From assembly GCF_023015695.1 (NCBI RefSeq), contig NZ_JALKAS010000001.1, positions 2,418,001 to 2,482,000 of the forward strand: 64,000 nt of DNA. The letters run 5' to 3'. The notes beneath the pieces are model-generated. The model was not told where the DNA came from and did not search any database. It saw only the letters and a list, made by a program, of their open reading frames with translations. This document shows, in pieces, positions 1 to 64,000 of this stretch. Each line of letters begins with the position of its first letter. Positions within the stretch are counted from its first letter, which is position 1. Position numbers and translations under genes: made by a program. The DNA comes from Jannaschia sp. S6380. GTDB taxonomy: Bacteria; Pseudomonadota; Alphaproteobacteria; Rhodobacterales; Rhodobacteraceae.

Positions 1-858
1 GTCCTCGTCGGGGCGCAGATCGCTCAGCGCGGCGCGCCACATGGCCCAGGCGATCCAGGGGATGCCCAGCGACCGTGCGGCCAGGCGGTTGAACCAATCG
101 CGCGTCCGCCGCTCCTCGGGGTCCTCGAATACGTCGGCGCCGGTATCGGCCAGGCGGAAGCGACGGCTGCCCGATCGGGCGTCCCGCGACAGAAGGCAAA
201 GCCAGGCCTGCAGCCGTGCCCCGTCGAAGGCCTGGAACGTATAGGCCGACGGCAGCAGCAGGGCCGCATCCACCGCCTTCGTCAGATACGCCCAGGCCCA
301 GGAGCCGCAGCCGATCAGGATCCGCCGGTCGGAGGCCACGATGGCGTCGACAAGCGCGCGGACCGTATCCAGCCCCGCCGCGTCGCGCAGGAACCACGCC
401 TCCAGCCGTGGAAGGACCAGCACGCCGGATCCCGAAAGATCGGGCGCATCCGGGCCCGGCCGCTCGATCAGCAGGTGTCGCGCCGGCGGGTGGCGCAGTT
501 CCAGCCCATGTGCCGCGGCCCAGCTTTCCACGACATCCGGGTCGCCACCGGGCGGCATGATCGCGACCTGCACGCGCGCCGCCTGCGACGGCCGGGCCAG
601 CCATTCGGCGTAGCTGTGCGTCATGTCGTCGAGGATCGGCTGGCAGGCGGGCGGGCGCGCCACCTCGTCCAGCCGGTCGGGGCCCAGGTGACCCAGGCGT
701 TCGGGCTCGATCAGGGGGGCGTCGGGCTCGGCGCGGTCGAACACCGCGCGCAGGTCCGCCCAGACGCGCTGGACGGCCTCGTCCCGCGGCATCGTCGGCC
801 AGTCGTAGTTGCCCAGGGACCGAAGGCGGCGCGGGGCGAGCGGATCTTGATCGGGCAT
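1..858 (-). CDS. Uncharacterised protein, C-terminus cut by window edge
   Basis: A minus-strand frame stays open from an ATG at 858 to the first base of the window, giving at least 286 residues starting MPDQDPLAPRRLRSLGNYDW. Codon use is typical of the neighbours and the frame is uninterrupted, so it looks like a real gene whose end lies outside. Visible patches include a GCGSWAWAYL segment and several Trp-rich stretches (residues about 260-278), but I recognise no catalytic motif, signal peptide or clear membrane segment. It is divergent from the helicase gene, and the roughly 150-bp space between them must hold both promoters. Function unknown. Confidence 0.7.
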   Translation of the reverse strand, partial: MPDQDPLAPRRLRSLGNYDWPTMPRDEAVQRVWADLRAVFDRAEPDAPLIEPERLGHLGPDRLDEVARPPACQPILDDMTHSYAEWLARPSQAARVQVAIMPPGGDPDVVESWAAAHGLELRHPPARHLLIERPGPDAPDLSGSGVLVLPRLEAWFLRDAAGLDTVRALVDAIVASDRRILIGCGSWAWAYLTKAVDAALLLPSAYTFQAFDGARLQAWLCLLSRDARSGSRRFRLADTGADVFEDPEERRTRDWFNRLAARSLGIPWIAWAMWRAALSDLRPDED

Positions 859-1009
859 CGACGGTCCTGGTTGCGCCTGCGCGACCCTAGCGCCTCGGGC
901 GCCCCGCGCAAAGCCGCCCCGAACGCGGCCCATGCAAACGCCGCCCTATACAAACGCACACGAAGGCTGTAGCGGGCGGCCCTTGCCCTATCGACAGGAT
1001 GATGACGCG

Positions 1010-2809
1010 GTGAAGAAGGCTCTGGCAGAGGCGCTCGACGCGCGCGGATACGACACGTTGACCCCGGTGCAGCAGGCCGTGCTCGCCCCCGAACTGGCTG
1101 GGCGCGACCTCCTGGTCTCGGCGCAGACCGGGTCGGGCAAGACGCTGGGCTTCGGCCTGGCCATCGCGCCGACCCTGCTGGGCGAGGCGGAGACGTTCGG
1201 CCCGGCCGGCGCCCCGCTGGCCCTGGTCATCGCGCCGACGCGGGAATTGGCGATGCAGGTCCGCCGGGAGCTGACATGGCTCTATGACGGGGCCGGGGCG
1301 ACGGTCGCCTCCTGCGTGGGCGGGATGGACATGCGCGACGAACGCCGCGCGCTGGATCGCGGTGCGCATGTCGTCGTGGCGACGCCCGGACGGCTGCGCG
1401 ATCACATCACCCGCGGATCCGTCGACCTGACGGCGATCCGCGCCATCGTCCTGGACGAGGCCGACGAGATGCTGGACCTCGGCTTCCGCGAGGATCTGGA
1501 GTTCATTCTGGGCGAGGCCCCGACCGCGCGGCAGACCCTGCTCTTCTCGGCCACGGTCCCGGCGGCGATCGCCCGGCTAGCCGAAAGCTATCAGACGAAT
1601 GCCGAACGAGTGGCCACCACGACGGGCGCCAGCCAGCATGCCGACATCGCCTATCATGCGCTGACGGTCTCGGCGCGGGACGCCGAGAATGCCATCATCA
1701 ACGTCCTGCGCTTTCACGAGGCGCCGAACGCCATCGTCTTCTGCAATACCCGTGCGATGGTGAACCGCCTGACGACGCGGCTGTCGAACCGGGGATTTTC
1801 GGTCGTGGCCCTGTCGGGCGAACTGTCGCAGGCGGAGCGTACGCACGCGCTGCAGGCGATGCGCGACGGGCGCGCGCGGGTCTGCGTGGCGACCGACGTG
1901 GCCGCGCGCGGGATCGACCTGCCGAACCTGGACCTGGTGGTTCATGCCGAACTGCCCGGCAGCCATGAGACGCTGCTGCACCGGTCGGGACGGACGGGCC
2001 GGGCCGGGCGCAAGGGGATCAGCGCATTGATCGTGCCGCCCTCGGCGATGAAGAAGGCCCACCGCCTGCTGGGCTGGGCCAAGCTGCGCGCCGAATGGAA
2101 CCCGGCGCCCGGCGCCGACGCGGTGATCGAACGCGACCGGCAGCGCATGCTGGACGACCCCGCCTGGGCCGAGCCCGTGCCGGACACGCGGCGCGAGACG
2201 GTGGATGCCCTGCTGGCGCGCTTTACCCCCGAGCAGATCGCCGATGCCTATCTGCGCCTCCATGGCGACCGCCATTCCGCCCCCGAGGACCTGTCCGAGC
2301 CGGATGCGAAACCCGCCCCACGGGCCGCCTTCGGACCCAGCGTCTGGTTCGCGCTGCAAGGTGGTCGTGACCGCGATGTCGAACCGCGCCGCGTGCTGCC
2401 GATGCTGTGCAAGGCCGCGGGCCTGACGCGTGAGGAGATCGGCGCGATCCGCATCCAGGCCGACGAAACCCTGGTGGAGATCCGTGCCACGGCCGAGCCC
2501 CGTTTCATCAAGGCGCTGGGACCGGACATGTCGCTGGGCGGGAATACGGCCGTGCGACGCGCCGATGGCCCGCCCGCCTCGGGGCCGGGACTTGCCAAAC
2601 ACAAACCCGGCGCCAAGCCCCGGCCGAAGACGGACAAGGCCGAGGCGCGGGACGGGGCCACGAAGCCCTGGCGCAAGCCCGCCGCCCCCAAGCCCCGCGG
2701 GCCGAAGCCGCCGGCCGGAAAGCCGTCGAGCAAGAAGAACCGCCAGCGCGCCGCGGACAAGCCGTCGAAGCCCGCGAAACCGGCACGTCGGAACCCCGAC
2801 CGCGACTGA
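1010..2809 (+). CDS. DEAD-box ATP-dependent RNA helicase with DbpA-like RNA-binding region
   Basis: The protein unwinds RNA duplexes using ATP, probably in ribosome assembly or cold and stress RNA handling. Visible motifs in order are a Q-motif (YDTLTPVQQ, about 14-22), Walker A AQTGSGKT (38-45), APTRELAMQV, TPGR, DEAD (149-152), SAT (180-182), ATDVAARGIDLP and HRSGRTGR (324-331). A DbpA-type RNA-binding region follows at about 444-502, then a Lys/Pro/Arg-rich basic tail to residue 599. I chose the GTG at 1010 because it has AGGA about 10 bases upstream and because family members begin just before the Q-motif. The same frame has an ATG at 932 that lacks a ribosome binding site. No partner gene is adjacent. 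Confidence 0.9.
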   Translation: MKKALAEALDARGYDTLTPVQQAVLAPELAGRDLLVSAQTGSGKTLGFGLAIAPTLLGEAETFGPAGAPLALVIAPTRELAMQVRRELTWLYDGAGATVASCVGGMDMRDERRALDRGAHVVVATPGRLRDHITRGSVDLTAIRAIVLDEADEMLDLGFREDLEFILGEAPTARQTLLFSATVPAAIARLAESYQTNAERVATTTGASQHADIAYHALTVSARDAENAIINVLRFHEAPNAIVFCNTRAMVNRLTTRLSNRGFSVVALSGELSQAERTHALQAMRDGRARVCVATDVAARGIDLPNLDLVVHAELPGSHETLLHRSGRTGRAGRKGISALIVPPSAMKKAHRLLGWAKLRAEWNPAPGADAVIERDRQRMLDDPAWAEPVPDTRRETVDALLARFTPEQIADAYLRLHGDRHSAPEDLSEPDAKPAPRAAFGPSVWFALQGGRDRDVEPRRVLPMLCKAAGLTREEIGAIRIQADETLVEIRATAEPRFIKALGPDMSLGGNTAVRRADGPPASGPGLAKHKPGAKPRPKTDKAEARDGATKPWRKPAAPKPRGPKPPAGKPSSKKNRQRAADKPSKPAKPARRNPDRD

Positions 2810-3027
2810 CCGGCGGCCCCGCCGCCCCGCCCACGGAGCCGGAAGCGTCCGGAACCCCCGCACCCCGGAGGGGTTGCCCCCGGGGCATGTGCATGCGCGC
2901 GCCTTTTCTCCCGTGGATACGGCCGAACCCGCCGCGTCAGGCGGCGGAACAGAACGCCCGGGGCCGCGTTGGGCACCTGTAACACCGGACGGCACCGCAT
3001 GCGCCGCCAGAACCCGGAGAGGTCGGA

Positions 3028-3096
3028 ATGAACAGCATTTTTTACATCATCGGCGTCGTCGTCGTCGCCTTGGCCGTCATCAGTCTGATCGCCTGA
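3028..3096 (+). CDS. 22-residue hydrophobic membrane peptide
   Basis: This short frame reads MNSIFYIIGVVVVALAVISL followed by IA and a stop. It is almost entirely one transmembrane helix. A strong ribosome binding site (GGAGAGGTCGGA) lies just upstream, and the next gene starts 25 bases after its stop. Similar tiny single-helix proteins are common before stress-envelope genes in Rhodobacteraceae, from general knowledge and not checked here. Its position suggests co-transcription with the three following genes. No function can be given beyond a membrane location. Confidence 0.6.
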   Translation: MNSIFYIIGVVVVALAVISLIA

Positions 3097-3121
3097 ACCG
3101 AACAACCCGAAGGAGCCTATC

Positions 3122-3817
3122 ATGGCCGACAAGAAGACAACCCCCGAACCCAATTCCTTCAAGACCGTGACCGAAGCCTCGACCACGTCGCCCGCCGCGC
3201 GCGCCTCGACCGGCGCCGGCAGCACGCCGTCGTCGGCGACGACCGCCACGACGCCGTCGCAGGGCGCCGGGTCCGACGACAAATCGGCCGGCGAGATGGC
3301 CAAGGAAACCAAGGTCGCGGCCGAGGGTCGTGCCAGCGAACTGAAGGACAAGGCCAAAACCGAAGCCTCCAAGCTGGCGGGTCAGGCCAAGTCGGTGGCG
3401 GATTCCAAGGTCGAGGAGGCCAAGGACTACGCCACGTCGAACATCGAACGGACGGCGGACCAGATCCGCAATGCCGGCAACGAGTTCGGCGAGGACAGCT
3501 ATCAGGCCCAGGCGGCGGATTACCTCGCCTCGAACCTGACCTATGCCGCCGACGTCATCCGCGACAAGGATTTCGGCTCGCTCAGCGACGACATCACGGC
3601 ATTCGCGCGCCGCAACCCCGCGATGTTCCTCGGCGGTGCGGCACTTCTGGGCTTCGCCGCGGCGCGGCTGATGAAGGCATCCGAGCGCGACCACGGTCCT
3701 GCCGCCTCGACCTATGCCGACCGGGGCTACGACAGCCGCACCTATGACGATCGGCGTTTCGATGCGCCGACGCCCGGCGTCGCGCACACCCCCCATGACC
3801 GCCCGATCGGAAGGTAA
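3122..3817 (+). CDS. YqjD/ElaB (DUF883)-like membrane-anchored protein
   Basis: This 231-residue protein has a low-complexity Ser/Thr/Ala-rich N-terminus (1-60), an amphipathic Lys/Glu/Ala-rich helical stretch (about 60-110) with apolipoprotein-like periodicity, and one hydrophobic helix at about 160-182 (FARRNPAMFLGGAALLGFAA). The tail is Asp/Arg/Tyr-rich. Helices plus a C-terminal anchor resemble ElaB/YqjD and the so-called nutrient-deprivation-induced proteins, which tether to the inner membrane under stress. AAGGAG lies just before the ATG. The YqjE-like gene starts five bases after its stop, as in the yqjDE arrangement of enterobacteria. The molecular role is unproven. Confidence 0.75.
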   Translation: MADKKTTPEPNSFKTVTEASTTSPAARASTGAGSTPSSATTATTPSQGAGSDDKSAGEMAKETKVAAEGRASELKDKAKTEASKLAGQAKSVADSKVEEAKDYATSNIERTADQIRNAGNEFGEDSYQAQAADYLASNLTYAADVIRDKDFGSLSDDITAFARRNPAMFLGGAALLGFAAARLMKASERDHGPAASTYADRGYDSRTYDDRRFDAPTPGVAHTPHDRPIGR

Positions 3818-3822
3818 CCGCC

Positions 3823-4215
3823 ATGAACGAAGAAACCCATAACAAGGGCACGACCGGTCTGATCGGCGAGGTTCTGTCCCACGTCTCGAACCTGGTCCGC
3901 AAGGAAGTCGACCTGGCCCGTGCCGAGGTGTCCGAAAACGTCAGCCGTGCCGGCGTCGCCATCGGTCTGCTTGCCGGCGCGCTGATCGTCGCCCTGGTGG
4001 CGCTGAACGTGCTGGCCGCGGCCTTGGTGGCCGCCATCGCCGAGCTCGGCCTCGATGCCGGGTGGGCGGCGCTGATCGTCGGTGGCGCGCTTGCCATCAT
4101 CGCGTTCGCGATGGTCTCCAAGGGCACGAAGGACCTCAAGCTTTCCAGCCTGGCCCCCAGCCGCACGGCCAAGAATGTGCAGCGGGATGCGACCGTCGTG
4201 AAGGAGTCGATCTGA
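3823..4215 (+). CDS. YqjE / holin-X (DUF1469) family membrane protein
   Basis: This 130-residue protein has an amphipathic N-terminal region (TTGLIGEVLSHVSNLVRKEV) and two long hydrophobic segments at about 45-72 and 78-100, then a basic C-terminus. That layout fits the phage-holin superfamily III / YqjE family, whose chromosomal members are not lysis proteins but partners of YqjD-type proteins at the inner membrane. The last base of its stop codon is the first base of the next ATG, so the three proteins are translationally coupled. Likely regulated together with them as a stress operon. Confidence 0.85.
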   Translation: MNEETHNKGTTGLIGEVLSHVSNLVRKEVDLARAEVSENVSRAGVAIGLLAGALIVALVALNVLAAALVAAIAELGLDAGWAALIVGGALAIIAFAMVSKGTKDLKLSSLAPSRTAKNVQRDATVVKESI

Positions 4216-5321
4216 TGACCGACAAGACACCCGATCAGATCGAACGCGAGATCGAGGCCGAACGCGGCGAGCTTGCCCGCTCGCTGGAGGAGTTGCAGGC
4301 CAAGTTCTCGCCCGAGGCGCTGGTGAATACGGCGACCGGCCTCTTTCGCGACCATGGCGGTGCCATCGCCGACAACGCGACCCGGCAGGTCAAGCAGAAC
4401 CCGCTGGCGCTGGTGGTAACCGGGGTCGGTCTCGCCTGGCTCATCGCCGGGCCGGGCCGCAAGACAGGGCAGACCTATGACCGGTGGTCGGCCACGCATG
4501 GCATAGATGCGTTCCGCGACCATTACGGCCGGCCCGAAGACCGCGACCCTCCGCGCGTCGCCTATGACGACCGGGTCTATGCGAGCGCGCCCGGCTTCAA
4601 CCCGGACAGGGATCCGATGACCGGCTTCGATGACCGCCTGGCACGGGCCGAAGGCGACTGGGAGGAGCCCGGTCTTCGCGACCGCGTGCAGGACCGCGTC
4701 CGTGGCGCCGCGCAATCGGCCCGCGATGGACTGGCCTCAGCCCGCGCCCGCGTGGCCGGCACGGCCGCATCGCTGGGTTCGGACAGCGACGGGTCGTCCG
4801 GTTCGGACAAGTCCATGCTCGATCGATTGAAGGAAGGAACAGAAAATATGACCGACGCCGCACGTGACCGTGTGATTGCCGCCCGCCAACGTGCCTATGA
4901 GGCGCAGCGCCGGGTCGAGGATCACGCCCGTCAATACGCGAGCTATGGCCGCGAGGCCTATGGCAGCCAGCCGCTGGTAGGCGGCCTGATCGCCTTTGGC
5001 GTGGGTGCGCTGATCGGCGCCGCCCTGCCGCGCACACGCCGGGAGGACGAGTACCTGGGTGTCTATCGCGACCGTGCCATGTCCGAGGCCGAGCGGATCT
5101 ATCGCGAGGAATCGTCCAAGCTTCAGTCCGTGGCCCGCGCCGCCGCCGATGAGGCCAAGGCCGTGGCCTCCGACGCCATCGAGCAGGTCAAGTCTGGCGC
5201 GCCGTCGGGTAAGGAGGCCGTCGATCAGGCCGAGGGGGCCGCGAAATCCGCCGCCACCCGCGTTGCCGACGCCGCCAAATCCGAGGCGGAGAAGAAGGAT
5301 CTGGGCGGCAGCGTCCGCTGA
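4215..5321 (+). CDS. DUF3618 domain membrane protein
   Basis: The 368-residue product starts MTDKTPDQIEREIEAERGEL, the signature of DUF3618 (a short helical segment usually preceding a membrane helix). A hydrophobic helix follows at about 60-76 (NPLALVVTGVGLAWLIAG), then a long Asp/Arg/Tyr-rich linker. A second helix lies near residue 258-272 (LVGGLIAFGVGALIGAALP), and the Ala/Lys/Glu-rich end is likely helical. The start is fixed by AAGGAG at 4201-4206 and by one-base overlap with the upstream stop. It is the last gene of the operon, followed by a terminator. The family role is unknown; membrane stress is inferred from neighbours. Confidence 0.85.
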   Translation: MTDKTPDQIEREIEAERGELARSLEELQAKFSPEALVNTATGLFRDHGGAIADNATRQVKQNPLALVVTGVGLAWLIAGPGRKTGQTYDRWSATHGIDAFRDHYGRPEDRDPPRVAYDDRVYASAPGFNPDRDPMTGFDDRLARAEGDWEEPGLRDRVQDRVRGAAQSARDGLASARARVAGTAASLGSDSDGSSGSDKSMLDRLKEGTENMTDAARDRVIAARQRAYEAQRRVEDHARQYASYGREAYGSQPLVGGLIAFGVGALIGAALPRTRREDEYLGVYRDRAMSEAERIYREESSKLQSVARAAADEAKAVASDAIEQVKSGAPSGKEAVDQAEGAAKSAATRVADAAKSEAEKKDLGGSVR

Positions 5322-5344
5322 ACGCGGCCTGATCCAGGACAAAC

Positions 5345-5378
5345 GGGGCGTGGATCAACGGGTCCGCGCCCCTTTTTT
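5345..5378 (+). terminator. Rho-independent terminator of the envelope-stress operon
   Basis: GGGGCG at 5345-5350 pairs with CGCCCC at 5367-5372, with an inner GGA/TCC pairing, and is followed directly by six T at 5373-5378. It lies 24 bases after the DUF3618 stop. Confidence 0.85.
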
Positions 5379-5383
5379 GTGGT

Positions 5384-5832
5384 CTAAGAAGAGACGCGCG
5401 CGTGTCCGTGGCCCAGAAATATTCTAGGCGACATGCGACATAATGAAACGCGATACGGCCTGAAATGTCGAAAGACGCTTCGTAATTCGCACCATCCCGC
5501 GAGGACGATGGCATCCGAGTGGTAGGCCATGGCGATGGGTAGGATCGTGCGTTCGCCCTGCGTCTTGTCCGCTCTTTCATAGGTTATTCTTAATTTCTGC
5601 TCGTCGTGAATGGCCTTACGAACATCGAACAGGTCGATGGCATTAGGTTCTTCTGCCCCCCAACCTGCAGCAGACAGGTTACGACTCAAGGGTGGGGCGT
5701 CGGCCAGTCCCTGGGCGTCGCCGCGGACTGCGCGTTCGCGTTTAGGTCCCTTGCGATGTCCTGCGCCGTGCATGGTTTTTCAGGAATACGAAGCAACTGG
5801 ATTATCTCGAACATCCGAACCGAACGACCCAT
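5384..5832 (-). pseudogene. WYL-domain (YafY-type) transcriptional regulator, internally deleted
   Basis: The minus strand from the ATG at 5832 reads MGRSVRMFEIIQLLRIPEKP then CTAQDIARDL, a typical YafY/DeoR-like winged-helix start. This frame soon reaches a stop. A second frame to 5384 carries the WYL half, with AIDLFDVRKAIHDEQKLRIT and WCELRSVFRHFR. About 90 residues expected between the two halves are missing and the halves are in different frames, so an internal deletion destroyed the gene. WYL proteins sense ligands or nucleic acid and control neighbouring genes. Here the neighbours are also broken, which suggests the whole module lost its use. Confidence 0.75.
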
Positions 5833-5947
5833 GGCCTTTTGCCTCTAACAGATACCCAACGTGACAGTCTTTCGAAGATTGCTGACACATACATGCCAGC
5901 ATGGGCGTGTTATCGATCGTTGGCGACACGCCAATCAAGTCAAGGAC

Positions 5948-6660
5948 ATGCCTCCTGCCGACATCCTTCCGAGACCTTCATGCGCGCGGAAACCCCTTCA
6001 TTCTGGCAAATGCATGAGACATCGGAACGGTTCGTTTGTTCGCCGGTATGGGTGCAAGGGCCCTCGCCACGTCTTCTGGCGCGCATGCGTTCACACTGGG
6101 GCGGTCCGACCTTCATACGATCACACGGGACGAAGCACTTGCCCACGCCGAGGCGATTGTGTCGGCAACATCGCTTCCAGTATCGGGTGACTTTGAAAAA
6201 CGGGTTCGGCGGTGCCCCGGATATCGTGGAGGAAACCGTCAAACTGTCAGCGGACGTCGGGCTCGCGGGGATCTCGATCGAAGACGTCGTGCCTGTCGAT
6301 GCACAGCCCTACCCGTTCGACCTCTCGGTCGAGCGCGTCCGTGCGGCCAATGCGACTGCAAGTGCGCTGTCCAAGGACTTCGTCCTCGTCGCGCGTGCAG
6401 ATGGCTTCATGTACGGCTCCTATGATCTGGACGAGGCGGTCAGGCGCATTCAGGCGTTCGAAGCGGCTGGCGCGGATTGCGTCGATGTCCCCTATCTGAA
6501 GGATATCGCGACCGTCACGACGGTCTGTCGCAGCGTATCCATCCCGGTGAATGTCGGGATCAGCACAGTCGAAAACGTCAAGCTGGCGGAGTTCGCAAAT
6601 GCGGGCGCTGCACGGCTTTCATTGGGAATGGCGATGGCAACCGCGAGCGGGCGCGTCAAT
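5948..6660 (+). pseudogene. Isocitrate lyase / PEP mutase family protein, disrupted
   Basis: The reading is FRDLHARGNPFILANA, then TGA at 6015-6017 where the family has Trp (NAWD). It resumes as GMGARALATSSGAHAFTLGR to VSGDFE. At 6196-6200 a run of five A shifts the frame; with four A it would read GDFENGFGGAPD. The second frame continues through VGLAGISIEDV and a C-terminal TIM-barrel part (FEAAGADC, ANAGAARLSLG) to about 6660, after which similarity ends. An AAGG lies before an ATG at 5948, but that ATG is out of frame with the body. Intact relatives cleave C-C or C-P bonds of small carboxylates. At least two lesions plus a lost end make it non-functional. Confidence 0.8.
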
Positions 6661-6763
6661 CTCTCTCCGACGACCGGTCGAATTCAAGTCTCGGAGTCGC
6701 AACCGCTGGAAGCCCACAACCGTTCGTCGGACAGTTCTTCGAAACGCGGCCGGTCGGCCCGAC

Positions 6764-7152
6764 CTACTCGTCTCCGTCGCAGCAGACGCAGACCTCGTTG
6801 TCATCCATATCGCGAAAATAGGCGCCGAAGTATGTCGCATGATACTCTGGCCTAAGCCCTGGCGGCCCATCGCACCTGCCTCCGGCCCCGACCGCCGCTC
6901 CATGGCAAAGATCGACAGCCTTGCGTGTTGACGCGAGAAGCGCAGTCATCTGACCGTTGCCAGCGTTGTGGGGCTGTTCGTTATGGGGTGTCCCGACAAG
7001 GAAGAGTGGACGATCATGCTGGCCGATCCAGCCCGCCCAACCACGCCCGTCATCCGCAAATTTGCGTCTCAGCCCCAGAGGGGCGAGGACCGCGTCATAA
7101 ACGCGATGGCCCTCGAAAGATTGCGGGTTCCAATATGAACGTGAGACAGCAT
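6764..7152 (-). pseudogene. VOC (glyoxalase-fold) family protein with one frameshift
   Basis: From the ATG at 7152 the minus strand reads MLSHVHIGTRNLSRAIAF, a standard VOC N-terminus. A frame change at 7099-7101 follows: a TTT that would restore YDAVLAPLGL if it were TTTT. After that shift the frame is open to 6764 and ends with GPPGLRPEYHATYFGAYFRD, the usual metal-site end of this family. The only visible lesion is one missing T in a homopolymer, so a sequencing error or a very recent mutation is possible. Its ATG overlaps the TGA of the upstream glutathione transferase gene, so the two formed an operon. Confidence 0.75.
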
Positions 7153-7823
7153 CAAACGTTGTCCGCCATCATCTTCGCCTCGATCGCCAGAGCCTGCGCC
7201 ACGGACGTCCGTTCGCCCATAAGCCTCCGATGGGCGGCCACCTTCGGGAAATCGTCCGGGCCGCACCCGTCGGACTCCATCCACCGAGAAATCGTGAAGA
7301 GATAGGGGTCGGCAATCGTATAGCTCTCGCCGAATACAAATGGGCCCTGCATCAGGTGGTGCTCAATATGGGCGTAGCAGACGTCAACGGCCTCGGGCAC
7401 TTTCTGTCGCATCGCTTCTTCATGTTCCTCGCCATCCAGCCAGCGATACCCCCGCATTCGATGCGCGTGGGCGACGTGAAGCGTAGAGCAGAGGTAGCTG
7501 TTGAACGCTTGAACTTTCGCCTGCGCCACAGGTGCGACGGGAACGAGTTCAGCGGTCGGCGCAAGCTGCGCAATCAGCATCAGGATCGCAGGCGTTTCTA
7601 CCACGATATCCTTGCCGAACACGATTGCAGGCACCTTGGCGGAAGGGTTGATTGCGCGGTAGGCCTTCCCCAGTTGCTCGTCGCGCGCAAAGGAAACCTC
7701 TTTCACCGTCGGCTCCATCCCGGCATCGTAGCACGCGATGAGGGATGCCAGCGAACAGGTGTCAGGCGCGAAGTAAAGTATCGGTCGCTCAATGTCCGCG
7801 GTCAAATCGGAAGCTGCTTTCAT
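7152..7823 (-). CDS. Glutathione S-transferase family protein
   Basis: The 223-residue protein has an N-terminal thioredoxin-like half (about 14-90), including the pattern NPSAKVPAIVF and ETPAILMLIA. The latter corresponds to the cis-Pro and the Glu-Thr (usually Glu-Ser) glutathione-binding site. The C-terminal half is all-helical with a SYTIADPYLFTISRW segment typical of GSTs. It should conjugate glutathione to electrophiles in the cytosol, although the real substrate is unknown. The stop overlaps the start of the VOC pseudogene, consistent with a detoxification pair. The start at 7823 has no obvious ribosome binding site; the frame has no better one. The gene looks intact between decayed neighbours. 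Confidence 0.85.
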   Translation of the reverse strand: MKAASDLTADIERPILYFAPDTCSLASLIACYDAGMEPTVKEVSFARDEQLGKAYRAINPSAKVPAIVFGKDIVVETPAILMLIAQLAPTAELVPVAPVAQAKVQAFNSYLCSTLHVAHAHRMRGYRWLDGEEHEEAMRQKVPEAVDVCYAHIEHHLMQGPFVFGESYTIADPYLFTISRWMESDGCGPDDFPKVAAHRRLMGERTSVAQALAIEAKMMADNV

Positions 7824-8096
7824 ATCGGATATTCCGGAAATCGTTCTTAGTGTAACTGCATTTATCGGACAAAGAACGCTGGACTTTACGAAACATCGGA
7901 CTCGATGGTCGTCGCGTCATAGCTCGATCAGTCCAGGGATCATGGCCTGCAGGAATTAAGCGTATCTTCGACGGGTATCGGTGCGCGACGGCTTCGCCTC
8001 CACATCCGACACCCTCGGCCCCGACACCCCCGCAAATGACCGCGAAGGCGCGTCCCCTGACCGACCGCCGCCCGCACCGGCAATGAAACCCATACC
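7824..8096. other. Non-coding interval upstream of the GST gene
   Basis: No convincing gene is visible here. The part next to the GST start has an 8-base palindrome TTCCGGAA at 7832-7839 and is less GC-rich than its surroundings, as expected for a promoter. The rest shows no repeat, RNA gene or conserved element I recognise. Confidence 0.4.
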
Positions 8097-8124
8097 AAAA
8101 AGGGGCACGTCCGCGACGCGCCCC
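8097..8124 (-). terminator. Rho-independent terminator of the DUF892 gene
   Basis: On the minus strand GGGGC pairs with GCCCC with a short inner CGT/ACG pairing and a five-base loop, and is followed by five T (A at 8097-8101 on the plus strand). It lies about 30 bases beyond the DUF892 stop codon. Confidence 0.75.
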
Positions 8125-8150
8125 CCGTTCGAAGCGGATATCGCGCGCCG

Positions 8151-8645
8151 TCAGGCCGCCCGGGCGTCGCCGTTGATGCCCGAGGTCGCGATCTCGGTCA
8201 TCCGTTCGTCGCCGTCATAGGTGTGGCTCAGATGCGTGTCGATCTTCTGGGCCTCGTCGGGCAGTTCGAGACGTTTCGCGAAGGCCTTCACGCAACCGTA
8301 GCCCGCGATCGCGTAGTGGGCCATCCGCTGGTACTGGGTGACGATCATCGCGTCGCGCGTCGCGTCGTCGCCGAAATCCTCCTCCAGCGCATGGGCGCGG
8401 GCCTCGGCGACGAGGCCTTCCATTCCCTTGCAATGCTCGCCGCCCGGGTCCTTGCCATGGCCCTCGATCAGGCCGCGCAGCATGTCCATGCCGTCCGAGA
8501 TGCCCTTGTGCCCCGCATGAAGGGCCTCCTTCAATTCGGCGTCGGTCGCCGCCTTCTCCAGTTCGATGGTGATGTCGCGGGACTGCTTGCAGGCCGAGTA
8601 GATGTCCTGCAGCTGATCGAGATAGAGATCCTTCAAGCCATTCAT
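8151..8645 (-). CDS. DUF892 (YciE/YciF-like) ferritin-like stress protein
   Basis: This 164-residue protein starts MNGLKDLYLDQLQDIYSACK, the diagnostic opening of DUF892. The family forms a four-helix ferritin-like bundle and is induced by osmotic and general stress. The Glu and His residues spread over the helices (GHGKDPGGEHCKGMEG, QYQRMAHYAIAGYG) fit the family. AGGAG lies just before the ATG at 8645, although the same frame stays open far upstream. It is divergent from the SDR gene and ends in its own terminator. The exact biochemical role, metal binding or otherwise, is not established for the family. Confidence 0.88.
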   Translation of the reverse strand: MNGLKDLYLDQLQDIYSACKQSRDITIELEKAATDAELKEALHAGHKGISDGMDMLRGLIEGHGKDPGGEHCKGMEGLVAEARAHALEEDFGDDATRDAMIVTQYQRMAHYAIAGYGCVKAFAKRLELPDEAQKIDTHLSHTYDGDERMTEIATSGINGDARAA

Positions 8646-8786
8646 GGCGTCACTCCTGTCATGGGTTGGGTCATGCCCTTCAACGTGTGCGAAGGCATGC
8701 GCGTTCCGGCCCGGGTGCGTGTTGTCGCAGGGCGGAACTGGCACCCGGTCGGGGCGTTCTTGGACGACCTGCCAGAGGAGATATCC

Positions 8787-9860
8787 ATGCCCCGTACCCA
8801 TCAGCCCGTCGCCGTCGTCGCCGGCGGCACCGCCGGCGTCGGACGTGCCACCGTCGACGCGCTCCTGGACCGTGGATACCGCGTCGCGGTCGTGGCCCGC
8901 GGGCAATCTCGGCTGGACGCGCTGCAGGGCGAGTTCGGCGACCGGGTCTGGACGCGATCGGTGGATGTGGGCGACGGCACCGCGTTCGACCGCGCGGCGG
9001 ATGCCATCGTCGCCGATTTTGGCGTGCCCGAGATCTGGGTGAACTCGGCGATGCTGACGAGCTTCTCTCCGTTCGAGAAGGTCGACGAGGCCGAGTTCCG
9101 CCGAATCACGGATACCACCTATCATGGGACGGTGAACGGCTGCCGGACCGCCCTGCGGGTGATGGTTCGGGGCAATATCGTCAATGTCGGCTCGGGCCTG
9201 GCCTATACTTCGGTGCCAAACCAAGCGGCCTATTGCGGTGCCAAGCACGCCGTGGAGGGCTTTACCCAGGCTCTGCGGATCGAAATCGCGCGCGACGGGC
9301 GCCCGATCACCCTGTCGATGGTGCAGCTGCCGGCGGTCAACACGCCGCAATTCGACTGGGCGCGCAACCGGATGGATGCCAAGCCGCAGCCCGCCCCGCC
9401 GATCTTCCAGCCCGAGGTCGCGGCCAAAGGCGTGATGCAGGCCATCGACACCGACGCGCGCGAAGTGCTGGTCGGACGGTCCGTCCTGCAGCTGGTCTTC
9501 GGCAACATGCTCCTCCCCGATCTGGTCGAGCACCAGTTGGAGAAATCGGGCGTCGAGGCACAGAAATCCGATCGTCCCGCCGGGGATGGCCCCGACAACC
9601 TGGACGGCCCGGTCGAGGACTATCCGACCAGGGCGCACGGATCCTATGACGACAGGGCGAATGCGCACGGAATCATCGTCGACGGCGACACCGCCCGAAA
9701 GTCGCTCGTCTTTGGGGGTGCGGCGGCACTGCTGGCGGTGGGCATCCTGCTGGGCCGTTCGACGCGAACCTCCGGCGGTGACGATGAGCGCAACCGTCTG
9801 GCGCGACGCGGCCGTCCTCCGTTGCCGGCCTATGAGCGTCCGGCCGAATACCGGCGCTGA
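8787..9860 (+). CDS. SDR-family oxidoreductase with C-terminal membrane anchor
   Basis: Residues 1-250 form a short-chain dehydrogenase: AVVAGGTAGVGRATVDALL is the nucleotide-binding TGxxxGxG region, with Gly replacing the first Thr. NSAML replaces the usual NNAG, a Ser lies in VNVGSG, and YCGAKHAVEGF carries the catalytic Tyr-x-x-x-Lys. After about residue 255 comes a polar Asp-rich linker, then a hydrophobic helix (SLVFGGAAALLAVGILLGR) and a basic tail, so the enzyme seems tethered to the membrane. The total of 357 residues is about 100 more than usual. AGAGGAG precedes the ATG. The substrate is unknown. The next small gene starts four bases after the stop. Confidence 0.85.
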   Translation: MPRTHQPVAVVAGGTAGVGRATVDALLDRGYRVAVVARGQSRLDALQGEFGDRVWTRSVDVGDGTAFDRAADAIVADFGVPEIWVNSAMLTSFSPFEKVDEAEFRRITDTTYHGTVNGCRTALRVMVRGNIVNVGSGLAYTSVPNQAAYCGAKHAVEGFTQALRIEIARDGRPITLSMVQLPAVNTPQFDWARNRMDAKPQPAPPIFQPEVAAKGVMQAIDTDAREVLVGRSVLQLVFGNMLLPDLVEHQLEKSGVEAQKSDRPAGDGPDNLDGPVEDYPTRAHGSYDDRANAHGIIVDGDTARKSLVFGGAAALLAVGILLGRSTRTSGGDDERNRLARRGRPPLPAYERPAEYRR

Positions 9861-9863
9861 GGC

Positions 9864-10103
9864 TTGGACCCGCTGGACCTGGTTCGCTGGGCGGCCGCGC
9901 TCTGCACGATCGCGGCGGCCCTGATGGTGGCCTGGGGCGAGCCCGCGCGTCTCGTCGCCTGGGGGTTCGTGCTCTTCACGGTCGCCGCGCTCCTGTGGAT
10001 CGGTGCGTCCGTCGCGGACGGCAAGGCCGATCTGCTGGCGCAGAACGTCGTCCTGCTGGGCGTGAACCTCTGGGGCGTCTGGCGTTGGTGGCGGCGGATC
10101 TAG
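9864..10103 (+). CDS. Small polytopic membrane protein
   Basis: The 79-residue product has two or three hydrophobic helices (about 8-24, 30-48 and 58-74) and ends with VWRWWRRI. It starts with TTG four bases after the SDR stop, with a GAGG-like site overlapping that stop, so it is probably translated by coupling. It overlaps the end of the convergent glucosidase gene by four bases. Length and helix pattern recall half-size transporter-like proteins, but no motif supports a specific family. Function unknown. Confidence 0.55.
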   Translation: MDPLDLVRWAAALCTIAAALMVAWGEPARLVAWGFVLFTVAALLWIGASVADGKADLLAQNVVLLGVNLWGVWRWWRRI

Positions 10104-11635
10104 GCGAGCCAGATTGCGCCGGTGCGTCCCGGCATCGTCATCTCGCCCATCGGGCCCGAGGCGAAATCGGCCCGGCCGGGCACTTCGATCTCGGACTGGC
10201 CGAAATTCAGGATCACGCGGGCCCTGCCATAGGTTAGCTCGATCACCTCGTCCGTACGGGTCCAGTCGTTCAACGTCACGGATCCCAACATCTCGCGCCG
10301 GAACCCGAAGGCGGCGCGATAGAAGGACAGGTTGCTGTCCGCGCCGTATTGCTGCACCGCGACCGAGACCCCCGCCGGCCAGTCCATCGGCAGCCAAGGC
10401 TGCGCGATGGAGAAGCCGCGGTCGTCGCCTTCGGCCCAGGGCAATGGCACGCGCGCACCTTCACGTCCGGGGCCGTCGGGCCAGTAGAGCAGGTCGAGTG
10501 GATCGGTCACGGCCCATTTCGGCAGGTCCGGCTGCGACAGGCCCAATTCCTCCCCCTGATACACGATCACCGGGCCCGGCGCGGTCGCCAGCACGAAGGC
10601 GAGGAACCGGACGTCGCGGTCCGACCCGTCGCCCGCCTTGGCCGCATGGCGCGGCTGATCGTGCGACGACAACCACCAACCCAGCCGCGCCGGGCGCGTC
10701 GCCCGCGACAGGATGTCGGCATAGGCGGCGGCGCTTCCCTTCCCGGCCGGAAAATCCGTGGTGTAGGCCGCGTCGAGGCGCCCCGGCTCCGTCAGGCCGC
10801 AGGCGAGTTCGACGGATTGGTTGCCCGACGTGACCTCGCCCAGCAGGAACGCGTCGTCCCCGGCCCAGTCGCGGACTTTCTCGACATAGGCGAGGCCGTC
10901 GCCGGGCAGGATGTCGTGAGCATGGTCCTGATAGGTATAGGGCACGAAGCTCTCGCCCGCGACCTTCGCGCGCACCTCGGGCGAGGCGGGCGGGTTGTCC
11001 TTCATCGACGTGTCGAAGAGGAACGAGGTGATCGCGTCGATCCGGAACCCGTCGACGCCGCGATCGCGCCAGAACCGCATGATCTTCTGCATCTCCGCCT
11101 GCACACCGGGGCAGCGAAGGTTCAGGCTCGGCTGATCGGCGGTGAAGTTGTGGTAGTAGTATTGCTCGCGCTTGTGGTTCCACGTCCAGGCGGGCGGCCC
11201 GAACTGCGAAAGCCAGTTGTTGGGCGCCGTCCCGTCCGGCTTCGGATCGTGCCAGACGTAGAAATCGTCGTAATCCGGATCGCCCTGGATCGCCCGCTGG
11301 AACCACGGACATTCGGTCGAGGTGTGGTTGAACACCTGATCGATGATCAGCTTCATCCCCAGCTCGTGCGTCCGCGCGACCAGCCGGTCGAAATCGTCCA
11401 GCGTGCCGAGCGCCGGATGCACCTCCGTATGATCGGCGATATCGTAGCCGCCATCCTTCATCGGCGACGGATAGAACGGCGAAAGCCAGACCGCGTCGGC
11501 GTTCAGCCTGGCCGGATGGTCCAGCTTCTGGATGATTCCGTTCAGGTCGCCGGTGCCGGTGCCGGTGCTGTCCCGGAAGGAGCGGGGATAGATCTGATAG
11601 ATGACGGGGGCGGCGGGCCAGGAACGGTCGGTCAA
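10100..11635 (-). CDS. GH13 alpha-glucosidase / oligo-glucosidase
   Basis: A (beta/alpha)8 glycoside hydrolase of about 511 residues that should cleave or transfer alpha-glucosyl units of short oligosaccharides. Its catalytic signatures are GFRIDAI (nucleophile Asp, near 200), LLGEV (acid/base Glu, near 262) and SSHDQPR (stabiliser Asp, near 321). IIDQVFNHTS is conserved region I. No signal peptide is seen, so it is cytosolic. The frame begins further up at a GTG (11674), but I prefer the TTG at 11635. That codon has GGAGA seven bases upstream and yields the usual family start close to VIYQIYPRSF. It sits near the trehalose genes and may recycle glucosyl osmolytes. Confidence 0.9.
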   Translation of the reverse strand: MTDRSWPAAPVIYQIYPRSFRDSTGTGTGDLNGIIQKLDHPARLNADAVWLSPFYPSPMKDGGYDIADHTEVHPALGTLDDFDRLVARTHELGMKLIIDQVFNHTSTECPWFQRAIQGDPDYDDFYVWHDPKPDGTAPNNWLSQFGPPAWTWNHKREQYYYHNFTADQPSLNLRCPGVQAEMQKIMRFWRDRGVDGFRIDAITSFLFDTSMKDNPPASPEVRAKVAGESFVPYTYQDHAHDILPGDGLAYVEKVRDWAGDDAFLLGEVTSGNQSVELACGLTEPGRLDAAYTTDFPAGKGSAAAYADILSRATRPARLGWWLSSHDQPRHAAKAGDGSDRDVRFLAFVLATAPGPVIVYQGEELGLSQPDLPKWAVTDPLDLLYWPDGPGREGARVPLPWAEGDDRGFSIAQPWLPMDWPAGVSVAVQQYGADSNLSFYRAAFGFRREMLGSVTLNDWTRTDEVIELTYGRARVILNFGQSEIEVPGRADFASGPMGEMTMPGRTGAIWLA

Positions 11636-11682
11636 GCGAAAGGTCTCCTGCGGGATGGGAATGGCCCGCTTCACGCGACGAA

Positions 11683-11700
11683 GGCGCCCGACGGGGCGCC
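11683..11700. terminator. Stem-loop between convergent-spaced minus-strand genes
   Basis: GGCGCCC at 11683-11689 and GGGCGCC at 11694-11700 form a perfect seven-base stem with a four-base loop, downstream of the SDR gene. Only a weak T-rich stretch follows on the plus strand and none on the minus, so termination is possible but unproven. Confidence 0.35.
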
Positions 11701-11730
11701 CTCATCTTTGCCCGGCGACTTAGCGCCCGT

Positions 11731-12582
11731 TCAGGCGCCGACCACCATGCCGCCATTCGGGTGCAGCGTCTGGCCGGTGTAGTAGTTGCCGTCCGACGAG
11801 GCGAGGAACAGAAAGGCGGTCGCCACCTCCCACGGCTGGCCCGCGCGACCCATGGGCGTGCCGGATCCGAAATCCTCGACCTTCTCGGCGGGCATCGTGC
11901 CGGGGATGAACGGTGTCCAGATCGGCCCCGGCGCCACGGCATTCACCCGGATGCCCCTGTCCGCCAGGTTCGACGCAAGCGACCGGGTCAGCGCCAGCGA
12001 CGCGCCACGGGTCATGGAGTAGGTAATCAGCGACCCCATCCCGGCGAAGGCGTTCACCGACGACGTGTTCACGATGGCCGCCCCCTCCTTCAGGTGCGGC
12101 AGCGCGGCCTGCGTCGTGAACATGTAGGCCTTGATGTTCGACGCGATCATCCGCTCGATCTTTTCCTCGTCCAGCTCGGCGAAGTCCTCGTCGATCCATT
12201 GCTGGGCGCCGTTGTTGATCAGCACGTCCAACTGCCCGAACGTGTCGACCACCTGTTTCACCGTCTGCTCGCAATGCGCCTTGCCGCCGAGGTCGCCCTC
12301 GATCAGCAGGCATTCGCCGCCCTCCGCCTCGACCAGGCGCTTGGTCTCCTCGGCGTCCTTCGACTCCTCCAGATAGGCGATGGCGACCTTCGCCCCCTCG
12401 CGGGCGAACAGGACCGACACGGCCCGGCCGATGCCGCTGTCGCCGCCGGTGACGAGGGCCACCTTGCCCTTCAGCTTGCCCGAGCCGGGATGGCGCGGCT
12501 CGTAATCGGGGGCCGGGTCCATCTTGTGTTCATGGGCCGGCATGCTGTCCTGGGACTGGGCGGGAATGTGGGGGTCGTCCAT
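11731..12582 (-). CDS. SDR-family oxidoreductase (YghA-like) with Arg in place of catalytic Lys
   Basis: The 283-residue protein has a 35-residue hydrophilic N-terminal extension, then VTGGDSGIGRAV (cofactor site, TGxxxGxG), NNGAQQ, a Ser in NTSSVNAF, and the active-site segment TYSMTRGAS. It ends with the common GQTLHPNGGMV motif. The length and extension match the YghA-type SDRs, which are NAD(P)H-dependent and induced by stress. The catalytic Lys of YxxxK is Arg here (codon CGT), which should alter or abolish standard SDR chemistry. GGAG lies nine bases before the ATG. The gene is divergent from the next SDR. Confidence 0.88.
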   Translation of the reverse strand: MDDPHIPAQSQDSMPAHEHKMDPAPDYEPRHPGSGKLKGKVALVTGGDSGIGRAVSVLFAREGAKVAIAYLEESKDAEETKRLVEAEGGECLLIEGDLGGKAHCEQTVKQVVDTFGQLDVLINNGAQQWIDEDFAELDEEKIERMIASNIKAYMFTTQAALPHLKEGAAIVNTSSVNAFAGMGSLITYSMTRGASLALTRSLASNLADRGIRVNAVAPGPIWTPFIPGTMPAEKVEDFGSGTPMGRAGQPWEVATAFLFLASSDGNYYTGQTLHPNGGMVVGA

Positions 12583-12734
12583 GTCGGTGGCTCCGTCGTC
12601 GTTTGCAGGGTCTGGCGGCAGAACCCGCGCGGCGGCGTGCTTGTTCCGAACGCCCCCCGCCCCCGACGGTCAGGGAACCGATCCATGTCGGGGCGCGCTG
12701 TCTTCGGACGCAACCAATGCGATGGAGCATTCCG

Positions 12735-13535
12735 ATGGACCTCGACATCAAGGGCCGCACGGCCGTCATCTCCGGCGGTGCGGGCGACATGGCGCTCGAG
12801 ACGGCGAAGATCCTGCGGGGCGAGGGCTGCAACCTCGTGCTGACGGATATCGACGAAGACGAGTTGAAGATCGCCGCCGGCAAGCTGGGCGGCGAGGTCG
12901 TCACCGTGGTCGCCGATCTGGGCGATCAGGCCGGGGCCGACAAGGTCGCGCAGGCCTGCGCCGATGCCGGCTGGGACTGCGACATATTGGTGCATGCCGC
13001 CGGCGTGACCGGCGCCAAGGGCGACCCGCTGGATGACATCACCGAGGACGACTGGAAGCATGCCTGGAACACCGATTTCATGACCGCCGTGCGGATGTCG
13101 AAGGCGTTCATCCCCGGCATGCGCAAGCGCGGCTGGGGCCGGGCGGTGTTTGTCGTGTCCGAGAACGTGGCCCAGCCCTATCCGGACGAGGTCGTCTACA
13201 ACGCCTCGAAATCCGCCGTGCTGAGCTTCACCAAGGGGATGAGCCAGGTCTACGCGCAGCAGGGCGTGCTGATAAACTGCGTGGCCCCCGCCTTCATCGA
13301 GACCGACATGACCGACGGCATGATGGAAAAGCGCGCCGAGGAGATGGGCGTGAGCTTCGACGAGGCCGTCGAGACCTTTCTGGAGGAGGAACGCCCGCAT
13401 CTGACCCTGAAGCGTCGCGGGCAGCCGGAGGAAGTAGCCTTCGTGATCGCCTGCCTGTGCTCCTCGCGCGCGAGCTTCGTGAACGGCTCGAACTGGCGCG
13501 TGGATGGCGGCGCCGTCCAGTCGATGAACATCTGA
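12735..13535 (+). CDS. SDR-family oxidoreductase (FabG-like)
   Basis: This 266-residue SDR starts MDLDIKGRTAVISGGAGDMA. The glycine-rich loop lacks the usual last Gly (SGGAGDMA instead of TGxxxGxG). Downstream are ILVHAAG, VVSENVA with the catalytic Ser, YNASKSAV with intact YxxxK, and the NCVAPAFIETDM segment. It is a probable NAD(P)-dependent alcohol or ketone oxidoreductase of unknown substrate. GGAG precedes the ATG by seven bases. A single base separates its stop from the GTG of the downstream esterase, so the two are probably co-translated and may act on one substrate (oxidation plus ester hydrolysis). Confidence 0.87.
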   Translation: MDLDIKGRTAVISGGAGDMALETAKILRGEGCNLVLTDIDEDELKIAAGKLGGEVVTVVADLGDQAGADKVAQACADAGWDCDILVHAAGVTGAKGDPLDDITEDDWKHAWNTDFMTAVRMSKAFIPGMRKRGWGRAVFVVSENVAQPYPDEVVYNASKSAVLSFTKGMSQVYAQQGVLINCVAPAFIETDMTDGMMEKRAEEMGVSFDEAVETFLEEERPHLTLKRRGQPEEVAFVIACLCSSRASFVNGSNWRVDGGAVQSMNI

Positions 13536-13536
13536 G

Positions 13537-14373
13537 GTGCCGTTCAACGGCCCCGTCGATCGCGACCGCATCGTCCAGCGGATCGAGGCGCATACGCTGG
13601 GCGAGACCCCGGCGGAGATGCGGCGCGGTTTCCGCAACCTGGCGCTGGGCGCGGCGGGGCCGGGCGACGGATCACTCCGTTTCAGGCCGGAAGGGACCGC
13701 GTGCGACCTGCCGCCGGTGGTCTGGTTCCATGGCGGCGGCTACGTCTTCGGCGCGCCCGCGACCCATTCGCGGATCGGCCGATACCTGGCCGACACGCAT
13801 GGCCTTGCCGTGCACCTGCCTCGCTATCGCCTGGCGCCCGAACACCCCTGGCCCGCGCAACTGGACGATGCCTTGTCGGCCATTCCCGACGGGCCGACCC
13901 CGATCCTGGCGGGCGACAGCGCCGGCGGGCACCTGGCCCTCGTCACCGCCCTGCGGATGGCGCGCGACGGCCGTGCGCCCCGGGCGCTCCTGCTCTTCTC
14001 GCCCAATACCGACCGGACCGAGCAAAGCGGCACGCGTCGCAGCATGGAGGACGGCGATCCGATGGTCGACGATGCGGCGGATCGGCGGCTAGCCCGCATG
14101 TGCTTCGGCGACCGCGACCCGGCGGATGTGCAGGTCTCTCCGCTGCTGGACGACCTGTCGCGCCTGCCGCCCACCTGGATCGAGGTCGGCACGCCCGAGG
14201 TCCTGCTCGACGATGCGCGGCTCCTGCATGCGCGCGGACAAGCGGCGGGGGCCGATATCGGCATCGCCGTCACGCCGGGCCTGCTGCACATGGCGCAAAT
14301 CTGGGCGCCGTGGTGGGACGAGGCCTGCCGATCCCTCGATCGGGCGGCGGCCTTCGCGCTCGCCCGTTTCTAG
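13537..14373 (+). CDS. Alpha/beta hydrolase of the hormone-sensitive lipase (type IV esterase) family
   Basis: The 278-residue protein carries HGGGYVFG, the oxyanion-hole motif that defines type IV esterases. GDSAGG holds the nucleophilic Ser, and a later His sits in LLHMAQIW. The catalytic Asp is likely in the TPEVLLDDARLL segment. No signal peptide is visible, so it acts in the cytosol on short acyl esters. It begins with GTG immediately after the SDR stop. Its last four bases overlap the end of the convergent otsA gene. Confidence 0.88.
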   Translation: MPFNGPVDRDRIVQRIEAHTLGETPAEMRRGFRNLALGAAGPGDGSLRFRPEGTACDLPPVVWFHGGGYVFGAPATHSRIGRYLADTHGLAVHLPRYRLAPEHPWPAQLDDALSAIPDGPTPILAGDSAGGHLALVTALRMARDGRAPRALLLFSPNTDRTEQSGTRRSMEDGDPMVDDAADRRLARMCFGDRDPADVQVSPLLDDLSRLPPTWIEVGTPEVLLDDARLLHARGQAAGADIGIAVTPGLLHMAQIWAPWWDEACRSLDRAAAFALARF

Positions 14374-15785
14374 GGGCGTTCGCGCAGCCCGCGCTCGAAC
14401 GTCCGGGGGGCCTGCGTCAGTCGCGACAGGAAAGACTCGGTCCACCAGCGGATGTCTTGGCGGAAGACGCCGTCGCGCAGGTCGGCATGGCGTTCGCGCC
14501 GCTCGGCCAGGGGCATGTGGATCGCCCGGTCGATGGCCTGCGCGAAGGCGCGCGTGTCGAACGGGTTCACCATCAGGGCGGCCCCGCCCATCTGCTCGGC
14601 GGCGCCTGCGAAATGCGACAGGATCAGCACGCCCGGGTCCTCGGGGTCCTGCGCGGCCACGTATTCCTTGGCCACCAGGTTCATCCCGTCGGCCAGCGGC
14701 GTGACCAGTGCGACGTCGGCCCGCCGATACAGGCCCGCGATCACGTCGCGGTCGACATGGTGGCGAATGTAGCGGATCGGCGTCCAGTCCAGCTCGGCAT
14801 GGGCGCCGTTGGTCGAACCGGCGGTACGCTCCAGATCCTCGCGGATGTCCTGATAGGCGCTAACATCCTCGCGGCTGACCGGGGCGATCTGCAGGAAGGT
14901 CGGCCGCGGGTCGCGGGGCGCGCGGGTCTGCAAGTACATGCCGAACGCGTCGAACCGGTGCACCAGCCCCTTGGAATAGTCGAGCCGGTCGACCCCCAGC
15001 AACAGCGGCGCATCCTCGGCCATCTGAAGATCGACGACCGGGGCGCGTGCCGCCGTCTCGGCGAAGTTCTCGGCGTCGATCCCGATGGGGAAGCTGCGGA
15101 CCGAGAACACCCGGCCCTCGCGGATCCAGCTTCCGTTGTTCAGGATCTGCGCCTTGGGGTCGCTGCGCAGCACGTCCTGCGCGGCGGTCACGTCACGCGA
15201 GGTCTGCAGCCCCACGAGGTCATGGGCGGCCAGCCAGCCGCCGATCTGGCCGACCTGCGGCATGGCCATCGCGTCCGAGAGGTTCGGAAACGGGATGTGC
15301 AGGAAAAGGCCGATCCGGTTCTCGACCCCCAGCTTGCGCAACTCCTGCGCGACCATCAGGAAGTGATAGTCCTGGATCCAGATCACGTCTTCGGGTTCGG
15401 CGGTGGCCGCGACGATGCGCGCCACCCGGGCGTTCACCGCGGCATAGGCGTCGAAATCGCGACTATCGAGCGAGAGGAGGTCAGTGCGGTGGTGAAACAG
15501 CGGCCAGAGCACCGAGTTGGAATAGCCCAGGTAGTGACCGCGATGTTCCTTCTTGGTGATGGGAAAGGTCGCGCGGTCATAGGCGCCGCTGCCGATCTGC
15601 GTCAGCTTGTCCTCGACCGTGGTGCCGGGTTTCGCCGCCCCGATCCACAACCCGCCCGAACGCGAAAGCGCCTCGTGGATTGCGAAGACGAGACCACCTG
15701 CCGGTACGTCGCCCTTGGGAATGCGGTTCGAGACGACGATCAACCGACCCGATCTGGCGGTTCCGTCAGCCAAGCCATCCCCCAA
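14370..15785 (-). CDS. otsA: Trehalose-6-phosphate synthase (GT20)
   Basis: The enzyme joins glucose from UDP-glucose to glucose-6-phosphate, giving trehalose-6-phosphate. The N-terminus RLIVVSNRIPKGDVPAGGL is the typical GT20 opening, and VIWIQDYHFLMV, GLFLHIPFP, GVDRLDYSKGL and AKEYVAAQ are hallmark segments. Length (about 470) fits OtsA. The frame starts at TTG 15785, overlapping otsB by 20 bases. A second TTG at 15773, with GGGGGA upstream, is an equally good start. The order otsB-otsA, with galU next upstream, supplies UDP-glucose and finishes trehalose, an osmo- and desiccation protectant. Confidence 0.95.
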   Translation of the reverse strand: MGDGLADGTARSGRLIVVSNRIPKGDVPAGGLVFAIHEALSRSGGLWIGAAKPGTTVEDKLTQIGSGAYDRATFPITKKEHRGHYLGYSNSVLWPLFHHRTDLLSLDSRDFDAYAAVNARVARIVAATAEPEDVIWIQDYHFLMVAQELRKLGVENRIGLFLHIPFPNLSDAMAMPQVGQIGGWLAAHDLVGLQTSRDVTAAQDVLRSDPKAQILNNGSWIREGRVFSVRSFPIGIDAENFAETAARAPVVDLQMAEDAPLLLGVDRLDYSKGLVHRFDAFGMYLQTRAPRDPRPTFLQIAPVSREDVSAYQDIREDLERTAGSTNGAHAELDWTPIRYIRHHVDRDVIAGLYRRADVALVTPLADGMNLVAKEYVAAQDPEDPGVLILSHFAGAAEQMGGAALMVNPFDTRAFAQAIDRAIHMPLAERRERHADLRDGVFRQDIRWWTESFLSRLTQAPRTFERGLRERP

Positions 15786-16551
15786 GGAACCTGATCAGAT
15801 CGGCCGGGTGTTCCAGCCGATGACAGGCCACCGTCTCGGCCGGTCCCACCTTGATCGCCACGCCGCCGCGATCCTGGGCCAGTTCCAGCGCCGGCTCGTC
15901 GGTCAGATCATCGCCGGCATAGACCGGCGTCTTGCCGGCGAAGGCACCGGTCGACAGCAGACGTTCCAGCGCGACGTCCTTGCCGACCCCCTCGGGCTTG
16001 ATCTCGTAGGCCATCAGGGCGGGCTGGATGCGGAACCCGTCCGCCGCCATCGCGAGGCTTTCCATGAACCGCATCGCCAGGGCGGCATGCTCCTCGGCCT
16101 GGCGGTAGTGCAGCACTACGCCCGACGGCTTGTGTTCCACCAGGAATTCGGGCCGGAGCGCGGCGAAGTCATCGGCCAGCCGGATCAGGCGCGAAACGGT
16201 GGCCCGGTCGAAATCGACGAGTTGGCGATGCTCGCCGTCCGCCCGCATCTCGGACCCATGGGTGCCGATCAGGGGGCCCGCGAAGTCCGGCAGGAACCGC
16301 TCCAGCTCAGCCACGGATCGCCCCGAGACGATCGCCACGCGTCCGTCCAGCCGCTCAAGTGCCTGCGCCAGGATCTTCCGCGTCTCGGACGTGACGACGA
16401 TCCCGTTCGGGCGGTCGGCGATATCGACCAGCGTGCCGTCGAAATCCAGCAGCAGGGCTGCCTCCTCGGGCCGCGGCATCTCGATCTCCGAGCAGTCATC
16501 GGCCGAATCGGTCATCAGCCCCATGAAGCCCGTCATCTCGTAATATTCCAT
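15766..16551 (-). CDS. otsB: Trehalose-6-phosphate phosphatase
   Basis: A HAD-superfamily phosphatase of 261 residues that removes phosphate from trehalose-6-phosphate. LLDFDGTLVDI (catalytic Asp36 and Asp38), VAIVSGRSV (motif II), a Lys in motif III (KPEGVGKDVAL) and YAGDDLTDEPAL (motif IV) are all visible. GGGAGG lies just before the ATG at 16551. The reading frame ends inside the start of otsA, so the two are coupled. Together with the upstream galU it forms a trehalose operon. Confidence 0.95.
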   Translation of the reverse strand: MEYYEMTGFMGLMTDSADDCSEIEMPRPEEAALLLDFDGTLVDIADRPNGIVVTSETRKILAQALERLDGRVAIVSGRSVAELERFLPDFAGPLIGTHGSEMRADGEHRQLVDFDRATVSRLIRLADDFAALRPEFLVEHKPSGVVLHYRQAEEHAALAMRFMESLAMAADGFRIQPALMAYEIKPEGVGKDVALERLLSTGAFAGKTPVYAGDDLTDEPALELAQDRGGVAIKVGPAETVACHRLEHPADLIRFLGGWLG

Positions 16552-16575
16552 CGCACCCTCCCCGATCCGATACGG

Positions 16576-17427
16576 CTACTCGGCCGCCATGGAAAGATGC
16601 CGGTCGCGTCGCGCGGACTGCACCGCCAACGTCGCCTCAACCATGCCGTCCTTGCAACCGCAATCATGACGCTTACCCGAAAAACGGAACGCGTGCACCC
16701 GGCCTGCGGCCGCGATCGCGTCGGTCAGCTGAATCTCTCCACCCGCGCCGCGGCCCACGCCCCGCAAGGCGCCGAACACGTCGGACGACAGGATATATCG
16801 ACCGACCGCGGCGAGGTTCGACGGCGCCTTCTCGGGCGACGGCTTCTCGACGAAGCCGCGGGCGGCCGTCACGACGTCCCCCGTCGCCCCACCGTCGCAG
16901 TCGAAGATCCCGTAGCTCGACACCCGGTTGCGGGGCACCTGCTGTGCGGCGACGAGGCTGCCCATCCGGTCCGGATCGAAGGCGGCGGCCATCTCGGCCA
17001 GGCAGGGCGTGCCGAGGATCAGGTCGTCGGGCAGGATCACGCCCACCGGCCCGTCCAGGAGATGCGGCGCAGCGCAGAGGACGGCGTGACCCAGGCCAAG
17101 CTGTTCCTCCTGCATCACGAAGATCACCTCGACATCCTCGGGAACGCGCCCTTCGCGCACGGCCTCCAGAACATCCTGCTTTCCCTTGGCAGCGAGCGTC
17201 GCCTCCAGACGGTCGGCCGGGCGCAGGAACGCCTCGATCGCGCCCTTTTCGGGGTGCGAGACGAAGATCAGCCGCCGCGCCCCGGCCGCCAGCGCCTCCT
17301 GCAGGGCGAACTGCAGAAGCGGCGTGTCATAGACGGGCAGAAGCTCCTTCGGGACGACCTTGGTGGCGGGCAACATCCGCGTGCCCAGACCGGCGACTGG
17401 AAAGATGACGGTGGGCAGGTCGGACAT
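16576..17427 (-). CDS. galU: UTP-glucose-1-phosphate uridylyltransferase
   Basis: The enzyme makes UDP-glucose from UTP and glucose-1-phosphate. The N-terminus has FPVAGLGTRMLPATKVVPKE, the nucleotide-binding signature of GalU, followed by LPDDLIL and a FVEKPSPEKAPSN segment that binds sugar phosphate. The 283-residue length fits. An AGGAG-like site (AAGGAGCGCCCGCC) precedes the ATG. The stop lies 24 bases before otsB. Products may go to trehalose and to the glycans made by the locus at 41-53 kb. Confidence 0.93.
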   Translation of the reverse strand: MSDLPTVIFPVAGLGTRMLPATKVVPKELLPVYDTPLLQFALQEALAAGARRLIFVSHPEKGAIEAFLRPADRLEATLAAKGKQDVLEAVREGRVPEDVEVIFVMQEEQLGLGHAVLCAAPHLLDGPVGVILPDDLILGTPCLAEMAAAFDPDRMGSLVAAQQVPRNRVSSYGIFDCDGGATGDVVTAARGFVEKPSPEKAPSNLAAVGRYILSSDVFGALRGVGRGAGGEIQLTDAIAAAGRVHAFRFSGKRHDCGCKDGMVEATLAVQSARRDRHLSMAAE

Positions 17428-17526
17428 GGCGGGCGCTCCTTGGGATGTTCGGAAATCAAACTGTTACGCCCCGGCGAGGGTTCCGGCCGATCCGTCCTTC
17501 CCTTGCGTTCCAAGGGCCGCACGCGG

Positions 17527-18969
17527 TCAGGACGCCTCCACCAGCGCGCGTACCCGGCTCAGATCCTGGCGGAACAGTTCCGTCTCATGCGCCCGCGCCT
17601 CCTCGGTGGGCAGCCGCAGCAGGAAGCTCGGATGCACCGTCACGAAGAGCAGGCGGCCGTCCCGCGTCTCCTCGATGGCGCCCCGGCGCTTCAGGATGCC
17701 CTTGCCGTCGCCGGTCAGCGCATGCAGCGCCGTGGCCCCGAGCGCCACGACGACATCGGGGTCGATGGCCGACAGCTCCTGATCCAGCCACCAGCGGCAG
17801 GCGCTGATCTCGCCGGCCGCCGGGCGCTGGTGGATCCGTCGCTTGCCCTTCTGAACGAACTTGAAATGCTTCACCGCGTTGGTGACATAGGCCGACGCCC
17901 GGTCGATCCCGGCTTGCCCGGCCACCTCGTCGAAGAGCTGCCCGGCCGGCCCCACGAAGGGACGGCCGGCGATATCCTCCCGGTCGCCGGGCTGTTCGCC
18001 CACGAACATCAGCCCGGCATCGGGCGGCCCCTCGCCCCAGACCACCTGCGTTGCCGGCGCATGCAGGGGACAGCGCGTGCAGCCGCGCGCCTGGCGCGCC
18101 AGTTCGCCGGGCTCGGGCGTGCCGAACAGATCGGGTCCGGGGGTGCGTGGCATCTCGGGCTCCTTCCGCCTGAGTGAGGCGGGCGACGGCTGCGTCGGCC
18201 CCGCCGCCTGCATGGAGGCGACGCGTGCGCGCGCCCCCGCGATCAGGGAGGGAATCGCCTGCGCCTCGGGAAGGTTCCGCCAGTACTTCTTGGGCATCTC
18301 GGCGCGCATCGCGTCGGGCTTGAGCCGCGCGGGATTGAAGATGTTGCTGTAATAGGTGGTCCAGAGCTGCTCCAGCGGGTCGGACGCATCGGGCCTGACC
18401 GAAGGGACCGCATGCAGCGAAAGCGCCCCGTCGAGATAGGCGATGGTGACCTCGGGCGTGACGATCCGCCAATCCATGTCGCCGAACCGGTTCACGAAGA
18501 AATCCGCCACCGGTTCCTCGATCCGGTGGTCGGGCTCGAACCAGGCGGAAAACGCACGTCGCCCGTTTTCGCGCAGGACCGACTCCTCCTCGCGGAAACG
18601 GACGAAGGCGTGCATCTTGTGGAGGTCGCGGTGGACCGACTTGGCGATGTCGCGGGCGCGGGCGACGTCGGGGTCGGCGCGGTTGGACAGCAGGCGCGGG
18701 TCGGTCTGCAGCCGGACGAGAAGGGAATAGGCCAAGGCGAAGCCCTGCCCGCTCCGCTCGGGGACCAGGCTCCGCGTCAGGTCCGCGAAGACCGAAGGAA
18801 CCGTCAACGGACGCCCGGCCTCGGGGAGGGGCGCGTCGAACATCGGCACGTCGCCACCTTCAAGACCCCAATCCACTTGGTCGGGCGGGACATCCGACCC
18901 CGCCAGCCGCCGGGCCGCGTCGCGCCAGGCGACATAGGTCCCGATCCGCGGCAGGCGGGGGGCATACAT
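17527..18969 (-). CDS. UdgX-type uracil-DNA glycosylase fused to DUF4130-like domain
   Basis: The 480-residue protein has two parts. Residues 1 to about 250 match the DUF4130 domain found beside or fused to UdgX (TIGR03915-like). Residues from about 285 on are a family-4-like UDG with four Cys for a 4Fe-4S cluster (CTRCPLH at the start of the domain), GEQPGDREDIAG near 321, and the UdgX-specific KRRIH insertion near 375, followed by VHPSFLLRLP. In UdgX the His of KRRIH forms a covalent bond with uracil-containing DNA. It starts one base after the radical-SAM gene stop, a pairing that is conserved in many bacteria. Confidence 0.92.
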   Translation of the reverse strand: MYAPRLPRIGTYVAWRDAARRLAGSDVPPDQVDWGLEGGDVPMFDAPLPEAGRPLTVPSVFADLTRSLVPERSGQGFALAYSLLVRLQTDPRLLSNRADPDVARARDIAKSVHRDLHKMHAFVRFREEESVLRENGRRAFSAWFEPDHRIEEPVADFFVNRFGDMDWRIVTPEVTIAYLDGALSLHAVPSVRPDASDPLEQLWTTYYSNIFNPARLKPDAMRAEMPKKYWRNLPEAQAIPSLIAGARARVASMQAAGPTQPSPASLRRKEPEMPRTPGPDLFGTPEPGELARQARGCTRCPLHAPATQVVWGEGPPDAGLMFVGEQPGDREDIAGRPFVGPAGQLFDEVAGQAGIDRASAYVTNAVKHFKFVQKGKRRIHQRPAAGEISACRWWLDQELSAIDPDVVVALGATALHALTGDGKGILKRRGAIEETRDGRLLFVTVHPSFLLRLPTEEARAHETELFRQDLSRVRALVEAS

Positions 18970-18970
18970 C

Positions 18971-20203
18971 TCAGAACAGTTCCATCTGCTTCGGCTTCAC
19001 GAAACGGGAACGCAGGTCGGCGGCATCCAGTTGCGTGCCCGGACGATGGCCCCGCGCGACCACGAAGGACTTCGCCTGCTTCACCCGCCCCCCCATCCGG
19101 CGGATATCCTCCAGAGAGAGCGAGGCGGACCGGCGGGCGGAGAGGATGCGGTCGACGATCTTGGTGCCGAAACCCGGCACGCGCAGCAGCATCTCGCGCC
19201 CCGCGCGATTGACATCCACGGGAAACCGGTCGCGGTTCGCCAAGGCCCAGGACAGCTTGGGATCGATATCCAGATCCAGCATCCCCGCACCGTCCCGGGT
19301 GACGATCTCGTCCAGGCCGAAATCATAGAACCGCAGCAACCAGTCTGCCTGGTACAGGCGATGCTCGCGCATCAGTGGCGGATCCACGAGCGGAAGGACG
19401 GCGGAGGCATCGGGAATGGGCGAGAAGGCCGAATAATAGACCCGCTTCAGGCCATAGGCCCCGTAGAGCTTGCTCGCATTGCCGAGGATCGTCGCATCGT
19501 CGGCCGCATCCGCACCGACGATCATCTGCGTTGACTGGCCCGCGGGCGCGAACTTGCCCCGGCTGCGACCGGTATGGCTCCGATCGGAATAATCCTCCTT
19601 GGTCAGGCGGACCCGACCCATGGCGCCACGGATCTGTTCGGGATCCTTCTCGGGGGCGTAAGCCTTGACGCTGGCATCGGTCGGAAGCTCCACGTTGATC
19701 GAAAGGCGATCGGCGACAAGGCCGGCGCGTTCGATCAACTCCGGCGCGGCGTCGGGAATCGTCTTGAGGTGGACATAGCCGCGGAACCCGCCCGCGCGCA
19801 GCTTCTCGGCAATGCGGACCATCTCCTCCATCGTGTAGTCCGACGATCGGATGATCCCCGAGGAGAGGAACAGCCCCTCGATATAGTTGCGGCGGTAGAA
19901 CTCGGTCGTAAGCCAGACGACCTCGTCCACGGTGAACCGGGCGCGGGGCACGTTCGACGACACCCTATTGATGCAATAGGCGCAATCGTAGATGCAGTGG
20001 TTCGTCATCAGGATCTTGAGCAGGCTGATGCAGCGCCCGTCCGGCGCATAGGCATGGCAAATGCCCGATCCGCCATCGGTCGAACCCAGGCCCTTGCCAT
20101 CCCGCGAGCCGCGCTTGACCGTCCCTGACGAGGCGCAGGACGCGTCGTATTTCGCGGCGTCCGACAGAAGCGCGAGCTTATCCTTGATCGACATCTTGCC
20201 CAT
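18971..20203 (-). CDS. Putative DNA modification/repair radical SAM protein
   Basis: The 410-residue protein contains the radical-SAM cluster site as C70-IYD-C74-AY-C77, here CxxxCxxC. A TIM-barrel body follows, with a helix-hairpin-helix DNA-binding segment near the C-terminus (LLRVPGFGTKIVDRIL). This architecture matches TIGR03916, which always neighbours UdgX/DUF4130 genes and is presumed to modify or repair damaged bases. The true substrate is not known. Start choice is uncertain: ATG at 20203 or the ATG three codons later, neither with a strong ribosome binding site. It is the first gene of the two-gene operon. Confidence 0.9.
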   Translation of the reverse strand: MGKMSIKDKLALLSDAAKYDASCASSGTVKRGSRDGKGLGSTDGGSGICHAYAPDGRCISLLKILMTNHCIYDCAYCINRVSSNVPRARFTVDEVVWLTTEFYRRNYIEGLFLSSGIIRSSDYTMEEMVRIAEKLRAGGFRGYVHLKTIPDAAPELIERAGLVADRLSINVELPTDASVKAYAPEKDPEQIRGAMGRVRLTKEDYSDRSHTGRSRGKFAPAGQSTQMIVGADAADDATILGNASKLYGAYGLKRVYYSAFSPIPDASAVLPLVDPPLMREHRLYQADWLLRFYDFGLDEIVTRDGAGMLDLDIDPKLSWALANRDRFPVDVNRAGREMLLRVPGFGTKIVDRILSARRSASLSLEDIRRMGGRVKQAKSFVVARGHRPGTQLDAADLRSRFVKPKQMELF

Positions 20204-20358
20204 ATGTTCGATCTATGTTCCTCGCGCGTGAAGCTCAAGGGGAGGGGCGGGAAAGCGGAGGTTTTGACAGAATTGCGCGCGGTTTCCGCCGGATTCTCGA
20301 CGCTTTTCCGTGCGATCTTCGCCCCGGGTGGCAGTCTTTCCAACGTGAGGTCATCTCG

Positions 20359-20520
20359 ATGACGACTTGCATCAACCTACCGATCGTCGGCACGCAGTGC
20401 TTCGGGGAACTGACCGTCCGCTTCGGCGACCGGGTCGTCGACCTGACCCATCCCAGCGTGCCCGCCCTCGGCGTCCTGCTGCTCGTGATCGGCGTCTACG
20501 TGTTCCGCAGCCCCGCCTGA
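20359..20520 (+). CDS. Small protein with C-terminal membrane helix
   Basis: The 53-residue frame begins MTTCINLPIVGTQCFGELTV and ends with a hydrophobic helix (ALGVLLLVIGVYVF). GAGG at 20347-20350 is eight bases before the ATG. The frame is open further up but that part overlaps the promoter of the divergent radical-SAM gene. Two Cys in the polar N-terminal part are the only notable residues. Its stop lies inside a palindrome shared with the TRAP gene stop. No family recognised; a real gene is likely but unproven. Confidence 0.5.
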   Translation: MTTCINLPIVGTQCFGELTVRFGDRVVDLTHPSVPALGVLLLVIGVYVFRSPA

Positions 20521-20538
20521 GGCGGGGCCCGCCTCAGG
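20516..20538. terminator. Palindrome covering both stop codons of convergent genes
   Basis: CCTGAGGCGG at 20516-20525 and CCGCCTCAGG at 20529-20538 form a perfect ten-base stem with a three-base centre. The TGA of the small plus-strand gene (20518-20520) and the TGA of the TRAP gene (20534-20536, minus) both lie in the stem. No T tract follows, so it may act as a bidirectional mRNA end or stabiliser. Confidence 0.45.
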
Positions 20539-22639
20539 TCGCGGCCGGCGCCGAGGTGCCGCCGCCGACCACGCCCCGTATCACCACCGGCAGGCAGAGC
20601 GCCCCCGCGATCAGCGTTGTGACCAGGTCCGGCGCCACGAACAGCAGGGCCGCCACCGCCAGCAGCGCGCGTTCCCACGCGCGCAACGGTTGCGTCAGAT
20701 AGCCCGAGAAGGCCGCCGACAGCGCCGTGATCCCTAGCATCGCCCCCGAGAGCGCCAGGATGAACAGCGGCCAGGTGAAGCCCTGCGTCACCAGCAGCAG
20801 CGACGGCGAGAAGACGAAGACGAACGGCACCAGCGCCTTGCCCATCGACAGCCGGAATGCGGTGTTGCCCGCCTTGAACGCGTTCGCCCCCGCGATCCCC
20901 GCCGCGGCATAGGCCGCCAACGCCACCGGCGGCGTCACGTCGGCCAGCACGCCGTAGTAGAAGACGAAGAAATGCGACACGATCGGCTCCACCCCGAGCG
21001 AGGTCAGGATCGGCGCGGCGATGGCGATCATGATCAGATAGTTCGCCGTCGTCGGGATGCCGCAGCCCATCAGGATGCAGACCACCGCCGTCATCATCAG
21101 CGTGAACAGGAGCGTCAGGGTCGAAACCTCCATGATGCCGAACGGGATCAGGTGCTGGACCGATTCGGCCCAGCCGCCGGCGGTCGAGGTCACGAGGTAG
21201 ACGATCTTGAACCCGACCCCCGTCAGCGTCACCACGCCGATGACGACGCCGACCAGCGCCGCGGCCACCGTGACCGAAAGCGAGTATTTCGCGCCCAGGA
21301 TGAAGCCGTCCCAGATGTCGATGGCGGTGGATCGGGCGGCCTCGACCGGGTTCCGGATCATGACGTTCTGCAACACCATCACCGCGACGCAGGCGGTGAT
21401 TCCCCAGAAGGCCGCCGAATAGGGCGTGCGGCCCGACAGGAGGATCCCCACCAGGACGATCAGCGGGATGATGGTCAGCCATTTCGCCTTGAACACGCGC
21501 CAGGCGTCCGGCAGTTCCTCGCGGGTCAGGCCGCGCAAACCCAGGCGCTTGGCCTCCATGTGGACCTGCACCAGTACGCCGAAGAAGTGCATGAACGCGG
21601 GCACCAGCGCCGCCGTCAGGATCGTGGTCAGCGGCACCTCGAGGTATTCGATCATCAGGAACGCGACCGCGCCCATGACCGGCGGCGTGATCTGGCCGCC
21701 CGTCGATGACGCGGCCTCGACCGCGGCGGCGAAATGCTTCTTGTAGCCGATCTTGATCATCGCCGGGATGGTCAGCGAGCCGGTCGTGACCGTGTTCGCA
21801 ATGGACGAGCCGGAGATGGAGCCCAGCATGGCCGAGGAAAGGACCGACACCTTGGCCGGCCCGCCGGCATAGCGTCCGGCAAGCGCGCTTGCCAGGTCGA
21901 TGAAAAGCTGACCCAGGCCGATCCGCGTGGCCAGCACGCCGAACAGCACGAAGTGGAACACGTAGGTCGCGATCACGCCCAGCGCGGTGCCGTAGATGCC
22001 CTGGCTCGTCAGGTAGAGGTGATTGACCAGGCTGTTCCAGCTGGCCCCCGGATGGACCAGGATGCCGGGCATCGACTGGCCGAAATAGGCATAGGCCATG
22101 AACAGGATCGCGATCACCGGCAGGGGCCAGCCCATCGCGCGGCGCGTGGCCTCCAGCAGGGTAACGATCAGGATCGTGCCCATCGTGACGTCGACCGGGC
22201 TCGGGTTGCCCACGCGCATCGCCAGCGTGTCGAAGACCCAGGGCACATACATGGCCGAGACGATGCCCCCGACTAGGAACGCCCAGTCCCAGAGCGGCAG
22301 GCCCAGCGGCGTCAGCGGACCGTTCGGATCGGGTTCGTCCTGCACCCGGCCCGAGAACGAGAAGACCGCGAAGACCAGGCCCAGCGTGAAGGCCAGATGG
22401 ATGCCGCGATGCGTCGTCTGCTGCAGGATGCCGAAACCGGCGGTGTAGTAGTGAAAGCAGGCCAGCACGAAAAGCGCGGTGGATGACACGATCAGAACGG
22501 GTTTCGACAGCGGCCGGAACCGGACCTCGCTGTCGAACTTCTGCTCGAGGGCGCGCTGTTCCTCCTCGGTCAGGGCGGCCGGTGCGTCCTGATGCGCGGC
22601 GGCGCCGCCCGAAGGTCCGGCTGGTCGCGTGTCGGTCAT
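20534..22639 (-). CDS. TRAP transporter permease, fused small and large subunits (TAXI type)
   Basis: The 701-residue membrane protein has a hydrophilic N-terminus (1-45) and then some 16 or more hydrophobic segments. The first four correspond to the DctQ-like small subunit and the rest to DctM. Family markers include GSISGSSIANTVTTGSLTIP and GGQITPPVMGAVAFLMIEYL, plus the matching second repeat (MGCGIPTTANYLIMIA and LADVTPPVALAAYAAAG). Such 4TM/12TM fusions pair with TAXI binding proteins and import small carboxylates or related solutes using a sodium gradient. The binding-protein gene lies 75 bases upstream on the same strand. GGGGAGAG precedes the ATG. Confidence 0.93.
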   Translation of the reverse strand: MTDTRPAGPSGGAAAHQDAPAALTEEEQRALEQKFDSEVRFRPLSKPVLIVSSTALFVLACFHYYTAGFGILQQTTHRGIHLAFTLGLVFAVFSFSGRVQDEPDPNGPLTPLGLPLWDWAFLVGGIVSAMYVPWVFDTLAMRVGNPSPVDVTMGTILIVTLLEATRRAMGWPLPVIAILFMAYAYFGQSMPGILVHPGASWNSLVNHLYLTSQGIYGTALGVIATYVFHFVLFGVLATRIGLGQLFIDLASALAGRYAGGPAKVSVLSSAMLGSISGSSIANTVTTGSLTIPAMIKIGYKKHFAAAVEAASSTGGQITPPVMGAVAFLMIEYLEVPLTTILTAALVPAFMHFFGVLVQVHMEAKRLGLRGLTREELPDAWRVFKAKWLTIIPLIVLVGILLSGRTPYSAAFWGITACVAVMVLQNVMIRNPVEAARSTAIDIWDGFILGAKYSLSVTVAAALVGVVIGVVTLTGVGFKIVYLVTSTAGGWAESVQHLIPFGIMEVSTLTLLFTLMMTAVVCILMGCGIPTTANYLIMIAIAAPILTSLGVEPIVSHFFVFYYGVLADVTPPVALAAYAAAGIAGANAFKAGNTAFRLSMGKALVPFVFVFSPSLLLVTQGFTWPLFILALSGAMLGITALSAAFSGYLTQPLRAWERALLAVAALLFVAPDLVTTLIAGALCLPVVIRGVVGGGTSAPAAT

Positions 22640-22714
22640 TCTCGCTCTCCCCTGTCCGGGGCGGGGGCGGACATGCGCCGCCCCCGCCCGAGTCTCCTCC
22701 CGAAGATCGGCCCG

Positions 22715-23731
22715 CTACTCGAGAAGTCCGGCCTCGCGATAGAACCGTTCCGCGCCCGGGTGCAGCGGGATGCCGATGCCGTCGAGCGCCGTCTCGGCCG
22801 TGATCGAGGCGCCCTTGGCATGGCCGCCATCCAGCAGCTTGCGGGTGTTGTCGTTCCACAGCGCCTTGGTGATCTCGTACACCAGCTCCTCGGGCTGATC
22901 GGCCGAGGTGACCCATTGCGCGCCGACGCTGATGGTTGTGACATCCGCGTCCTGGCCCTCATAGGTGCCGGCGGGGATCAGGTCCTCGGCGAAAAACTCG
23001 TACTCCCCGAGGATGCCCGCCGCGGCGTCGCCGTCGATCGGCACGATGACGATATCGTCCTGGCTGGCCAGCTCGGCGATGGCGCCGGCCGGAAAGCCGC
23101 CGACGAAGAAGAACGCGTCCATCGCGCCGTCGCGCATCCGGTCGGCGGCCTGGCTCGGCTTGAGGTACTCGGCCTCGATATCGTCCTCTGTCAGACCCGC
23201 GGCCTCGAGGATGATGCGCGCATCGACCAGCGTGCCCGATCCCGGCTCGTCCAGCGAGACGCGCTTGCCGGCAAGGTCGCCGATACCTTCGATGCCCGCA
23301 TCGGCGCTGGCGACCAGATGGATGGATTCGGGATATAGGTTGGCGATGGCGCGCAGCTTCTCGACCGGCTCCTGATCCTCCCAGATGCCGGTGCCGGTAT
23401 GCGCCCAATAGGCGACGTCGGACTGGCTGAACCCGCTCTCGATGGTGCCGCCGGCGATGCCGTTCACGTTGGCGACCGAACCGTTGGCGCTCATCGCGGT
23501 GGCGATCAGGCCCGGCGCACCGCAAGCGCCCCCCTCCTCGCAGGGACGCGAGCCCGGCGGGTTCGAGATCGCGTTGGCGATCAGGCCGCCGATCGGGAAA
23601 TACGTGCCCGACGTGCCGCCGGTGGCGATGCGGAAGAACTGCGGCGCCTGCGCCATCGCGGTCCCGGCCCCCAGCGCCAGCGCGGCGGCGATGCCCGCGG
23701 CCTTCAGAAACGTGCGTTTCGATCCTTGCAT
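22715..23731 (-). CDS. TAXI-family TRAP transporter solute-binding protein
   Basis: A periplasmic binding protein of 338 residues with a Sec-type signal peptide (MQGSKRTFLKAAGIAAALAL, cleaved after AMA). The mature part begins QFFRIATGGTSGTYFPIGGL, the diagnostic TAXI segment. AVASADAGIEGIGDL-like and VSLDEPGSGT segments form the second lobe. It should deliver its ligand to the fused permease encoded next. GGGAG lies before the ATG; the frame extends 20 codons further up but without a ribosome site. The ligand cannot be read from sequence; glutamate and other dicarboxylates are known for relatives. Confidence 0.92.
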   Translation of the reverse strand: MQGSKRTFLKAAGIAAALALGAGTAMAQAPQFFRIATGGTSGTYFPIGGLIANAISNPPGSRPCEEGGACGAPGLIATAMSANGSVANVNGIAGGTIESGFSQSDVAYWAHTGTGIWEDQEPVEKLRAIANLYPESIHLVASADAGIEGIGDLAGKRVSLDEPGSGTLVDARIILEAAGLTEDDIEAEYLKPSQAADRMRDGAMDAFFFVGGFPAGAIAELASQDDIVIVPIDGDAAAGILGEYEFFAEDLIPAGTYEGQDADVTTISVGAQWVTSADQPEELVYEITKALWNDNTRKLLDGGHAKGASITAETALDGIGIPLHPGAERFYREAGLLE

Positions 23732-23890
23732 GTCATTCTCCCCTTTTGGCCCCGCCCGTGCCCCGGTCTTGGGGTGGCGGCGATGCCCCACGGTTCTTCA
23801 ACTGGGCCCGCGATGCAAGGGCCAGCACGCCAAACGCACGAGCGGATCGCCCCGCCCCATGGCTCCGGCAGGCCCGGCGGAGGCCGGATC

Positions 23891-24667
23891 TCAGCGATGC
23901 AGGATCGTCGGAAACCAGTCCTCGCGCAGCCGGTCCCCGGGTTGCATCCCGTGTCCCGGGAAGGGTGGCGAGGTCGGGCCGGGTCGCGCCACGTAGCGCG
24001 CGTCGTCGCCCACGAGGCGCAGCGAAAAGGCCCGCCGGCGCGTGTCCGACCTGTTGCCACGCGCGCCGTGCAGCGTGCCGAAGGTGAAGGCCACGGCGTC
24101 GCCCGGCTCCATCGGCCATTCGCGAATGTCCATTCCCTCGGCATCGGGGTCCGGCACCGGCATGTAGTCGCCGCCATCGGCATAGAAATCCGTCTCGGCC
24201 AGCCAGCGCGTCGGCAGCACCTGCCGCGGCCAGCGGTGGCTGCCGGCCACGCAGCGCAGCGTCGCATCACCAACGGGATCGAGCGGCGACCAGAAGCTGA
24301 CCGTCTGCATGCCTTCGACGAAGTAATAGGGCGCATCCTGGTGCCAGGGCGTGGGCTTGGCGGTCCCCGGCTCCTTGACCAGCACGTGGTCGTGGAACAG
24401 CTGGACCGTCCGCGATCCCATCAGGTCGGCGGCCGCCCGCGCGGCGGGCCCGTCGCGAATGACGGCCTCGAACTCGGGGATGCGCGACCAGTTGCAATAA
24501 TCGTCGAAGAAGCGCCCGCCCTCGCCCGGCTTCAGGTTCTCGGCCGCATGGGGGCCGGGTTCGGCCATGTTGCGGGTCACGCCCGCGCGCAACGTCTCGA
24601 CATGATCGGCGAAAAGTCCGCGCAGCAGCACGACCCCATCGCGCCGGAACGTCTCCGCCTCTTCCAT
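23891..24667 (-). CDS. Phytanoyl-CoA dioxygenase (PhyH) family protein
   Basis: An Fe(II)/2-oxoglutarate dioxygenase of about 258 residues. The iron site is visible as WHQDAPYY (His-x-Asp) with the distal His in FGTLHGARGN, and Arg residues for 2-oxoglutarate follow (SDTRRRAFSLRL). Bacterial members hydroxylate diverse small molecules, including osmolytes (EctD belongs to this fold) and phosphonates, so the substrate is open. The ATG at 24667 (MEEAETFRRDGVVLLRG) gives the usual family start; the frame is open for 44 more codons without a better start. It lies 159 bases downstream of the TAXI gene start on the same strand side and is divergent from adenine deaminase. Confidence 0.85.
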   Translation of the reverse strand: MEEAETFRRDGVVLLRGLFADHVETLRAGVTRNMAEPGPHAAENLKPGEGGRFFDDYCNWSRIPEFEAVIRDGPAARAAADLMGSRTVQLFHDHVLVKEPGTAKPTPWHQDAPYYFVEGMQTVSFWSPLDPVGDATLRCVAGSHRWPRQVLPTRWLAETDFYADGGDYMPVPDPDAEGMDIREWPMEPGDAVAFTFGTLHGARGNRSDTRRRAFSLRLVGDDARYVARPGPTSPPFPGHGMQPGDRLREDWFPTILHR

Positions 24668-24807
24668 CGTCACTCGCACCACGCGTTGCCCCCGTTTCCG
24701 TTCGCACCTGATTAGGCGCATGCGGCCTGATCGATTGTCAAATGGCGGGCCCCCGTCTTTCGCCGCCGTCCGGTTGCGCCCGGCCGCGGGCCGTGACACC
24801 CTTTGCC

Positions 24808-26604
24808 ATGACGCCCGAGACGCTTCCCTCCTGGCCCGATGCGGCCGCCTCCCTCATCGCCATTGCCGCCGGTCGCGCGCCGGCCGAGACCGTCATTCGC
24901 GGCGGCCGCGTCGTGCTGGTGCAAACGCGCGAGGTGCTGGACTGGCAGATCGCCATCGCCCATGGCCGCTTTGCGTATGTCGGGCCGGATGCGTCGCATT
25001 GCATCGGCCCGGGGACCGAGGTGATCGAAGCCGGTGGCGCCCATGTCGTGCCCGGCCTCGGCGACGCGCATATGCATGTCGAATCCGGCATGCTGACCCC
25101 GGCCGAGTTCTGCGCCGCCGTCCTGCCCCACGGCACGACGTCGATGTTCACCGACCCGCATGAGATCGCGAACGTCCTGGGCCTGCCCGGCGTGCGGCTG
25201 ATGCATGACGAGGCGCGGATGCAGCCCTGTTCCATGTTCGTGCAGATGCCGTCCTGTGCGCCCTCGGCCCCGGGGCTAGAGACGACGGGCCACGAGATCG
25301 GACCCGACGACGTGGCCGGGGCCATGGCATGGCCCGGCATCGTCGGCCTGGGCGAGATGATGAACTTTCCCGGCGTGGTCGCGGGCGACGGCAAGATGCT
25401 GGCCGAGATGGCCGCGACCGCGAAGGCCGGCAAGACGATCGGCGGCCACTATGCCAGCCCTGATCTGGGCCCCGCCTTCCATGCCTATGCCGCCGGCGGC
25501 CCTGCCGACGACCACGAAGGCACCTGCGAGGCCGACGCCGTTGCCCGCGTGCGTCAAGGCATGCGGTCGATGATGCGGCTCGGCAGCGCCTGGTACGACG
25601 TCGAAAGTCAGATCACCGCCGTGACCGAGATGGGCCTCGACCCGCGCGGCTTCATCCTGTGCACCGACGATTGCATGGCCGGGACGTTGGTGAACGACGG
25701 CCACATGAACCGCGTCTATCGGCACGCGGTCGAATGCGGCTGCGATCCGCTGGTGGCGCTTCAGATGTGCACGATCAACACGGCCGCGCATTTCGGGCTG
25801 GAACGCGAGTTGGGCAGCATCTCGCCCGGTCGGCGCGCCGACCTGATCCTGACCTCCGACCTTCGGACCCTGCCGGTGGACCGGGTCATGGCATTGGGCC
25901 GGTGGGTCGCAAAGGACGGCGCGCTGACCGCGACCTGCCCGCATCTCGACTGGCCCGACGACGCCCGGAACACCGTCCACCTGAAGCACGACCTGACCGC
26001 CGATCACTTCGCGATCCGCGCCCCGGACGGCGCGGATGCCGTCACCGCCCGCGTCATCGGCGTGGTCGAGAACCAGGCGCCGACCAAGGCACTCCGGCGC
26101 ACGCTCCCCGTCCGGGATGGCCGGGTCGAGGGGGATGGCGATACCTGCCAGATCGCGCTGGTCGAACGCCACTGCGCCACCGGCGGCGTGACCAACGCCT
26201 TCGTCGCGGGCTTCGGCTATGGCGGGCGGATGGCGATGGCGTCGACCGTGGCGCATGACAGCCACCACATGATCGTCGTCGGCACGTCGCGCGACGACAT
26301 GGCCCGCGCCGCGAACCGCCTGGCCGAGGTCGGCGGCGGCGTCACGCTCTGGTCGGACGGCACGGAACGCGCGCTGGTCGAGCTGCCGATCGCGGGCCTG
26401 ATGTCCGACCGCCCGGCGGCCGAGGTCGCGGCGAAGGCCGAGGCCCTGATGCAGGCCATGCGCGACGCCGGCTGCACCCTGAACAACGCCTACATGCAGC
26501 ATTCCCTGCTGGCCCTGGTGGTGATCCCCGAACTCCGGATCAGCGACCTCGGGCTGGTGGATGTCACGAAATTCGAATTGACCGACCTCATCGAGACGAC
26601 ATGA
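24808..26604 (+). CDS. ade: Adenine deaminase
   Basis: The enzyme converts adenine to hypoxanthine and ammonia. The 598-residue length fits bacterial Ade. Metal-site motifs are visible: GLGDAHMHVESGML near 90, GLGEMMNFPGV, IGGHYASP, and CTDDCMAGTL. ETGRADLIL-type SPGRRADLIL and a C-terminal GGRMAMASTVAHDSHHMIVVG region complete the amidohydrolase fold. I chose the ATG at 24808 because it gives the usual short lead before the amidohydrolase core. The stop overlaps the AMP nucleosidase ATG by four bases, so the two work in sequence: AMP to adenine to hypoxanthine. Confidence 0.94.
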   Translation: MTPETLPSWPDAAASLIAIAAGRAPAETVIRGGRVVLVQTREVLDWQIAIAHGRFAYVGPDASHCIGPGTEVIEAGGAHVVPGLGDAHMHVESGMLTPAEFCAAVLPHGTTSMFTDPHEIANVLGLPGVRLMHDEARMQPCSMFVQMPSCAPSAPGLETTGHEIGPDDVAGAMAWPGIVGLGEMMNFPGVVAGDGKMLAEMAATAKAGKTIGGHYASPDLGPAFHAYAAGGPADDHEGTCEADAVARVRQGMRSMMRLGSAWYDVESQITAVTEMGLDPRGFILCTDDCMAGTLVNDGHMNRVYRHAVECGCDPLVALQMCTINTAAHFGLERELGSISPGRRADLILTSDLRTLPVDRVMALGRWVAKDGALTATCPHLDWPDDARNTVHLKHDLTADHFAIRAPDGADAVTARVIGVVENQAPTKALRRTLPVRDGRVEGDGDTCQIALVERHCATGGVTNAFVAGFGYGGRMAMASTVAHDSHHMIVVGTSRDDMARAANRLAEVGGGVTLWSDGTERALVELPIAGLMSDRPAAEVAAKAEALMQAMRDAGCTLNNAYMQHSLLALVVIPELRISDLGLVDVTKFELTDLIETT

Positions 26605-28085
26605 CCCTTCACACCGCACCCATCTGCTCCCCCGACCCGGCCGAGCCGCGCCTGTTCCACGACGCCGCCGCGGCCGTGACCGAGCTTCGCCGCCTCTATG
26701 ACGAGGCGACCTCCTATCTTCGCGAGGGGTTCCGGAACGCCGTGTCGGGCGAGATGCCCACCTGCCGCTATCGCGCCTACTATCCCGAGATACGCATCGT
26801 CACGACCAGCTACGGGCGCGCCGACAGCCGGCTCTCCTTCGGCCACGTGGCGGAGCCGGGCCATTACGCCGCGACCATCACCCGGCCGGACCTGTTCGCC
26901 GCCTATCTGACGCAGCAGGTTGAATTGCTGATGCGATCGCATGACGTCCCGGTCAGCATCGGGCAGTCGCGCACCCCGATCCCGATCCACTTCGCCATGC
27001 TGAACGATGCCGCGCTGGAGGTGCCGCAGGACGGTGTCCTGCCCTTCCTGATGCGCGACGTATTCGACGTGCCCGACCTGAACACGACGAACGACGCCAT
27101 CGTCAACGGCGTTGGCTTCACCTTCGAGGACGGCGCCCGGCCGCTGGCCCCGTTCACCGCGCAGCGGGTCGACTATTCGCTGGCGCGGCTGTCGCATTAC
27201 ACCGCGACCGATCCGGCGGATTTCCAGAACCACGTCCTGTTCACCAACTACCAGTTCTATGTCGACGAGTTCGTGGCCTATGGACGCGAGGCACTGCGCG
27301 ACCCGGCCTCGGGCTATGCCGAGATGGTCGGACCGATGGGCCAGCGGGTGACGCCCGACGACCCCGACGCGCCGATGGTCGACCCGCCCAAGATGCCGCA
27401 GATGCCGACCTATCACCTGACGCGGGCGAACGGGCAGGGCATCACGCTGGTCAATATCGGCGTGGGTCCGTCGAACGCCAAGACCGCGACCGACCATATC
27501 GCCGTCCTGCGCCCGCATGTCTGGCTGATGGTCGGGCATTGCGCGGGCCTGCGCAACTCACAGTCGCTGGGCGATTTCGTTCTGGCGCACGGATACCTGC
27601 GCGAGGATCACGTCCTCGACGACGACCTGCCGATCTGGGTGCCGATCCCGGCGCTGGCCGAGGTGCAGGTCGCGCTGGAGGACGCGGTGGAGCGGGTGAC
27701 CGCGCTCGAGGGCTACGAACTCAAGCGGATCATGCGCACGGGCACGGTGGCCACGATCGACAACCGCAACTGGGAATTGCGCGAACAGGCCGGGCCCGTT
27801 CAGCGCCTCAGCCAGTCGCGCGCGATCGCGCTCGACATGGAAAGCGCCACGATCGCCGCGAACGGATTCCGGTTCCGCGTTCCCTACGGCACGCTGCTCT
27901 GCGTCAGCGACAAGCCGCTGCATGGCGAGTTGAAACTTCCCGGCATGGCCTCGGCCTTCTACAAGTCGCAGGTGAGCCGGCATCTTCTGATCGGCATCAG
28001 GGCGATGGAATCCCTGCGCGAGATGCCGCTAGAGCGTCTGCACAGCCGCAAGCTGCGCAGTTTCGAGGAAACCGCCTTCCTGTAG
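26601..28085 (+). CDS. amn: AMP nucleosidase
   Basis: The enzyme splits AMP into adenine and ribose-5-phosphate. The 494-residue protein has the Amn N-terminal domain (RYRAYYPEIRIVTTSYGRAD) and a C-terminal purine-nucleoside-phosphorylase-like domain with VNIGVGPSNAKT, MVGHCAGLRNSQ and a DMESATIAANGFRF segment that holds the catalytic Asp and Glu-type residues. It overlaps ade by four bases, so the adenine it releases can be deaminated at once, a route that lowers AMP under energy or phosphate stress. Confidence 0.94.
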   Translation: MTLHTAPICSPDPAEPRLFHDAAAAVTELRRLYDEATSYLREGFRNAVSGEMPTCRYRAYYPEIRIVTTSYGRADSRLSFGHVAEPGHYAATITRPDLFAAYLTQQVELLMRSHDVPVSIGQSRTPIPIHFAMLNDAALEVPQDGVLPFLMRDVFDVPDLNTTNDAIVNGVGFTFEDGARPLAPFTAQRVDYSLARLSHYTATDPADFQNHVLFTNYQFYVDEFVAYGREALRDPASGYAEMVGPMGQRVTPDDPDAPMVDPPKMPQMPTYHLTRANGQGITLVNIGVGPSNAKTATDHIAVLRPHVWLMVGHCAGLRNSQSLGDFVLAHGYLREDHVLDDDLPIWVPIPALAEVQVALEDAVERVTALEGYELKRIMRTGTVATIDNRNWELREQAGPVQRLSQSRAIALDMESATIAANGFRFRVPYGTLLCVSDKPLHGELKLPGMASAFYKSQVSRHLLIGIRAMESLREMPLERLHSRKLRSFEETAFL

Positions 28086-28198
28086 TGGCAAAACCGCGCG
28101 AAACCTATGAAATACGGCGCACACATTCTTGTGACCCCGTGATCTAGTGGTCTAAGGTCCTTCAAACGCAACCAATCCCCGGGGAGGGAGAATACAAG

Positions 28199-28489
28199 AT
28201 GGCCAACAAACCGATGACGAAGACGCAGCTGGTCGCCGCGCTTGCCGAGAAGATGGACACCGACAAGAAGACCGCGACGTCCGCGCTCGACGCCATCACC
28301 GGCATCATCACCGAGGAGGTCTCCAACGGCGGTGCCGTGACCCTGCCCGGTGTCGGCAAGATCATGTGCCGCGAGCGGCCCGAGCGGATGGTTCGCAACC
28401 CCGCCACCGGCGAGCAGTTCAAGAAAGACGCCGACAAGGTGGTCAAGATGACCATCGCCAAGGCGCTCAAGGATTCCGTCAACTCCTGA
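28199..28489 (+). CDS. HU-family DNA-binding protein
   Basis: A 96-residue nucleoid protein of the HU/IHF fold. The N-terminus TKTQLVAALAEKMDTDKKTA forms the helical dimer core. VTLPGVGKIMCRERPERMVRNPATGEQF is the beta-arm region; the arm carries the Arg-Asn-Pro tip that kinks DNA. GGGGAGGGAG precedes the ATG. It is monocistronic with its own promoter region and a strong terminator. It may compact DNA and affect many genes. Confidence 0.95.
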   Translation: MANKPMTKTQLVAALAEKMDTDKKTATSALDAITGIITEEVSNGGAVTLPGVGKIMCRERPERMVRNPATGEQFKKDADKVVKMTIAKALKDSVNS

Positions 28490-28527
28490 TCGCGGAACCC
28501 CGGGTCCGGCACGGGACCGAATGACGA

Positions 28528-28553
28528 AGGGCCGCCGCGAGGCGGTCCTTTTT
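28528..28553 (+). terminator. Rho-independent terminator of the HU gene
   Basis: AGGGCCGCC and GGCGGTCCT form a nine-pair stem (one G-T pair) around a GCGA tetraloop, followed by a run of five T. It lies about 40 bases after the HU stop. Confidence 0.85.
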
Positions 28554-28645
28554 CGTTCGGCGCCCGTCGCGATCCGCCCCCCCACGCCTTGCCCCCGGCG
28601 CGAAACCAGCCAGGGTCGGCGCGCCCGCCATCCGCGAAGGACATA

Positions 28646-29524
28646 ATGGACGCCCGCGCAATCCTGTACGGCCTGACCTTCGCACTGATGTGGTCCTCGG
28701 CCTTCACCTCGGCGCGTATCATCGTGGCCGAGGCGCCGCCGATCCTGTCGCTGTCGCTGCGCTTCGCGATCTCGGGCGTGCTCGGGATCGCCATCGCCTA
28801 CGCGCTCGGACAGCGTCTGCGCCTGACCCGGGGCCAGTGGCGCGCGGTGATCGTCTTCGGCCTGTGCCAGAACGCGCTCTATCTGGGCCTGAACTTCGTC
28901 GCGATGCAGTGGATCGAGGCGTCGCTGGCCGCGATCATCGCCTCGGCGCTGCCGCTGCTGGTCGCGCTGGCGAACTGGATCCTGTTCTCGGAGCGCACCC
29001 GGTTCCTGGGCGTGGCGGGCCTTCTGGCGGGCACGGGCGGGGTCGCGCTGATCATGGGAACGCGCCTGCAGGGCGGCGCCGACGCATGGGGCATCGCCCT
29101 ATGCGTGGTGGCGGTGATCGCGCTGATGCTGGCGACGCTGTCGGTCCGCGGCGCATCGGGCGGCGGCAACCTGATGATGGTCGTGGGCCTGCAGATGCTG
29201 GTGGGCGCCGCCGCGCTCCTGCCTTTTGGCCTGATGGCGGAGACATGGGACGTGACCTGGACGCCGCTCCTGATCGGGGCCTTCGCCTACACGACGCTGG
29301 TGCCGGGACTGGCCGCCACCTTCATCTGGTTCCTGCTGGTCGCGCGCATCGGCGCGACGCCGGCGGCGACGTTCCATTTCCTCAACCCGTTCTTCGGCGT
29401 GGTGATCGCCTGGGCCCTGCTGGGCGAAAGGCTGGGCCCGCTGGACGCGATCGGGGTGGCGGTCGTCACGCTGGGCATCCTCGCAGTGCAGCTGTCGCGC
29501 CTGCCGCGCCGACCCGCACCCTGA
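28646..29524 (+). CDS. EamA/DMT-family transporter
   Basis: The 292-residue protein has ten hydrophobic helices in two five-helix repeats, each ending with an EamA pattern (GLNFVAMQWIEASLAAIIAS in the first; IGATPAATFHFLNPFFGVVI in the second). It starts MDARAILYGLTFALMWSSAF, typical of the drug/metabolite exporters of this fold. It likely exports a metabolite or amino acid from the cytosol. AAGG precedes the ATG. It stands alone between HU and the secretion genes. Confidence 0.9.
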   Translation: MDARAILYGLTFALMWSSAFTSARIIVAEAPPILSLSLRFAISGVLGIAIAYALGQRLRLTRGQWRAVIVFGLCQNALYLGLNFVAMQWIEASLAAIIASALPLLVALANWILFSERTRFLGVAGLLAGTGGVALIMGTRLQGGADAWGIALCVVAVIALMLATLSVRGASGGGNLMMVVGLQMLVGAAALLPFGLMAETWDVTWTPLLIGAFAYTTLVPGLAATFIWFLLVARIGATPAATFHFLNPFFGVVIAWALLGERLGPLDAIGVAVVTLGILAVQLSRLPRRPAP

Positions 29525-29876
29525 TTCGCCGCGTCGGGCCCCGGACGCATCCCGGGTCGCGGAACAGTGCCCTTGCCCGGGCGCGCACTGTCGCCCGCCC
29601 CGAGACGCCGCCAATTGACGGAACGGAGAATCCCCCCGTGCCCGGGTAAGGAACTCCATACCGCCCGCCCCTGCAAACCGCTGAATCCCGAGGATTCCCG
29701 GTCACGCCCCAGGCCGCACCCATGGTTGGGACGAAAAGAAGGCGTGACGGGTTTCAAAGCTTTGGCTAACCTCGGGTAAGGTTCATTTTTCGAACGATTG
29801 TAGCGAAGTCATTTTCCTCGGGCAGCCGTCCGAACTGTAAGACCCGATGACCGACCGACGGGTCCGGAGCGTAGCG
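29525..29876 (+). promoter_or_regulatory. Intergenic region upstream of the type I secretion operon
   Basis: No gene is visible over about 350 bases. The last 120 bases become AT-richer (29740-29820), as expected for a promoter. They hold an inverted repeat AACCT-CGGGTA-AGGTT at 29768-29783. On its other strand this reads ACCTTACCC, close to the ACCTTACCT at 40690-40698 in the upstream region of the LuxR-type gene. I could not place convincing -35/-10 boxes. Confidence 0.4.
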
Positions 29877-31637
29877 ATGAACAAGACCGACCTGCTTCCC
29901 GGCCTGGCGGAGATACGAGAGGCCCGACGCGAAGGGCGCGCGCTTCTCTGGACGGCCGGGTTCTTCAGCATCTTCGTCAACCTGCTGATGCTGACCGGGC
30001 CGCTTTTCATGCTGCAGGTCTACGACCGTGTGCTGGGCAGCCGGTCCGAAGAGACGCTGGTCGCGCTGTTCGTCCTGATGGGGTTCCTGTTCCTGGCCAT
30101 GGGTGTGATCGACTGGGCGCGGGCCCGGCTGCTGACGCGGATGGGCGCGAAGTTCCAGGCCAGCCTCGACCGTCGCGTCTTCGCGGCGATGCTGAAACGC
30201 GCCTCGACCGCGCAGGACGACCCGAACGCCGATATGGACAGCATGAAATCCGGCAACGAGCTGCGCGACCTTGAGGCGATGCAGCGCTTCTTCTCGTCAC
30301 CCGTGTTCATGGCGCTGTTCGACATCCCATGGACGCCCGTCTTCCTCATCGGGATCTCGATCTTCCATCCGTGGCTGGGCGGCCTTGCCATCGTGGGCGG
30401 CAGCATCCTGATCGTGATGACGGTGCTGAACCAGATCCTGACACGCACCTCGGCCGTCAAGGCGGCGGCGGCGGCGCAGCGCTCCGACCGCTATGCCGAG
30501 CATCTGCAGGGCGAGGCCGAGACCATCCGCAGCCTGGGCATGCAGGGCAATGCCTTCGAGAAATGGCACCGTGCCCGCGCCCGGTCGCTGGAGCAGGGCA
30601 TGCATGCCAGCGATGTCGGGCGCAGCTTCTCGACCGCGTCCAAGACGTTCCGGCTGTTCCTGCAATCGGCGATGCTGGGCCTCGGCGCCTATCTGGTGCT
30701 GCAAGGCGCGGTGACGCCCGGTGTGATGATCGCCTCGTCGATCCTGCTGGGCCGCGCGCTGGCGCCGGTCGATCTGGTCGTGGGCCAGTGGTCAGTGGTG
30801 CAGCGCGCCAAGCGCGGCCACGACAACCTGGTCGAACTGCTGGCCGAGGTGCGCCCCGAGAAGAGCCCCGTCGCCCTGCCCCGCCCGGCCGCCCGGCTGG
30901 ACGTGCAGCAACTGACGGTGATTCCACCGGGCGCGCGCCAGGCTTCGCTGCGCCTGATCTCGTTCGACGTGAAACCGGGCCAGGCCGTCGGCGTGATCGG
31001 GCCTTCGGGCTCGGGCAAGTCGACCCTGGCGCGGGCGTTGACCGGGGTCTGGCGCCCCGCCGGCGGCAAGATCCGCCTCGATTCCGCGACGCTCGACCAG
31101 TACGACCCCGAACGGCTGGCGCAATATGTCGGCTACCTGCCGCAGCGCGTGCAGCTCTTCGAGGGGACGATCGCCGAGAACATCGCGCGCCTCAGCTCGA
31201 CGCCGGACGATGCCAAGGTCGTGGCCGCGGCGACCAAGGCGGCCGCCCACAAGATGATCCTGAAGCTGCCCAAAGGCTATGACACGCCGGTCAGCATCGC
31301 CGGCGCGCAGCTTTCGGGCGGCCAGATCCAGCGGATCGGCCTGGCCCGCGCACTCTACGACGATCCGTCGATCCTGGTGCTGGACGAGCCGAACTCCAAC
31401 CTCGACAATGAGGGGACGAACGCGCTCAACAACGCGATCCGGCAGATGAAGGCCAACAAGGGTGCGGTCCTGATCATGGCCCACCGCCCCGCCGCCATCA
31501 AGGAATGCGAGATGATCCTGATGCTGGAGGACGGCGCGCGCAAGGCCTGGGGCCCGCGCGAGAAGGTCCTGCCCGAGGTCGTGGTGAACTACGACAAGCT
31601 CAAGAAGGCGTCGAACAAGCCGACGGGCGTGACATGA
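29877..31637 (+). CDS. Type I secretion system permease/ATPase (PrtD/HlyB-like)
   Basis: The inner-membrane ABC exporter of a type I secretion system, 586 residues. The N-terminal half is a membrane domain with six helices (FFSIFVNLLMLTGPLFMLQV, then VLFVLMG, FMALFDIPWTPVFLIGI). The C-terminal half is the nucleotide-binding domain, with Walker A GPSGSGKST (about 375-383), signature LSGGQIQRIGLARAL (about 478), and Walker B ILVLDEPNSNLD (about 500). An N-terminal peptidase domain is absent, as in RTX-protease exporters. I prefer the ATG at 29877, with GGAG eight bases upstream, over the one at 29847. Its end overlaps the adaptor gene by four bases. The RTX proteins encoded next are the likely cargo. 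Confidence 0.93.
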   Translation: MNKTDLLPGLAEIREARREGRALLWTAGFFSIFVNLLMLTGPLFMLQVYDRVLGSRSEETLVALFVLMGFLFLAMGVIDWARARLLTRMGAKFQASLDRRVFAAMLKRASTAQDDPNADMDSMKSGNELRDLEAMQRFFSSPVFMALFDIPWTPVFLIGISIFHPWLGGLAIVGGSILIVMTVLNQILTRTSAVKAAAAAQRSDRYAEHLQGEAETIRSLGMQGNAFEKWHRARARSLEQGMHASDVGRSFSTASKTFRLFLQSAMLGLGAYLVLQGAVTPGVMIASSILLGRALAPVDLVVGQWSVVQRAKRGHDNLVELLAEVRPEKSPVALPRPAARLDVQQLTVIPPGARQASLRLISFDVKPGQAVGVIGPSGSGKSTLARALTGVWRPAGGKIRLDSATLDQYDPERLAQYVGYLPQRVQLFEGTIAENIARLSSTPDDAKVVAAATKAAAHKMILKLPKGYDTPVSIAGAQLSGGQIQRIGLARALYDDPSILVLDEPNSNLDNEGTNALNNAIRQMKANKGAVLIMAHRPAAIKECEMILMLEDGARKAWGPREKVLPEVVVNYDKLKKASNKPTGVT

Positions 31638-32944
31638 GCAAACCCGAGAACCGCTTCCTGCGTTCACGCAGCCCCCTGATCGTCGGGTTCCTGACGATCG
31701 CCCTTCTGCTGGGCGGCTTCGGCGGCTGGGGCGTCATGGCGCAGATCGCGGGCGCCGTGGTGGCGCCCGGCCGGATCGTCGTCGACCGCAACCGGCAGGT
31801 CGTCCAGCACCCCGACGGCGGCGTGGTCGAGGAGATCCTGGTCGAGGAGGGCGACCGCGTGGCCGAGGGCGACGTGCTGGCCCGGCTGGACCTGTCGCTG
31901 CTGCAATCCGAACTGACGATCGTCGAAGGCCAGCTCCGCGAGATGGCCGCAAGGCGCGGCCGAATGGAGGCCGAGCGCGACGACCTCGAGACCATAACCT
32001 TCGACGCGGACCTTCTGGAGGCGGCCGAGAGCCAGCCATCGGTCGCGGCTATCGTGGACGGTCAGACCCGCCTGTTCGAGGCCCGGCGCGATTCGCTCGC
32101 CCGGGCCGTGGAGCAACTGCGCAACCAGCGCCTGCAACTGGACAACCAGGTCGACGGGATCGACGCGCAGATGGTCGCGCTGGAACGCCAGCAGGAACTG
32201 ATCGGCGACGAGACCTCGAACCAGGAGATCCTGCTGGAACGCGGGCTGACCCAAGCGTCGCGCCTTCTGAACCTGCAACGCGAGGAGGCACGGCTGGCCG
32301 GTGCGCTGGGCGATCTCGTCTCGCAGCGCGCGCAGGCGATGGAGCGGATCGCCGAGCTGGAGATCGAGGAGCTTCGGCTGTTCACCCAGCGCCGCGAGGA
32401 ATCGATCACCCGCCTGCGCGACCTGGAAGCCACGGAAATGGAGTTCGCTGAGCGGCAGCGCGCGCTGGCCAAGCAGCTCGACCGCCTGGAGATCCGGGCG
32501 CCGGTGTCGGGCGTCGTCTACGACCTCCAGGTGTTCGGCCGCCGCTCGGTGATCCAGCCGGCGCAGACGGTGCTCTACCTGGTGCCGCAGGACCGCCCCC
32601 TGATCATCGAATCCCGCGTCGATCCGATCAACGTGGACGAGGTCTATGTCGGCCAGGAAGTGGTGCTGCGGTTTTCGGCCTTCGACATGCGCAGCACGCC
32701 CGATCTGTTCGGCTCGGTCACGCAGGTCTCGCCGGACGCCTTCGTCGACGATCAGAACGGCACGTCCTTCTACCGTGTCGAGATCCAGCTGCCCGAGGAG
32801 GAGCTGACCAAGCTGCCTGAGGGGCGGACGCTGGTCCCCGGCATGCCGGTCGACGCCTTCATCCGGACCGAAGATCGCTCGCCGCTGGCCTATCTCCTGA
32901 GCCCGCTGGCCGGCTATTTCCAAAAGGCCTTCCGCGACAGTTGA
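31634..32944 (+). CDS. Type I secretion membrane-fusion protein (HlyD family)
   Basis: The periplasmic adaptor linking the ABC exporter to an outer-membrane TolC channel. It has a short cytosolic start, one membrane helix at about 14-36, then a lipoyl-like half (VQHPDGGVVEEILVEEGDRV). A long coiled coil follows (about 95-300, rich in Glu/Leu/Arg/Gln heptads), then the second lipoyl half (LEIRAPVSGVVYDLQVF) and the beta-barrel segment. The 436-residue length fits. It overlaps the ABC gene by four bases (ATGA). No TolC gene is in the window, so the outer-membrane pore must lie elsewhere. Confidence 0.93.
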   Translation: MSKPENRFLRSRSPLIVGFLTIALLLGGFGGWGVMAQIAGAVVAPGRIVVDRNRQVVQHPDGGVVEEILVEEGDRVAEGDVLARLDLSLLQSELTIVEGQLREMAARRGRMEAERDDLETITFDADLLEAAESQPSVAAIVDGQTRLFEARRDSLARAVEQLRNQRLQLDNQVDGIDAQMVALERQQELIGDETSNQEILLERGLTQASRLLNLQREEARLAGALGDLVSQRAQAMERIAELEIEELRLFTQRREESITRLRDLEATEMEFAERQRALAKQLDRLEIRAPVSGVVYDLQVFGRRSVIQPAQTVLYLVPQDRPLIIESRVDPINVDEVYVGQEVVLRFSAFDMRSTPDLFGSVTQVSPDAFVDDQNGTSFYRVEIQLPEEELTKLPEGRTLVPGMPVDAFIRTEDRSPLAYLLSPLAGYFQKAFRDS

Positions 32945-33332
32945 CTCGCCTTCGCCGGCGAATCCGCGGGGTGGGGAATTCCACAGCTTCTTGTTTCCGA
33001 CTCGAAACACACCGTTGCACAAATGGTGACGGCCACCTCTGCGGGCAGGTAATTACAACGTCATAATATCAACATGTTAGCGACGTATTTGATCCGGTCG
33101 ACACGGTTTTTGCGACCGTGATCCGGCGGGATCGGACAGGACAAACTGTTTCCCCGGACACCGAATTATCCGGGTCGATTGCCCCCAAATGGGAGTAGCT
33201 GCCCAAACGTCAGGTAGGGATGATTGTGGCGTGGATGCGGCGACAGTTTGCCGATCCTGACTTTACGTCATTCCGCCCGGTCCCCGGGTGGGGGGGCCTT
33301 TTTCAGATACCAAATTTTTTGGGGGAAGACAC
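32945..33332 (+). promoter_or_regulatory. Long AT-richer leader of the RTX gene
   Basis: These 388 bases hold no gene. The middle (33050-33110) is AT-rich with TCATAATATC near 33061, a possible -10 region. An imperfect stem around a run of five T lies at about 33095-33125. The length suggests a long 5' untranslated leader. It ends with a terminator-like hairpin and a GGGGGAAG ribosome binding site before the RTX ATG. Confidence 0.45.
33279..33303 (+). terminator. Terminator-like hairpin in the RTX leader (possible attenuator)
   Basis: GGTCCCC (33279-33285) can pair with GGGGGCC (33292-33298; one T-G pair), followed by five T at 33299-33303. It sits 30 bases before the RTX start codon, so it either ends transcription from upstream or controls read-through into the RTX gene. 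Confidence 0.5.
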
Positions 33333-35435
33333 ATGGCTAACAATTGGCAATCAATGTGGAACTCGGTCAGCGGTCAGTGGATCGGCGGTACGCCCGGTTC
33401 GGACAACGGTGACTTCGAGGACCTGACCGGCATCAACAAGGGTAAGGGCCTTGGTGGTGACGATCACATCAAGGGCAACGACAACGTCAACGTCATCTAC
33501 GGCAACGGCGGGGATGATTTCCTGCGCGGTGACGGAAACGATGACTGGCTGTCGGGCGGCGACGGAAACGACGCGCTGCTGGGCGACGAGGATGACGATG
33601 TCGACCAGGGTGATGACTGCCTCTCCGGCGGCGACGGCGATGACGTGATCGTCGGCCAGGGCGGCAAGGACGACATCAACGGCAACGACGGCGACGATCT
33701 CGCCATCGGCGGCTCGGGCAACGACAAGATCCGTGGCGGTGACGGCGATGACGTGCTGCTCGGCGGCAACGGCAACGACGACATCCGCGGCCAGAGCGGC
33801 GACGACTGCCTGTTCGGCCAGGAAGGCAACGACTTCATCCGCGGCGGCCATGGAGAGGATTCCATCTCCGGCGGCATGGGTGACGACTCGATCTACGGCG
33901 GCAAGCACGGCGACTTCGCCGCGGGCAACGCCGGCATGGACTACATGAACATGGGCAAGGGCGACGACCTGGCCTTTGGCGGATCGGGCGATGACCATCT
34001 GCGCGGCTGGAACGGCGACGATACGCTGTTCGGCGGTACGGGCGATGATCTTCTGGTCGGTCAGCGCGGCGACGACCTCCTCTACGGTGGCGAAGGTGAA
34101 GACAACATCCAGGGCGGCGGAGGCGATGACCGTATCTCCGGCGGCGAGGGTGATGACATCATCGAAGGCAACGACAACGAGGATTGCATCAACGGTGACG
34201 GCGGCAACGACCTGATCTGGGGTGACAATGCCGACGGCCAGCCCGCGCAGGACAACGCCGCCGACCTCATCAGCGGTGGATCGGGCAACGACACCGTCCA
34301 CGGTGGCGAGGACAACGACCAGATCCGCGGCAACTCGGGCAACGACCTGTTGAACGGCGACTCGGGCGATGACACCATCAACGGTGACAGCGGCAAGGAC
34401 GTCATCAACGGCGGTTCGGGCGAGGATCACCTCAGCGGCGGCACCGGCGACGATGTTGTCAGCGGTGGTGCCGACGATGACGCGATGCGCGGCGATCAGG
34501 GCAACGACACCCTGAACGGCGGGTCCGGCGATGACTGCGCGGAAGGCAATGGCGGTGACGACGAGCTGAACGGCGGTTCGGGCGACGATGCCCTGTCCGG
34601 CGGGATGGACGACGACCTGCTGAACGGTGACTCGGGCAATGACTCGCTTTTCGGCGATGAAGGCAACGACGAGCTGAACGGCGGTCGCGGTCGCGATGTC
34701 CTGCTCGGCGGCGAGGGTGACGACACGCTCGACGGCGGCAAGCACGATGACTGCATCATCGGCGACGAAGGCGACGACGAGTTGACCGGCGGCGCGGATG
34801 GCGACGACTTCGTGTTCGGCTACGGCGTCGACACCGACGATGACGGTGAGTGCGACGAGTTCAACTTCGAGGACATCGGCGACGACACCATCACCGACTT
34901 CGACGACGACCAGGAAGACCGCATCGTCATCCATTCGGCGATCGCCGGCGACGTCGAGTTCGACGACGACGGCCGGGTGACCAACACGGGCAACCTGACG
35001 GCGGCGATCAATGGTGACGACGTCATCATCACCACCCCGTCCGGCACCATCACCGTGACCGGCCTGGTGTCCGAGCTGGAAGGCATCGACCCGGACGATC
35101 CGTTCTTCGACGAGGACGACCTGATGAAGTTCCTGCTTCAGGTCGGCGAGGACGGCGATGGCAAAGGTGTCGTCTACATCGAAGACAAGTGCATCGACGA
35201 CTTCGACTGTGACGTCGACGACGCTCAGGTCGGTTGGCAGGGTGACCGGATCTTCGTCCCCGAGGTCGACAAGGACCTGGACGACGAAGATATCGGCAAC
35301 ACCACCATCAGCACCACCGAACTGGAGCTGGCCCAACAGTATGTCGATGGCGACGGCAACGTCTCCGTCAGCGGTGACTCGCTCGTCGGCAGCTACCTGT
35401 CGGAGTTCGACCACGACGACAACGATCTGAGCTGA
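33333..35435 (+). CDS. Very acidic RTX repeat protein, likely type I secreted
   Basis: The 700-residue protein has a short lead (1-50) and then, to about residue 495, near-continuous nonapeptides of the GGxGxDxx type, for example GGDGNDALLGD and GGNGNDDIRGQ. These bind Ca2+ in a parallel beta-roll after secretion. A non-repeat C-terminal part of about 200 residues (very Asp-rich, containing TPSGTITVTGLVSELEGIDP) would hold the secretion signal. Eight Cys are present, five of them inside DDC or EDC turns of the repeats, which is unusual for RTX exports. No protease or lipase motif was seen. The gene follows the exporter genes and starts after GGGGGAAG. Confidence 0.9.
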   Translation: MANNWQSMWNSVSGQWIGGTPGSDNGDFEDLTGINKGKGLGGDDHIKGNDNVNVIYGNGGDDFLRGDGNDDWLSGGDGNDALLGDEDDDVDQGDDCLSGGDGDDVIVGQGGKDDINGNDGDDLAIGGSGNDKIRGGDGDDVLLGGNGNDDIRGQSGDDCLFGQEGNDFIRGGHGEDSISGGMGDDSIYGGKHGDFAAGNAGMDYMNMGKGDDLAFGGSGDDHLRGWNGDDTLFGGTGDDLLVGQRGDDLLYGGEGEDNIQGGGGDDRISGGEGDDIIEGNDNEDCINGDGGNDLIWGDNADGQPAQDNAADLISGGSGNDTVHGGEDNDQIRGNSGNDLLNGDSGDDTINGDSGKDVINGGSGEDHLSGGTGDDVVSGGADDDAMRGDQGNDTLNGGSGDDCAEGNGGDDELNGGSGDDALSGGMDDDLLNGDSGNDSLFGDEGNDELNGGRGRDVLLGGEGDDTLDGGKHDDCIIGDEGDDELTGGADGDDFVFGYGVDTDDDGECDEFNFEDIGDDTITDFDDDQEDRIVIHSAIAGDVEFDDDGRVTNTGNLTAAINGDDVIITTPSGTITVTGLVSELEGIDPDDPFFDEDDLMKFLLQVGEDGDGKGVVYIEDKCIDDFDCDVDDAQVGWQGDRIFVPEVDKDLDDEDIGNTTISTTELELAQQYVDGDGNVSVSGDSLVGSYLSEFDHDDNDLS

Positions 35436-35490
35436 TCACAACATGGGATCGCGGACCGCAGCATCGGCGGCGGTCCGCACCACGAAATCC

Positions 35491-35516
35491 GACACCGCCC
35501 CCTTGGGGGCGGTGTC
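35491..35516. terminator. Strong bidirectional stem-loop between RTX genes
   Basis: GACACCGCCCCC at 35491-35502 is exactly complementary to GGGGGCGGTGTC at 35505-35516. It lies between the convergent RTX and CAP-RTX genes, with a mild T-rich tail on the plus strand. It likely terminates both transcripts. Confidence 0.7.
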
Positions 35517-35526
35517 TTCGTCTGGG

Positions 35527-36735
35527 TCAGATCAGGATGTCGTCCTGAACCTGCGCAATGGTGGCGTCCTGAATGACGACCCGATCGCCGCCGCCGAAAT
35601 CGAACACCACGTCGCCATTGCGCTCCGTCGCGTCGTTCATCAGGGCACCGACGCTGTTGGCATCGAAGTCACGGAAGTCGAGCACATCGACATTGTTGCG
35701 GAAATCCAGAACCACGTCGCGGTCGCCGTTCTCGTGAAAGACGAAGGTATCCGCGCCGCCGCCACCCTTGAGGCGATCTTCGCCGTCCTGGCCGATCAGC
35801 GTGTCGTTTCCGCCGCCGCCGACCAGCTTGTCGTCGCCGCCGCGGCCCTGGATCTCGTCATCGCCCCGCGCGCCCCAGATGCGGTTGTCGCCATCGTTGC
35901 CGCGAAGATCGTCGTCCTTGCGCGACCCGCCGAGCCACTCGATCGAGATGAAGCTGTCGCCGCGCGCGTCGCCGGTGTTGTTCTGCGCGTATTTCAGATC
36001 GACCCGGACGCCGTCGGCCGACTTGTAGTCGACGCAATCATTTCCGGATCCGCCCGAAAGCGTGTCCTGGCCCGACCCGCCCGTCAGCCGGTCATTGCCC
36101 GATCCGCCTTCCAGCCGGTCGTCGCCCGCACGCCCGAACAGGCGGTCGGCGCCACCCTCGCCGCGCATGACGTCATCGGACATCGTGCCGCGCAGGTCCT
36201 CGCCCGAGCCGGTGCCGCTGATGACCTGCGGCGTGAGGTCTTCCGGCGGCGTCTGCGTCCCGGACCCGCCGGAGCCGCCGTCGATCCGCACCTGCCCCGA
36301 TGTCGAGGCGAAATTCTGCGTCACGATCACGGCGTCCCAGCCGTTGTAGTTTCCGCGCTCGATCCCGATGCCGACATAGTCGTAGCCGGATTTGAGGATG
36401 TTGGCCCGGTGCCCCGGGCTGTTCATCAACGCCTCGTGCAGGTCGACCACGTCGTCCGAGATGCCCGACGCGCCGCGCTCGCTCTGTACGGCGATGTTCT
36501 CGCCCGAGGACCAGCTGCCGGAAAAGTCGAAATCGGCCTGCCGCATCCGCGTGTTCGACGACGATCCGCCCGCGCCCGTATGCGAGAACGTGTCCGTCGC
36601 CAGCATCCATTCGCTGTGCCGCTCGGCCGATTCGTTCAGTCGCAGCTCCAGCTGCAGCGGATCGAGCCCCCGCGATGTCCGCTCCTGGTTGATAAGCGCC
36701 AGCATCTGGCGTTCGAAGTCACTCGCCTGTGTCAT
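35527..36735 (-). CDS. CAP (SCP/PR-1) domain protein with RTX repeats
   Basis: A 402-residue protein in two parts. Residues about 1-150 are a CAP domain: ERQMLALINQERTSRGLDPL, then His52 in FSHTG, GENIAV with Glu79, LMNSPGHRANIL with His109, and a VIVTQNFAS end. RTX nonapeptides follow at about 185-350 (GGAGDDRLEGGSGNDRLTGG type) with an acidic end (VVIQDATIAQVQ). It lacks an N-terminal signal peptide, as expected for type I export. CAP domains bind lipids or act as proteases or adhesins in different groups; which applies is unknown. I chose the ATG at 36735 because it starts directly before the CAP fold; its ribosome site is weak. Confidence 0.9.
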   Translation of the reverse strand: MTQASDFERQMLALINQERTSRGLDPLQLELRLNESAERHSEWMLATDTFSHTGAGGSSSNTRMRQADFDFSGSWSSGENIAVQSERGASGISDDVVDLHEALMNSPGHRANILKSGYDYVGIGIERGNYNGWDAVIVTQNFASTSGQVRIDGGSGGSGTQTPPEDLTPQVISGTGSGEDLRGTMSDDVMRGEGGADRLFGRAGDDRLEGGSGNDRLTGGSGQDTLSGGSGNDCVDYKSADGVRVDLKYAQNNTGDARGDSFISIEWLGGSRKDDDLRGNDGDNRIWGARGDDEIQGRGGDDKLVGGGGNDTLIGQDGEDRLKGGGGADTFVFHENGDRDVVLDFRNNVDVLDFRDFDANSVGALMNDATERNGDVVFDFGGGDRVVIQDATIAQVQDDILI

Positions 36736-36908
36736 GTGTCCAACAGTCCCTTGTTCTTGGCGCGCATCAGTTGGGGCCAAGGCCCCGTCGTCGCAATTCC
36801 GCGCGCGCGCGCCGTCGATTTCCGGCACGATCACGCGAGGGCTGGGCGAAACTCTGCCGTTTTGATGACCGAAACAGGGTGTACCGTCGCCGGAAACAGG
36901 AGGGCGAA

Positions 36909-39647
36909 ATGCTGCGTGTCACATCTCTCCAGCACCATGACGGGGTGCTGTTCGGACTGAACGGCCGCACCGCGCGCGTCCAGATCGAGGGGCTGTCCGG
37001 GGCCGACCCGGGCCGTCTGGCAGACATGGCTGCCCCCACCGGGGGCGATGCGCTGTTTCCGCCCGATCCCATTTCCGGCTACCTGCCCGGCGACTGGTTG
37101 GCGGGCTGCCTGATCGGGGGGCGCGGCGGCGATGCGATCCGCGACCTGTCGGCAGGCCTGCCGGTCGCGCTGCAGATCCTGGCAGGCTGCCCCGTGGGGC
37201 CGGCACAGATCGTGGGCGGCGACAACGACATGATCCGCATCGCCCTGCCCTGGCACATGCGTGCCCTGTCGCGGGCCGCGCTCAAGCTGGCGCTCGACCT
37301 GCTGAACGCGCATCTGGATCCCGCGGGCGATGCGGCGCAGGCGCTAGACGAGACCCGTCGGGTGCTGGCCCGCGCCCGTACCGGGGGGCTGACGCCGGCG
37401 GGAACGCGGATCGGCGTGTCGGCCGCCCGGCGCGGCATGCCGCTCGCCATCCTGAACGGCGGCGTCCTGCAGGTCGGCTGGGGCGCCCGCGCCCGCCAGT
37501 TCAAGAGTACCTTCACCGACAGGTCCCCCTCGATCGGCGAACAGCTGGCCCGCGCCAAGGCGGTCTGCACCATGCGCCTGGATCGCGGCGGCCTGCCGGT
37601 CCCGCAGCAGCACCTCGCCACCGATGCCGATGCCGCGCGCAGGTTCGCCGCCACCGTCGGCTGGCCCGTCGTCGTCAAGCCGGCGGGCCTGGACCAGGGC
37701 CGCGGCATCCACCTGGATATCGAAGACGAGGCCGCGCTCGACACGGCTTTCGCCCAAGTCGCCGCACTGGACGGCCATGGCGTGCTGGTCGAGGCGCAGG
37801 TGCCCGGCGACGACCACCGTTTCCTGATCGCGAACAACCGCGTCGTCGCGGTTGCCCGCCGCCTGCCCGGCGGCGTGACCGGCGACGGGCGCGCCAGCGT
37901 GACCGAACTTCTCGACCGGGTGAACGCCGACCCGCGGCGCGGCACCGACAAGGACAGCCTGTCGATGCGGATCGAGATGGACGACGAAGCGCGCGACCAC
38001 CTCGCCGCCGCGGGGCTGACGCCTGATGACGTGCCTGAGGCGGGGCGGTTCGTTGCCCTGCGCCGCACGCCCAATATCAGCACCGGCGGCACCGCCGAGG
38101 ACGTCGTCGACCGCGTCCATCCCGACAACGCGATGATTGCGCTGCGCGCCGCGCGGCTGATCGGTCTGGATGTGGCCGGCGTCGATTTCCTCAGCCCCGA
38201 TATCTCGCGCTCCTACCGCGAGGTCGGCGGCGCCATCTGCGAGGTCAACAGCCAGCCGGGCCTGCGCCCCCATTGGATCGCCACGCCCGACCGGGACGTG
38301 ACCGGCGCGATCCTCGACGCGGTCCTGGACGGCGCCCCGGCCCGGATCCCGACCGCCGCCGTGACCGGGTCCAAGGGCAAGACCACGACCGCGATGATGC
38401 TGCACCGGATCTGGCAATGCACGGGACGCGTGGCCGGGGTCAACGGCACCGCCGGCACCTGGGTCGGCGACGACCGGGTGGACATGCGCAACCTGACTGG
38501 CGTGCCCGGCGCGATCCTTCTGTTCAACGATCCCGCGGTCGAGGCCGCCGTGCTGGAGATGCCGCGCAAAGGTCTGTTGACCTACGGCCATGCCTGCGAC
38601 CGCTATGACGTCGCCGCGCTGACCAACGTGCAGTCCGAGCATCTGGGCCAGGACGGGATCGAGACCCGCGAGGAGATGGCCGACCTAAAGGGGGAATTGC
38701 TGCTGCGCGCGCGCGACGCCATCGTGATCAATGCCGAGGACGATCAGTGCCGCCGCATCGCCGCCAAAGCCGCCGCGCCCCGGCAGATCCTGGTGGCGAT
38801 GGACGCGGAGGGCCCGACACTGGCCGCGCATCTGGCCGCCGGCGGCGACGGCGTCTTCGTCGCTCCGCAAGACGGGCGCGACTGGATCACGATGGCGCGC
38901 GGCGCGCGACGCGTGCCCGTCCTGGCGGTCGAGGACATCCCCGCCACGATGGGCGGCCGGCTGGAGGTCAACATCCGCAACGCCATGTTCGCGGCCGCGT
39001 TGGCCGACGCCCAGAACCTGCCCGCCCGCGCCATCCGCGAAGGGCTGTCAAGCTTCCGCAGCAGCCGCGAGATGAACCCCGGCCGCTACAACCAGATCGA
39101 GGGGTTTCCCTTCGACGTGCTGGTCGACTACGCCCATTCGGTCGAGGGGGTCGCGCAGCTCACGTCCTTCGTACGCGACATGCCGGTCGCGGGGCGACGC
39201 CATGCGGGCGTCCGCATCCTGGGCAATAGCGGTCCCGACAAGATCGGCGATACGGCCGCCTACCTGGTGCGCTGTTTCGACCGCATCACGATGATGCCGG
39301 ATATCGACATGATCCGTAAGTTCGGGCGCTATACCGGCGAGGATCCGGTCGGGGAGATGCTGAGCACCGCGGGCCGGATGTTGAAAGAGGCAGGCGCGCG
39401 CGAAGGACAGGTGACGCTGGCACGCGACCATGTCGCCGGTTGCGACGCGCTTTTCGACGAGGCCGCGCCCGGCGACCTCCTCGTCCTGATGGTCGACCCG
39501 CCGCTGGCCTATGACACGATCGACCGGCGGCGTGCCGACAAGGGCACCGGGGCGACTACTCCGCCGCCGGCAGACGCGCCTCCTCCGGGGTCTCCATCGC
39601 AGTCACCATCTTCACCGGCGGCATCAGCGAGTGATAGAGCGAGATGA
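36909..39647 (+). CDS. Cyanophycin-synthetase-like ligase (ATP-grasp plus Mur ligase)
   Basis: The 912-residue protein has three parts. An N-terminal region of about 190 residues is like that of CphA. An ATP-grasp domain (about 200-470) has GWPVVVKPAGLDQGRGIHLD and EVNSQPGLRPHW. A Mur-ligase domain has a P-loop GSKGKTTT near 488 and DVLVDYAHSVEG near 735. CphA builds multi-L-arginyl-poly-L-aspartate in two ATP-driven steps, and this protein shares that layout. No cyanophycinase is nearby and the length is close to CphA, so the product could be cyanophycin or another peptide polymer. CAGGAGG precedes the ATG. Its end overlaps the convergent LuxR-type gene by 92 bases. Confidence 0.8.
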   Translation: MLRVTSLQHHDGVLFGLNGRTARVQIEGLSGADPGRLADMAAPTGGDALFPPDPISGYLPGDWLAGCLIGGRGGDAIRDLSAGLPVALQILAGCPVGPAQIVGGDNDMIRIALPWHMRALSRAALKLALDLLNAHLDPAGDAAQALDETRRVLARARTGGLTPAGTRIGVSAARRGMPLAILNGGVLQVGWGARARQFKSTFTDRSPSIGEQLARAKAVCTMRLDRGGLPVPQQHLATDADAARRFAATVGWPVVVKPAGLDQGRGIHLDIEDEAALDTAFAQVAALDGHGVLVEAQVPGDDHRFLIANNRVVAVARRLPGGVTGDGRASVTELLDRVNADPRRGTDKDSLSMRIEMDDEARDHLAAAGLTPDDVPEAGRFVALRRTPNISTGGTAEDVVDRVHPDNAMIALRAARLIGLDVAGVDFLSPDISRSYREVGGAICEVNSQPGLRPHWIATPDRDVTGAILDAVLDGAPARIPTAAVTGSKGKTTTAMMLHRIWQCTGRVAGVNGTAGTWVGDDRVDMRNLTGVPGAILLFNDPAVEAAVLEMPRKGLLTYGHACDRYDVAALTNVQSEHLGQDGIETREEMADLKGELLLRARDAIVINAEDDQCRRIAAKAAAPRQILVAMDAEGPTLAAHLAAGGDGVFVAPQDGRDWITMARGARRVPVLAVEDIPATMGGRLEVNIRNAMFAAALADAQNLPARAIREGLSSFRSSREMNPGRYNQIEGFPFDVLVDYAHSVEGVAQLTSFVRDMPVAGRRHAGVRILGNSGPDKIGDTAAYLVRCFDRITMMPDIDMIRKFGRYTGEDPVGEMLSTAGRMLKEAGAREGQVTLARDHVAGCDALFDEAAPGDLLVLMVDPPLAYDTIDRRRADKGTGATTPPPADAPPPGSPSQSPSSPAASASDRAR

Positions 39648-40635
39648 GCTGGCTCTGCCGGTTGATTCCCGTCTTGGCAAAGATGCGCTTGAGATAGCTG
39701 CGCGCGGTCGAGATCTTCAGGCTGGTGGCCTCGGCCGCATCGGCCAGCGACTTGCCCGCCAGCAGGTGGCGCGCCAGGCGCCGCTCCGCCAGCGTCAGGC
39801 CGAAGGTTTCCAGCAGCAGGTCGCGCAGCGCGGCATCCGCGGTTTCCTGTCCGAAGACCAGCAGCGCGCGGCGGGGCAATGTCTCGATCGGCAACACCAC
39901 CACCGTCTGCGGCACCCCGCCATCCGCGTCGAGTTGCAGGATCGAGGTGCGCGCCGTATCCGCCGTCGCGCCGACGATGGCGACCTGTAGCATCTGCTGG
40001 ACATGCTTGGACTGCCCGGACAGGCGGCCGCCGGAAATCGCCAGCTGGCACCGCTCGGCCAGCCAGCCATCGGCCAGGTTGTTCTGATAATCGACGGTTC
40101 CCTGCGCATCGACGACCATGAAGCTGAGTGACAGCGACCGCAGGATGGAATCGGTGATGCGGTCTTGGGTCTTGCGCCGATTGGCCATGTCCTCGCGAAG
40201 GATCTGGACCGAATAGGACAGCCCGATTTCGAGCAGCGGTTCGCATTCGGCGGATTTCACCAGTTCGGGCCGGTCGCTGACGAAGGCGGCGACGGCGACC
40301 AGGGGGCCGACCCGCTCGCCGATGCCGATCAGCGTCTTTTTCGATCGGATCCAGGCCACCGCCTCCGACCCGCGCATGCCGGCCCCCCGGCGCCGCAGGC
40401 TCAGGTCGATCTTGGGAAGCGCGCCGCGAATGGCGCGCGTCAGCATGCGGGTGACCTCGTCGTCCTCGGGCGAGGCATGATCGTCGCCATACCCCACCCA
40501 GGATTCCGCATATCGCTGGTTCACCCAGTCGAAATACCCGATATGCGCGACGGCGGCCCCCGCCGCCAAGGTAAGACGGCGTGCGATCGCCGCCCGCCCA
40601 TCGCTGACGCGCGATGGCGAACCAAACGTACTCAT
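39556..40635 (-). CDS. LuxR-family transcriptional regulator
   Basis: The 359-residue protein ends in a LuxR-type HTH (about 283-340): LTLAERRLARHLLAGKSLAD then ISTARSYLKRIFAKTGINRQ, including the conserved recognition helix. The N-terminal 270 residues lack the acyl-homoserine-lactone and receiver motifs I know; a PAS-like fold is possible (VVDAQGTVDYQNNLADGWLA). So it may sense a small molecule or redox state. It is convergent with, and overlaps, the cyanophycin-synthetase-like gene. I chose the ATG at 40635 with GGGGGG upstream over one 12 codons earlier. Targets may include the RTX and secretion genes. Confidence 0.83.
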   Translation of the reverse strand: MSTFGSPSRVSDGRAAIARRLTLAAGAAVAHIGYFDWVNQRYAESWVGYGDDHASPEDDEVTRMLTRAIRGALPKIDLSLRRRGAGMRGSEAVAWIRSKKTLIGIGERVGPLVAVAAFVSDRPELVKSAECEPLLEIGLSYSVQILREDMANRRKTQDRITDSILRSLSLSFMVVDAQGTVDYQNNLADGWLAERCQLAISGGRLSGQSKHVQQMLQVAIVGATADTARTSILQLDADGGVPQTVVVLPIETLPRRALLVFGQETADAALRDLLLETFGLTLAERRLARHLLAGKSLADAAEATSLKISTARSYLKRIFAKTGINRQSQLISLYHSLMPPVKMVTAMETPEEARLPAAE

Positions 40636-40837
40636 GACCCCCCAGCCCTCGAAATAGTTACGCAAAAACAATAAAATATGTCTCAGGCTACCTTACCTTG
40701 GGTCACCTGACAAGCGCGGAGCCCGGATCGGCGGCGCTTTCGCCGATTCCAACCTACATCTTGTGCCTACCCCCGCATGGGGGCACTGGCGAAACGCCGC
40801 TCAGCGCATTCGAGACACCTGCCAGGTGATTCGCGCG
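40636..40837 (-). promoter_or_regulatory. Region between the LuxR-type gene and the glycosyltransferase end
   Basis: About 200 bases without a gene. The first 70 bases after 40636 are AT-rich (AAAACAATAAAATATG), a likely promoter of the LuxR-type gene on the minus strand. TACCTTACCTTGGGTCA at 40689-40705 resembles the site before the secretion operon. Confidence 0.35.
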
Positions 40838-43522
40838 TCAGCGCCGGCCGATCCAGACCTCGCGATCGGCGTCCCATCCATAGCGACCGGCCCAGGTCAC
40901 CCGCAGCGGTCCGCGACGGAGCGACAGGTTGGTCCCTGCGATCTTCACCGCCAAATCGACCGGACTGGGGGCCGAGGCGAAGTCCAGAAGCGGCCCGACG
41001 GGAACGCGGAAGCCGGGCCCATTCTCCGGCAGGTCCGGGCGCGGATGGCAGGGCAGGAAGCGGCCCGCGAACTTGCCGGCCACATGCAGGCTCAGCGGCA
41101 CGTCGCGGTGGTCGCCGGACCGGGCCCAGCCCGACAGATGCCCGTCCGACAAGCCGTCGATGACGCCGTCGAACTGCGACCGGGCCAGGGCCACCTCCTG
41201 ATCCTCGTCCGACGCGATCATGACATGCGAGGAGACGTGGCGGACGAAGCTCTCGCCGCCCTCGTTCGCGCCTTCGGGCTCCAGCGTGATCTCGACGTCG
41301 CGGACCCGCCCGCCCTCGTCGTCCAGGACCTCGTTCAGATCGAAGGGCAGGAAGTAGACCGCCCGCTGCGTGGGCACCAGCAGCGGAACGAACGGATGCC
41401 GGATGCCGGCCAGATCGACCTGGAACAGCACCCGCCCCCCGGACCGCGCGACCAGCCAGCGTCGCGGCCCGTCCGCGCGCGGCAGCAGCGGCTCGGGCAC
41501 GTGCAGGTAGAAGCCGTCGCCGGCCAGGTCGAGAATCTCGAGCGCGGTGTCCGCCCGCCGCCCGGGGCCCGATTGCGACCCCGCACGCAGCAGCTTGGCC
41601 ATGCGCCGCCGGCCGACGGATCCGGCGCGAAACTCGGGGCGGGCGGAGAAGTAGAAGTCGCAGCTCAGGCCCATCTGCCGCTCTGCCTCGATCACCATCT
41701 TGCGGTAGAGGCCGTTGTAGAATTCCGGCTCCGCCTCGACCCAGGGTTTCCGCTTGCCGGAATAGTGGATCAGGCTGGCGTCGACCTCGGCGTATTTGCG
41801 GACGCGCAGGGGGTCGGCGATGCACCGGTCCGACAGGTAGTACTGCGTCATGTAGTTGTACTTGCTCGACAGCAGCATCTTGCGGCCGGCGAAGGCGATG
41901 TTCATTGCGTCCTGGTCGCGCTGCTTGAGCGCGGAGGCGAAGTTCATCACCATGCTGCGCGCCTCCAGCGCCATGCGGTGATAATCGGGGTTGTCCAGAT
42001 CCATGATCAAGACGCCGCCGTTGATATACTGCTCAAGCCCACCCGACCCATGGGTGATGCCCTGCAGGCGCGTGGACTGTTCCGGCGGGACGGTGTCGGG
42101 GTCGTGGATCGCGCGCAGCGCGGCGCTGTCGGGCACGCCGGCCAGGCAGGCGCCCTGCAAGTCCATCGTGAACAGTTCCGAGAAGTCGCGCGTGGCCAGG
42201 ATGTCGCCGTCCAGATAGATCGTCCGCTGGCGTGGCAGATAATCAATCAGATAGATCCGTCCGAAGGTCGCACGCTTGGGGTCGCCGCGGCCGATGTCGC
42301 GGTCCAGGTCCTCGGTGATGTCCTGGCAGATCACCTCGACATCGACCTGCGCCAGTTCCAGCGTCTTGAACTTGGCCACCGAGGTCTCGGTCAGACCGTC
42401 GCCCAGGACGACCATCCGCGTCCGCCCCAGATGCCCGATCTTGGAGAGCACCGAGAGCTGCGTCGCGAAGGTCGCGCTGGCGAAGTTCTCGTCCGTAACG
42501 AAGGCGAACTGGAAATCCACCCGGTCGCGCGGATCGGTGGGGGCGACGGGTGCCAGCGTGTCGGCCGCGGCGGGCAGGGCCAGCGGACCCTCGGTCGCAC
42601 CCCCCAGATCCACCTCTTCCAGCAGCCCCGCCTCCGTCAGCTTGGCGATGGTGGGCTCCGGCAGCGAGAAGAACTCCGCGAAGAAGGCCCGCTGTTCCGC
42701 CTCGGGCTTGCTCATCTCGGCGATGAACAGGTGCAGTTGCAGCCGCCGCTTTGCCAGAAGACCCCTGGCCAGGGCCCGGCCGTCGGCGCGATGCGCCCAT
42801 TTCGCCTGCCAGGTCGAAAAGCTGCCATGGTCGTAATGCAGGATGCGGCCGTCCTGGTCGTCCAGCGCCATCGCCCCGTCCAGCAAATTGCCCGACTTGG
42901 GCCCGTGCACCGTCATCTCGCCGGCCCTGAGCGGCAGCGCGTAGATCGCCTTGCCCGTCCGGTGCCCCAGCAACCCGCGTCGCAGCAACTGGCTGCGCCA
43001 GCCCATCAGCTTGGGCCAGGCGATCTTCTCTTCGTCCTCGGTCGGGCGCAACGCCAGCCGCGCGCCGAACGGGTCGTCCAGCGACTCGGTCCCGTCGCGC
43101 CACATTTCGCGCACCGGCAGGGTGACGGCAGGGGTTTGCTCGCCCACGGCCTCGGCGATCTCGGACCAGGGCGCGGCCAGCTGGATCAGCTCGTCGGCAT
43201 CGACGAAGGCCAGATGGTCGAACCCGTCGGCCCGCGCCAGCCGCGCGGCCCAGCGGAACCCGTCGGTCTGCTTGCGCTCCACGTTCAGGTTGCGCTGACC
43301 GTATCCGCCGACCCAATCCTCCTGCCCCACCGGCAGCCAGCGGATCCGCGGATCCTCGGGCAGCGCGTCCGTCAGGCTCGTATCCGGGCGGTCCAGCAGC
43401 ACATAGAGCCGCGCCGCGCCGTGGCTCAGATGGTAGTTGCACCAGCGGACGATCTGCGCCGGATGTCCGGCGAACATCGTGTAGATGGCAAGCGTGTCCA
43501 GGTTGCTGTCCATTGCGTCCAT
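40838..43522 (-). CDS. Large two-domain glycosyltransferase (GT2/GT92-like plus GT8-like)
   Basis: The 894-residue protein carries two catalytic-like regions. The N-terminal one (about 10-240) starts LAIYTMFAGHPAQIVRWCNY and holds a DxD-type FVDADELI at 107-114, as in GT92/DUF23-like enzymes. The middle one (about 335-600) is GT8-like, with FAFVTDENFASATFATQLSV and TIYLDGDILATRDFSEL (DxD near 441). The remaining 240 residues are beta-rich with no motif I recognise. It should build or decorate a surface glycan. No membrane segment is present. It lies on the same strand as the sulfotransferase, 28 bases downstream of it, so they are probably co-transcribed. Confidence 0.85.
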   Translation of the reverse strand: MDAMDSNLDTLAIYTMFAGHPAQIVRWCNYHLSHGAARLYVLLDRPDTSLTDALPEDPRIRWLPVGQEDWVGGYGQRNLNVERKQTDGFRWAARLARADGFDHLAFVDADELIQLAAPWSEIAEAVGEQTPAVTLPVREMWRDGTESLDDPFGARLALRPTEDEEKIAWPKLMGWRSQLLRRGLLGHRTGKAIYALPLRAGEMTVHGPKSGNLLDGAMALDDQDGRILHYDHGSFSTWQAKWAHRADGRALARGLLAKRRLQLHLFIAEMSKPEAEQRAFFAEFFSLPEPTIAKLTEAGLLEEVDLGGATEGPLALPAAADTLAPVAPTDPRDRVDFQFAFVTDENFASATFATQLSVLSKIGHLGRTRMVVLGDGLTETSVAKFKTLELAQVDVEVICQDITEDLDRDIGRGDPKRATFGRIYLIDYLPRQRTIYLDGDILATRDFSELFTMDLQGACLAGVPDSAALRAIHDPDTVPPEQSTRLQGITHGSGGLEQYINGGVLIMDLDNPDYHRMALEARSMVMNFASALKQRDQDAMNIAFAGRKMLLSSKYNYMTQYYLSDRCIADPLRVRKYAEVDASLIHYSGKRKPWVEAEPEFYNGLYRKMVIEAERQMGLSCDFYFSARPEFRAGSVGRRRMAKLLRAGSQSGPGRRADTALEILDLAGDGFYLHVPEPLLPRADGPRRWLVARSGGRVLFQVDLAGIRHPFVPLLVPTQRAVYFLPFDLNEVLDDEGGRVRDVEITLEPEGANEGGESFVRHVSSHVMIASDEDQEVALARSQFDGVIDGLSDGHLSGWARSGDHRDVPLSLHVAGKFAGRFLPCHPRPDLPENGPGFRVPVGPLLDFASAPSPVDLAVKIAGTNLSLRRGPLRVTWAGRYGWDADREVWIGRR

Positions 43523-43550
43523 GTCCTCGTTGCCCCCGCCCGCCGTCCGC

Positions 43551-44600
43551 TCAGGGGTCCGCCGGGGCAGCGACGACCGGCGCGAGGGCCATCTCGGCGG
43601 CGCGGGCCTTGCCGCATTCGGCGATCACGTAATCCAGGAAATCCGCCAGCACAGCGCTGTCGACGGGGCGGGGCGCGGGCGTGGCCACCGCCTTGCCGAA
43701 GCGCAGACCGGGCACCGGCCGGTCGAACCATTCCGCCTCGATCCGGGCGTTGATCGGGTCGCAGACCTCGTGGATTGCGTCGCGGATGGCGTCGGTCATC
43801 AGCGGCACGTCGATATCGGGCGCCGCCTCGAAAAAGCGCCGCGCCAGCGCGATCCGCGCCTCGCGGTCCGACAGCCGCGCCGCATTCAGGATGCGCAGCG
43901 CGACGGTGTCGATCGGCCGGACGGAATCGTAGCGTTCCACCGGCATGTCGGCCACCCGGTCCAGAAGCGCCGCGCCGGCCCCCGCCAGGGTCAGGATCTG
44001 GCGGCACAGGTCGTCGGCCCCGTCGCAATCGTCGTAGGACATGACATGGAAGTTGTTGGGCCCCACCAGGTCGCGCCATTCCGAGAACCGGCTGTGAAAA
44101 TCGAACAGCTCCGCCCCTTCGGATGCGACGAATTCGGCGAAGGAGCGGGTCTCGTAGTCGATGAACCCGTCGACCAGCTGCTTGTAGTAGCTCTCGATCC
44201 AGACATCCTGCCGGCGCAGGACCAGAACCACCTTCACCGACCGGAACATCGACAGCCGCGACAGGTAGTTCGCCGGCGGCGTCGGTCGCTTCCAGATGGT
44301 GAAGTTCTCGGACGACAGGATCACGCGCTCGATCCCCGGCGGGCACTCGTCGACGATCTCGGCGATGGCGGGCATCGCCGCCTTCTCGCCGCGCGTCAAA
44401 AGCGCGTGGCCCGATTGCGCGCCGTCGCGCGTGGGCGTCCAGCTGCGCATCACCTCGCCCGCGCGGGGATAGATGATCCCGTCGGTCAGCAGGTGATACC
44501 GCAGCGCGGACAGCTTGTTCTGGATGTAGGTGGTGGCGGTCTTGTGCAGGCCGATATGCAGAATGACGTCAATTTCCGCAGCCTTCTTCGATGCGTTCAT
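43551..44600 (-). CDS. Sulfotransferase-like P-loop protein
   Basis: The 349-residue protein has HIGLHKTATTYIQNKL at residues 15-30, the 5'-phosphosulfate-binding loop of PAPS-dependent sulfotransferases. A later RRQDVWIESYYKQLV segment fits the 3'-phosphate-binding region. It probably transfers sulfate to a surface glycan in the cytosol. An AGGG-type site lies before the ATG at 44600 and a TTG two codons earlier is possible. It precedes the two-domain glycosyltransferase. The PAPS it would need could come from the APS-kinase-like gene at 51113 or from a housekeeping enzyme elsewhere. Confidence 0.8.
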   Translation of the reverse strand: MNASKKAAEIDVILHIGLHKTATTYIQNKLSALRYHLLTDGIIYPRAGEVMRSWTPTRDGAQSGHALLTRGEKAAMPAIAEIVDECPPGIERVILSSENFTIWKRPTPPANYLSRLSMFRSVKVVLVLRRQDVWIESYYKQLVDGFIDYETRSFAEFVASEGAELFDFHSRFSEWRDLVGPNNFHVMSYDDCDGADDLCRQILTLAGAGAALLDRVADMPVERYDSVRPIDTVALRILNAARLSDREARIALARRFFEAAPDIDVPLMTDAIRDAIHEVCDPINARIEAEWFDRPVPGLRFGKAVATPAPRPVDSAVLADFLDYVIAECGKARAAEMALAPVVAAPADP

Positions 44601-44793
44601 CCGCAACCCTTCGCGTTCGACCGTCCCTCCCGCCGTGTCCTGTCACAAATTGCTAATGCAAGAAAGAGGGATAGCCCCGCATGGCGTGAAACCGCGCCCT
44701 TTGCCGGAGGGCTGGAACATCGGCCCCGGGGCCGCTAGCTGCATCCATCGAAATCCATCGAAGACCCGCGACCGCGGGGCGAGGAAACGCAGA

Positions 44794-46212
44794 ATGACGA
44801 CACAGCCGGGCGACCGGGCCGACGTGAAACCGGCCCATTCCGTGCAGGCAGCCATCGACGCACATGGCGACGCGCCGGTGATCCTTGTCTGGGTCGCGTC
44901 CAAGCCACGGATCGCCACGATGCGCCCGATCGCCCGGTCGCTGCGAGAGGCGGGTTTCGCGACCGTCGTTGCCTATTCCCCCAGCCTCGGCCCATCCGCT
45001 GCGAAGGACTTGCGCGGAACCGATTGCCTTCAGATCCCGCCGGAGCGCCTGTGCGACCTGCGCGGGGTTTCGGTGTTCCTCTCGGCCGAGCAGAACGCCG
45101 CGCTCGGGCCGCTCGACGCGATCCGCTTCGCGATCCACCACTCATTGCCGGACTACGACCTGCGGCGCGACTATGGCCATCTGCTGGCCGGCAAGCCGCT
45201 GGCCGTGGCGGCGGCGGATTACTACGCGATCCCCGTGCGTCAGGCGCCCGACGACTGGACGGTCGCGAACTACGGTCCGCATGTCGACCGGCTCCTGCCG
45301 CCCGCGCTCCTCGAAGGGCGGCCCGACAGGTTCGTGGTGGTCCCCTTCGGATATCCCAAGGTCGATCACATGATGCAGGAGGAGACCGCCGACCGGCCGC
45401 TCGACACGATCACCTATGCACCGACGCAGACCGTGATGTCGTTCAGCTCCGTCGAGCGGAAGGGCGCGCGGATCCTGAAGATGCTGCTGCGCAACTTCCC
45501 CGACCACCGCATTGCCTTCCGGCCCTATCCCGGCCCCGACCTCAAGCGCCTGGCCGGTCTAATCGACCAGTTCCGCGACAACCCGCGCTTCGTCCTCGAC
45601 GACAGTCCGACGGGCGAGGACCTGATGCGCCGCACCGCGCTGGTTGTCACGGACCGCTCCTCCATCGCGATGTCCTTCGGGCTGGGCTATGCGCGCCCGG
45701 TGGCGTTCTTCCGGGCGGCCGGCCTCGTCGGCAAGCGCGACGCCGAGATCGAGGAGGTGGCCCCAATCGGCCTGCGTGCCGGATCGGTCAACGCGCTGCG
45801 CAAGGCGGTGCGCCGGCTGCTGGCCAACCCGCAGGCGATCGCCGACCGGATCCGGCGCGAACGCGGCGACCACATCTGCAATCCCGGTCGGTCGACGGAC
45901 TACCTGGTCGAGATCATGCCCGACATCATCGCCGGCCGGACCCGGCCCGAATGGCTGACCGTGCCCCGCCGGCCCTTTCCGGGCCGGAGTCACGGAAAAC
46001 GGGCCGCGCAGTTCGACGCGATGATGACCAAGCTCTCCGGCCACCACAGCCGGATCCCCGTCATCATCGAGGAGACGCTCCGCCAGGGTTTCCTGTCCGA
46101 CACGCCGTCCCCGAGGGCGAACCCGGTCAGACTGTCATGGGCGCGTTTGACTCGAAGAATGTCAGATCTTCGACGCTATCTATCTCGCCCCAGGGGCCGA
46201 CCGAAGGAATAG
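44794..46212 (+). CDS. CDP-glycerol glycerophosphotransferase-like protein
   Basis: The 472-residue product has a GT-B-like C-terminal half. ITYAPTQTVMSFSSVERKGA, FRPYPGPDLKRL and LVVTDRSSIAMSFGLGYARP resemble the TagB/TagF-type CDP-glycerol:polyol phosphotransferases. That group moves a phospho-alcohol from a CDP carrier onto a polymer. Gram-negative bacteria use relatives for capsule and lipopolysaccharide phosphodiesters. GAGGA lies nine bases before the ATG. Its last 86 bases overlap the convergent cytidylyltransferase gene. In context it is a candidate transferase for the CDP-linked group made by the minus-strand operon. I am sure of the family type, less of the substrate. Confidence 0.75.
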   Translation: MTTQPGDRADVKPAHSVQAAIDAHGDAPVILVWVASKPRIATMRPIARSLREAGFATVVAYSPSLGPSAAKDLRGTDCLQIPPERLCDLRGVSVFLSAEQNAALGPLDAIRFAIHHSLPDYDLRRDYGHLLAGKPLAVAAADYYAIPVRQAPDDWTVANYGPHVDRLLPPALLEGRPDRFVVVPFGYPKVDHMMQEETADRPLDTITYAPTQTVMSFSSVERKGARILKMLLRNFPDHRIAFRPYPGPDLKRLAGLIDQFRDNPRFVLDDSPTGEDLMRRTALVVTDRSSIAMSFGLGYARPVAFFRAAGLVGKRDAEIEEVAPIGLRAGSVNALRKAVRRLLANPQAIADRIRRERGDHICNPGRSTDYLVEIMPDIIAGRTRPEWLTVPRRPFPGRSHGKRAAQFDAMMTKLSGHHSRIPVIIEETLRQGFLSDTPSPRANPVRLSWARLTRRMSDLRRYLSRPRGRPKE

Positions 46213-46870
46213 CCTGGATCTCCATCCGGCGTCCCACCAGCAGGTCCAGGAGCGCGGTCATGGTCAGGCTGTCGCGGTCCTCGGGCGACAGGGCGCGGTG
46301 CACCTGCTGCGCCGCGTTCCAGCCCGACGGCGTGAACCGCAGCAGGCCCATATACTGCCCCTCGACCTCAGCCAGGCTGCGCGGGCGTCGGCCGATCTCG
46401 CGCAGGACGGACCGGCCGCCGCGCCCGGGCGCCAGGCGGAACGTCTCGGCATCGTCGAGCGGGTCCTCGAAGCGGCCGGACCATTGCGTCTCCCAGTCCG
46501 GATCGTAGCTGATGGCCAGGTCGGCTTCCGCCTCGGCCAGCGCGCCCACGGTTTCGGGCTCGTAGAAGATGTCCGAATAGCTCACGATCAGCGGGGCCTG
46601 CGACAGCCATTCCGCCGCCATCGCCATCGACTGCACCATCTGCGTCTCGGCCCAGCGGTCGTTGTGGAAGGTTCGGTCGGCATAGGGCGCCAGGCTTTCG
46701 GCGCGGTATCCGGTGACGATGCCGATCTCTGTCGCGCCGGCGGCGCGCAGCGCCTCGCACTGGCGCGCAACCAGCGGCTTGCCGCGCAGCGGGGTCAGGC
46801 CCTTGGGCCGGTCTTGGGTCATATGCCGCATGCGCGAGCCGCGGCCGGCAGCAAGGATGAGAGCCTTCAT
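46127..46870 (-). CDS. Cytidylyltransferase-like sugar/aminoalcohol nucleotidyltransferase (Cj1416-like)
   Basis: The 247-residue protein starts MKALILAAGRGSRMRHMTQD and continues RPKGLTPLRGKPL, the nucleotide-binding signature of LicC-like and sugar-1-phosphate nucleotidyltransferases. SYSDIFYEP holds the metal-binding Asp. By family and length it fits C. jejuni Cj1416, the CTP:phosphoglutamine cytidylyltransferase, as well as choline-phosphate cytidylyltransferase. Context decides for the former: it overlaps by four bases an amidotransferase and follows a PEP-synthase-like gene, as in the Campylobacter phosphoramidate locus. It is the last gene of a six-gene minus-strand operon. Confidence 0.78.
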   Translation of the reverse strand: MKALILAAGRGSRMRHMTQDRPKGLTPLRGKPLVARQCEALRAAGATEIGIVTGYRAESLAPYADRTFHNDRWAETQMVQSMAMAAEWLSQAPLIVSYSDIFYEPETVGALAEAEADLAISYDPDWETQWSGRFEDPLDDAETFRLAPGRGGRSVLREIGRRPRSLAEVEGQYMGLLRFTPSGWNAAQQVHRALSPEDRDSLTMTALLDLLVGRRMEIQAIPSVGPWGEIDSVEDLTFFESNAPMTV

Positions 46871-47478
46871 GCGATTATCCTTCGAAAACGGTCGATATCG
46901 TCCGGGTCGGGTCGCGTTTCACGTTCGGGATGCCACATCCACCCTTCCCAGGGCAGGTCGGAATGGGCGATGGCTTCGATGGTTCCGTCCGGGGCATGGG
47001 CCAGGGCACGATAACCGGCGGGCGTACCCGACAAGGCCACGGCATGGAAGCTGTTCACTTCCCGCGCGATCTCTCCGGCCAGACGGTGCCGACAGGCGAC
47101 ATGCCCCGCGACGGGGACGAGCGGCGTTCCCGCCGCGTGCGCCATGTATTGCAGCCCCCGGCAGATTCCAAGGACCGGCCGACGATCTTCCGCTGCGTAA
47201 TTCAGCAGGCCCGCCTCCAACGTGTCGCGTGCCGGATCACGCCCGATATCGGCCCCGCCCGACAGCAGCACCGCATCGGGCCCGACCGCCGCGAGCCAGG
47301 CGACAAGGCCGTCGGCACCCAGCGCCGAAGGCACCGGCACCGGCAGGCCGCCCGCCGACAGCACGAATTCGGCCAGCCGCACGTCCAGCGCGTCCCGGAT
47401 CTCGTCATGGGGTGGGCCGGTCGGGTCCCGCCGCTGCGAGACGGCGATGACCGGCCGGGATGCGGCGCGGGCGGTCAT
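46867..47478 (-). CDS. Class I glutamine amidotransferase (Cj1417-like gamma-glutamyl-CDP-amidate hydrolase)
   Basis: The 203-residue protein shows a class I amidotransferase triad: Cys106 in LGICRGLQYM, His183 and Glu185 in MWHPERE. LLSGGADIGRD is the glycine-rich loop of this fold. No synthase domain is attached. Family, length and the neighbours point to Cj1417 of C. jejuni, which frees cytidine diphosphoramidate from CDP-L-glutamine. The start is the ATG at 47478, which overlaps the next gene upstream by four bases. A gamma-glutamyl-GABA hydrolase role is the alternative but lacks any supporting neighbour. Confidence 0.78.
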   Translation of the reverse strand: MTARAASRPVIAVSQRRDPTGPPHDEIRDALDVRLAEFVLSAGGLPVPVPSALGADGLVAWLAAVGPDAVLLSGGADIGRDPARDTLEAGLLNYAAEDRRPVLGICRGLQYMAHAAGTPLVPVAGHVACRHRLAGEIAREVNSFHAVALSGTPAGYRALAHAPDGTIEAIAHSDLPWEGWMWHPERETRPDPDDIDRFRRIIA

Positions 47479-49820
47479 GCGACCCGCTCGACCCGATGGC
47501 CCGCGCAATCCAGCCGCAGCCGCCGGGCGGACGACCACCGCTTGAACAGCGCCTCGCCCGCGCCGATGACGGCGGGCAGCTGCAACTCGCCCGCGCGGAT
47601 CGCCATATGCGAATTGACGCCGCCATAGGCCGTGACCAGCCCCCCGATCCGGTGCGAGAACAGCCAGTCATAGCCCGGGTCGGCGCTGGGGATCAGGACG
47701 ATGGCGCCTGCCAGGTCGGCGGGGCGCGCGCCGTTCTCGGCCAGCGTGACCACCGGCCCGGTCACCGCGTTCTGGGTGACGAAGTTCGGCTCCGCCTCGG
47801 AAATCCGGAAGGCGTGCACGTCCGAAGGCGCCGTGATCAGCGAGGGCAGCCAGACGCGCTCGGTCTCGGCGAAGCGCCGCCGCCCCTCGGCGATGGAATG
47901 GGAAATGACGTCGGCGGGGTCGTCGGTGCGCGCGGCCAGGTCCGCCACCACGCCGATATGGGCGTAGGACAGGTCGTCCTCGCTGAAGCCCAGGGTGCGG
48001 CCCCATTCCGAAAAGATCGCCAGCGCGTCCGACAGGTTCCGGGTGAAGACGAACTTGGCATATTCGCGCATCTCGATCCCGGCATGCAGGAACTCCATCA
48101 GTTCCACCACGCCCAGCGACAGGCGATGCGCGCCCAGCAGGTCGCGGATCTGGCGCATCTGGCGCAGCGACAGTCCGAACTCGGGCGCGCGTGCCGCCGT
48201 CTCGCCGGGTTGGGCTTCGGCACCCAGATACCGGTCCGGCATCTCGTCGTAACGCGGCGAGCGGATGTCATAGGTCCCCGGCCGCAGGTGCCCGTACCGC
48301 GCCAGGAAACCCGGCCGGTCCAACTCGGCCACGTCGCGGGCGAACTGGCTGGAGACGGTGTCGATGGAATGCATGAACCGCTGATAGTCGTCCTCGCTGA
48401 ACACGCCCGTCGCGACCAGCGAACGCAGCAGCTGCACCGCCATGAACCCCGCGCGCGCCAGACCCGCGAAGGGCAGCGTCCCATAGCGCCGACAATCCTC
48501 CAGCAGCCAGTAGATCCGCTCCTGCGGGCCGAGGTCGGAGGTCGTGATCCGCTCGTGCCGGGCGCGCAGGGTGTCGATCTTGCGCGCGTCCGTGCGCCAC
48601 AGGCCGGTCTTTCGATGGATGACGGTGTTCGTCAGCCGGCGTAGCGATTTCAGCACCGCCTTGCGGTCCTTCGCGTCGAGCCCCGCGTCCCCCAGCGCCC
48701 CGATGCGGTCCGGCAGGTCGAGGGTGTAGCAGGAATGGACGATCTCGAACTCGATCTTGTCGTGCAGCGCCGGCGCCCGGATCAGCCGGTCGACATAATG
48801 GTCGACCAGCCTATCGGCGATCGCGTCATCCAGATCGGCCGGGATGAAGGAGTTGAACGACAGGCGCACGTCGACATAGGGCTGGCCCGCGAAGGACTGC
48901 ACCAGCGGGAAGCTGCGCAGGTTGCGATAGCCGTAGTTGTGGCGCTGATAGGCCCAGGTCGCGTCGGTCACGAGGTTGCGGTAGAGCGACAGCGCCAGCG
49001 GACGCGGCCGGGTGCCGATGATCTCGGCCGGGTTCCAGTCGGGCATGTTGCCGAACACGGTGGAGCTGCCGCGCAGATAGGGATGCGGGCGCTGCGCCTC
49101 GGCCACGCGTGCGGCGATCCTGTCCAGGACCGCGCCATGCTCGCCCACGTCCATCGCCGCCCGCGCCCCGCTCAGGACCAGCGGACGCGCCTGCAGCAGA
49201 TAAGGCACCGTTCCGTCCGCCCCGGCGCAGATGGCGTACTCGATATCGAGCGGGCGGTCGGGGATCAGCGCCTCCAACTCCTCCAGTAGGGCCAGAACGG
49301 GGGCGATCTCCTCGGGCACGGCCGCCGCACCCGGGGCGATCACATGCGTCTCGACCCCGTCCTTGCCGGCGGTGACGGCCGTGGTGTCCGCCCCCCGCTG
49401 CAGGCTGACCACGCGGTAGGGCGCGGCCGTCGTCGGGTCATGGGTGAACGCGACCCCCGACAGCAGCACATCCGCCAGCATCGGCTGGACCATCACCGCA
49501 TCGCCGTCCGACAGCCCCGCGCCGAAGGACGCGAAGACCTCGGCGATCGCCGCTTCCAGCGCGCCTTTCCCGCAGACGTCCAGGATCGACGCATAGGCCC
49601 CCGCCTGCGAAGCATCGGCCGCGTCCTCCCCAAGTGCCGAGGAGCGCACGATCAGCGCCGCCTTCGCCCCGAAACGGTCGAGGACACGGGTGACCGCCCC
49701 GGGCCCGTCTGTCTGCCATTCGTTCTGCGTCACCCGCTCCTGCGGCAGGATCCGGGCCGTGCGGAGCAGCGGCGCAAGGTTCTGAAGCGTCTCCGATTTC
49801 GTAGAAAGGATCGCGGTCAT
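47475..49820 (-). CDS. PEP-synthase-like phosphotransferase (Cj1418-like L-glutamine kinase)
   Basis: The 781-residue protein has an N-terminal PPDK-type ATP-grasp domain (ALIVRSSALGEDAADASQAG, about 55-74; LLQARPLVL near 210). A long middle part of about 450 residues resembles no other domain I know. The C-terminus is a phosphohistidine swivel domain, GGVNSHMAIRAGELQLPAV, with its His at position 738. There is no PEP-binding TIM barrel, so it is not PEP synthase. C. jejuni Cj1418 has this length and layout and makes L-glutamine phosphate from ATP and glutamine. The gene overlaps neighbours by four bases on both sides. Confidence 0.8.
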   Translation of the reverse strand: MTAILSTKSETLQNLAPLLRTARILPQERVTQNEWQTDGPGAVTRVLDRFGAKAALIVRSSALGEDAADASQAGAYASILDVCGKGALEAAIAEVFASFGAGLSDGDAVMVQPMLADVLLSGVAFTHDPTTAAPYRVVSLQRGADTTAVTAGKDGVETHVIAPGAAAVPEEIAPVLALLEELEALIPDRPLDIEYAICAGADGTVPYLLQARPLVLSGARAAMDVGEHGAVLDRIAARVAEAQRPHPYLRGSSTVFGNMPDWNPAEIIGTRPRPLALSLYRNLVTDATWAYQRHNYGYRNLRSFPLVQSFAGQPYVDVRLSFNSFIPADLDDAIADRLVDHYVDRLIRAPALHDKIEFEIVHSCYTLDLPDRIGALGDAGLDAKDRKAVLKSLRRLTNTVIHRKTGLWRTDARKIDTLRARHERITTSDLGPQERIYWLLEDCRRYGTLPFAGLARAGFMAVQLLRSLVATGVFSEDDYQRFMHSIDTVSSQFARDVAELDRPGFLARYGHLRPGTYDIRSPRYDEMPDRYLGAEAQPGETAARAPEFGLSLRQMRQIRDLLGAHRLSLGVVELMEFLHAGIEMREYAKFVFTRNLSDALAIFSEWGRTLGFSEDDLSYAHIGVVADLAARTDDPADVISHSIAEGRRRFAETERVWLPSLITAPSDVHAFRISEAEPNFVTQNAVTGPVVTLAENGARPADLAGAIVLIPSADPGYDWLFSHRIGGLVTAYGGVNSHMAIRAGELQLPAVIGAGEALFKRWSSARRLRLDCAGHRVERVA

Positions 49821-50572
49821 GCGTCACCTCGGCGGCCACCATGCACGGCCAGATGCTTCAGAACCGGGTGGACGACGTAGTACGTCACGCCCGCCTCCTT
49901 GGGGTCGACCTGCGCGCGGGGCCACTCGCCGGTTTCGTGGAACGCGTTCAATACCGCACAGAGGACATCGGCGCGCGCCGCGCCATCGTGCAGATGGTCC
50001 AGATGCGTGCGGTCGGGCGGCGCGGCATAGCGTCGACGCAGCAGCACCGGCCCGGCATCGATCTCGGCCGTCATGAAGATCGCCGAGGCGCCCAGCGTCC
50101 CCTCGGCCAGCAGGCTGTAGTAGTTCGTCGTGCTGCCGCGGAACCGGGGCAGATAACCGCCATGCACATGCAGGAACCGCTTGCCCAGCCCCAGGACCGG
50201 TGCGCGCAGGATCTGGCCGCCGAACCCGGAATAGATGACCGTATGGCCGGGCAACGCGGTCAGCGCATCGCATGTCGCGGGCGCGTTCACGTCTGCCTCC
50301 TCCAACCGCTCGACCGGCGCGCCCAGATGCGTCAGATCGTCACTGATCCGCGTGTTCGGGTCGAATCCGGCCGTCTGCCACAAGGGATCGCGGGCCGCCC
50401 AGGCGGGCGTCGCCGCCAGATCGCTCGCCTGCCCGGCCAGACGCATGCCCCCGCCCGACAGGACCAGCACGCGCGCCGGCCGCAGCCCGGCGCGCGCCAT
50501 GTTCTGCAGATAGGCGCGGCTGCGCGTCGTGTCCGCGCAAAGCATCGAGACGCCCGCCAAGTCACGCCACAT
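49817..50572 (-). CDS. Formyltransferase-fold protein
   Basis: The 251-residue product has HVHGGYLPRFRGSTTNYYSL at about 135-154, the hallmark of Fmt/ArnA-type formyltransferases (His-x(3-5)-LPxxRG with the Asn). ASAIFMTAEIDAGPVLL is the second conserved region. The N-terminal Rossmann half is divergent. Known members use N10-formyl-tetrahydrofolate to formylate an amine. It sits between the unknown 184-aa gene and the L-glutamine-kinase-like gene and overlaps both (11 and 4 bases). Its substrate may be an amine of the glycan or of the phosphoramidate itself. The ATG at 50572 or that at 50545 may be used. Confidence 0.75.
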   Translation of the reverse strand: MWRDLAGVSMLCADTTRSRAYLQNMARAGLRPARVLVLSGGGMRLAGQASDLAATPAWAARDPLWQTAGFDPNTRISDDLTHLGAPVERLEEADVNAPATCDALTALPGHTVIYSGFGGQILRAPVLGLGKRFLHVHGGYLPRFRGSTTNYYSLLAEGTLGASAIFMTAEIDAGPVLLRRRYAAPPDRTHLDHLHDGAARADVLCAVLNAFHETGEWPRAQVDPKEAGVTYYVVHPVLKHLAVHGGRRGDA

Positions 50573-51116
50573 CGCGCAGCCCCCGTTCCATCTCGTCCAC
50601 GGCAGCGATCTCGGCGGCGATGGTACGGGCGAGATCCGCGCCGACTTCGTACCTGCGCGCAGCGGGTTGCGAGATCAGCAGATCGTTCAGTTTGAACAGC
50701 GCGTTCAACCAGGGCAGGTTCCGCCCGCCCCCGACGCCATCGGCCAGCAGGACGGCCAGGCGGGCGTAGCGCGTCAGATCCCGATAATCGCCCGCCCCCT
50801 TGCGCAGACCCGGATCGTAGCGCGGATGGATCCGTTTCGTCACCTCGAACCGCTGGACCAGCCGATCGATCCAGGCCGGATCAGGGCGTGCCTCCAACGT
50901 TGAGAGCAGATCATCCGTCTCGATCCCGGCATCTTCCGCCGCGGGAAGGCCCGCATCGCGGCCCCGTCGCGCGCAGGCCCCGTCGGGCAGGCCGGCCCGG
51001 ACGCGTTCGCGCGCAGTCCGCCAAGCCTCCAGGAATTCCGGGCCGCCCAGCGCGCTGTAGTGATAGTGCTCGCGATCCTCCAGCAGGTCGCGGTCGGTAT
51101 AGGGATAGCCGCTCAT
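50562..51116 (-). CDS. Unknown 184-residue protein in the phosphoramidate-type operon
   Basis: The protein starts MSGYPYTDRDLLEDREHYHY and is mostly hydrophilic and helical by eye. A cluster of Tyr and His lies in the first 22 residues, and a conserved-looking IHPRYDPGLRKGAGDYRDLT segment sits in the middle, followed by FKLNDLLISQP. No P-loop, methyltransferase or known catalytic motif is visible. It overlaps the kinase gene by four bases and the formyltransferase gene by 11, so it is translated with both. I do not recognise a family. It is a good candidate for a missing step or a complex partner. Confidence 0.7.
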   Translation of the reverse strand: MSGYPYTDRDLLEDREHYHYSALGGPEFLEAWRTARERVRAGLPDGACARRGRDAGLPAAEDAGIETDDLLSTLEARPDPAWIDRLVQRFEVTKRIHPRYDPGLRKGAGDYRDLTRYARLAVLLADGVGGGRNLPWLNALFKLNDLLISQPAARRYEVGADLARTIAAEIAAVDEMERGLRDVA

Positions 51117-51622
51117 GCGTCGATGATCCTTCGTGCCAAATCGTCGGCATGCGTCAGCAGGGCCCGCTGGTCGCCATCGTTGCGGATCCGCAAATCGGGC
51201 GCATCGGGGGCCGCGAAGGGCAGGTCCAGCCCGGCGACCCCCTCGATTTTCCCGGCCTCGAACCGGGCATAGAGGCCCTTGCCGTCGCGCGCGCGAAGCT
51301 GATCCAGCGGCGCATCGACGAACACCTCAAAATAGCCGGGCACGTTCGCCCGCATCCAGGCGCGATGCTCGGGGAACAGCGACAGGATGGCGCAGATCAC
51401 GTGGATGCCCTGCCCGTCCAGCCAGGCGCACAGCCCCATGATCCGCTCGGCGTTCCGGCGCCGATCCTCCATCGTGTGGCCCAGGTCGTTGCCGAAGGCC
51501 GCGCGCACGGCATCGCCGTCGACGACCACGACATCGGGCCGCGCGTCGCGCGCGATGCGCGCCACCTCCTCGGCCAGGGTGCTCTTTCCGGCGCCGGACA
51601 GGCCGATGATCCAGATGACCAT
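51113..51622 (-). CDS. APS-kinase-like kinase (Cj1415-like CDP-amidate kinase candidate)
   Basis: The 169-residue protein has Walker A GLSGAGKST (7-15), VVVDGDAVR, and the conserved KGLYARFEAGKIEGVAGLDL segment of CysC-type kinases. AAGGAGG lies ten bases before the ATG at 51622, although the frame is open further up. No ATP sulfurylase is nearby. C. jejuni Cj1415, also annotated as an APS kinase, phosphorylates the 3'-hydroxyl of cytidine diphosphoramidate. Here the three partner families are in the same operon, so that role is favoured. Supply of PAPS to the sulfotransferase at 43551 is the main alternative. It is the first gene of the operon, 88 bases after the glycosyltransferase. Confidence 0.78.
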   Translation of the reverse strand: MVIWIIGLSGAGKSTLAEEVARIARDARPDVVVVDGDAVRAAFGNDLGHTMEDRRRNAERIMGLCAWLDGQGIHVICAILSLFPEHRAWMRANVPGYFEVFVDAPLDQLRARDGKGLYARFEAGKIEGVAGLDLPFAAPDAPDLRIRNDGDQRALLTHADDLARRIIDA

Positions 51623-51710
51623 GGCGGCGAAACCCTCCTTGCGTGACGAAACAAGGTGATCGCGCAGTTGCGCGGCGCCGACAACTGCAATCTTGATCGC
51701 CGACCCGGCC

Positions 51711-53651
51711 TCAGCCGGGAAGCCGCGCCAGCAGGCCGCGCAGGACGGCCTCAGCATCCGGGTCCAAGGGGCACAGCCGCGCCCGCAGATCCGCCGGCAT
51801 CATGTGACGCTCGGCGATCAAGGTGGCCTCAGCGGCATCGATCGTCACCACCGCCGAGAGAATATCGAAATGTCGATAGACCTCGCCCAGCGCTGGGCCG
51901 GAGGGATGCCCGAACATGTCGATCCCGTTGCGCGGAAGGCAGCCGATGATCGGCACGCTCGCCGCGAGCGCGCGGCCATAGGGCTGCAGGGCCCGCCACG
52001 CCAGGTCGGGACCCGCCACCAACAGGGCCGCCGGCCCCAGCGACCGGATGACGTGGATCAGCGCGCGCTCGCGTTCGGGTTCGGGCAGACCCGCGGCCGC
52101 GGCGTGCAGGTCGACATGCCGGACGCCCACCGGCAGGCCCGGCGGGGCCGCACCGTCGCCCATTACCACGACCTCCTCCGGCCCCGCGATCCGGGCCAGC
52201 GCGGCGATCACGTCCTGCGCCAGGGCCGCGGCGTCCGCGTCCAGCGTCACCACGAACCGGGCCGTCCGGTGCGCCGCCTGTGCCTGCGCATGCGCGACCG
52301 CGGCCACGCGCGACACCACCAGGTCGGAATGGAAGGGCGGAATTTTCAGCGCGAAGATCCGCGGCCAGACTTGCGCGATCAACGGCTCGATCCGCGCGGC
52401 ATCGGCCACCATCGCGCCCAGCGTGCCATGGCGCAGCCGCGACAGTACCTCGGCATGGCGCGCCTCGAGCAGGTCCTGCACCTTGCGCGGCGCCAGGCCG
52501 ATCAGATCGGCCACCTCCTCGAACCGGGCGAAGGGGACGGTGACGTGGCCCGCGCGCCGCCCGTGCCGCAGCCAATGGGCGAGCGGCCCCTCGGGGTCGC
52601 GCCCGGCCTCGGGGTGGCGCCCGACATAGCGGCGCGGCCCGAAATAGCGTGCGGGCCGCCGGTCCTCCGCCAGACCGCGGCGGATGAAATGTGCCACCGG
52701 GTCCAGACGGCGCGCCCGGAACAGATCCTCATTCACGGCCAGGTAGTGATGCAGGTCCATCGCCGCGCGCAGGGCGGCGTATTGCGGCGCATCCCGCTCG
52801 GGCGTCGGATCGGCGTCGGCCGCCTGCCGGACGCGTTCGTCCAGCGCAGACCCGTCATGCGGCGTATCCCCGGCAAGGGACGGCGCCGGTGGCCCGCCAC
52901 GCGGCCCCGCGATCCGCCCCAAATCCGCGACGCGGTCGATGCGCAGCGCCGGCAGATCCCGCACCAGCGCGCGCCTCCCCTGGCTCTCCGTCACCAGCGA
53001 CCGGGGCCGGCGACGCTTGAAGATCACGGTGTCGCGGGCGGTGGCGTGGAACCATCCGGCCGCGGTCGTCTCGACGCTGAATTGCCAATCCTGGAAAGAC
53101 AGCCCCGCAGGAATGTCGCGCCCGGCATAGGGGATGGCCGCATGCGCCGCGCGCGGGGCCATGCACATCGAGTCGTAGTAGTTCATCGCGTAGAAATAGC
53201 GCGGCGTCCAAAGCGGATCGTCCTGCGCCGGGTTCCACACCACGTCGGCGGCGCCATCGAAGATCCAGTTCACCTCCGGATGCGCGATCACGTGCCGCCC
53301 GTCCCGCGCCGCTGCGTTCAGCAGCCGCACGCCTTCGACGAACCAGTTCCAGCTGACCAGGTCGTCGGCATCGACGAAGGCCAGGTTCCGCCCGGCCGCG
53401 CGCGCGGCGGCCGCGTTGCGCGCCGCCCCCAGATCGCCCGCCGTCAGCGTCAGGCGGTCCCACCCCTCCAGCGGCAGTTCCGCGAAATAGTCCGCGGTGT
53501 CCGGCGTGGCCGCATCCAGCACCAGTATCGTCTCGACGGTCAGGCCGGCGGCGCGAGCCACGGCCACCGCATCCTCGACCGCGCGCAGGGTCGGGCCGGC
53601 CACCAGCGTCTCGTCATGGGCGGTCAGGATGACGCTCAGATCGACGGTCAT
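51711..53651 (-). CDS. Large family 2 glycosyltransferase
   Basis: The 646-residue protein begins MTVDLSVILTAHDETLVAGP, the GT2 nucleotide-sugar site. LAFVDADDLVSWNWF (DxD) lies near 110 and a catalytic-region segment PAGLSFQDWQFSVE follows. The C-terminal 400 residues include an LNPVAHFIRRGLAEDRRPARYF-like segment (as DPVAHFIRRG) often found in glycan-assembly proteins. The ATG at 53651 has GAGGGC upstream. It is 13 bases downstream of aroC and 88 bases upstream of the kinase gene, so it could be part of the same transcript as the phosphoramidate-type operon. Confidence 0.83.
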   Translation of the reverse strand: MTVDLSVILTAHDETLVAGPTLRAVEDAVAVARAAGLTVETILVLDAATPDTADYFAELPLEGWDRLTLTAGDLGAARNAAAARAAGRNLAFVDADDLVSWNWFVEGVRLLNAAARDGRHVIAHPEVNWIFDGAADVVWNPAQDDPLWTPRYFYAMNYYDSMCMAPRAAHAAIPYAGRDIPAGLSFQDWQFSVETTAAGWFHATARDTVIFKRRRPRSLVTESQGRRALVRDLPALRIDRVADLGRIAGPRGGPPAPSLAGDTPHDGSALDERVRQAADADPTPERDAPQYAALRAAMDLHHYLAVNEDLFRARRLDPVAHFIRRGLAEDRRPARYFGPRRYVGRHPEAGRDPEGPLAHWLRHGRRAGHVTVPFARFEEVADLIGLAPRKVQDLLEARHAEVLSRLRHGTLGAMVADAARIEPLIAQVWPRIFALKIPPFHSDLVVSRVAAVAHAQAQAAHRTARFVVTLDADAAALAQDVIAALARIAGPEEVVVMGDGAAPPGLPVGVRHVDLHAAAAGLPEPERERALIHVIRSLGPAALLVAGPDLAWRALQPYGRALAASVPIIGCLPRNGIDMFGHPSGPALGEVYRHFDILSAVVTIDAAEATLIAERHMMPADLRARLCPLDPDAEAVLRGLLARLPG

Positions 53652-53664
53652 GCCGTCCGGGCCC

Positions 53665-54768
53665 TCACCCGATCCGTCCGCCCGCATCGCCCACCTGCCC
53701 GCGATGCAGCAGCAGGTGATCAAGGATCACGCAGGCCATCATCGCCTCGGCCACGGGCACGGCGCGGATGCCGACGCAGGGGTCGTGGCGGCCCTTGGTG
53801 ACGATGGTGGTTTCCTCGCCCGACTTGGTGATCGTTCGCCGCTCCGACAGGATCGAACTGGTCGGCTTGACCGCGAACCGCACTACCACGTCCTGCCCGG
53901 TGCTGATCCCGCCCAGGATGCCGCCCGCGTGGTTCGAGGAATAGACCGGTCCGTCCGGGCCCATCGCGATCTCGTCGGCATTGTCGCGTCCGGTCAGGCG
54001 GGCGGCGTTCATGCCCTCGCCCACCTCGACGCCCTTGACCGCGTTGATCGACATCATCGCCGCCGCCAGATCGGTGTCGAGCTTGCCGTAGACCGGTGCG
54101 CCCAGCCCCGCGGGCATGCCGCGCGCCACGCACTCGATCACCGCGCCGACCGAGTTGTGGTCGTCCTTCCGCAGCCAGTCGAGATGTTCGGCGAAGGTCT
54201 GCGCCGCCTGCGCATCGGGGCACCAGAAATCGTTGCGGCCGATCTCGTCCCAGTCGAAGCGGTCGCGGTCGATGTCCAGCGGCCCCATCGCCACCATGTA
54301 GCCGGTCACCCGGATCTGCGGCGCCAGCACCGACAGGGCCGCCCGCGCCACACCGCCTGCGGCGACACGCGCCGCCGTCTCGCGTGCGCTTGACCGGCCG
54401 CCGCCGCGATAGTCGCGGATGCCGTATTTCTGCCAGTAGGTGATATCGGCATGGCCGGGGCGGAATTTCTCGGCGATCTCGCCATAGTCCTTCGACCGCT
54501 GGTCGGTGTTGCGGATCAACAGCTGGATCGGCGTGCCGGTCGTGACCCCCTCGAACACACCCGACAGGATCTCGACCGCGTCGGGTTCCTTCCTCTGCGT
54601 CGTGTGCTTGGACTGGCCGGGCTTGCGCGCGTCCATCCAGACCTGCAACGCCGCCTCGGTCACGGGCACGCCGGGCGGGCAACCATCCACCGTCGCCCCC
54701 AGCGCCGGCCCATGGCTCTCGCCCCAGGTGGTGACGCGAAAGAGATGGCCGAAGGTGTTCAGGGACAT
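53665..54768 (-). CDS. aroC: Chorismate synthase
   Basis: The enzyme removes phosphate from EPSP to give chorismate, with reduced FMN. The 367-residue protein starts [20 protein letters not shown], the classical AroC signature, and has [20 protein letters not shown] and the [13 protein letters not shown]-site segment. AGGAG precedes the ATG at 54768; the frame is open 34 codons further but AroC never starts there. It is the upstream neighbour of the glycan locus on the minus strand. There is no sign it is related to the glycan function. Confidence 0.96.
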
Positions 54769-55047
54769 GCGCGCGCTCCTCCGTCGTGGCTTAGTTGGAG
54801 GGACGGGAGGGGGCAAGGTGGAAGGCACCTTGAGGGCGGGGGTGTGGGAAAGGCTGTCGTTGACGTGCACCTTGCTAGCGTCCGGTCTCAGCCCAAAGCG
54901 ACAACGCCACTATAGGCGGGAATTCGGGATACCGGACCTTCACTGCGCAAAGCATGAACTGGTAACTTGCTGACTGAACCGCCACTGTAGTAATTAAGAT
55001 TTGAAATGCCATGCGTTCGAGATCGCCTGCGGTATGGAGATATTTAA
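54769..55047. other. Left flank of an AT-rich island
   Basis: About 280 bases with no gene. Base composition falls from the usual GC-rich state to AT-rich after about 54890, where codons such as TTA and ATA become common. No tRNA, inverted repeat or target duplication is visible at the edge. Confidence 0.45.
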
Positions 55048-55608
55048 ATGAGCCTTGATACATTAATTGATCAATTGGAAAAATCTATTGATTCACAATA
55101 TTATTTTCTTGCACTCACCACCGCTCTTTCTGTCCCTGATATTTCGGCAGCTATTGGTTCAGACGACGGCAGGGCAACTAAGAAGAAGTACATCGCATGG
55201 TATGATGATTGGGTGCTTCCTAGATTTTCAATAAATAAGAGAAAGAGGTTGCAGACGGTAGGAATAGAAAGTCCAGTCGACATAAAAAATCCCTTTACCG
55301 GCGCGGAGTGTTACTACTATCGATGCGCAATGCTTCATCAGGCCAGGTCGACAAACGCTTACAGCGCCTTTTCTAGGGTTTTGTTTGTCGAACCTAAATC
55401 CACTTCCGTTTGGATGCACTACAATACTATAAACGACGCGCTCCTGATTGATCTCCCTTCCTTTTGCCATGAGGTCACGCAAGGCTACCGGGATTGGATA
55501 GCCGCCGTGCAAGAGAATGATAATTTTAGGAAGAATATGGCGAGTACGATGCAACGTCACAGGGAAGGCTTAGCGCCATATATCATCGGCGTTCCAGTGA
55601 TATCCTGA
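55048..55608 (+). CDS. Orphan hypothetical protein in an AT-rich island
   Basis: The 186-residue protein starts MSLDTLIDQLEKSIDSQYYF. GGAG lies eight bases before the ATG. It contains KKKYIAWYDDW, an EC-YYYRCAMLHQARS segment with two Cys, and ends YIIGVPVIS. Such proteins occur in many bacteria as lone genes without known function; a YRC-LHQ pattern is typical of that group as I remember it. Codon use (AAA, ATA, AGA, TTT) is unlike the rest of the window, a mark of horizontal transfer. It stands alone between aroC and the thiamine operon. A defence or cargo role is possible but not supported. Confidence 0.75.
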   Translation: MSLDTLIDQLEKSIDSQYYFLALTTALSVPDISAAIGSDDGRATKKKYIAWYDDWVLPRFSINKRKRLQTVGIESPVDIKNPFTGAECYYYRCAMLHQARSTNAYSAFSRVLFVEPKSTSVWMHYNTINDALLIDLPSFCHEVTQGYRDWIAAVQENDNFRKNMASTMQRHREGLAPYIIGVPVIS

Positions 55609-55905
55609 ATCTCAGATGGCTTTCGCTAAACTCTATACGGATTGCCGCTGTCGGGAAACAGAATCAACTTTGCAAAGATCGTTTACTGCGCATAACTGCC
55701 GTTTGGGCTAGATGGAGCATCAGTTAGTTTGGAATCCAAGCAGACCTCCGCACCCCCGGATGCGAGACGCGCGCTTCGCTGACCGACGATCGTCTGCCGC
55801 ACCAAACCGCCTTACCTGATGCCGATCATGCGCCAATTGCTGTGGCGCCGACCCCCCTCTCCGTCTCTCGGGGCTGGACGGCGGGACGCCGGGGGCCTAT
55901 CCAAG
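55609..55905. other. Right flank of the AT-rich island and start of the thi leader
   Basis: Nearly 300 bases without a gene. The first 130 bases remain AT-rich like the orphan gene; after about 55740 the composition returns to GC-rich. The last part must hold the promoter of the thiamine transport operon. No repeat or attachment site was seen. Confidence 0.45.
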
Positions 55906-55990
55906 CCTTACCTCGGGGGGCCTTCCAGGGCTGAGATGCTGTCAAGCGGACCCGTTGAACCTGAACCGGTTAAGACCGGCGGAGGGAAGG
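55906..55990 (+). promoter_or_regulatory. TPP (THI-box) riboswitch
   Basis: The core shows CCAGGGCTGAGATG, ACCCGTTGAACCTGAACCGG and TTAAGACCGGCGGAGGGAAGG, the near-invariant TPP aptamer elements. P1 is formed by CCTT-A-CCTC (55906-55914) with GAGG-G-AAGG (55982-55990). It lies 45 bases before the thiB ATG, so thiamine pyrophosphate likely shuts off thiBPQ, by sequestering the start region or by termination. Confidence 0.96.
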
Positions 55991-56035
55991 TGCGATATCT
56001 CACCCCACCCCGTCCGTCGCATGTGGGAGAGAGAC

Positions 56036-57007
56036 ATGAGATCCACCATCGCAACGGCCCTGACCCTGCTTGCAAGCCCCGCGCTGGCACAGCCCCTGAC
56101 GGTCTACGCGCCCGACTACTTCGCCTCCGAATGGGGCCCCGGCCCCGCGATCGAGGCCGCGTTCGAAGCGTCCTGTGCCTGCGAGATCGAATATGTCACC
56201 GGCGACGTGCTGCCGCGCCTGCGGCTGGAAGGCACGCGCACCCGCGCCGATGTGGTGATCGGCCTGAACACCGACGATGCCGAAGCCGCCCGCCAGACCG
56301 GCCTCTTCGCGCCGCACAATGTCGATGTCCGGGGTCTCACCATGCCCGTCGACTGGACCGACGCGACCTTCGTGCCGTTCAACTGGGGTCACACCGCCTT
56401 CGTCTACGACGCCACCCAGATCGACCCGCCCGAAAGTTTCGCGGCCCTGCTCGACGCCCCCGACGACCTGCGCATCGCGATCCAGGATCCGCGGACCAGC
56501 GTGTCGGGCCTGGCGCTCGCGCTCTGGATGCACAAGGTCTTCGGCGAGGACGCGACCGAGGCCTGGGCTGCGCTCGCCCCCAAGGTCGTGACGGTGACGA
56601 AGGGCTGGTCCGAGGCCTACGGCATGTTCACCGAAGGTGAGGTCGATATGGTGCTGAGCTACACCACCTCGCCCGCCTATCACATCATCGCGGAAGGCGA
56701 CGAGACGAAGAAGGCCGCGATCTTCCCCGAAGGCCACTACGTCATGGTCGAGACCGCCGGTCAGATCGCCACGACCGATCAACCCGAGCTGGCGCAGGCC
56801 TTCCTCGACTTCATCCTGACCGAGGAGTTCCAGTCGATCATCCCCGAAGGCAACTGGTCCCTGCCCGCCAGGCTGGACCCGGCGAAGATGCCCGAGGGCT
56901 TCGCCAAGCTGGACCTGCCCGAGACCGCGCTGATCTACGACAGCGCCGAGGCGGAGGCGCTGCGCGACACCGTCGTGGCCGAATTCGAGGCCGGGCTGGG
57001 CCGCTGA
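56036..57007 (+). CDS. thiB: Thiamine ABC transporter, periplasmic binding protein
   Basis: A 323-residue binding protein with a signal peptide of about 18 residues (ending SPALA). The mature part starts QPLTVYAPDYFASEWGPG. A DVVIGLNTDDAE segment, PFNWGHTAFVYD and GWSEAYGMFTEGEVDMVLSY match ThiB. It binds thiamine or its phosphates in the periplasm and delivers them to ThiP. GGGAGAGAG precedes the ATG, right after the TPP riboswitch. The next gene starts one base after its stop. Confidence 0.95.
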   Translation: MRSTIATALTLLASPALAQPLTVYAPDYFASEWGPGPAIEAAFEASCACEIEYVTGDVLPRLRLEGTRTRADVVIGLNTDDAEAARQTGLFAPHNVDVRGLTMPVDWTDATFVPFNWGHTAFVYDATQIDPPESFAALLDAPDDLRIAIQDPRTSVSGLALALWMHKVFGEDATEAWAALAPKVVTVTKGWSEAYGMFTEGEVDMVLSYTTSPAYHIIAEGDETKKAAIFPEGHYVMVETAGQIATTDQPELAQAFLDFILTEEFQSIIPEGNWSLPARLDPAKMPEGFAKLDLPETALIYDSAEAEALRDTVVAEFEAGLGR

Positions 57008-57008
57008 C

Positions 57009-58550
57009 GTGACCGCGGGCGCCCGCCTCGGCCTCATCGCCGCCGCGATGGTGGCGGGCGCGCTGCTGCTGCCACTGGTCGCGGTGGCCTGGCGGGCGGA
57101 GGGCTGGGGCGGGCTGCGCGTGTCCGATTGGGGCGCGCTGTGGTTCACGCTCTGGCAGGCGGCGGTCTCGGCGGCACTGTCGGTCCTGCTGGCGGTGCCG
57201 GTGGCGCGGGCGCTGGCGCGGCGGCGCTTTCCGGGCCGGGGGGCGGTCGTCCTGCTGCTGGGGGCGCCGTTCATCCTGCCGGTGATCGTGGCCGTGCTGG
57301 GCCTCGTCGCGGTGTTCGGCCGCAGCGGGGTCGCCAACACGGCGCTGGGCTGGCTGGGGGTCGAACCGGTGTCGATCTACGGCTGGCAGGGCGTGATCCT
57401 GGCGCATGTCTTCTTCAACATGCCGCTGGGCACGCGCCTGATCCTGCAGGGTTGGCTCTCGTTGCCGGGCGAACGCCTGCGGCTGGCCGCGTCGCTGGGC
57501 TTCGACGCGGGCGACACGTTCCGGCGGCTGGAATGGCCGATGCTGCGCGCCCTGGTCCCCGGCATCTTCGTGGTGATCTTCCTGATCTGCACCACATCCT
57601 TCGCGGTGGCGCTGGCGCTCGGCGGCGGCCCGCGCGCCACCACGGTCGAGCTCGCCATCTATCAGGCGTTCCGCTTCGATTTCGACCTGTCGCGCGCGGC
57701 CCTGCTGGGCGCGCTGCAACTGCTGATCGGAGGCGGCGCGGCGCTCCTGTCGCTTCGCCTGGCGCTGCCTTCGGGCTTCGGCGCGGGGCTGGATCGGGTG
57801 ACGCCGCGATGGGACAGCCGGGGCCCGGGCCTGCGCATGCAGGACGGCGCCGCGATCGGGCTGGCCTGCCTGTTCCTCCTCCTGCCGATGGCGCTGGTGC
57901 TGGGCGGCGGCGTGGTCCACGTCGCGGGCCTGCCCGGATCGGTATGGCTGGCCGCGCTCCGCTCCCTGCTCATCGCGCTTTCCGCGGCGATCCTGACCAC
58001 CGCGCTCGCCTTCGTCATGGCACTGGCCGTCGTCACCACGCGACGCGGCGGCTGGGTCGAGGTGGCGGGCACCCTCTCCATCGCCGCCTCGCCGCTGGTG
58101 CTGGGCACGGGCCTCTATATCCTGCTGCTGCCGGTGGCGAACCCAGTGGCACTCGCCCTGCCGGTCACCGCCTTCGTCAACGTGGTACTGGCCCTGCCCT
58201 TCGCCCTGCGCGCGCTGATTCCGGCGATGCGGGACCTGCACCGCGACTATGGCCAGCTGTCGGCGTCGCTGGGCGTCACGGGGTTTGCCTGGGTCCGCCT
58301 TGTTGCGCTGCCGCGCCTGCGCCGCCCGGCGGGGTTCGCGGCCGGGCTGACGGCGGCGCTTGCGGCGGGCGACCTGGGCGTGATCGCGCTTTTCGCATCG
58401 CCGGATCAGGCCACGCTGCCGCTCGTCCTCTACCAGTTGATGGGATCCTACCGGATGGAGGACGCGCGTGCCGCCGCCGTCCTGCTGGTCGCGCTCTCCC
58501 TCGGCCTCTTCTGGCTGTTCGAACGCGGGGGGCGCCATGCTGCGGCTTGA
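57009..58550 (+). CDS. thiP: Thiamine ABC transporter permease
   Basis: The 513-residue inner-membrane protein has two copies of the binding-protein-dependent permease domain, about six helices each. The EAA-like loops are LRLAASLGFDAGDTFRRLEW in the first half and YGQLSASLGVTGFAWVRLVA in the second. Such double permeases are typical of ThiP. It starts with GTG one base after the thiB stop. Its end overlaps thiQ by 14 bases. Expression should follow the upstream riboswitch. Confidence 0.95.
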   Translation: MTAGARLGLIAAAMVAGALLLPLVAVAWRAEGWGGLRVSDWGALWFTLWQAAVSAALSVLLAVPVARALARRRFPGRGAVVLLLGAPFILPVIVAVLGLVAVFGRSGVANTALGWLGVEPVSIYGWQGVILAHVFFNMPLGTRLILQGWLSLPGERLRLAASLGFDAGDTFRRLEWPMLRALVPGIFVVIFLICTTSFAVALALGGGPRATTVELAIYQAFRFDFDLSRAALLGALQLLIGGGAALLSLRLALPSGFGAGLDRVTPRWDSRGPGLRMQDGAAIGLACLFLLLPMALVLGGGVVHVAGLPGSVWLAALRSLLIALSAAILTTALAFVMALAVVTTRRGGWVEVAGTLSIAASPLVLGTGLYILLLPVANPVALALPVTAFVNVVLALPFALRALIPAMRDLHRDYGQLSASLGVTGFAWVRLVALPRLRRPAGFAAGLTAALAAGDLGVIALFASPDQATLPLVLYQLMGSYRMEDARAAAVLLVALSLGLFWLFERGGRHAAA

Positions 58551-59232
58551 CGGAGTCGTCATCCGGCTGGGCGCCTTCACTCTGGCGGCGGACGTCACGT
58601 TCTCCGCAGGCGGGATCACCGCGTTGATGGGGGCCAGCGGATCGGGAAAGTCGACCTTGCTTTCGGCGGTCGCGGGGTTCCTCTCGCCGGCATCTGGCCG
58701 CATCCTGGTCGGCGATCGCGACATCACCAGCGCAGCGCCGGGCGACCGGCCGCTGTCCATGCTGTTCCAGGATCAGAACCTGTTCCCGCACCTGACAGTC
58801 GCACAGAACACCGGCCTGGGCCTGCGCCCCGACCTGCGCCTGTCGCCGGATCAACGGACGGCAAGGGATGCCGCGCTGGATCGCGTGGGCCTCGGCGGGC
58901 TGGGCGACCGCCTGCCCCGCGACCTGTCCGGCGGCCAGCAGAGCCGGGCCGCCCTGGCGCGCGCCCTGCTGCGCGGGCGGCCCTGGCTTCTGCTGGATGA
59001 GCCATTCTCGGCCCTGGGTCCTGCGCTGCGGGCCGAGATGCTGACGCTTCTGCGCGATACCGCGCAGACCGAGGGCCTGTCGGTGCTGATGGTGACGCAT
59101 GATCCGCAGGATGCCCGCGCGATCGCCGACCGCACCGCCATCGTGGCCGACGGGCGCGTGCATCCGCCGGCGGCGACCGGACCGCTCTTCGATGATCCGA
59201 CGCCGGCACTTCGGGCCTATATCGGCATCTGA
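58537..59232 (+). CDS. thiQ: Thiamine ABC transporter ATP-binding protein
   Basis: The 231-residue ATPase has Walker A MGASGSGKST, Q-loop SMLFQDQNLFPHLTV, signature LSGGQQSRAALARALL, Walker B LLLDEPF, a D-loop SALGP (Gly where most ABC proteins have Asp), and MVTHDPQD with the switch His. It powers thiamine import by ThiBP. The ATG at 58537 overlaps thiP by 14 bases. The 70-base space after it begins a separate idi transcript unit or continues the operon; no terminator is seen. Confidence 0.95.
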   Translation: MLRLDGVVIRLGAFTLAADVTFSAGGITALMGASGSGKSTLLSAVAGFLSPASGRILVGDRDITSAAPGDRPLSMLFQDQNLFPHLTVAQNTGLGLRPDLRLSPDQRTARDAALDRVGLGGLGDRLPRDLSGGQQSRAALARALLRGRPWLLLDEPFSALGPALRAEMLTLLRDTAQTEGLSVLMVTHDPQDARAIADRTAIVADGRVHPPAATGPLFDDPTPALRAYIGI

Positions 59233-59302
59233 GACGGGTTTCGGCCCGGCCTGTCCTGTCCTAGATCCCCCTTGCGCCCCCGCCACGCAGGATTCGCCCG
59301 CG

Positions 59303-59830
59303 ATGACCGACGACATTCTGATCCCCGCCTGGGTCGACGGCCGCCTGGTGCCCCTGGACAAGATCGAGACGCATCGCCGCGGGCTGCGCCACAAGGCGGT
59401 GTCGGTCTTCGTGCTGGACGGGCCGCGCCTGCTGATCCAGCGGCGGGCGGCGGGCAAGTACCACACGCCCGGCCTCTGGGCGAACACCTGCTGCACGCAT
59501 CCGCATTGGGGCGAAGACCCGCGCGCCTGTGCGCGTCGCCGTCTGGAGGAGGAGCTGGGCATCACCGCGCTGGACCCGCAACCCCGCCCCGGCGTGGAAT
59601 ACCGCGCCGATGTCGGTGGCGGCCTGGTGGAGCATGAGGTCGTCGACGTCTTCGTCGCCGAAGCCGGCCCCGATCTTGCCACCGCGCCCGACCCGGCCGA
59701 AGTGCAGGACCTGCGCTGGGTCGACCTCGACCGACTGGAGGAGGAGATCGCGGCCCGACCCGACATCTTCACGCCTTGGCTGCGCATCTACATGGCCGAG
59801 CATCGCGCCCGTATCTTCGGCGATGGCTGA
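59303..59830 (+). CDS. idi: Isopentenyl-diphosphate delta-isomerase (type I)
   Basis: The enzyme interconverts isopentenyl and dimethylallyl diphosphate for isoprenoids. The 175-residue protein has a Nudix fold, with WANTCCTHPHWGEDPRACA holding the catalytic Cys and CARRRLEEELGI the Nudix helix. VEHEVVDVFVAE holds the conserved metal-site Glu. Length fits type I IDI. It starts at the ATG at 59303. In phototrophic Rhodobacteraceae idi sits near photosynthesis genes, but none is visible here. Confidence 0.94.
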   Translation: MTDDILIPAWVDGRLVPLDKIETHRRGLRHKAVSVFVLDGPRLLIQRRAAGKYHTPGLWANTCCTHPHWGEDPRACARRRLEEELGITALDPQPRPGVEYRADVGGGLVEHEVVDVFVAEAGPDLATAPDPAEVQDLRWVDLDRLEEEIAARPDIFTPWLRIYMAEHRARIFGDG

Positions 59831-59896
59831 CCGCCTGCCGGGGTGGCGTTCCGCGTCGTGCCAACCCATATCGGACCCCAGACGCAGGAGGACAAC

Positions 59897-60448
59897 ATGA
59901 GCGATTTTCCCGGCTGGCACGGCACCACCATCATCGGCGTCCGCAAGGGCGGGCAGGTCGTGATCGCGGGCGACGGACAGGTCAGCGCCGGCCAGACGGT
60001 GATGAAGGCCACCGCCCGCAAGGTCCGCCGCCTGTCGCCCGGCGGGCACGAGGTCGTCACTGGGTTCGCCGGTTCGACCGCCGATGCCTTCACCCTGCTG
60101 GAGCGGCTGGAGAAGAAGCTGGAGGCGACGCCCGGTCAGCTGCAGCGCGCCTGCGTCGAACTGGCCAAGGACTGGCGCACCGACAAATACCTGCAGAAGC
60201 TGGAGGCGATGCTAATCGTGTCGGACGGCACCGATCTCTATGTCGTCACCGGGGCGGGCGACGTGGTCGAACCCGAACATGACGTGGCCGCCATCGGATC
60301 GGGCGGCAACTTCGCGCTGGCGGCGGCGCGCGCGCTGATCGACGGCGACCTGTCCGCCGAGGAGGTCGCCCGCCGCGCCATGGCGATCGCGGCCGACATC
60401 TGCGTCTATACGAACGGAAACCTGACGGTCGAGGCGATCGGACGATGA
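59897..60448 (+). CDS. hslV: ATP-dependent protease proteolytic subunit HslV
   Basis: HslV is the threonine protease of the HslUV complex, degrading unfolded and regulatory proteins. The 183-residue product starts [23 protein letters not shown] is the mature N-terminus, with Thr10 as the likely nucleophile after removal of a short propeptide. [13 protein letters not shown] and [17 protein letters not shown] are conserved. GCAGGAGGA precedes the ATG. In many bacteria hslU follows directly; here its start is found only at 63977, so three genes separate the two subunits. Confidence 0.96.
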
Positions 60449-61530
60449 TCGGGCAGGACGACCTGCGCGCCGCTGTCGGCGCGGGCCTTCTGTCCGAGGG
60501 GCAGGCCGCCTCGCTGATGCAACTGGCCGCCGACCGCGGCGACGCCCGCCGCGCGGCCCCGGCCGGAGAGGAGCCGTTCGCGCTGTTCCGCGGCTTCAAC
60601 GAGATCTTCATCGTCGTGGGCCTCGCCATCCTCGCGACCGGCTGGATCGGCGTCTGGACCATGATCGCCACCGCCTCGGGCGATTTCCGCGCCGCCTGGA
60701 TGGCCGCCGGGATCGCCACGGCCGCGGTGATCCTGCTGCTGTCGGAATATTTCATCCGCCGCCGCCGCATGGTCGCCCCGGCGATCGCGCTGGCCACGGC
60801 CTTCGCGGTCGACGCGGCGGGGTTCTGGCTGCTGTTCCGGAACAGCGTCACGCTTCTGGGCGGGATCGATTTCGGATTGGCCGCTCTCCCGCTCGCGCTG
60901 ACGGCGGGGACGATCGCGCTCTATTGGTGGCGCTATCGCGTGCCCTTCGCCATGGCCCTGCTGGCCACATCCATCTTCGGCTTCGTGATCGTGACACTCA
61001 GCGCGGCGTCGGGGCAGGCGGCGACCTTCCGCGATCTGTTCCTGCTGTCGGCGGCCGGACCGCTGGCCTGGGGGACGTTGATCCTGGGGCTGGGGCTGTT
61101 CGCGGTGGCGATGCGGTTCGACATGTCGGACCCGCACCGCATGACCCTGCGGGCGGCCAACGGGTTCTGGCTGCACATCGTGGCCGCACCCGCCATCGTC
61201 AACACGGTCGCGCTGACGCTGATCGACGCGGGCACCGGCCCCGCACGGTTGGCCCTGGCCGTGCTGCTGGGGATCATCGCCGTGATCGCGGTCGTCATCG
61301 ACCGCCGGTCCTTCCTGATCTCGGCGGTGGGCTATGTCGTGGTGCTGGTCAGCCAGGTCAGCGGCGGCGACGGTTTCGCGCCCACGGTCCTGCTGCTTGG
61401 GGCGGCGCTGGTCGGGCTGGGCGCGGGCTGGCAGCGGATCCGGGGCGCCCTGTTGGGGCCCGTCCCGGCCGGACTGAAGGATCGGCTGCCCCCCTCGACC
61501 CCCGCGTCGACCTCAGGCGCGGAGCCATAG
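60445..61530 (+). CDS. Polytopic membrane protein
   Basis: The 361-residue protein has a polar start (1-50) followed by about ten hydrophobic helices from residue 53 on ([20 protein letters not shown], then regular segments to ALVGLGAGW). No transporter signature or catalytic motif is seen. It resembles the DUF2157-like or other multi-helix membrane proteins in layout only. It overlaps the hslV stop by four bases, so it is co-translated with it. It ends 18 bases inside the convergent amylosucrase gene. Function unknown. Confidence 0.75.
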
Positions 61531-63399
61531 CGCCGCGTAGGGCGGCAGGCGCAGCACCGGCCCGTCGCGCAGGGGCGGCGCGCCGCTCAGCAGGTCGATG
61601 GCCCCCGCCGGCACGTCGAGCGCTACATCTTGGAACCGTTCGGTGAAATTGCACAGGCAGGTGATCGTCCGGTCGTCGCCCAGCCGCAGATAGGCGAAGA
61701 CGCCGGTATTGCCGCTGTCGATCACGCGCGTCGGTATGCCCGAGGCCAGCTGCAGCGTCGCCTTGCGCACGGCCAGGATATGCCGGACGCCGCGATAGAT
61801 GCGCCCATGCGGCGCGTCGCTGGTGTCGACCTCGGCCGCGCGATCCCAGTCCATCGGCGGGCGCTGCATCCAACGTCCGTCCCCGGCGCGCGCCGGGTCG
61901 GCAAGGTAGCCGTCGTCGTTCGTCAGACCCAGCTCGTCGCCCATATAGATCAACGGGATGCCCCCGAAGGACGCGATCAGCGCATGCCCCATCAGGATCC
62001 GCGCGATGGCGGCGTCGATCGCCGCCCCATCGCCCGCCTCCATCGCGGCCTCCAACCCGGCGAGCGAGGCGAAGCTGCCGTTCGTGCGCCGGTCGCCCGT
62101 CACCGCGTTGACCTGGAAATCGGCACCGCGGGCAAAGCTGCCGCGGAACCGGCCGGCATAGAAATCGGCGAGGAAGGCGCGGTGCCCCGGCCCGGTGATA
62201 TGCGGCATGTGGGCGGCGTCCTCCTCGGTGATCGCCCAGCCGATATCGTCGTGACAGCGGATATAGGTGGCGAAACAGGCGCGGCGAAAGCTCTCGGGGA
62301 AATGGCTGCGCAGGACATGGGTCATCAGCCGCGTGTCGCGCGAGGCCAGGGACGACCAGAACTGCACCATCAGGTTGTTGTGATAGGCGAGTTGGCTCTC
62401 GCGGCCCTGATGCGTGTCCTGGCCCAGATAGGGCACCAGGTCGGTCGGCCCCACGATCGCTTCGGCCTTGTGGATGACGGCGGGGGCGGCGATGCGCGTG
62501 GCCTGCGTCAGCGCCTGCAGGATGTCGTGGACCTCGGGCAGGTTCTGGCAGGACGTGCCCATCCGCTTCCACATGAAGGCCACGGCATCAAGGCGGAAGA
62601 TCTCGACCCCCTTGCCGGCCAGGAACAGGATCGTGTCGAGGATGGCGAGGAAGACCTCGGGGTTCCGCCAGTTCAGGTCCCACTGGTATTCGTTGAACGT
62701 GGTCCAGACCCATTTGCCCATGTCCGGATAATGGGTGAAGTTCCCCGGCGCCTGGTCGGGGAATACCTCGGTCAGGGTCCGCTCGTATCGTTGCGGCAGG
62801 TCCGGGTCGTCGAACATCAGGTAGAAGTCCTGGTAGAATGGATCGCCCCCGCGCGCGCGCCGCGCCCATTCGTGTTCCTTCGCGGTGTGGTTCAGGACCA
62901 TGTCGATACAGGTGCTGATGCCCGCGGCGCGAAGCGACAGGGTCGCGCGCCGAAAATCGGCCATGGTGCCGAGCTTCGGGTCGATGCGCCGATAATCCAT
63001 CACCGCATAACCGCCGTCGGACGCGCCGGGTCGGGGCATCAGACAGGGCATCACATGGGCATAGGTGACGCCCAGGTCCTTCAGGTAGTCGATCCGCGCC
63101 GGCAGGTCTTTCAGCCCGCCCGCGAACCGGTCGAGGTAGAAGACATAGGCGACCATCTCCTCGGACAGGAACCAGTCCGGGTCCACATCCCGTTCGAGAT
63201 CGAGGCGGCGCAGGTCCGCGGGGCGGGCCGCCCAGTGGCGGGCCAGCACCTGGCGGATCCGTTCCAGGATGGGGCCGGGCCCCTCGGTCCCGCCATAGAG
63301 ACGGGTGATCGGCCCGATCAGGTCGCGGCGCCCACGGCGCCAGCGCAGGGCGAACGCCTCCTCGCGGTTCAGGGTCGCGGGCTGCCTTGGACGTTTCAC
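61513..63399 (-). CDS. Amylosucrase-like GH13 glucosyltransferase/hydrolase
   Basis: The 628-residue enzyme has the amylosucrase layout: a helical N-terminal domain (about 1-80; ERIRQVLARHWAARPADLRR), then the GH13 barrel. Catalytic signatures are EIFRLDAVAFMW (nucleophile Asp), IHKAEAIVG (acid/base Glu) and RCHDDIGWAI (stabiliser Asp, in HDD). In amylosucrases sucrose is the glucosyl donor. Sucrose hydrolysis or isomaltose-type products cannot be excluded. I chose the GTG at 63399 because GGAGG lies eight bases upstream; the frame has an earlier ATG at 63459 without a ribosome site. No signal peptide, so cytosolic. Confidence 0.88.
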   Translation of the reverse strand: MKRPRQPATLNREEAFALRWRRGRRDLIGPITRLYGGTEGPGPILERIRQVLARHWAARPADLRRLDLERDVDPDWFLSEEMVAYVFYLDRFAGGLKDLPARIDYLKDLGVTYAHVMPCLMPRPGASDGGYAVMDYRRIDPKLGTMADFRRATLSLRAAGISTCIDMVLNHTAKEHEWARRARGGDPFYQDFYLMFDDPDLPQRYERTLTEVFPDQAPGNFTHYPDMGKWVWTTFNEYQWDLNWRNPEVFLAILDTILFLAGKGVEIFRLDAVAFMWKRMGTSCQNLPEVHDILQALTQATRIAAPAVIHKAEAIVGPTDLVPYLGQDTHQGRESQLAYHNNLMVQFWSSLASRDTRLMTHVLRSHFPESFRRACFATYIRCHDDIGWAITEEDAAHMPHITGPGHRAFLADFYAGRFRGSFARGADFQVNAVTGDRRTNGSFASLAGLEAAMEAGDGAAIDAAIARILMGHALIASFGGIPLIYMGDELGLTNDDGYLADPARAGDGRWMQRPPMDWDRAAEVDTSDAPHGRIYRGVRHILAVRKATLQLASGIPTRVIDSGNTGVFAYLRLGDDRTITCLCNFTERFQDVALDVPAGAIDLLSGAPPLRDGPVLRLPPYAALWLRA

Positions 63400-63468
63400 G
63401 CGGCGCTCCTCCCCGGGCCGGTCGCGCCCATGGTGCGACGCGGCCGGGTCCGAGCGCAAGCGCGCGCG

Positions 63469-63840
63469 TCAGTTCAGTTTCGCGACGCCCAGCGGCACGT
63501 TGAACTTCTCGCACCAGATCCAGACCTCGTTGTATTGGCTGGCATCGACGCCGGCCGGCACGGCATAGCTGCTGGCCCCGGAATTGGATTGCAGCGGCCC
63601 CATCAGGGTGCGCGGGTCGTAGCCGTCGCGCCCCAGCGCAACCTTGGGATCGGGCGCGCCGTCGAAGGTGAAATCGGCCAGCAGGTTGACCTGATTGCCC
63701 GCGATCTCGGCGGTGCCGGTGGTGACGTGGTTGCTGGCCCCGGCGAAGCTGCCGAGGCGGCCATGCCCCCCGGCGATGGCGGTGGCGGCGGGCAGGAGGG
63801 CCAGGCCTCCGGACAGGCGAAGGAAGGAACGGCGGTTCAT
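63469..63840 (-). CDS. DM13 domain protein with Tat-type signal
   Basis: The 123-residue product starts MNRRSFLRLSGGLALLPAAT, a twin-arginine signal (RRSFL). The exported part is a DM13 domain: GRLGSFAGASNHVTTGTAEI, then RDGYDPRTLMGPLQSNSGA and EVWIWCEKFNVPLGVAKL with a conserved Cys. DM13 domains have been proposed to take part in electron transfer through that Cys. Tat export suggests a folded, perhaps cofactor-binding, periplasmic protein. GGAG precedes the ATG at 63840. It is 69 bases upstream of the amylosucrase gene on the same strand. Confidence 0.82.
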   Translation of the reverse strand: MNRRSFLRLSGGLALLPAATAIAGGHGRLGSFAGASNHVTTGTAEIAGNQVNLLADFTFDGAPDPKVALGRDGYDPRTLMGPLQSNSGASSYAVPAGVDASQYNEVWIWCEKFNVPLGVAKLN

Positions 63841-63976
63841 GGTGGGCTCCGATGGTTTGCGTCTGTGCGCGGAGCCTGCGCCGGGGCCGGATTCATTCAT
63901 AGCCCCGACCACGCGCATGTGAGCGGCGTTGCGTTTCCGTGATCGCCGCTTAGGTAGGCCGCAAAGGAGAGAGCAG

Positions 63977-64000
63977 ATGACCGACCTGACCCCGCGCGAG
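63977..64000 (+). CDS. hslU: HslU ATPase subunit, start only (cut by window edge)
   Basis: Only eight codons are in the window, reading MTDLTPRE, after AAAGGAGAGAG as ribosome binding site. That peptide is the standard start of alphaproteobacterial HslU (which continues with IVSELDRFIIGQ). The call rests on that match and on hslV being 3.5 kb upstream. HslU unfolds substrates for HslV. Confidence 0.7.

Follow-up and report, generated by a model that had tools for sequence, protein, structure and literature searches.

What does a six-gene operon with likeness to the Campylobacter phosphoramidate pathway make in a roseobacter-type bacterium, and how would the product be tailored? The operon lies at 46127-51622 on the minus strand of the window, the 64,000-nucleotide stretch of Jannaschia sp. 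S6380 DNA that was analysed. The first-pass annotation had described six overlapping minus-strand genes next to glycosyltransferases. All six ORFs are present at the coordinates and lengths it gave (Table 1), and successive genes overlap by 4 (K/U2), 11 (U2/F), 4 (F/GlnK), 4 (GlnK/GAT), and 4 (GAT/CYT) bases. A domain scan of the window places glycosyltransferase domains on both flanks, in line with that description. The gene of the 670-aa GT2-domain protein is possibly the first gene of the operon.

Table 1 Features of the operon and its flanks (window positions)
Feature	Description	Coordinates	Strand	Evidence
K	CysC-like kinase, 169 aa; predicted 3'-kinase of CDP-amidate type, U2/F clade	51113..51622	-	PF01583, PRK05541, kinase trees
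U2	Undescribed family, 184 aa; predicted all-helical	50562..51116	-	No Pfam/NCBIfam match; AlphaFold2
F	Formyltransferase-fold protein, 251 aa; His135-x-His137 replaces Asn-x-His	49817..50572	-	PF00551; PurN alignment
GlnK	PPDK_N and swivel domain, 781 aa, His738; predicted L-glutamine kinase	47475..49820	-	NF004508/PRK05849; alignment
GAT	Class I amidotransferase, 203 aa, Cys106/His183/Glu185; predicted gamma-glutamyl-CDP-amidate hydrolase	46867..47478	-	Best NCBIfam model NF045546; triad
CYT	LicC-like nucleotidyltransferase, 247 aa; predicted CTP:phosphoglutamine cytidylyltransferase	46127..46870	-	PF12804; PDB 1jyk
GTB	GT-B-fold protein, convergent, overlaps 3' end of CYT; candidate transferase	44794..46212	+	
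670-aa protein	GT2 domain; 88 bases upstream of K, same strand	51711..53723	-	PF00535, 38.4 bits
Sulfotransferase-like protein	Weaker transfer candidate	43551..44606	-	PF17784, E 6e-4, under cut-off
Glycosyltransferase	GT2-like and GT8 domains; surface-glycan context	40838..43522	-	PF13704, PF01501

GlnK matches the Pfam families PPDK_N and PEP-utilizers and no other, and scores 901 bits against NF004508/PRK05849 (NCBIfam cut-off, 501). Residue His738 is invariant in 17 aligned relatives. Both observations agree with the earlier description of a PEP-synthase-like protein that lacks the PEP barrel and has a swivel histidine. In addition, some members of the family carry the JGI name glutamine kinase. 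GAT matches Peptidase_C26 and GATase, and residues Cys106, His183, and Glu185 are invariant in 20 aligned sequences, supporting its assignment as a class I amidotransferase. Its best NCBIfam model is that of gamma-glutamyl-CDP-amidate hydrolase (NF045546), with a score of 73.5 bits that is far under the cut-off of 250; the same model matches 20 of the 20 cassette GATs examined. CYT matches NTP_transf_3 at 67.6 bits, and the top solved relative in a PDB profile search is the CTP:phosphocholine cytidylyltransferase 1jyk, as expected of the LicC-like cytidylyltransferase proposed before. None of Cj1415-Cj1418 is named among the PDB matches.

K matches APS_kinase at 125 bits, consistent with the APS-kinase-like protein of the first-pass annotation. 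It is over the cut-off of PRK05541 (141.9 versus 127 bits), which NCBIfam names adenylyl-sulfate kinase and which methyltransferase-linked cassette kinases also reach, and under the cut-off of apsK (123.7 versus 138.7 bits). In a tree that carries a long-branch warning, 15 APS kinases form one clade (100/99), and K lies outside it with the cassette kinases. The window genome has a second APS-kinase gene, which scores 207.8 bits compared with 126.2 bits for K.

To describe the cassette, 83 distinct loci were picked by GlnK alone and partner genes were called by profiles. Profile matches to CYT, GAT, and K are present in 81, 81, and 75 loci, respectively, or in 81, 73, and 74 loci when non-overlapping genes are chosen. 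The trio GlnK-GAT-CYT recurs across phyla. The association of the core genes is more than chance, as they are found together again in loci of several phyla. K and GlnK share one ORF in seven of the 83 loci, and CYT and GlnK share one in L023 and in two roseobacter plasmids. Two roseobacter plasmids have the GlnK-GAT-CYT trio; the 20 kb retrieved contain neither K nor a methyltransferase, and neither U2 nor F. The three core genes, nearly always with K, are found in Pseudomonas, Aeromonas, Azospirillum, Prochlorococcus, Paenibacillus, and many uncultured lineages; in Treponema, K is absent.

A SAM methyltransferase, the putative but unproven maker of the O-methyl group, is encoded in 61 of the 83 loci. 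It is present in none of the 10 U2/F loci and in 61 of the 73 others (Fisher 2.7e-7, kinship ignored). Among GlnK-carrying genomes, none of the 6 with F and 10 of the 14 F-negative ones have a match of at least 242 bits anywhere in the genome, with scores of 242-422 bits in these 10. The profile has no match at E 1e-10 in the window genome (99.96% complete) and none at E 0.01 within the window. Four F-negative GlnK-carrying genomes (G046, G067, G764, and G786) have no match at E 1e-10 either. Since these four genomes and the two roseobacter plasmids lack both the methyltransferase and U2/F, methyltransferase loss alone does not predict U2/F; such cassettes possibly yield an untailored product. 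The excerpts available of PMC11800397 assign no function to Cj1419 and Cj1420.

The kinases of U2/F loci form a single clade (100/100, or 100/96 when APS kinases are added, in the tree with the long-branch warning). Their GlnK, GAT, and CYT partners form no single clade, and placing the U2/F label on the respective trees takes 6, 6, and 5 changes. In view of the mutual exclusion, and of one kinase clade against scattered GlnK, GAT, and CYT, K-U2-F appears to be a tailoring module that can be exchanged and that serves in place of O-methylation. The earlier assignment to the Campylobacter phosphoramidate pathway is partly supported, by the GlnK family, the best model of GAT, the grouping of K with cassette kinases, and the recurrent GlnK-GAT-CYT trio. 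The pathway is not simply that of Campylobacter, however, as the cassette methyltransferase is not found and K-U2-F stands in its stead.

U2 and F were left uninterpreted in the first pass and turn out to be the distinctive part of the operon. At E 0.01, U2 matches nothing in Pfam or NCBIfam. A protein search finds 13 homologues besides itself, and AlphaFold2 predicts an all-helical protein (pLDDT 86.5, pTM 0.85). F matches PF00551 just over the cut-off (28.2 versus 26.1 bits) and shares this family with the folate-dependent formyltransferases PurN, Fmt, and ArnA. In the alignment with PurN, the active-site His, the Asp, and the LPxxxG segment are kept, but His stands where the Asn of Asn-x-His is expected. 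Residues His135, His137, and Asp172, whose positions we take to be those of the catalytic residues of formyltransferases, are invariant in 24 alignment rows, so that the family match is retained while the canonical Asn-x-His ... Asp triad is absent from these rows. Among the 119 homologues listed, 116 have the His motif, none has Asn, and 3 are not matched by the pattern. Without the canonical Asn, formyl transfer may not be the reaction of F. U2 and F are encoded by one ORF in two genomes (loci L024 and L167), suggesting that they act together. Genome G804 has F and K and no U2, indicating that U2 is not always needed. In a search without GlnK bias, F is found in 3 of 398 phylum-wide genomes, all three among the 15 that have GlnK, and in 1 further genome of 369, where it is beside GlnK; only some first-look candidates were scored, so the absence of F elsewhere is not exhaustive.

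Judging from homology and linkage, the operon probably yields a phosphoramidate in nucleotide-activated form, tailored by a route other than the usual methyltransferase. The reactions of Cj1415-Cj1418 and the pathway chemistry are published (parts of PMC11800397 and PMC3907429). By analogy within each family, GlnK would phosphorylate the amide nitrogen of glutamine via His738, CYT would join the product to CTP to give CDP-glutamine, GAT would strip glutamate via Cys106 to leave cytidine diphosphoramidate with a P-NH2 bond, and K would add a 3'-phosphate. Linkage, phylogeny, and exclusion place K-U2-F, as one module, where many other bacteria have K and a SAM methyltransferase. F and U2 together would then add another group, in place of the O-methyl, to the phosphoramidate or to its direct product; the group would most plausibly be a one-carbon unit of the formyl type. 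More specifically, and only tentatively, K, U2, and F may convert CDP-amidate to a donor with a one-carbon, formyl-type acyl on the P-N, giving an N-acyl phosphoramidate rather than an O-methyl one on a surface glycan, with the module swapped repeatedly into methyl-type cassettes. If so, the tag would come in a methyl and an acyl version, which could alter recognition by phages or grazers.

The enzymes might instead be unrelated ones whose genes happen to lie side by side: an APS kinase that serves sulfation, a protein like PEP synthase, a gamma-glutamyl hydrolase, and a phosphocholine cytidylyltransferase. The annotations at L129 read in this way (adenylyl-sulfate kinase, PEP-utilizing enzyme, gamma-glutamyl-gamma-aminobutyrate hydrolase, and phosphocholine cytidylyltransferase), K passes the PRK05541 cut-off, and a sulfotransferase-like gene is 6.5 kb off. 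However, the cross-phylum linkage, the pairs of genes in shared ORFs, the position of K outside the APS-kinase clade, and the other APS-kinase gene in the genome make this very improbable. An ordinary Campylobacter-type O-methyl phosphoramidate is quite unlikely: SAM methyltransferases are common and a distant, unrelated one could serve in trans, but the cassette methyltransferase profile finds nothing in the genome or the window at the thresholds above.

It is possible, though doubtful, that the acceptor is the substrate of F and U2, which might for instance N-formylate a glycan amino sugar, and that the phosphoramidate stays unmodified. Amino-sugar N-formyltransferases are among the PDB profile matches of F, both the methyltransferase and F are missing from some genomes with GlnK, and phosphoramidate without O-methyl is reported in Xanthomonas campestris and Shewanella (part of PMC3907429). 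Against this, U2/F and the donor-pathway kinase are inherited together, and U2/F and the cassette methyltransferase share 0 of 83 loci, as expected of alternative treatments of one intermediate. Phosphoramidate nucleotides occur in nature (part of PMC6429109), but a diffusible product, such as an antibiotic or signal of this kind, is unlikely given the glycosyltransferase genes on both sides of the operon and the glycan genes that flank its relatives on an Azospirillum plasmid (L129) and on roseobacter plasmids (L127/L128).

More tentatively than the tailoring step, GTB or, as the weaker candidate, the neighbouring sulfotransferase-like protein may move the group onto a sugar of a surface glycan built by the flanking glycosyltransferases. 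The comparison of cassettes yields two candidate transferase classes. Polysaccharide loci often contain GTB-like families, and the GTB model fits epimerases no worse than it fits TagF in a comparison with TagF-type CDP-glycerol glycerophosphotransferase (PF04464). A sulfotransferase-like cassette gene is found in 24 of the 83 loci, 23 of which have it immediately next to the cassette block, and in 0 of the 10 U2/F loci. The profile of these proteins leaves the one in the window unmatched; a gene of this type is present in two genomes with U2/F, G557 and, as a weak match, G924. The 3'-phosphate from K would fit a transferase akin to PAPS-dependent sulfotransferases.

By annotation, the operon has four enzyme families in common with Cj1415-Cj1418, which make 3'-phospho-cytidine diphosphoramidate for the MeOPN capsule modification. 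In both, GlnK-GAT-CYT is contiguous and adjoins glycosyltransferase genes. The window differs in its kinase, which falls in a separate clade with those of other U2/F loci, in the presence of U2 and F, in having no cassette methyltransferase found, and in its GT-B-fold candidate transferase. The cassettes of Pseudomonas, Aeromonas, Azospirillum, Prochlorococcus, and others (within L030-L107 and L129) have homologous GlnK, GAT, and CYT in similar order, but carry the SAM methyltransferase and kinases outside the U2/F clade. This suggests that the window operon is a variant of the phosphoramidate cassette in which the methyl-adding enzyme is replaced by two other genes, and suggests a second, undescribed form of P-N tag in a roseobacter-type bacterium. 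Accordingly, the methyltransferase, or U2 with F, would be gene markers that predict the form of the tag.

Beyond Campylobacter, surface glycans with P-N groups are known from X. campestris and Shewanella MR-4 (parts of PMC3907429, PMC3210612, and PMC8042644); in these excerpts, the LPS P-N is without O-methyl and is known from chemistry, without gene assignment. In the available portion of a 2022 review, the glutamine kinase is described as 'C. jejuni-specific' (PMC9561416). The cassette occurs in many genera and uncultured lineages, and P-N-tagged surface glycans may therefore be widespread; environmental strains become available for studying the pathway. The first-pass annotation knew of no description of a P-N-bonded surface modification in this bacterial group. 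The cassette, though common elsewhere, is rare in the family of the window genome, being carried by 3 of 394 genomes, the window genome included.

Six minus-strand genes overlap their neighbours by 4 to 11 bases (table), and the first-pass annotation was correct in describing them so; coordinates and families are reproduced. Upstream, a gene for a GT2-domain protein on the same strand ends 88 bases before the kinase gene K. At the other end, the convergent gene for GTB, a GT-B-fold candidate transferase, overlaps the end of CYT and is followed by genes for a sulfotransferase-like protein and then a GT2/GT8 protein.

Features of the Jannaschia sp. S6380 window
Feature	Position	Strand	Description	Basis
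Operon	51622-46127	-	six genes, in the order below	
K		-	CysC-like kinase	family searches
U2		-	184-aa protein, no family	family searches
F		-	formyltransferase-fold protein	family searches
GlnK		-	PPDK_N plus swivel protein	family searches
GAT		-	class I amidotransferase	family searches
CYT		-	LicC-like cytidylyltransferase	family searches
Type I secretion and RTX region	29847-36960	+		
ABC exporter	29847-31637	+		
HlyD-type protein	31505-32944	+		
RTX protein	33288-35435	+	715 aa	
972-aa protein	36729-39647	+	ATP-grasp and Mur-ligase domains	
TPP riboswitch	55904-56004	+	72.8 bits	
Solute-binding protein gene	55955-57007			

The earlier proposal that the operon encodes a phosphoramidate pathway like that of C. 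jejuni remains the best reading of the core from homology and linkage, but the operon is a variant lacking the methyltransferase, and the cassette (GlnK, GAT, CYT and usually K) is common in bacteria. According to published reports, C. jejuni has well-established MeOPN genes (cj1415-1418) and transferases (Cj1421/Cj1422) (PMC11800397, PMC3907429, PMC3546167), 13 of 30 Campylobacter strains have cj1416-1418 orthologues (PMC3907429), phosphoramidate without O-methyl occurs in X. campestris and Shewanella (PMC3907429), and a 2022 paper words the glutamine kinase as C. jejuni-specific (PMC9561416). In the open-licence literature, as far as its accessible text goes, we found no description of the cassette outside Campylobacter, of alternation between methyltransferase and U2/F, or of U2.

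GlnK, the predicted L-glutamine kinase, scores 901 bits (cut-off 501) against NF004508, which is named only 'hypothetical protein'; some relatives among the 120 matches listed are named glutamine kinase (JGI). All 17 aligned members of the family share its swivel His738. A protein search finds 6252 proteins at E 0.001 among 8000 candidates scored. A pattern scan of GTDB species genomes returns at least 590 matches, counted as stretches rather than distinct species, of which 542 encode a relative; the best 80 loci were kept. In all, 84 loci picked by GlnK alone were compared, 83 of them distinct (L021 is identical to L028) and some clipped by contig ends. By profile, CYT and GAT are each present at 81 of the 83 and K at 75; once non-overlapping genes are chosen, the counts for CYT, GAT and K are 81, 73 and 74. 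The phyla include Pseudomonadota, Cyanobacteriota, Verrucomicrobiota, Planctomycetota, Bacillota, Spirochaetota and Acidobacteriota. K and GlnK form one ORF at seven loci, as do a CYT-like domain and GlnK at L023 and on roseobacter plasmids L127 and L128, which argues that the enzymes work in one pathway. This common bacterial cassette is part of what is new, and is wider than the first-pass claim.

GAT has as its best NCBIfam model gamma-glutamyl-CDP-amidate hydrolase (73.5 bits, cut-off 250), which matches all 20 cassette GATs tested. By score, GAT is not a formal member of that equivalog, but no NCBIfam model is nearer. K (126.2 bits) is a weaker second copy, the genome having another APS-kinase gene (207.8 bits, 628-codon frame). 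Among 60 genomes searched, copies below 130 bits occur in five: the window genome, G011, G034 and G067, each of which carries GlnK, and G060, where no GlnK lies beside the copy. In a tree of 76 cassette kinases and 15 of 30 fetched APS kinases (every second one), the APS kinases form one clade (100/99) with all 76 cassette kinases outside; the tree carries a warning of long-branch attraction. PRK05541, labelled adenylyl-sulfate kinase by NCBIfam, takes in K as well as the four further cassette kinases that were tested. At the G060 locus (L162, contig C96), a kinase of cassette type scores 154.9 bits against the K profile and has a weak sulfotransferase-like neighbour; the 19 kb retrieved there contains no GlnK, GAT or CYT.

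A SAM methyltransferase of about 250 aa is present at 61 of the 83 loci, directly between K and GlnK in 35, and U2 with F at ten. None of the ten U2/F loci has the methyltransferase, versus 61 of the 73 others (Fisher 2.7e-7, uncorrected for kinship). In whole genomes, its profile has no match in F-positive G000 (the window genome), G011, G034, G804 and G924, and a match of only 43 bits in F-positive G557; ten of 14 F-negative GlnK-carrying genomes have matches of at least 242 bits. Within this set of 20, methyltransferase and F never occur in the same genome. The other four (G046, G067, G764, G786) have no match at E 1e-10 and thus neither protein; they possibly make an untailored phosphoramidate or use another tailoring enzyme. 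The window operon is a new cassette version, without methyltransferase and with a kinase clade of its own and two accompanying proteins. The best explanation is that it probably yields a nucleotide-activated phosphoramidate tailored without the usual methyltransferase; our confidence was lowered slightly because genomes with neither methyltransferase nor F were found.

All kinases from U2/F loci group in one clade (10 rows, 100/100; 100/96 in a second tree; L084 is without K). To explain where U2/F occurs, by contrast, the GlnK tree requires 6 changes, the GAT tree 6 and the CYT tree 5, the latter two trees made by FastTree and the first containing a very long branch, L024. Judging from these trees, K-U2-F looks like a module. 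Pseudomonas loci display a swap of methyltransferase-type for F/U2-type cassette: L039 and L040 read GlnK-GAT-CYT-K-methyltransferase, L036, L038, L049 and L081 read GlnK-GAT-CYT and then, on the opposite strand, F, U2 and K, and the two groups have the same upstream gene families.

Of 398 genomes sampled phylum-wide, 15 have GlnK, and the F profile matches three, each of them one of these 15; among 369 genomes from the class of G804 it matches one more. Each time F adjoins GlnK. F apart from GlnK was not seen in these 398 and 369 genomes, only some first-look candidates being scored per genome. U2 is present in three of these four genomes, and G804 has none at E 1e-5. A protein search gives 896 F homologues, and most of the 120 matches listed come from contigs of unviewed context. 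In an alignment of F with PurN over the active site, His135-x-His137 stands where PurN has Asn-x-His, and Asp172 is conserved; all three F residues are invariant in 24 rows. Among 119 homologues in the matches listed, the Asn position is His in 116 and Asn in none, the pattern being unmatched in three. Asn-type formyltransferases at L034 and L058, pulled in by an iterated profile, lie away from the cassette core. For U2, neither Pfam nor NCBIfam gives a match; its predicted model, of good quality (pLDDT 86.5), is helical, and its fold search gave no informative match. U2 and F form one ORF at L024 and L167.

The operon is patchy in distribution, as surface-glycan genes often are. A search of 19 further genomes of the genus found GlnK above the family cut-off in G011 alone, its operon lying on a 7191-base contig identical in sequence to one of Jannaschia donghaensis (Roseobacteraceae), which places the host in the GTDB genus of J. 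donghaensis. At E 1e-60, GlnK is found in 3 of 394 genomes of the family sample, including the window's own (3.5 Mb, completeness given as 99.96%).

The plasmids L127 and L128 (8140-12766) carry an extra cytidylyltransferase-like domain at the GlnK N terminus, plus GAT and CYT; kinase, methyltransferase, U2 and F were not found within the 20 kb fetched. This arrangement is a third, minimal cassette version. The K-GlnK one-ORF loci (L071, L080, L082, L088, L092, L094, L099) have the methyltransferase downstream of CYT. G557 has two GlnK genes on separate contigs (L160, L126), one inside a full K-U2-F cassette.

Elsewhere in the window, the RTX protein adjoining the type I secretion genes has 14 calcium-binding repeat stretches. 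The TPP riboswitch precedes the solute-binding protein gene, which probably serves thiamine uptake. The 972-aa protein resembles cyanophycin synthetase.
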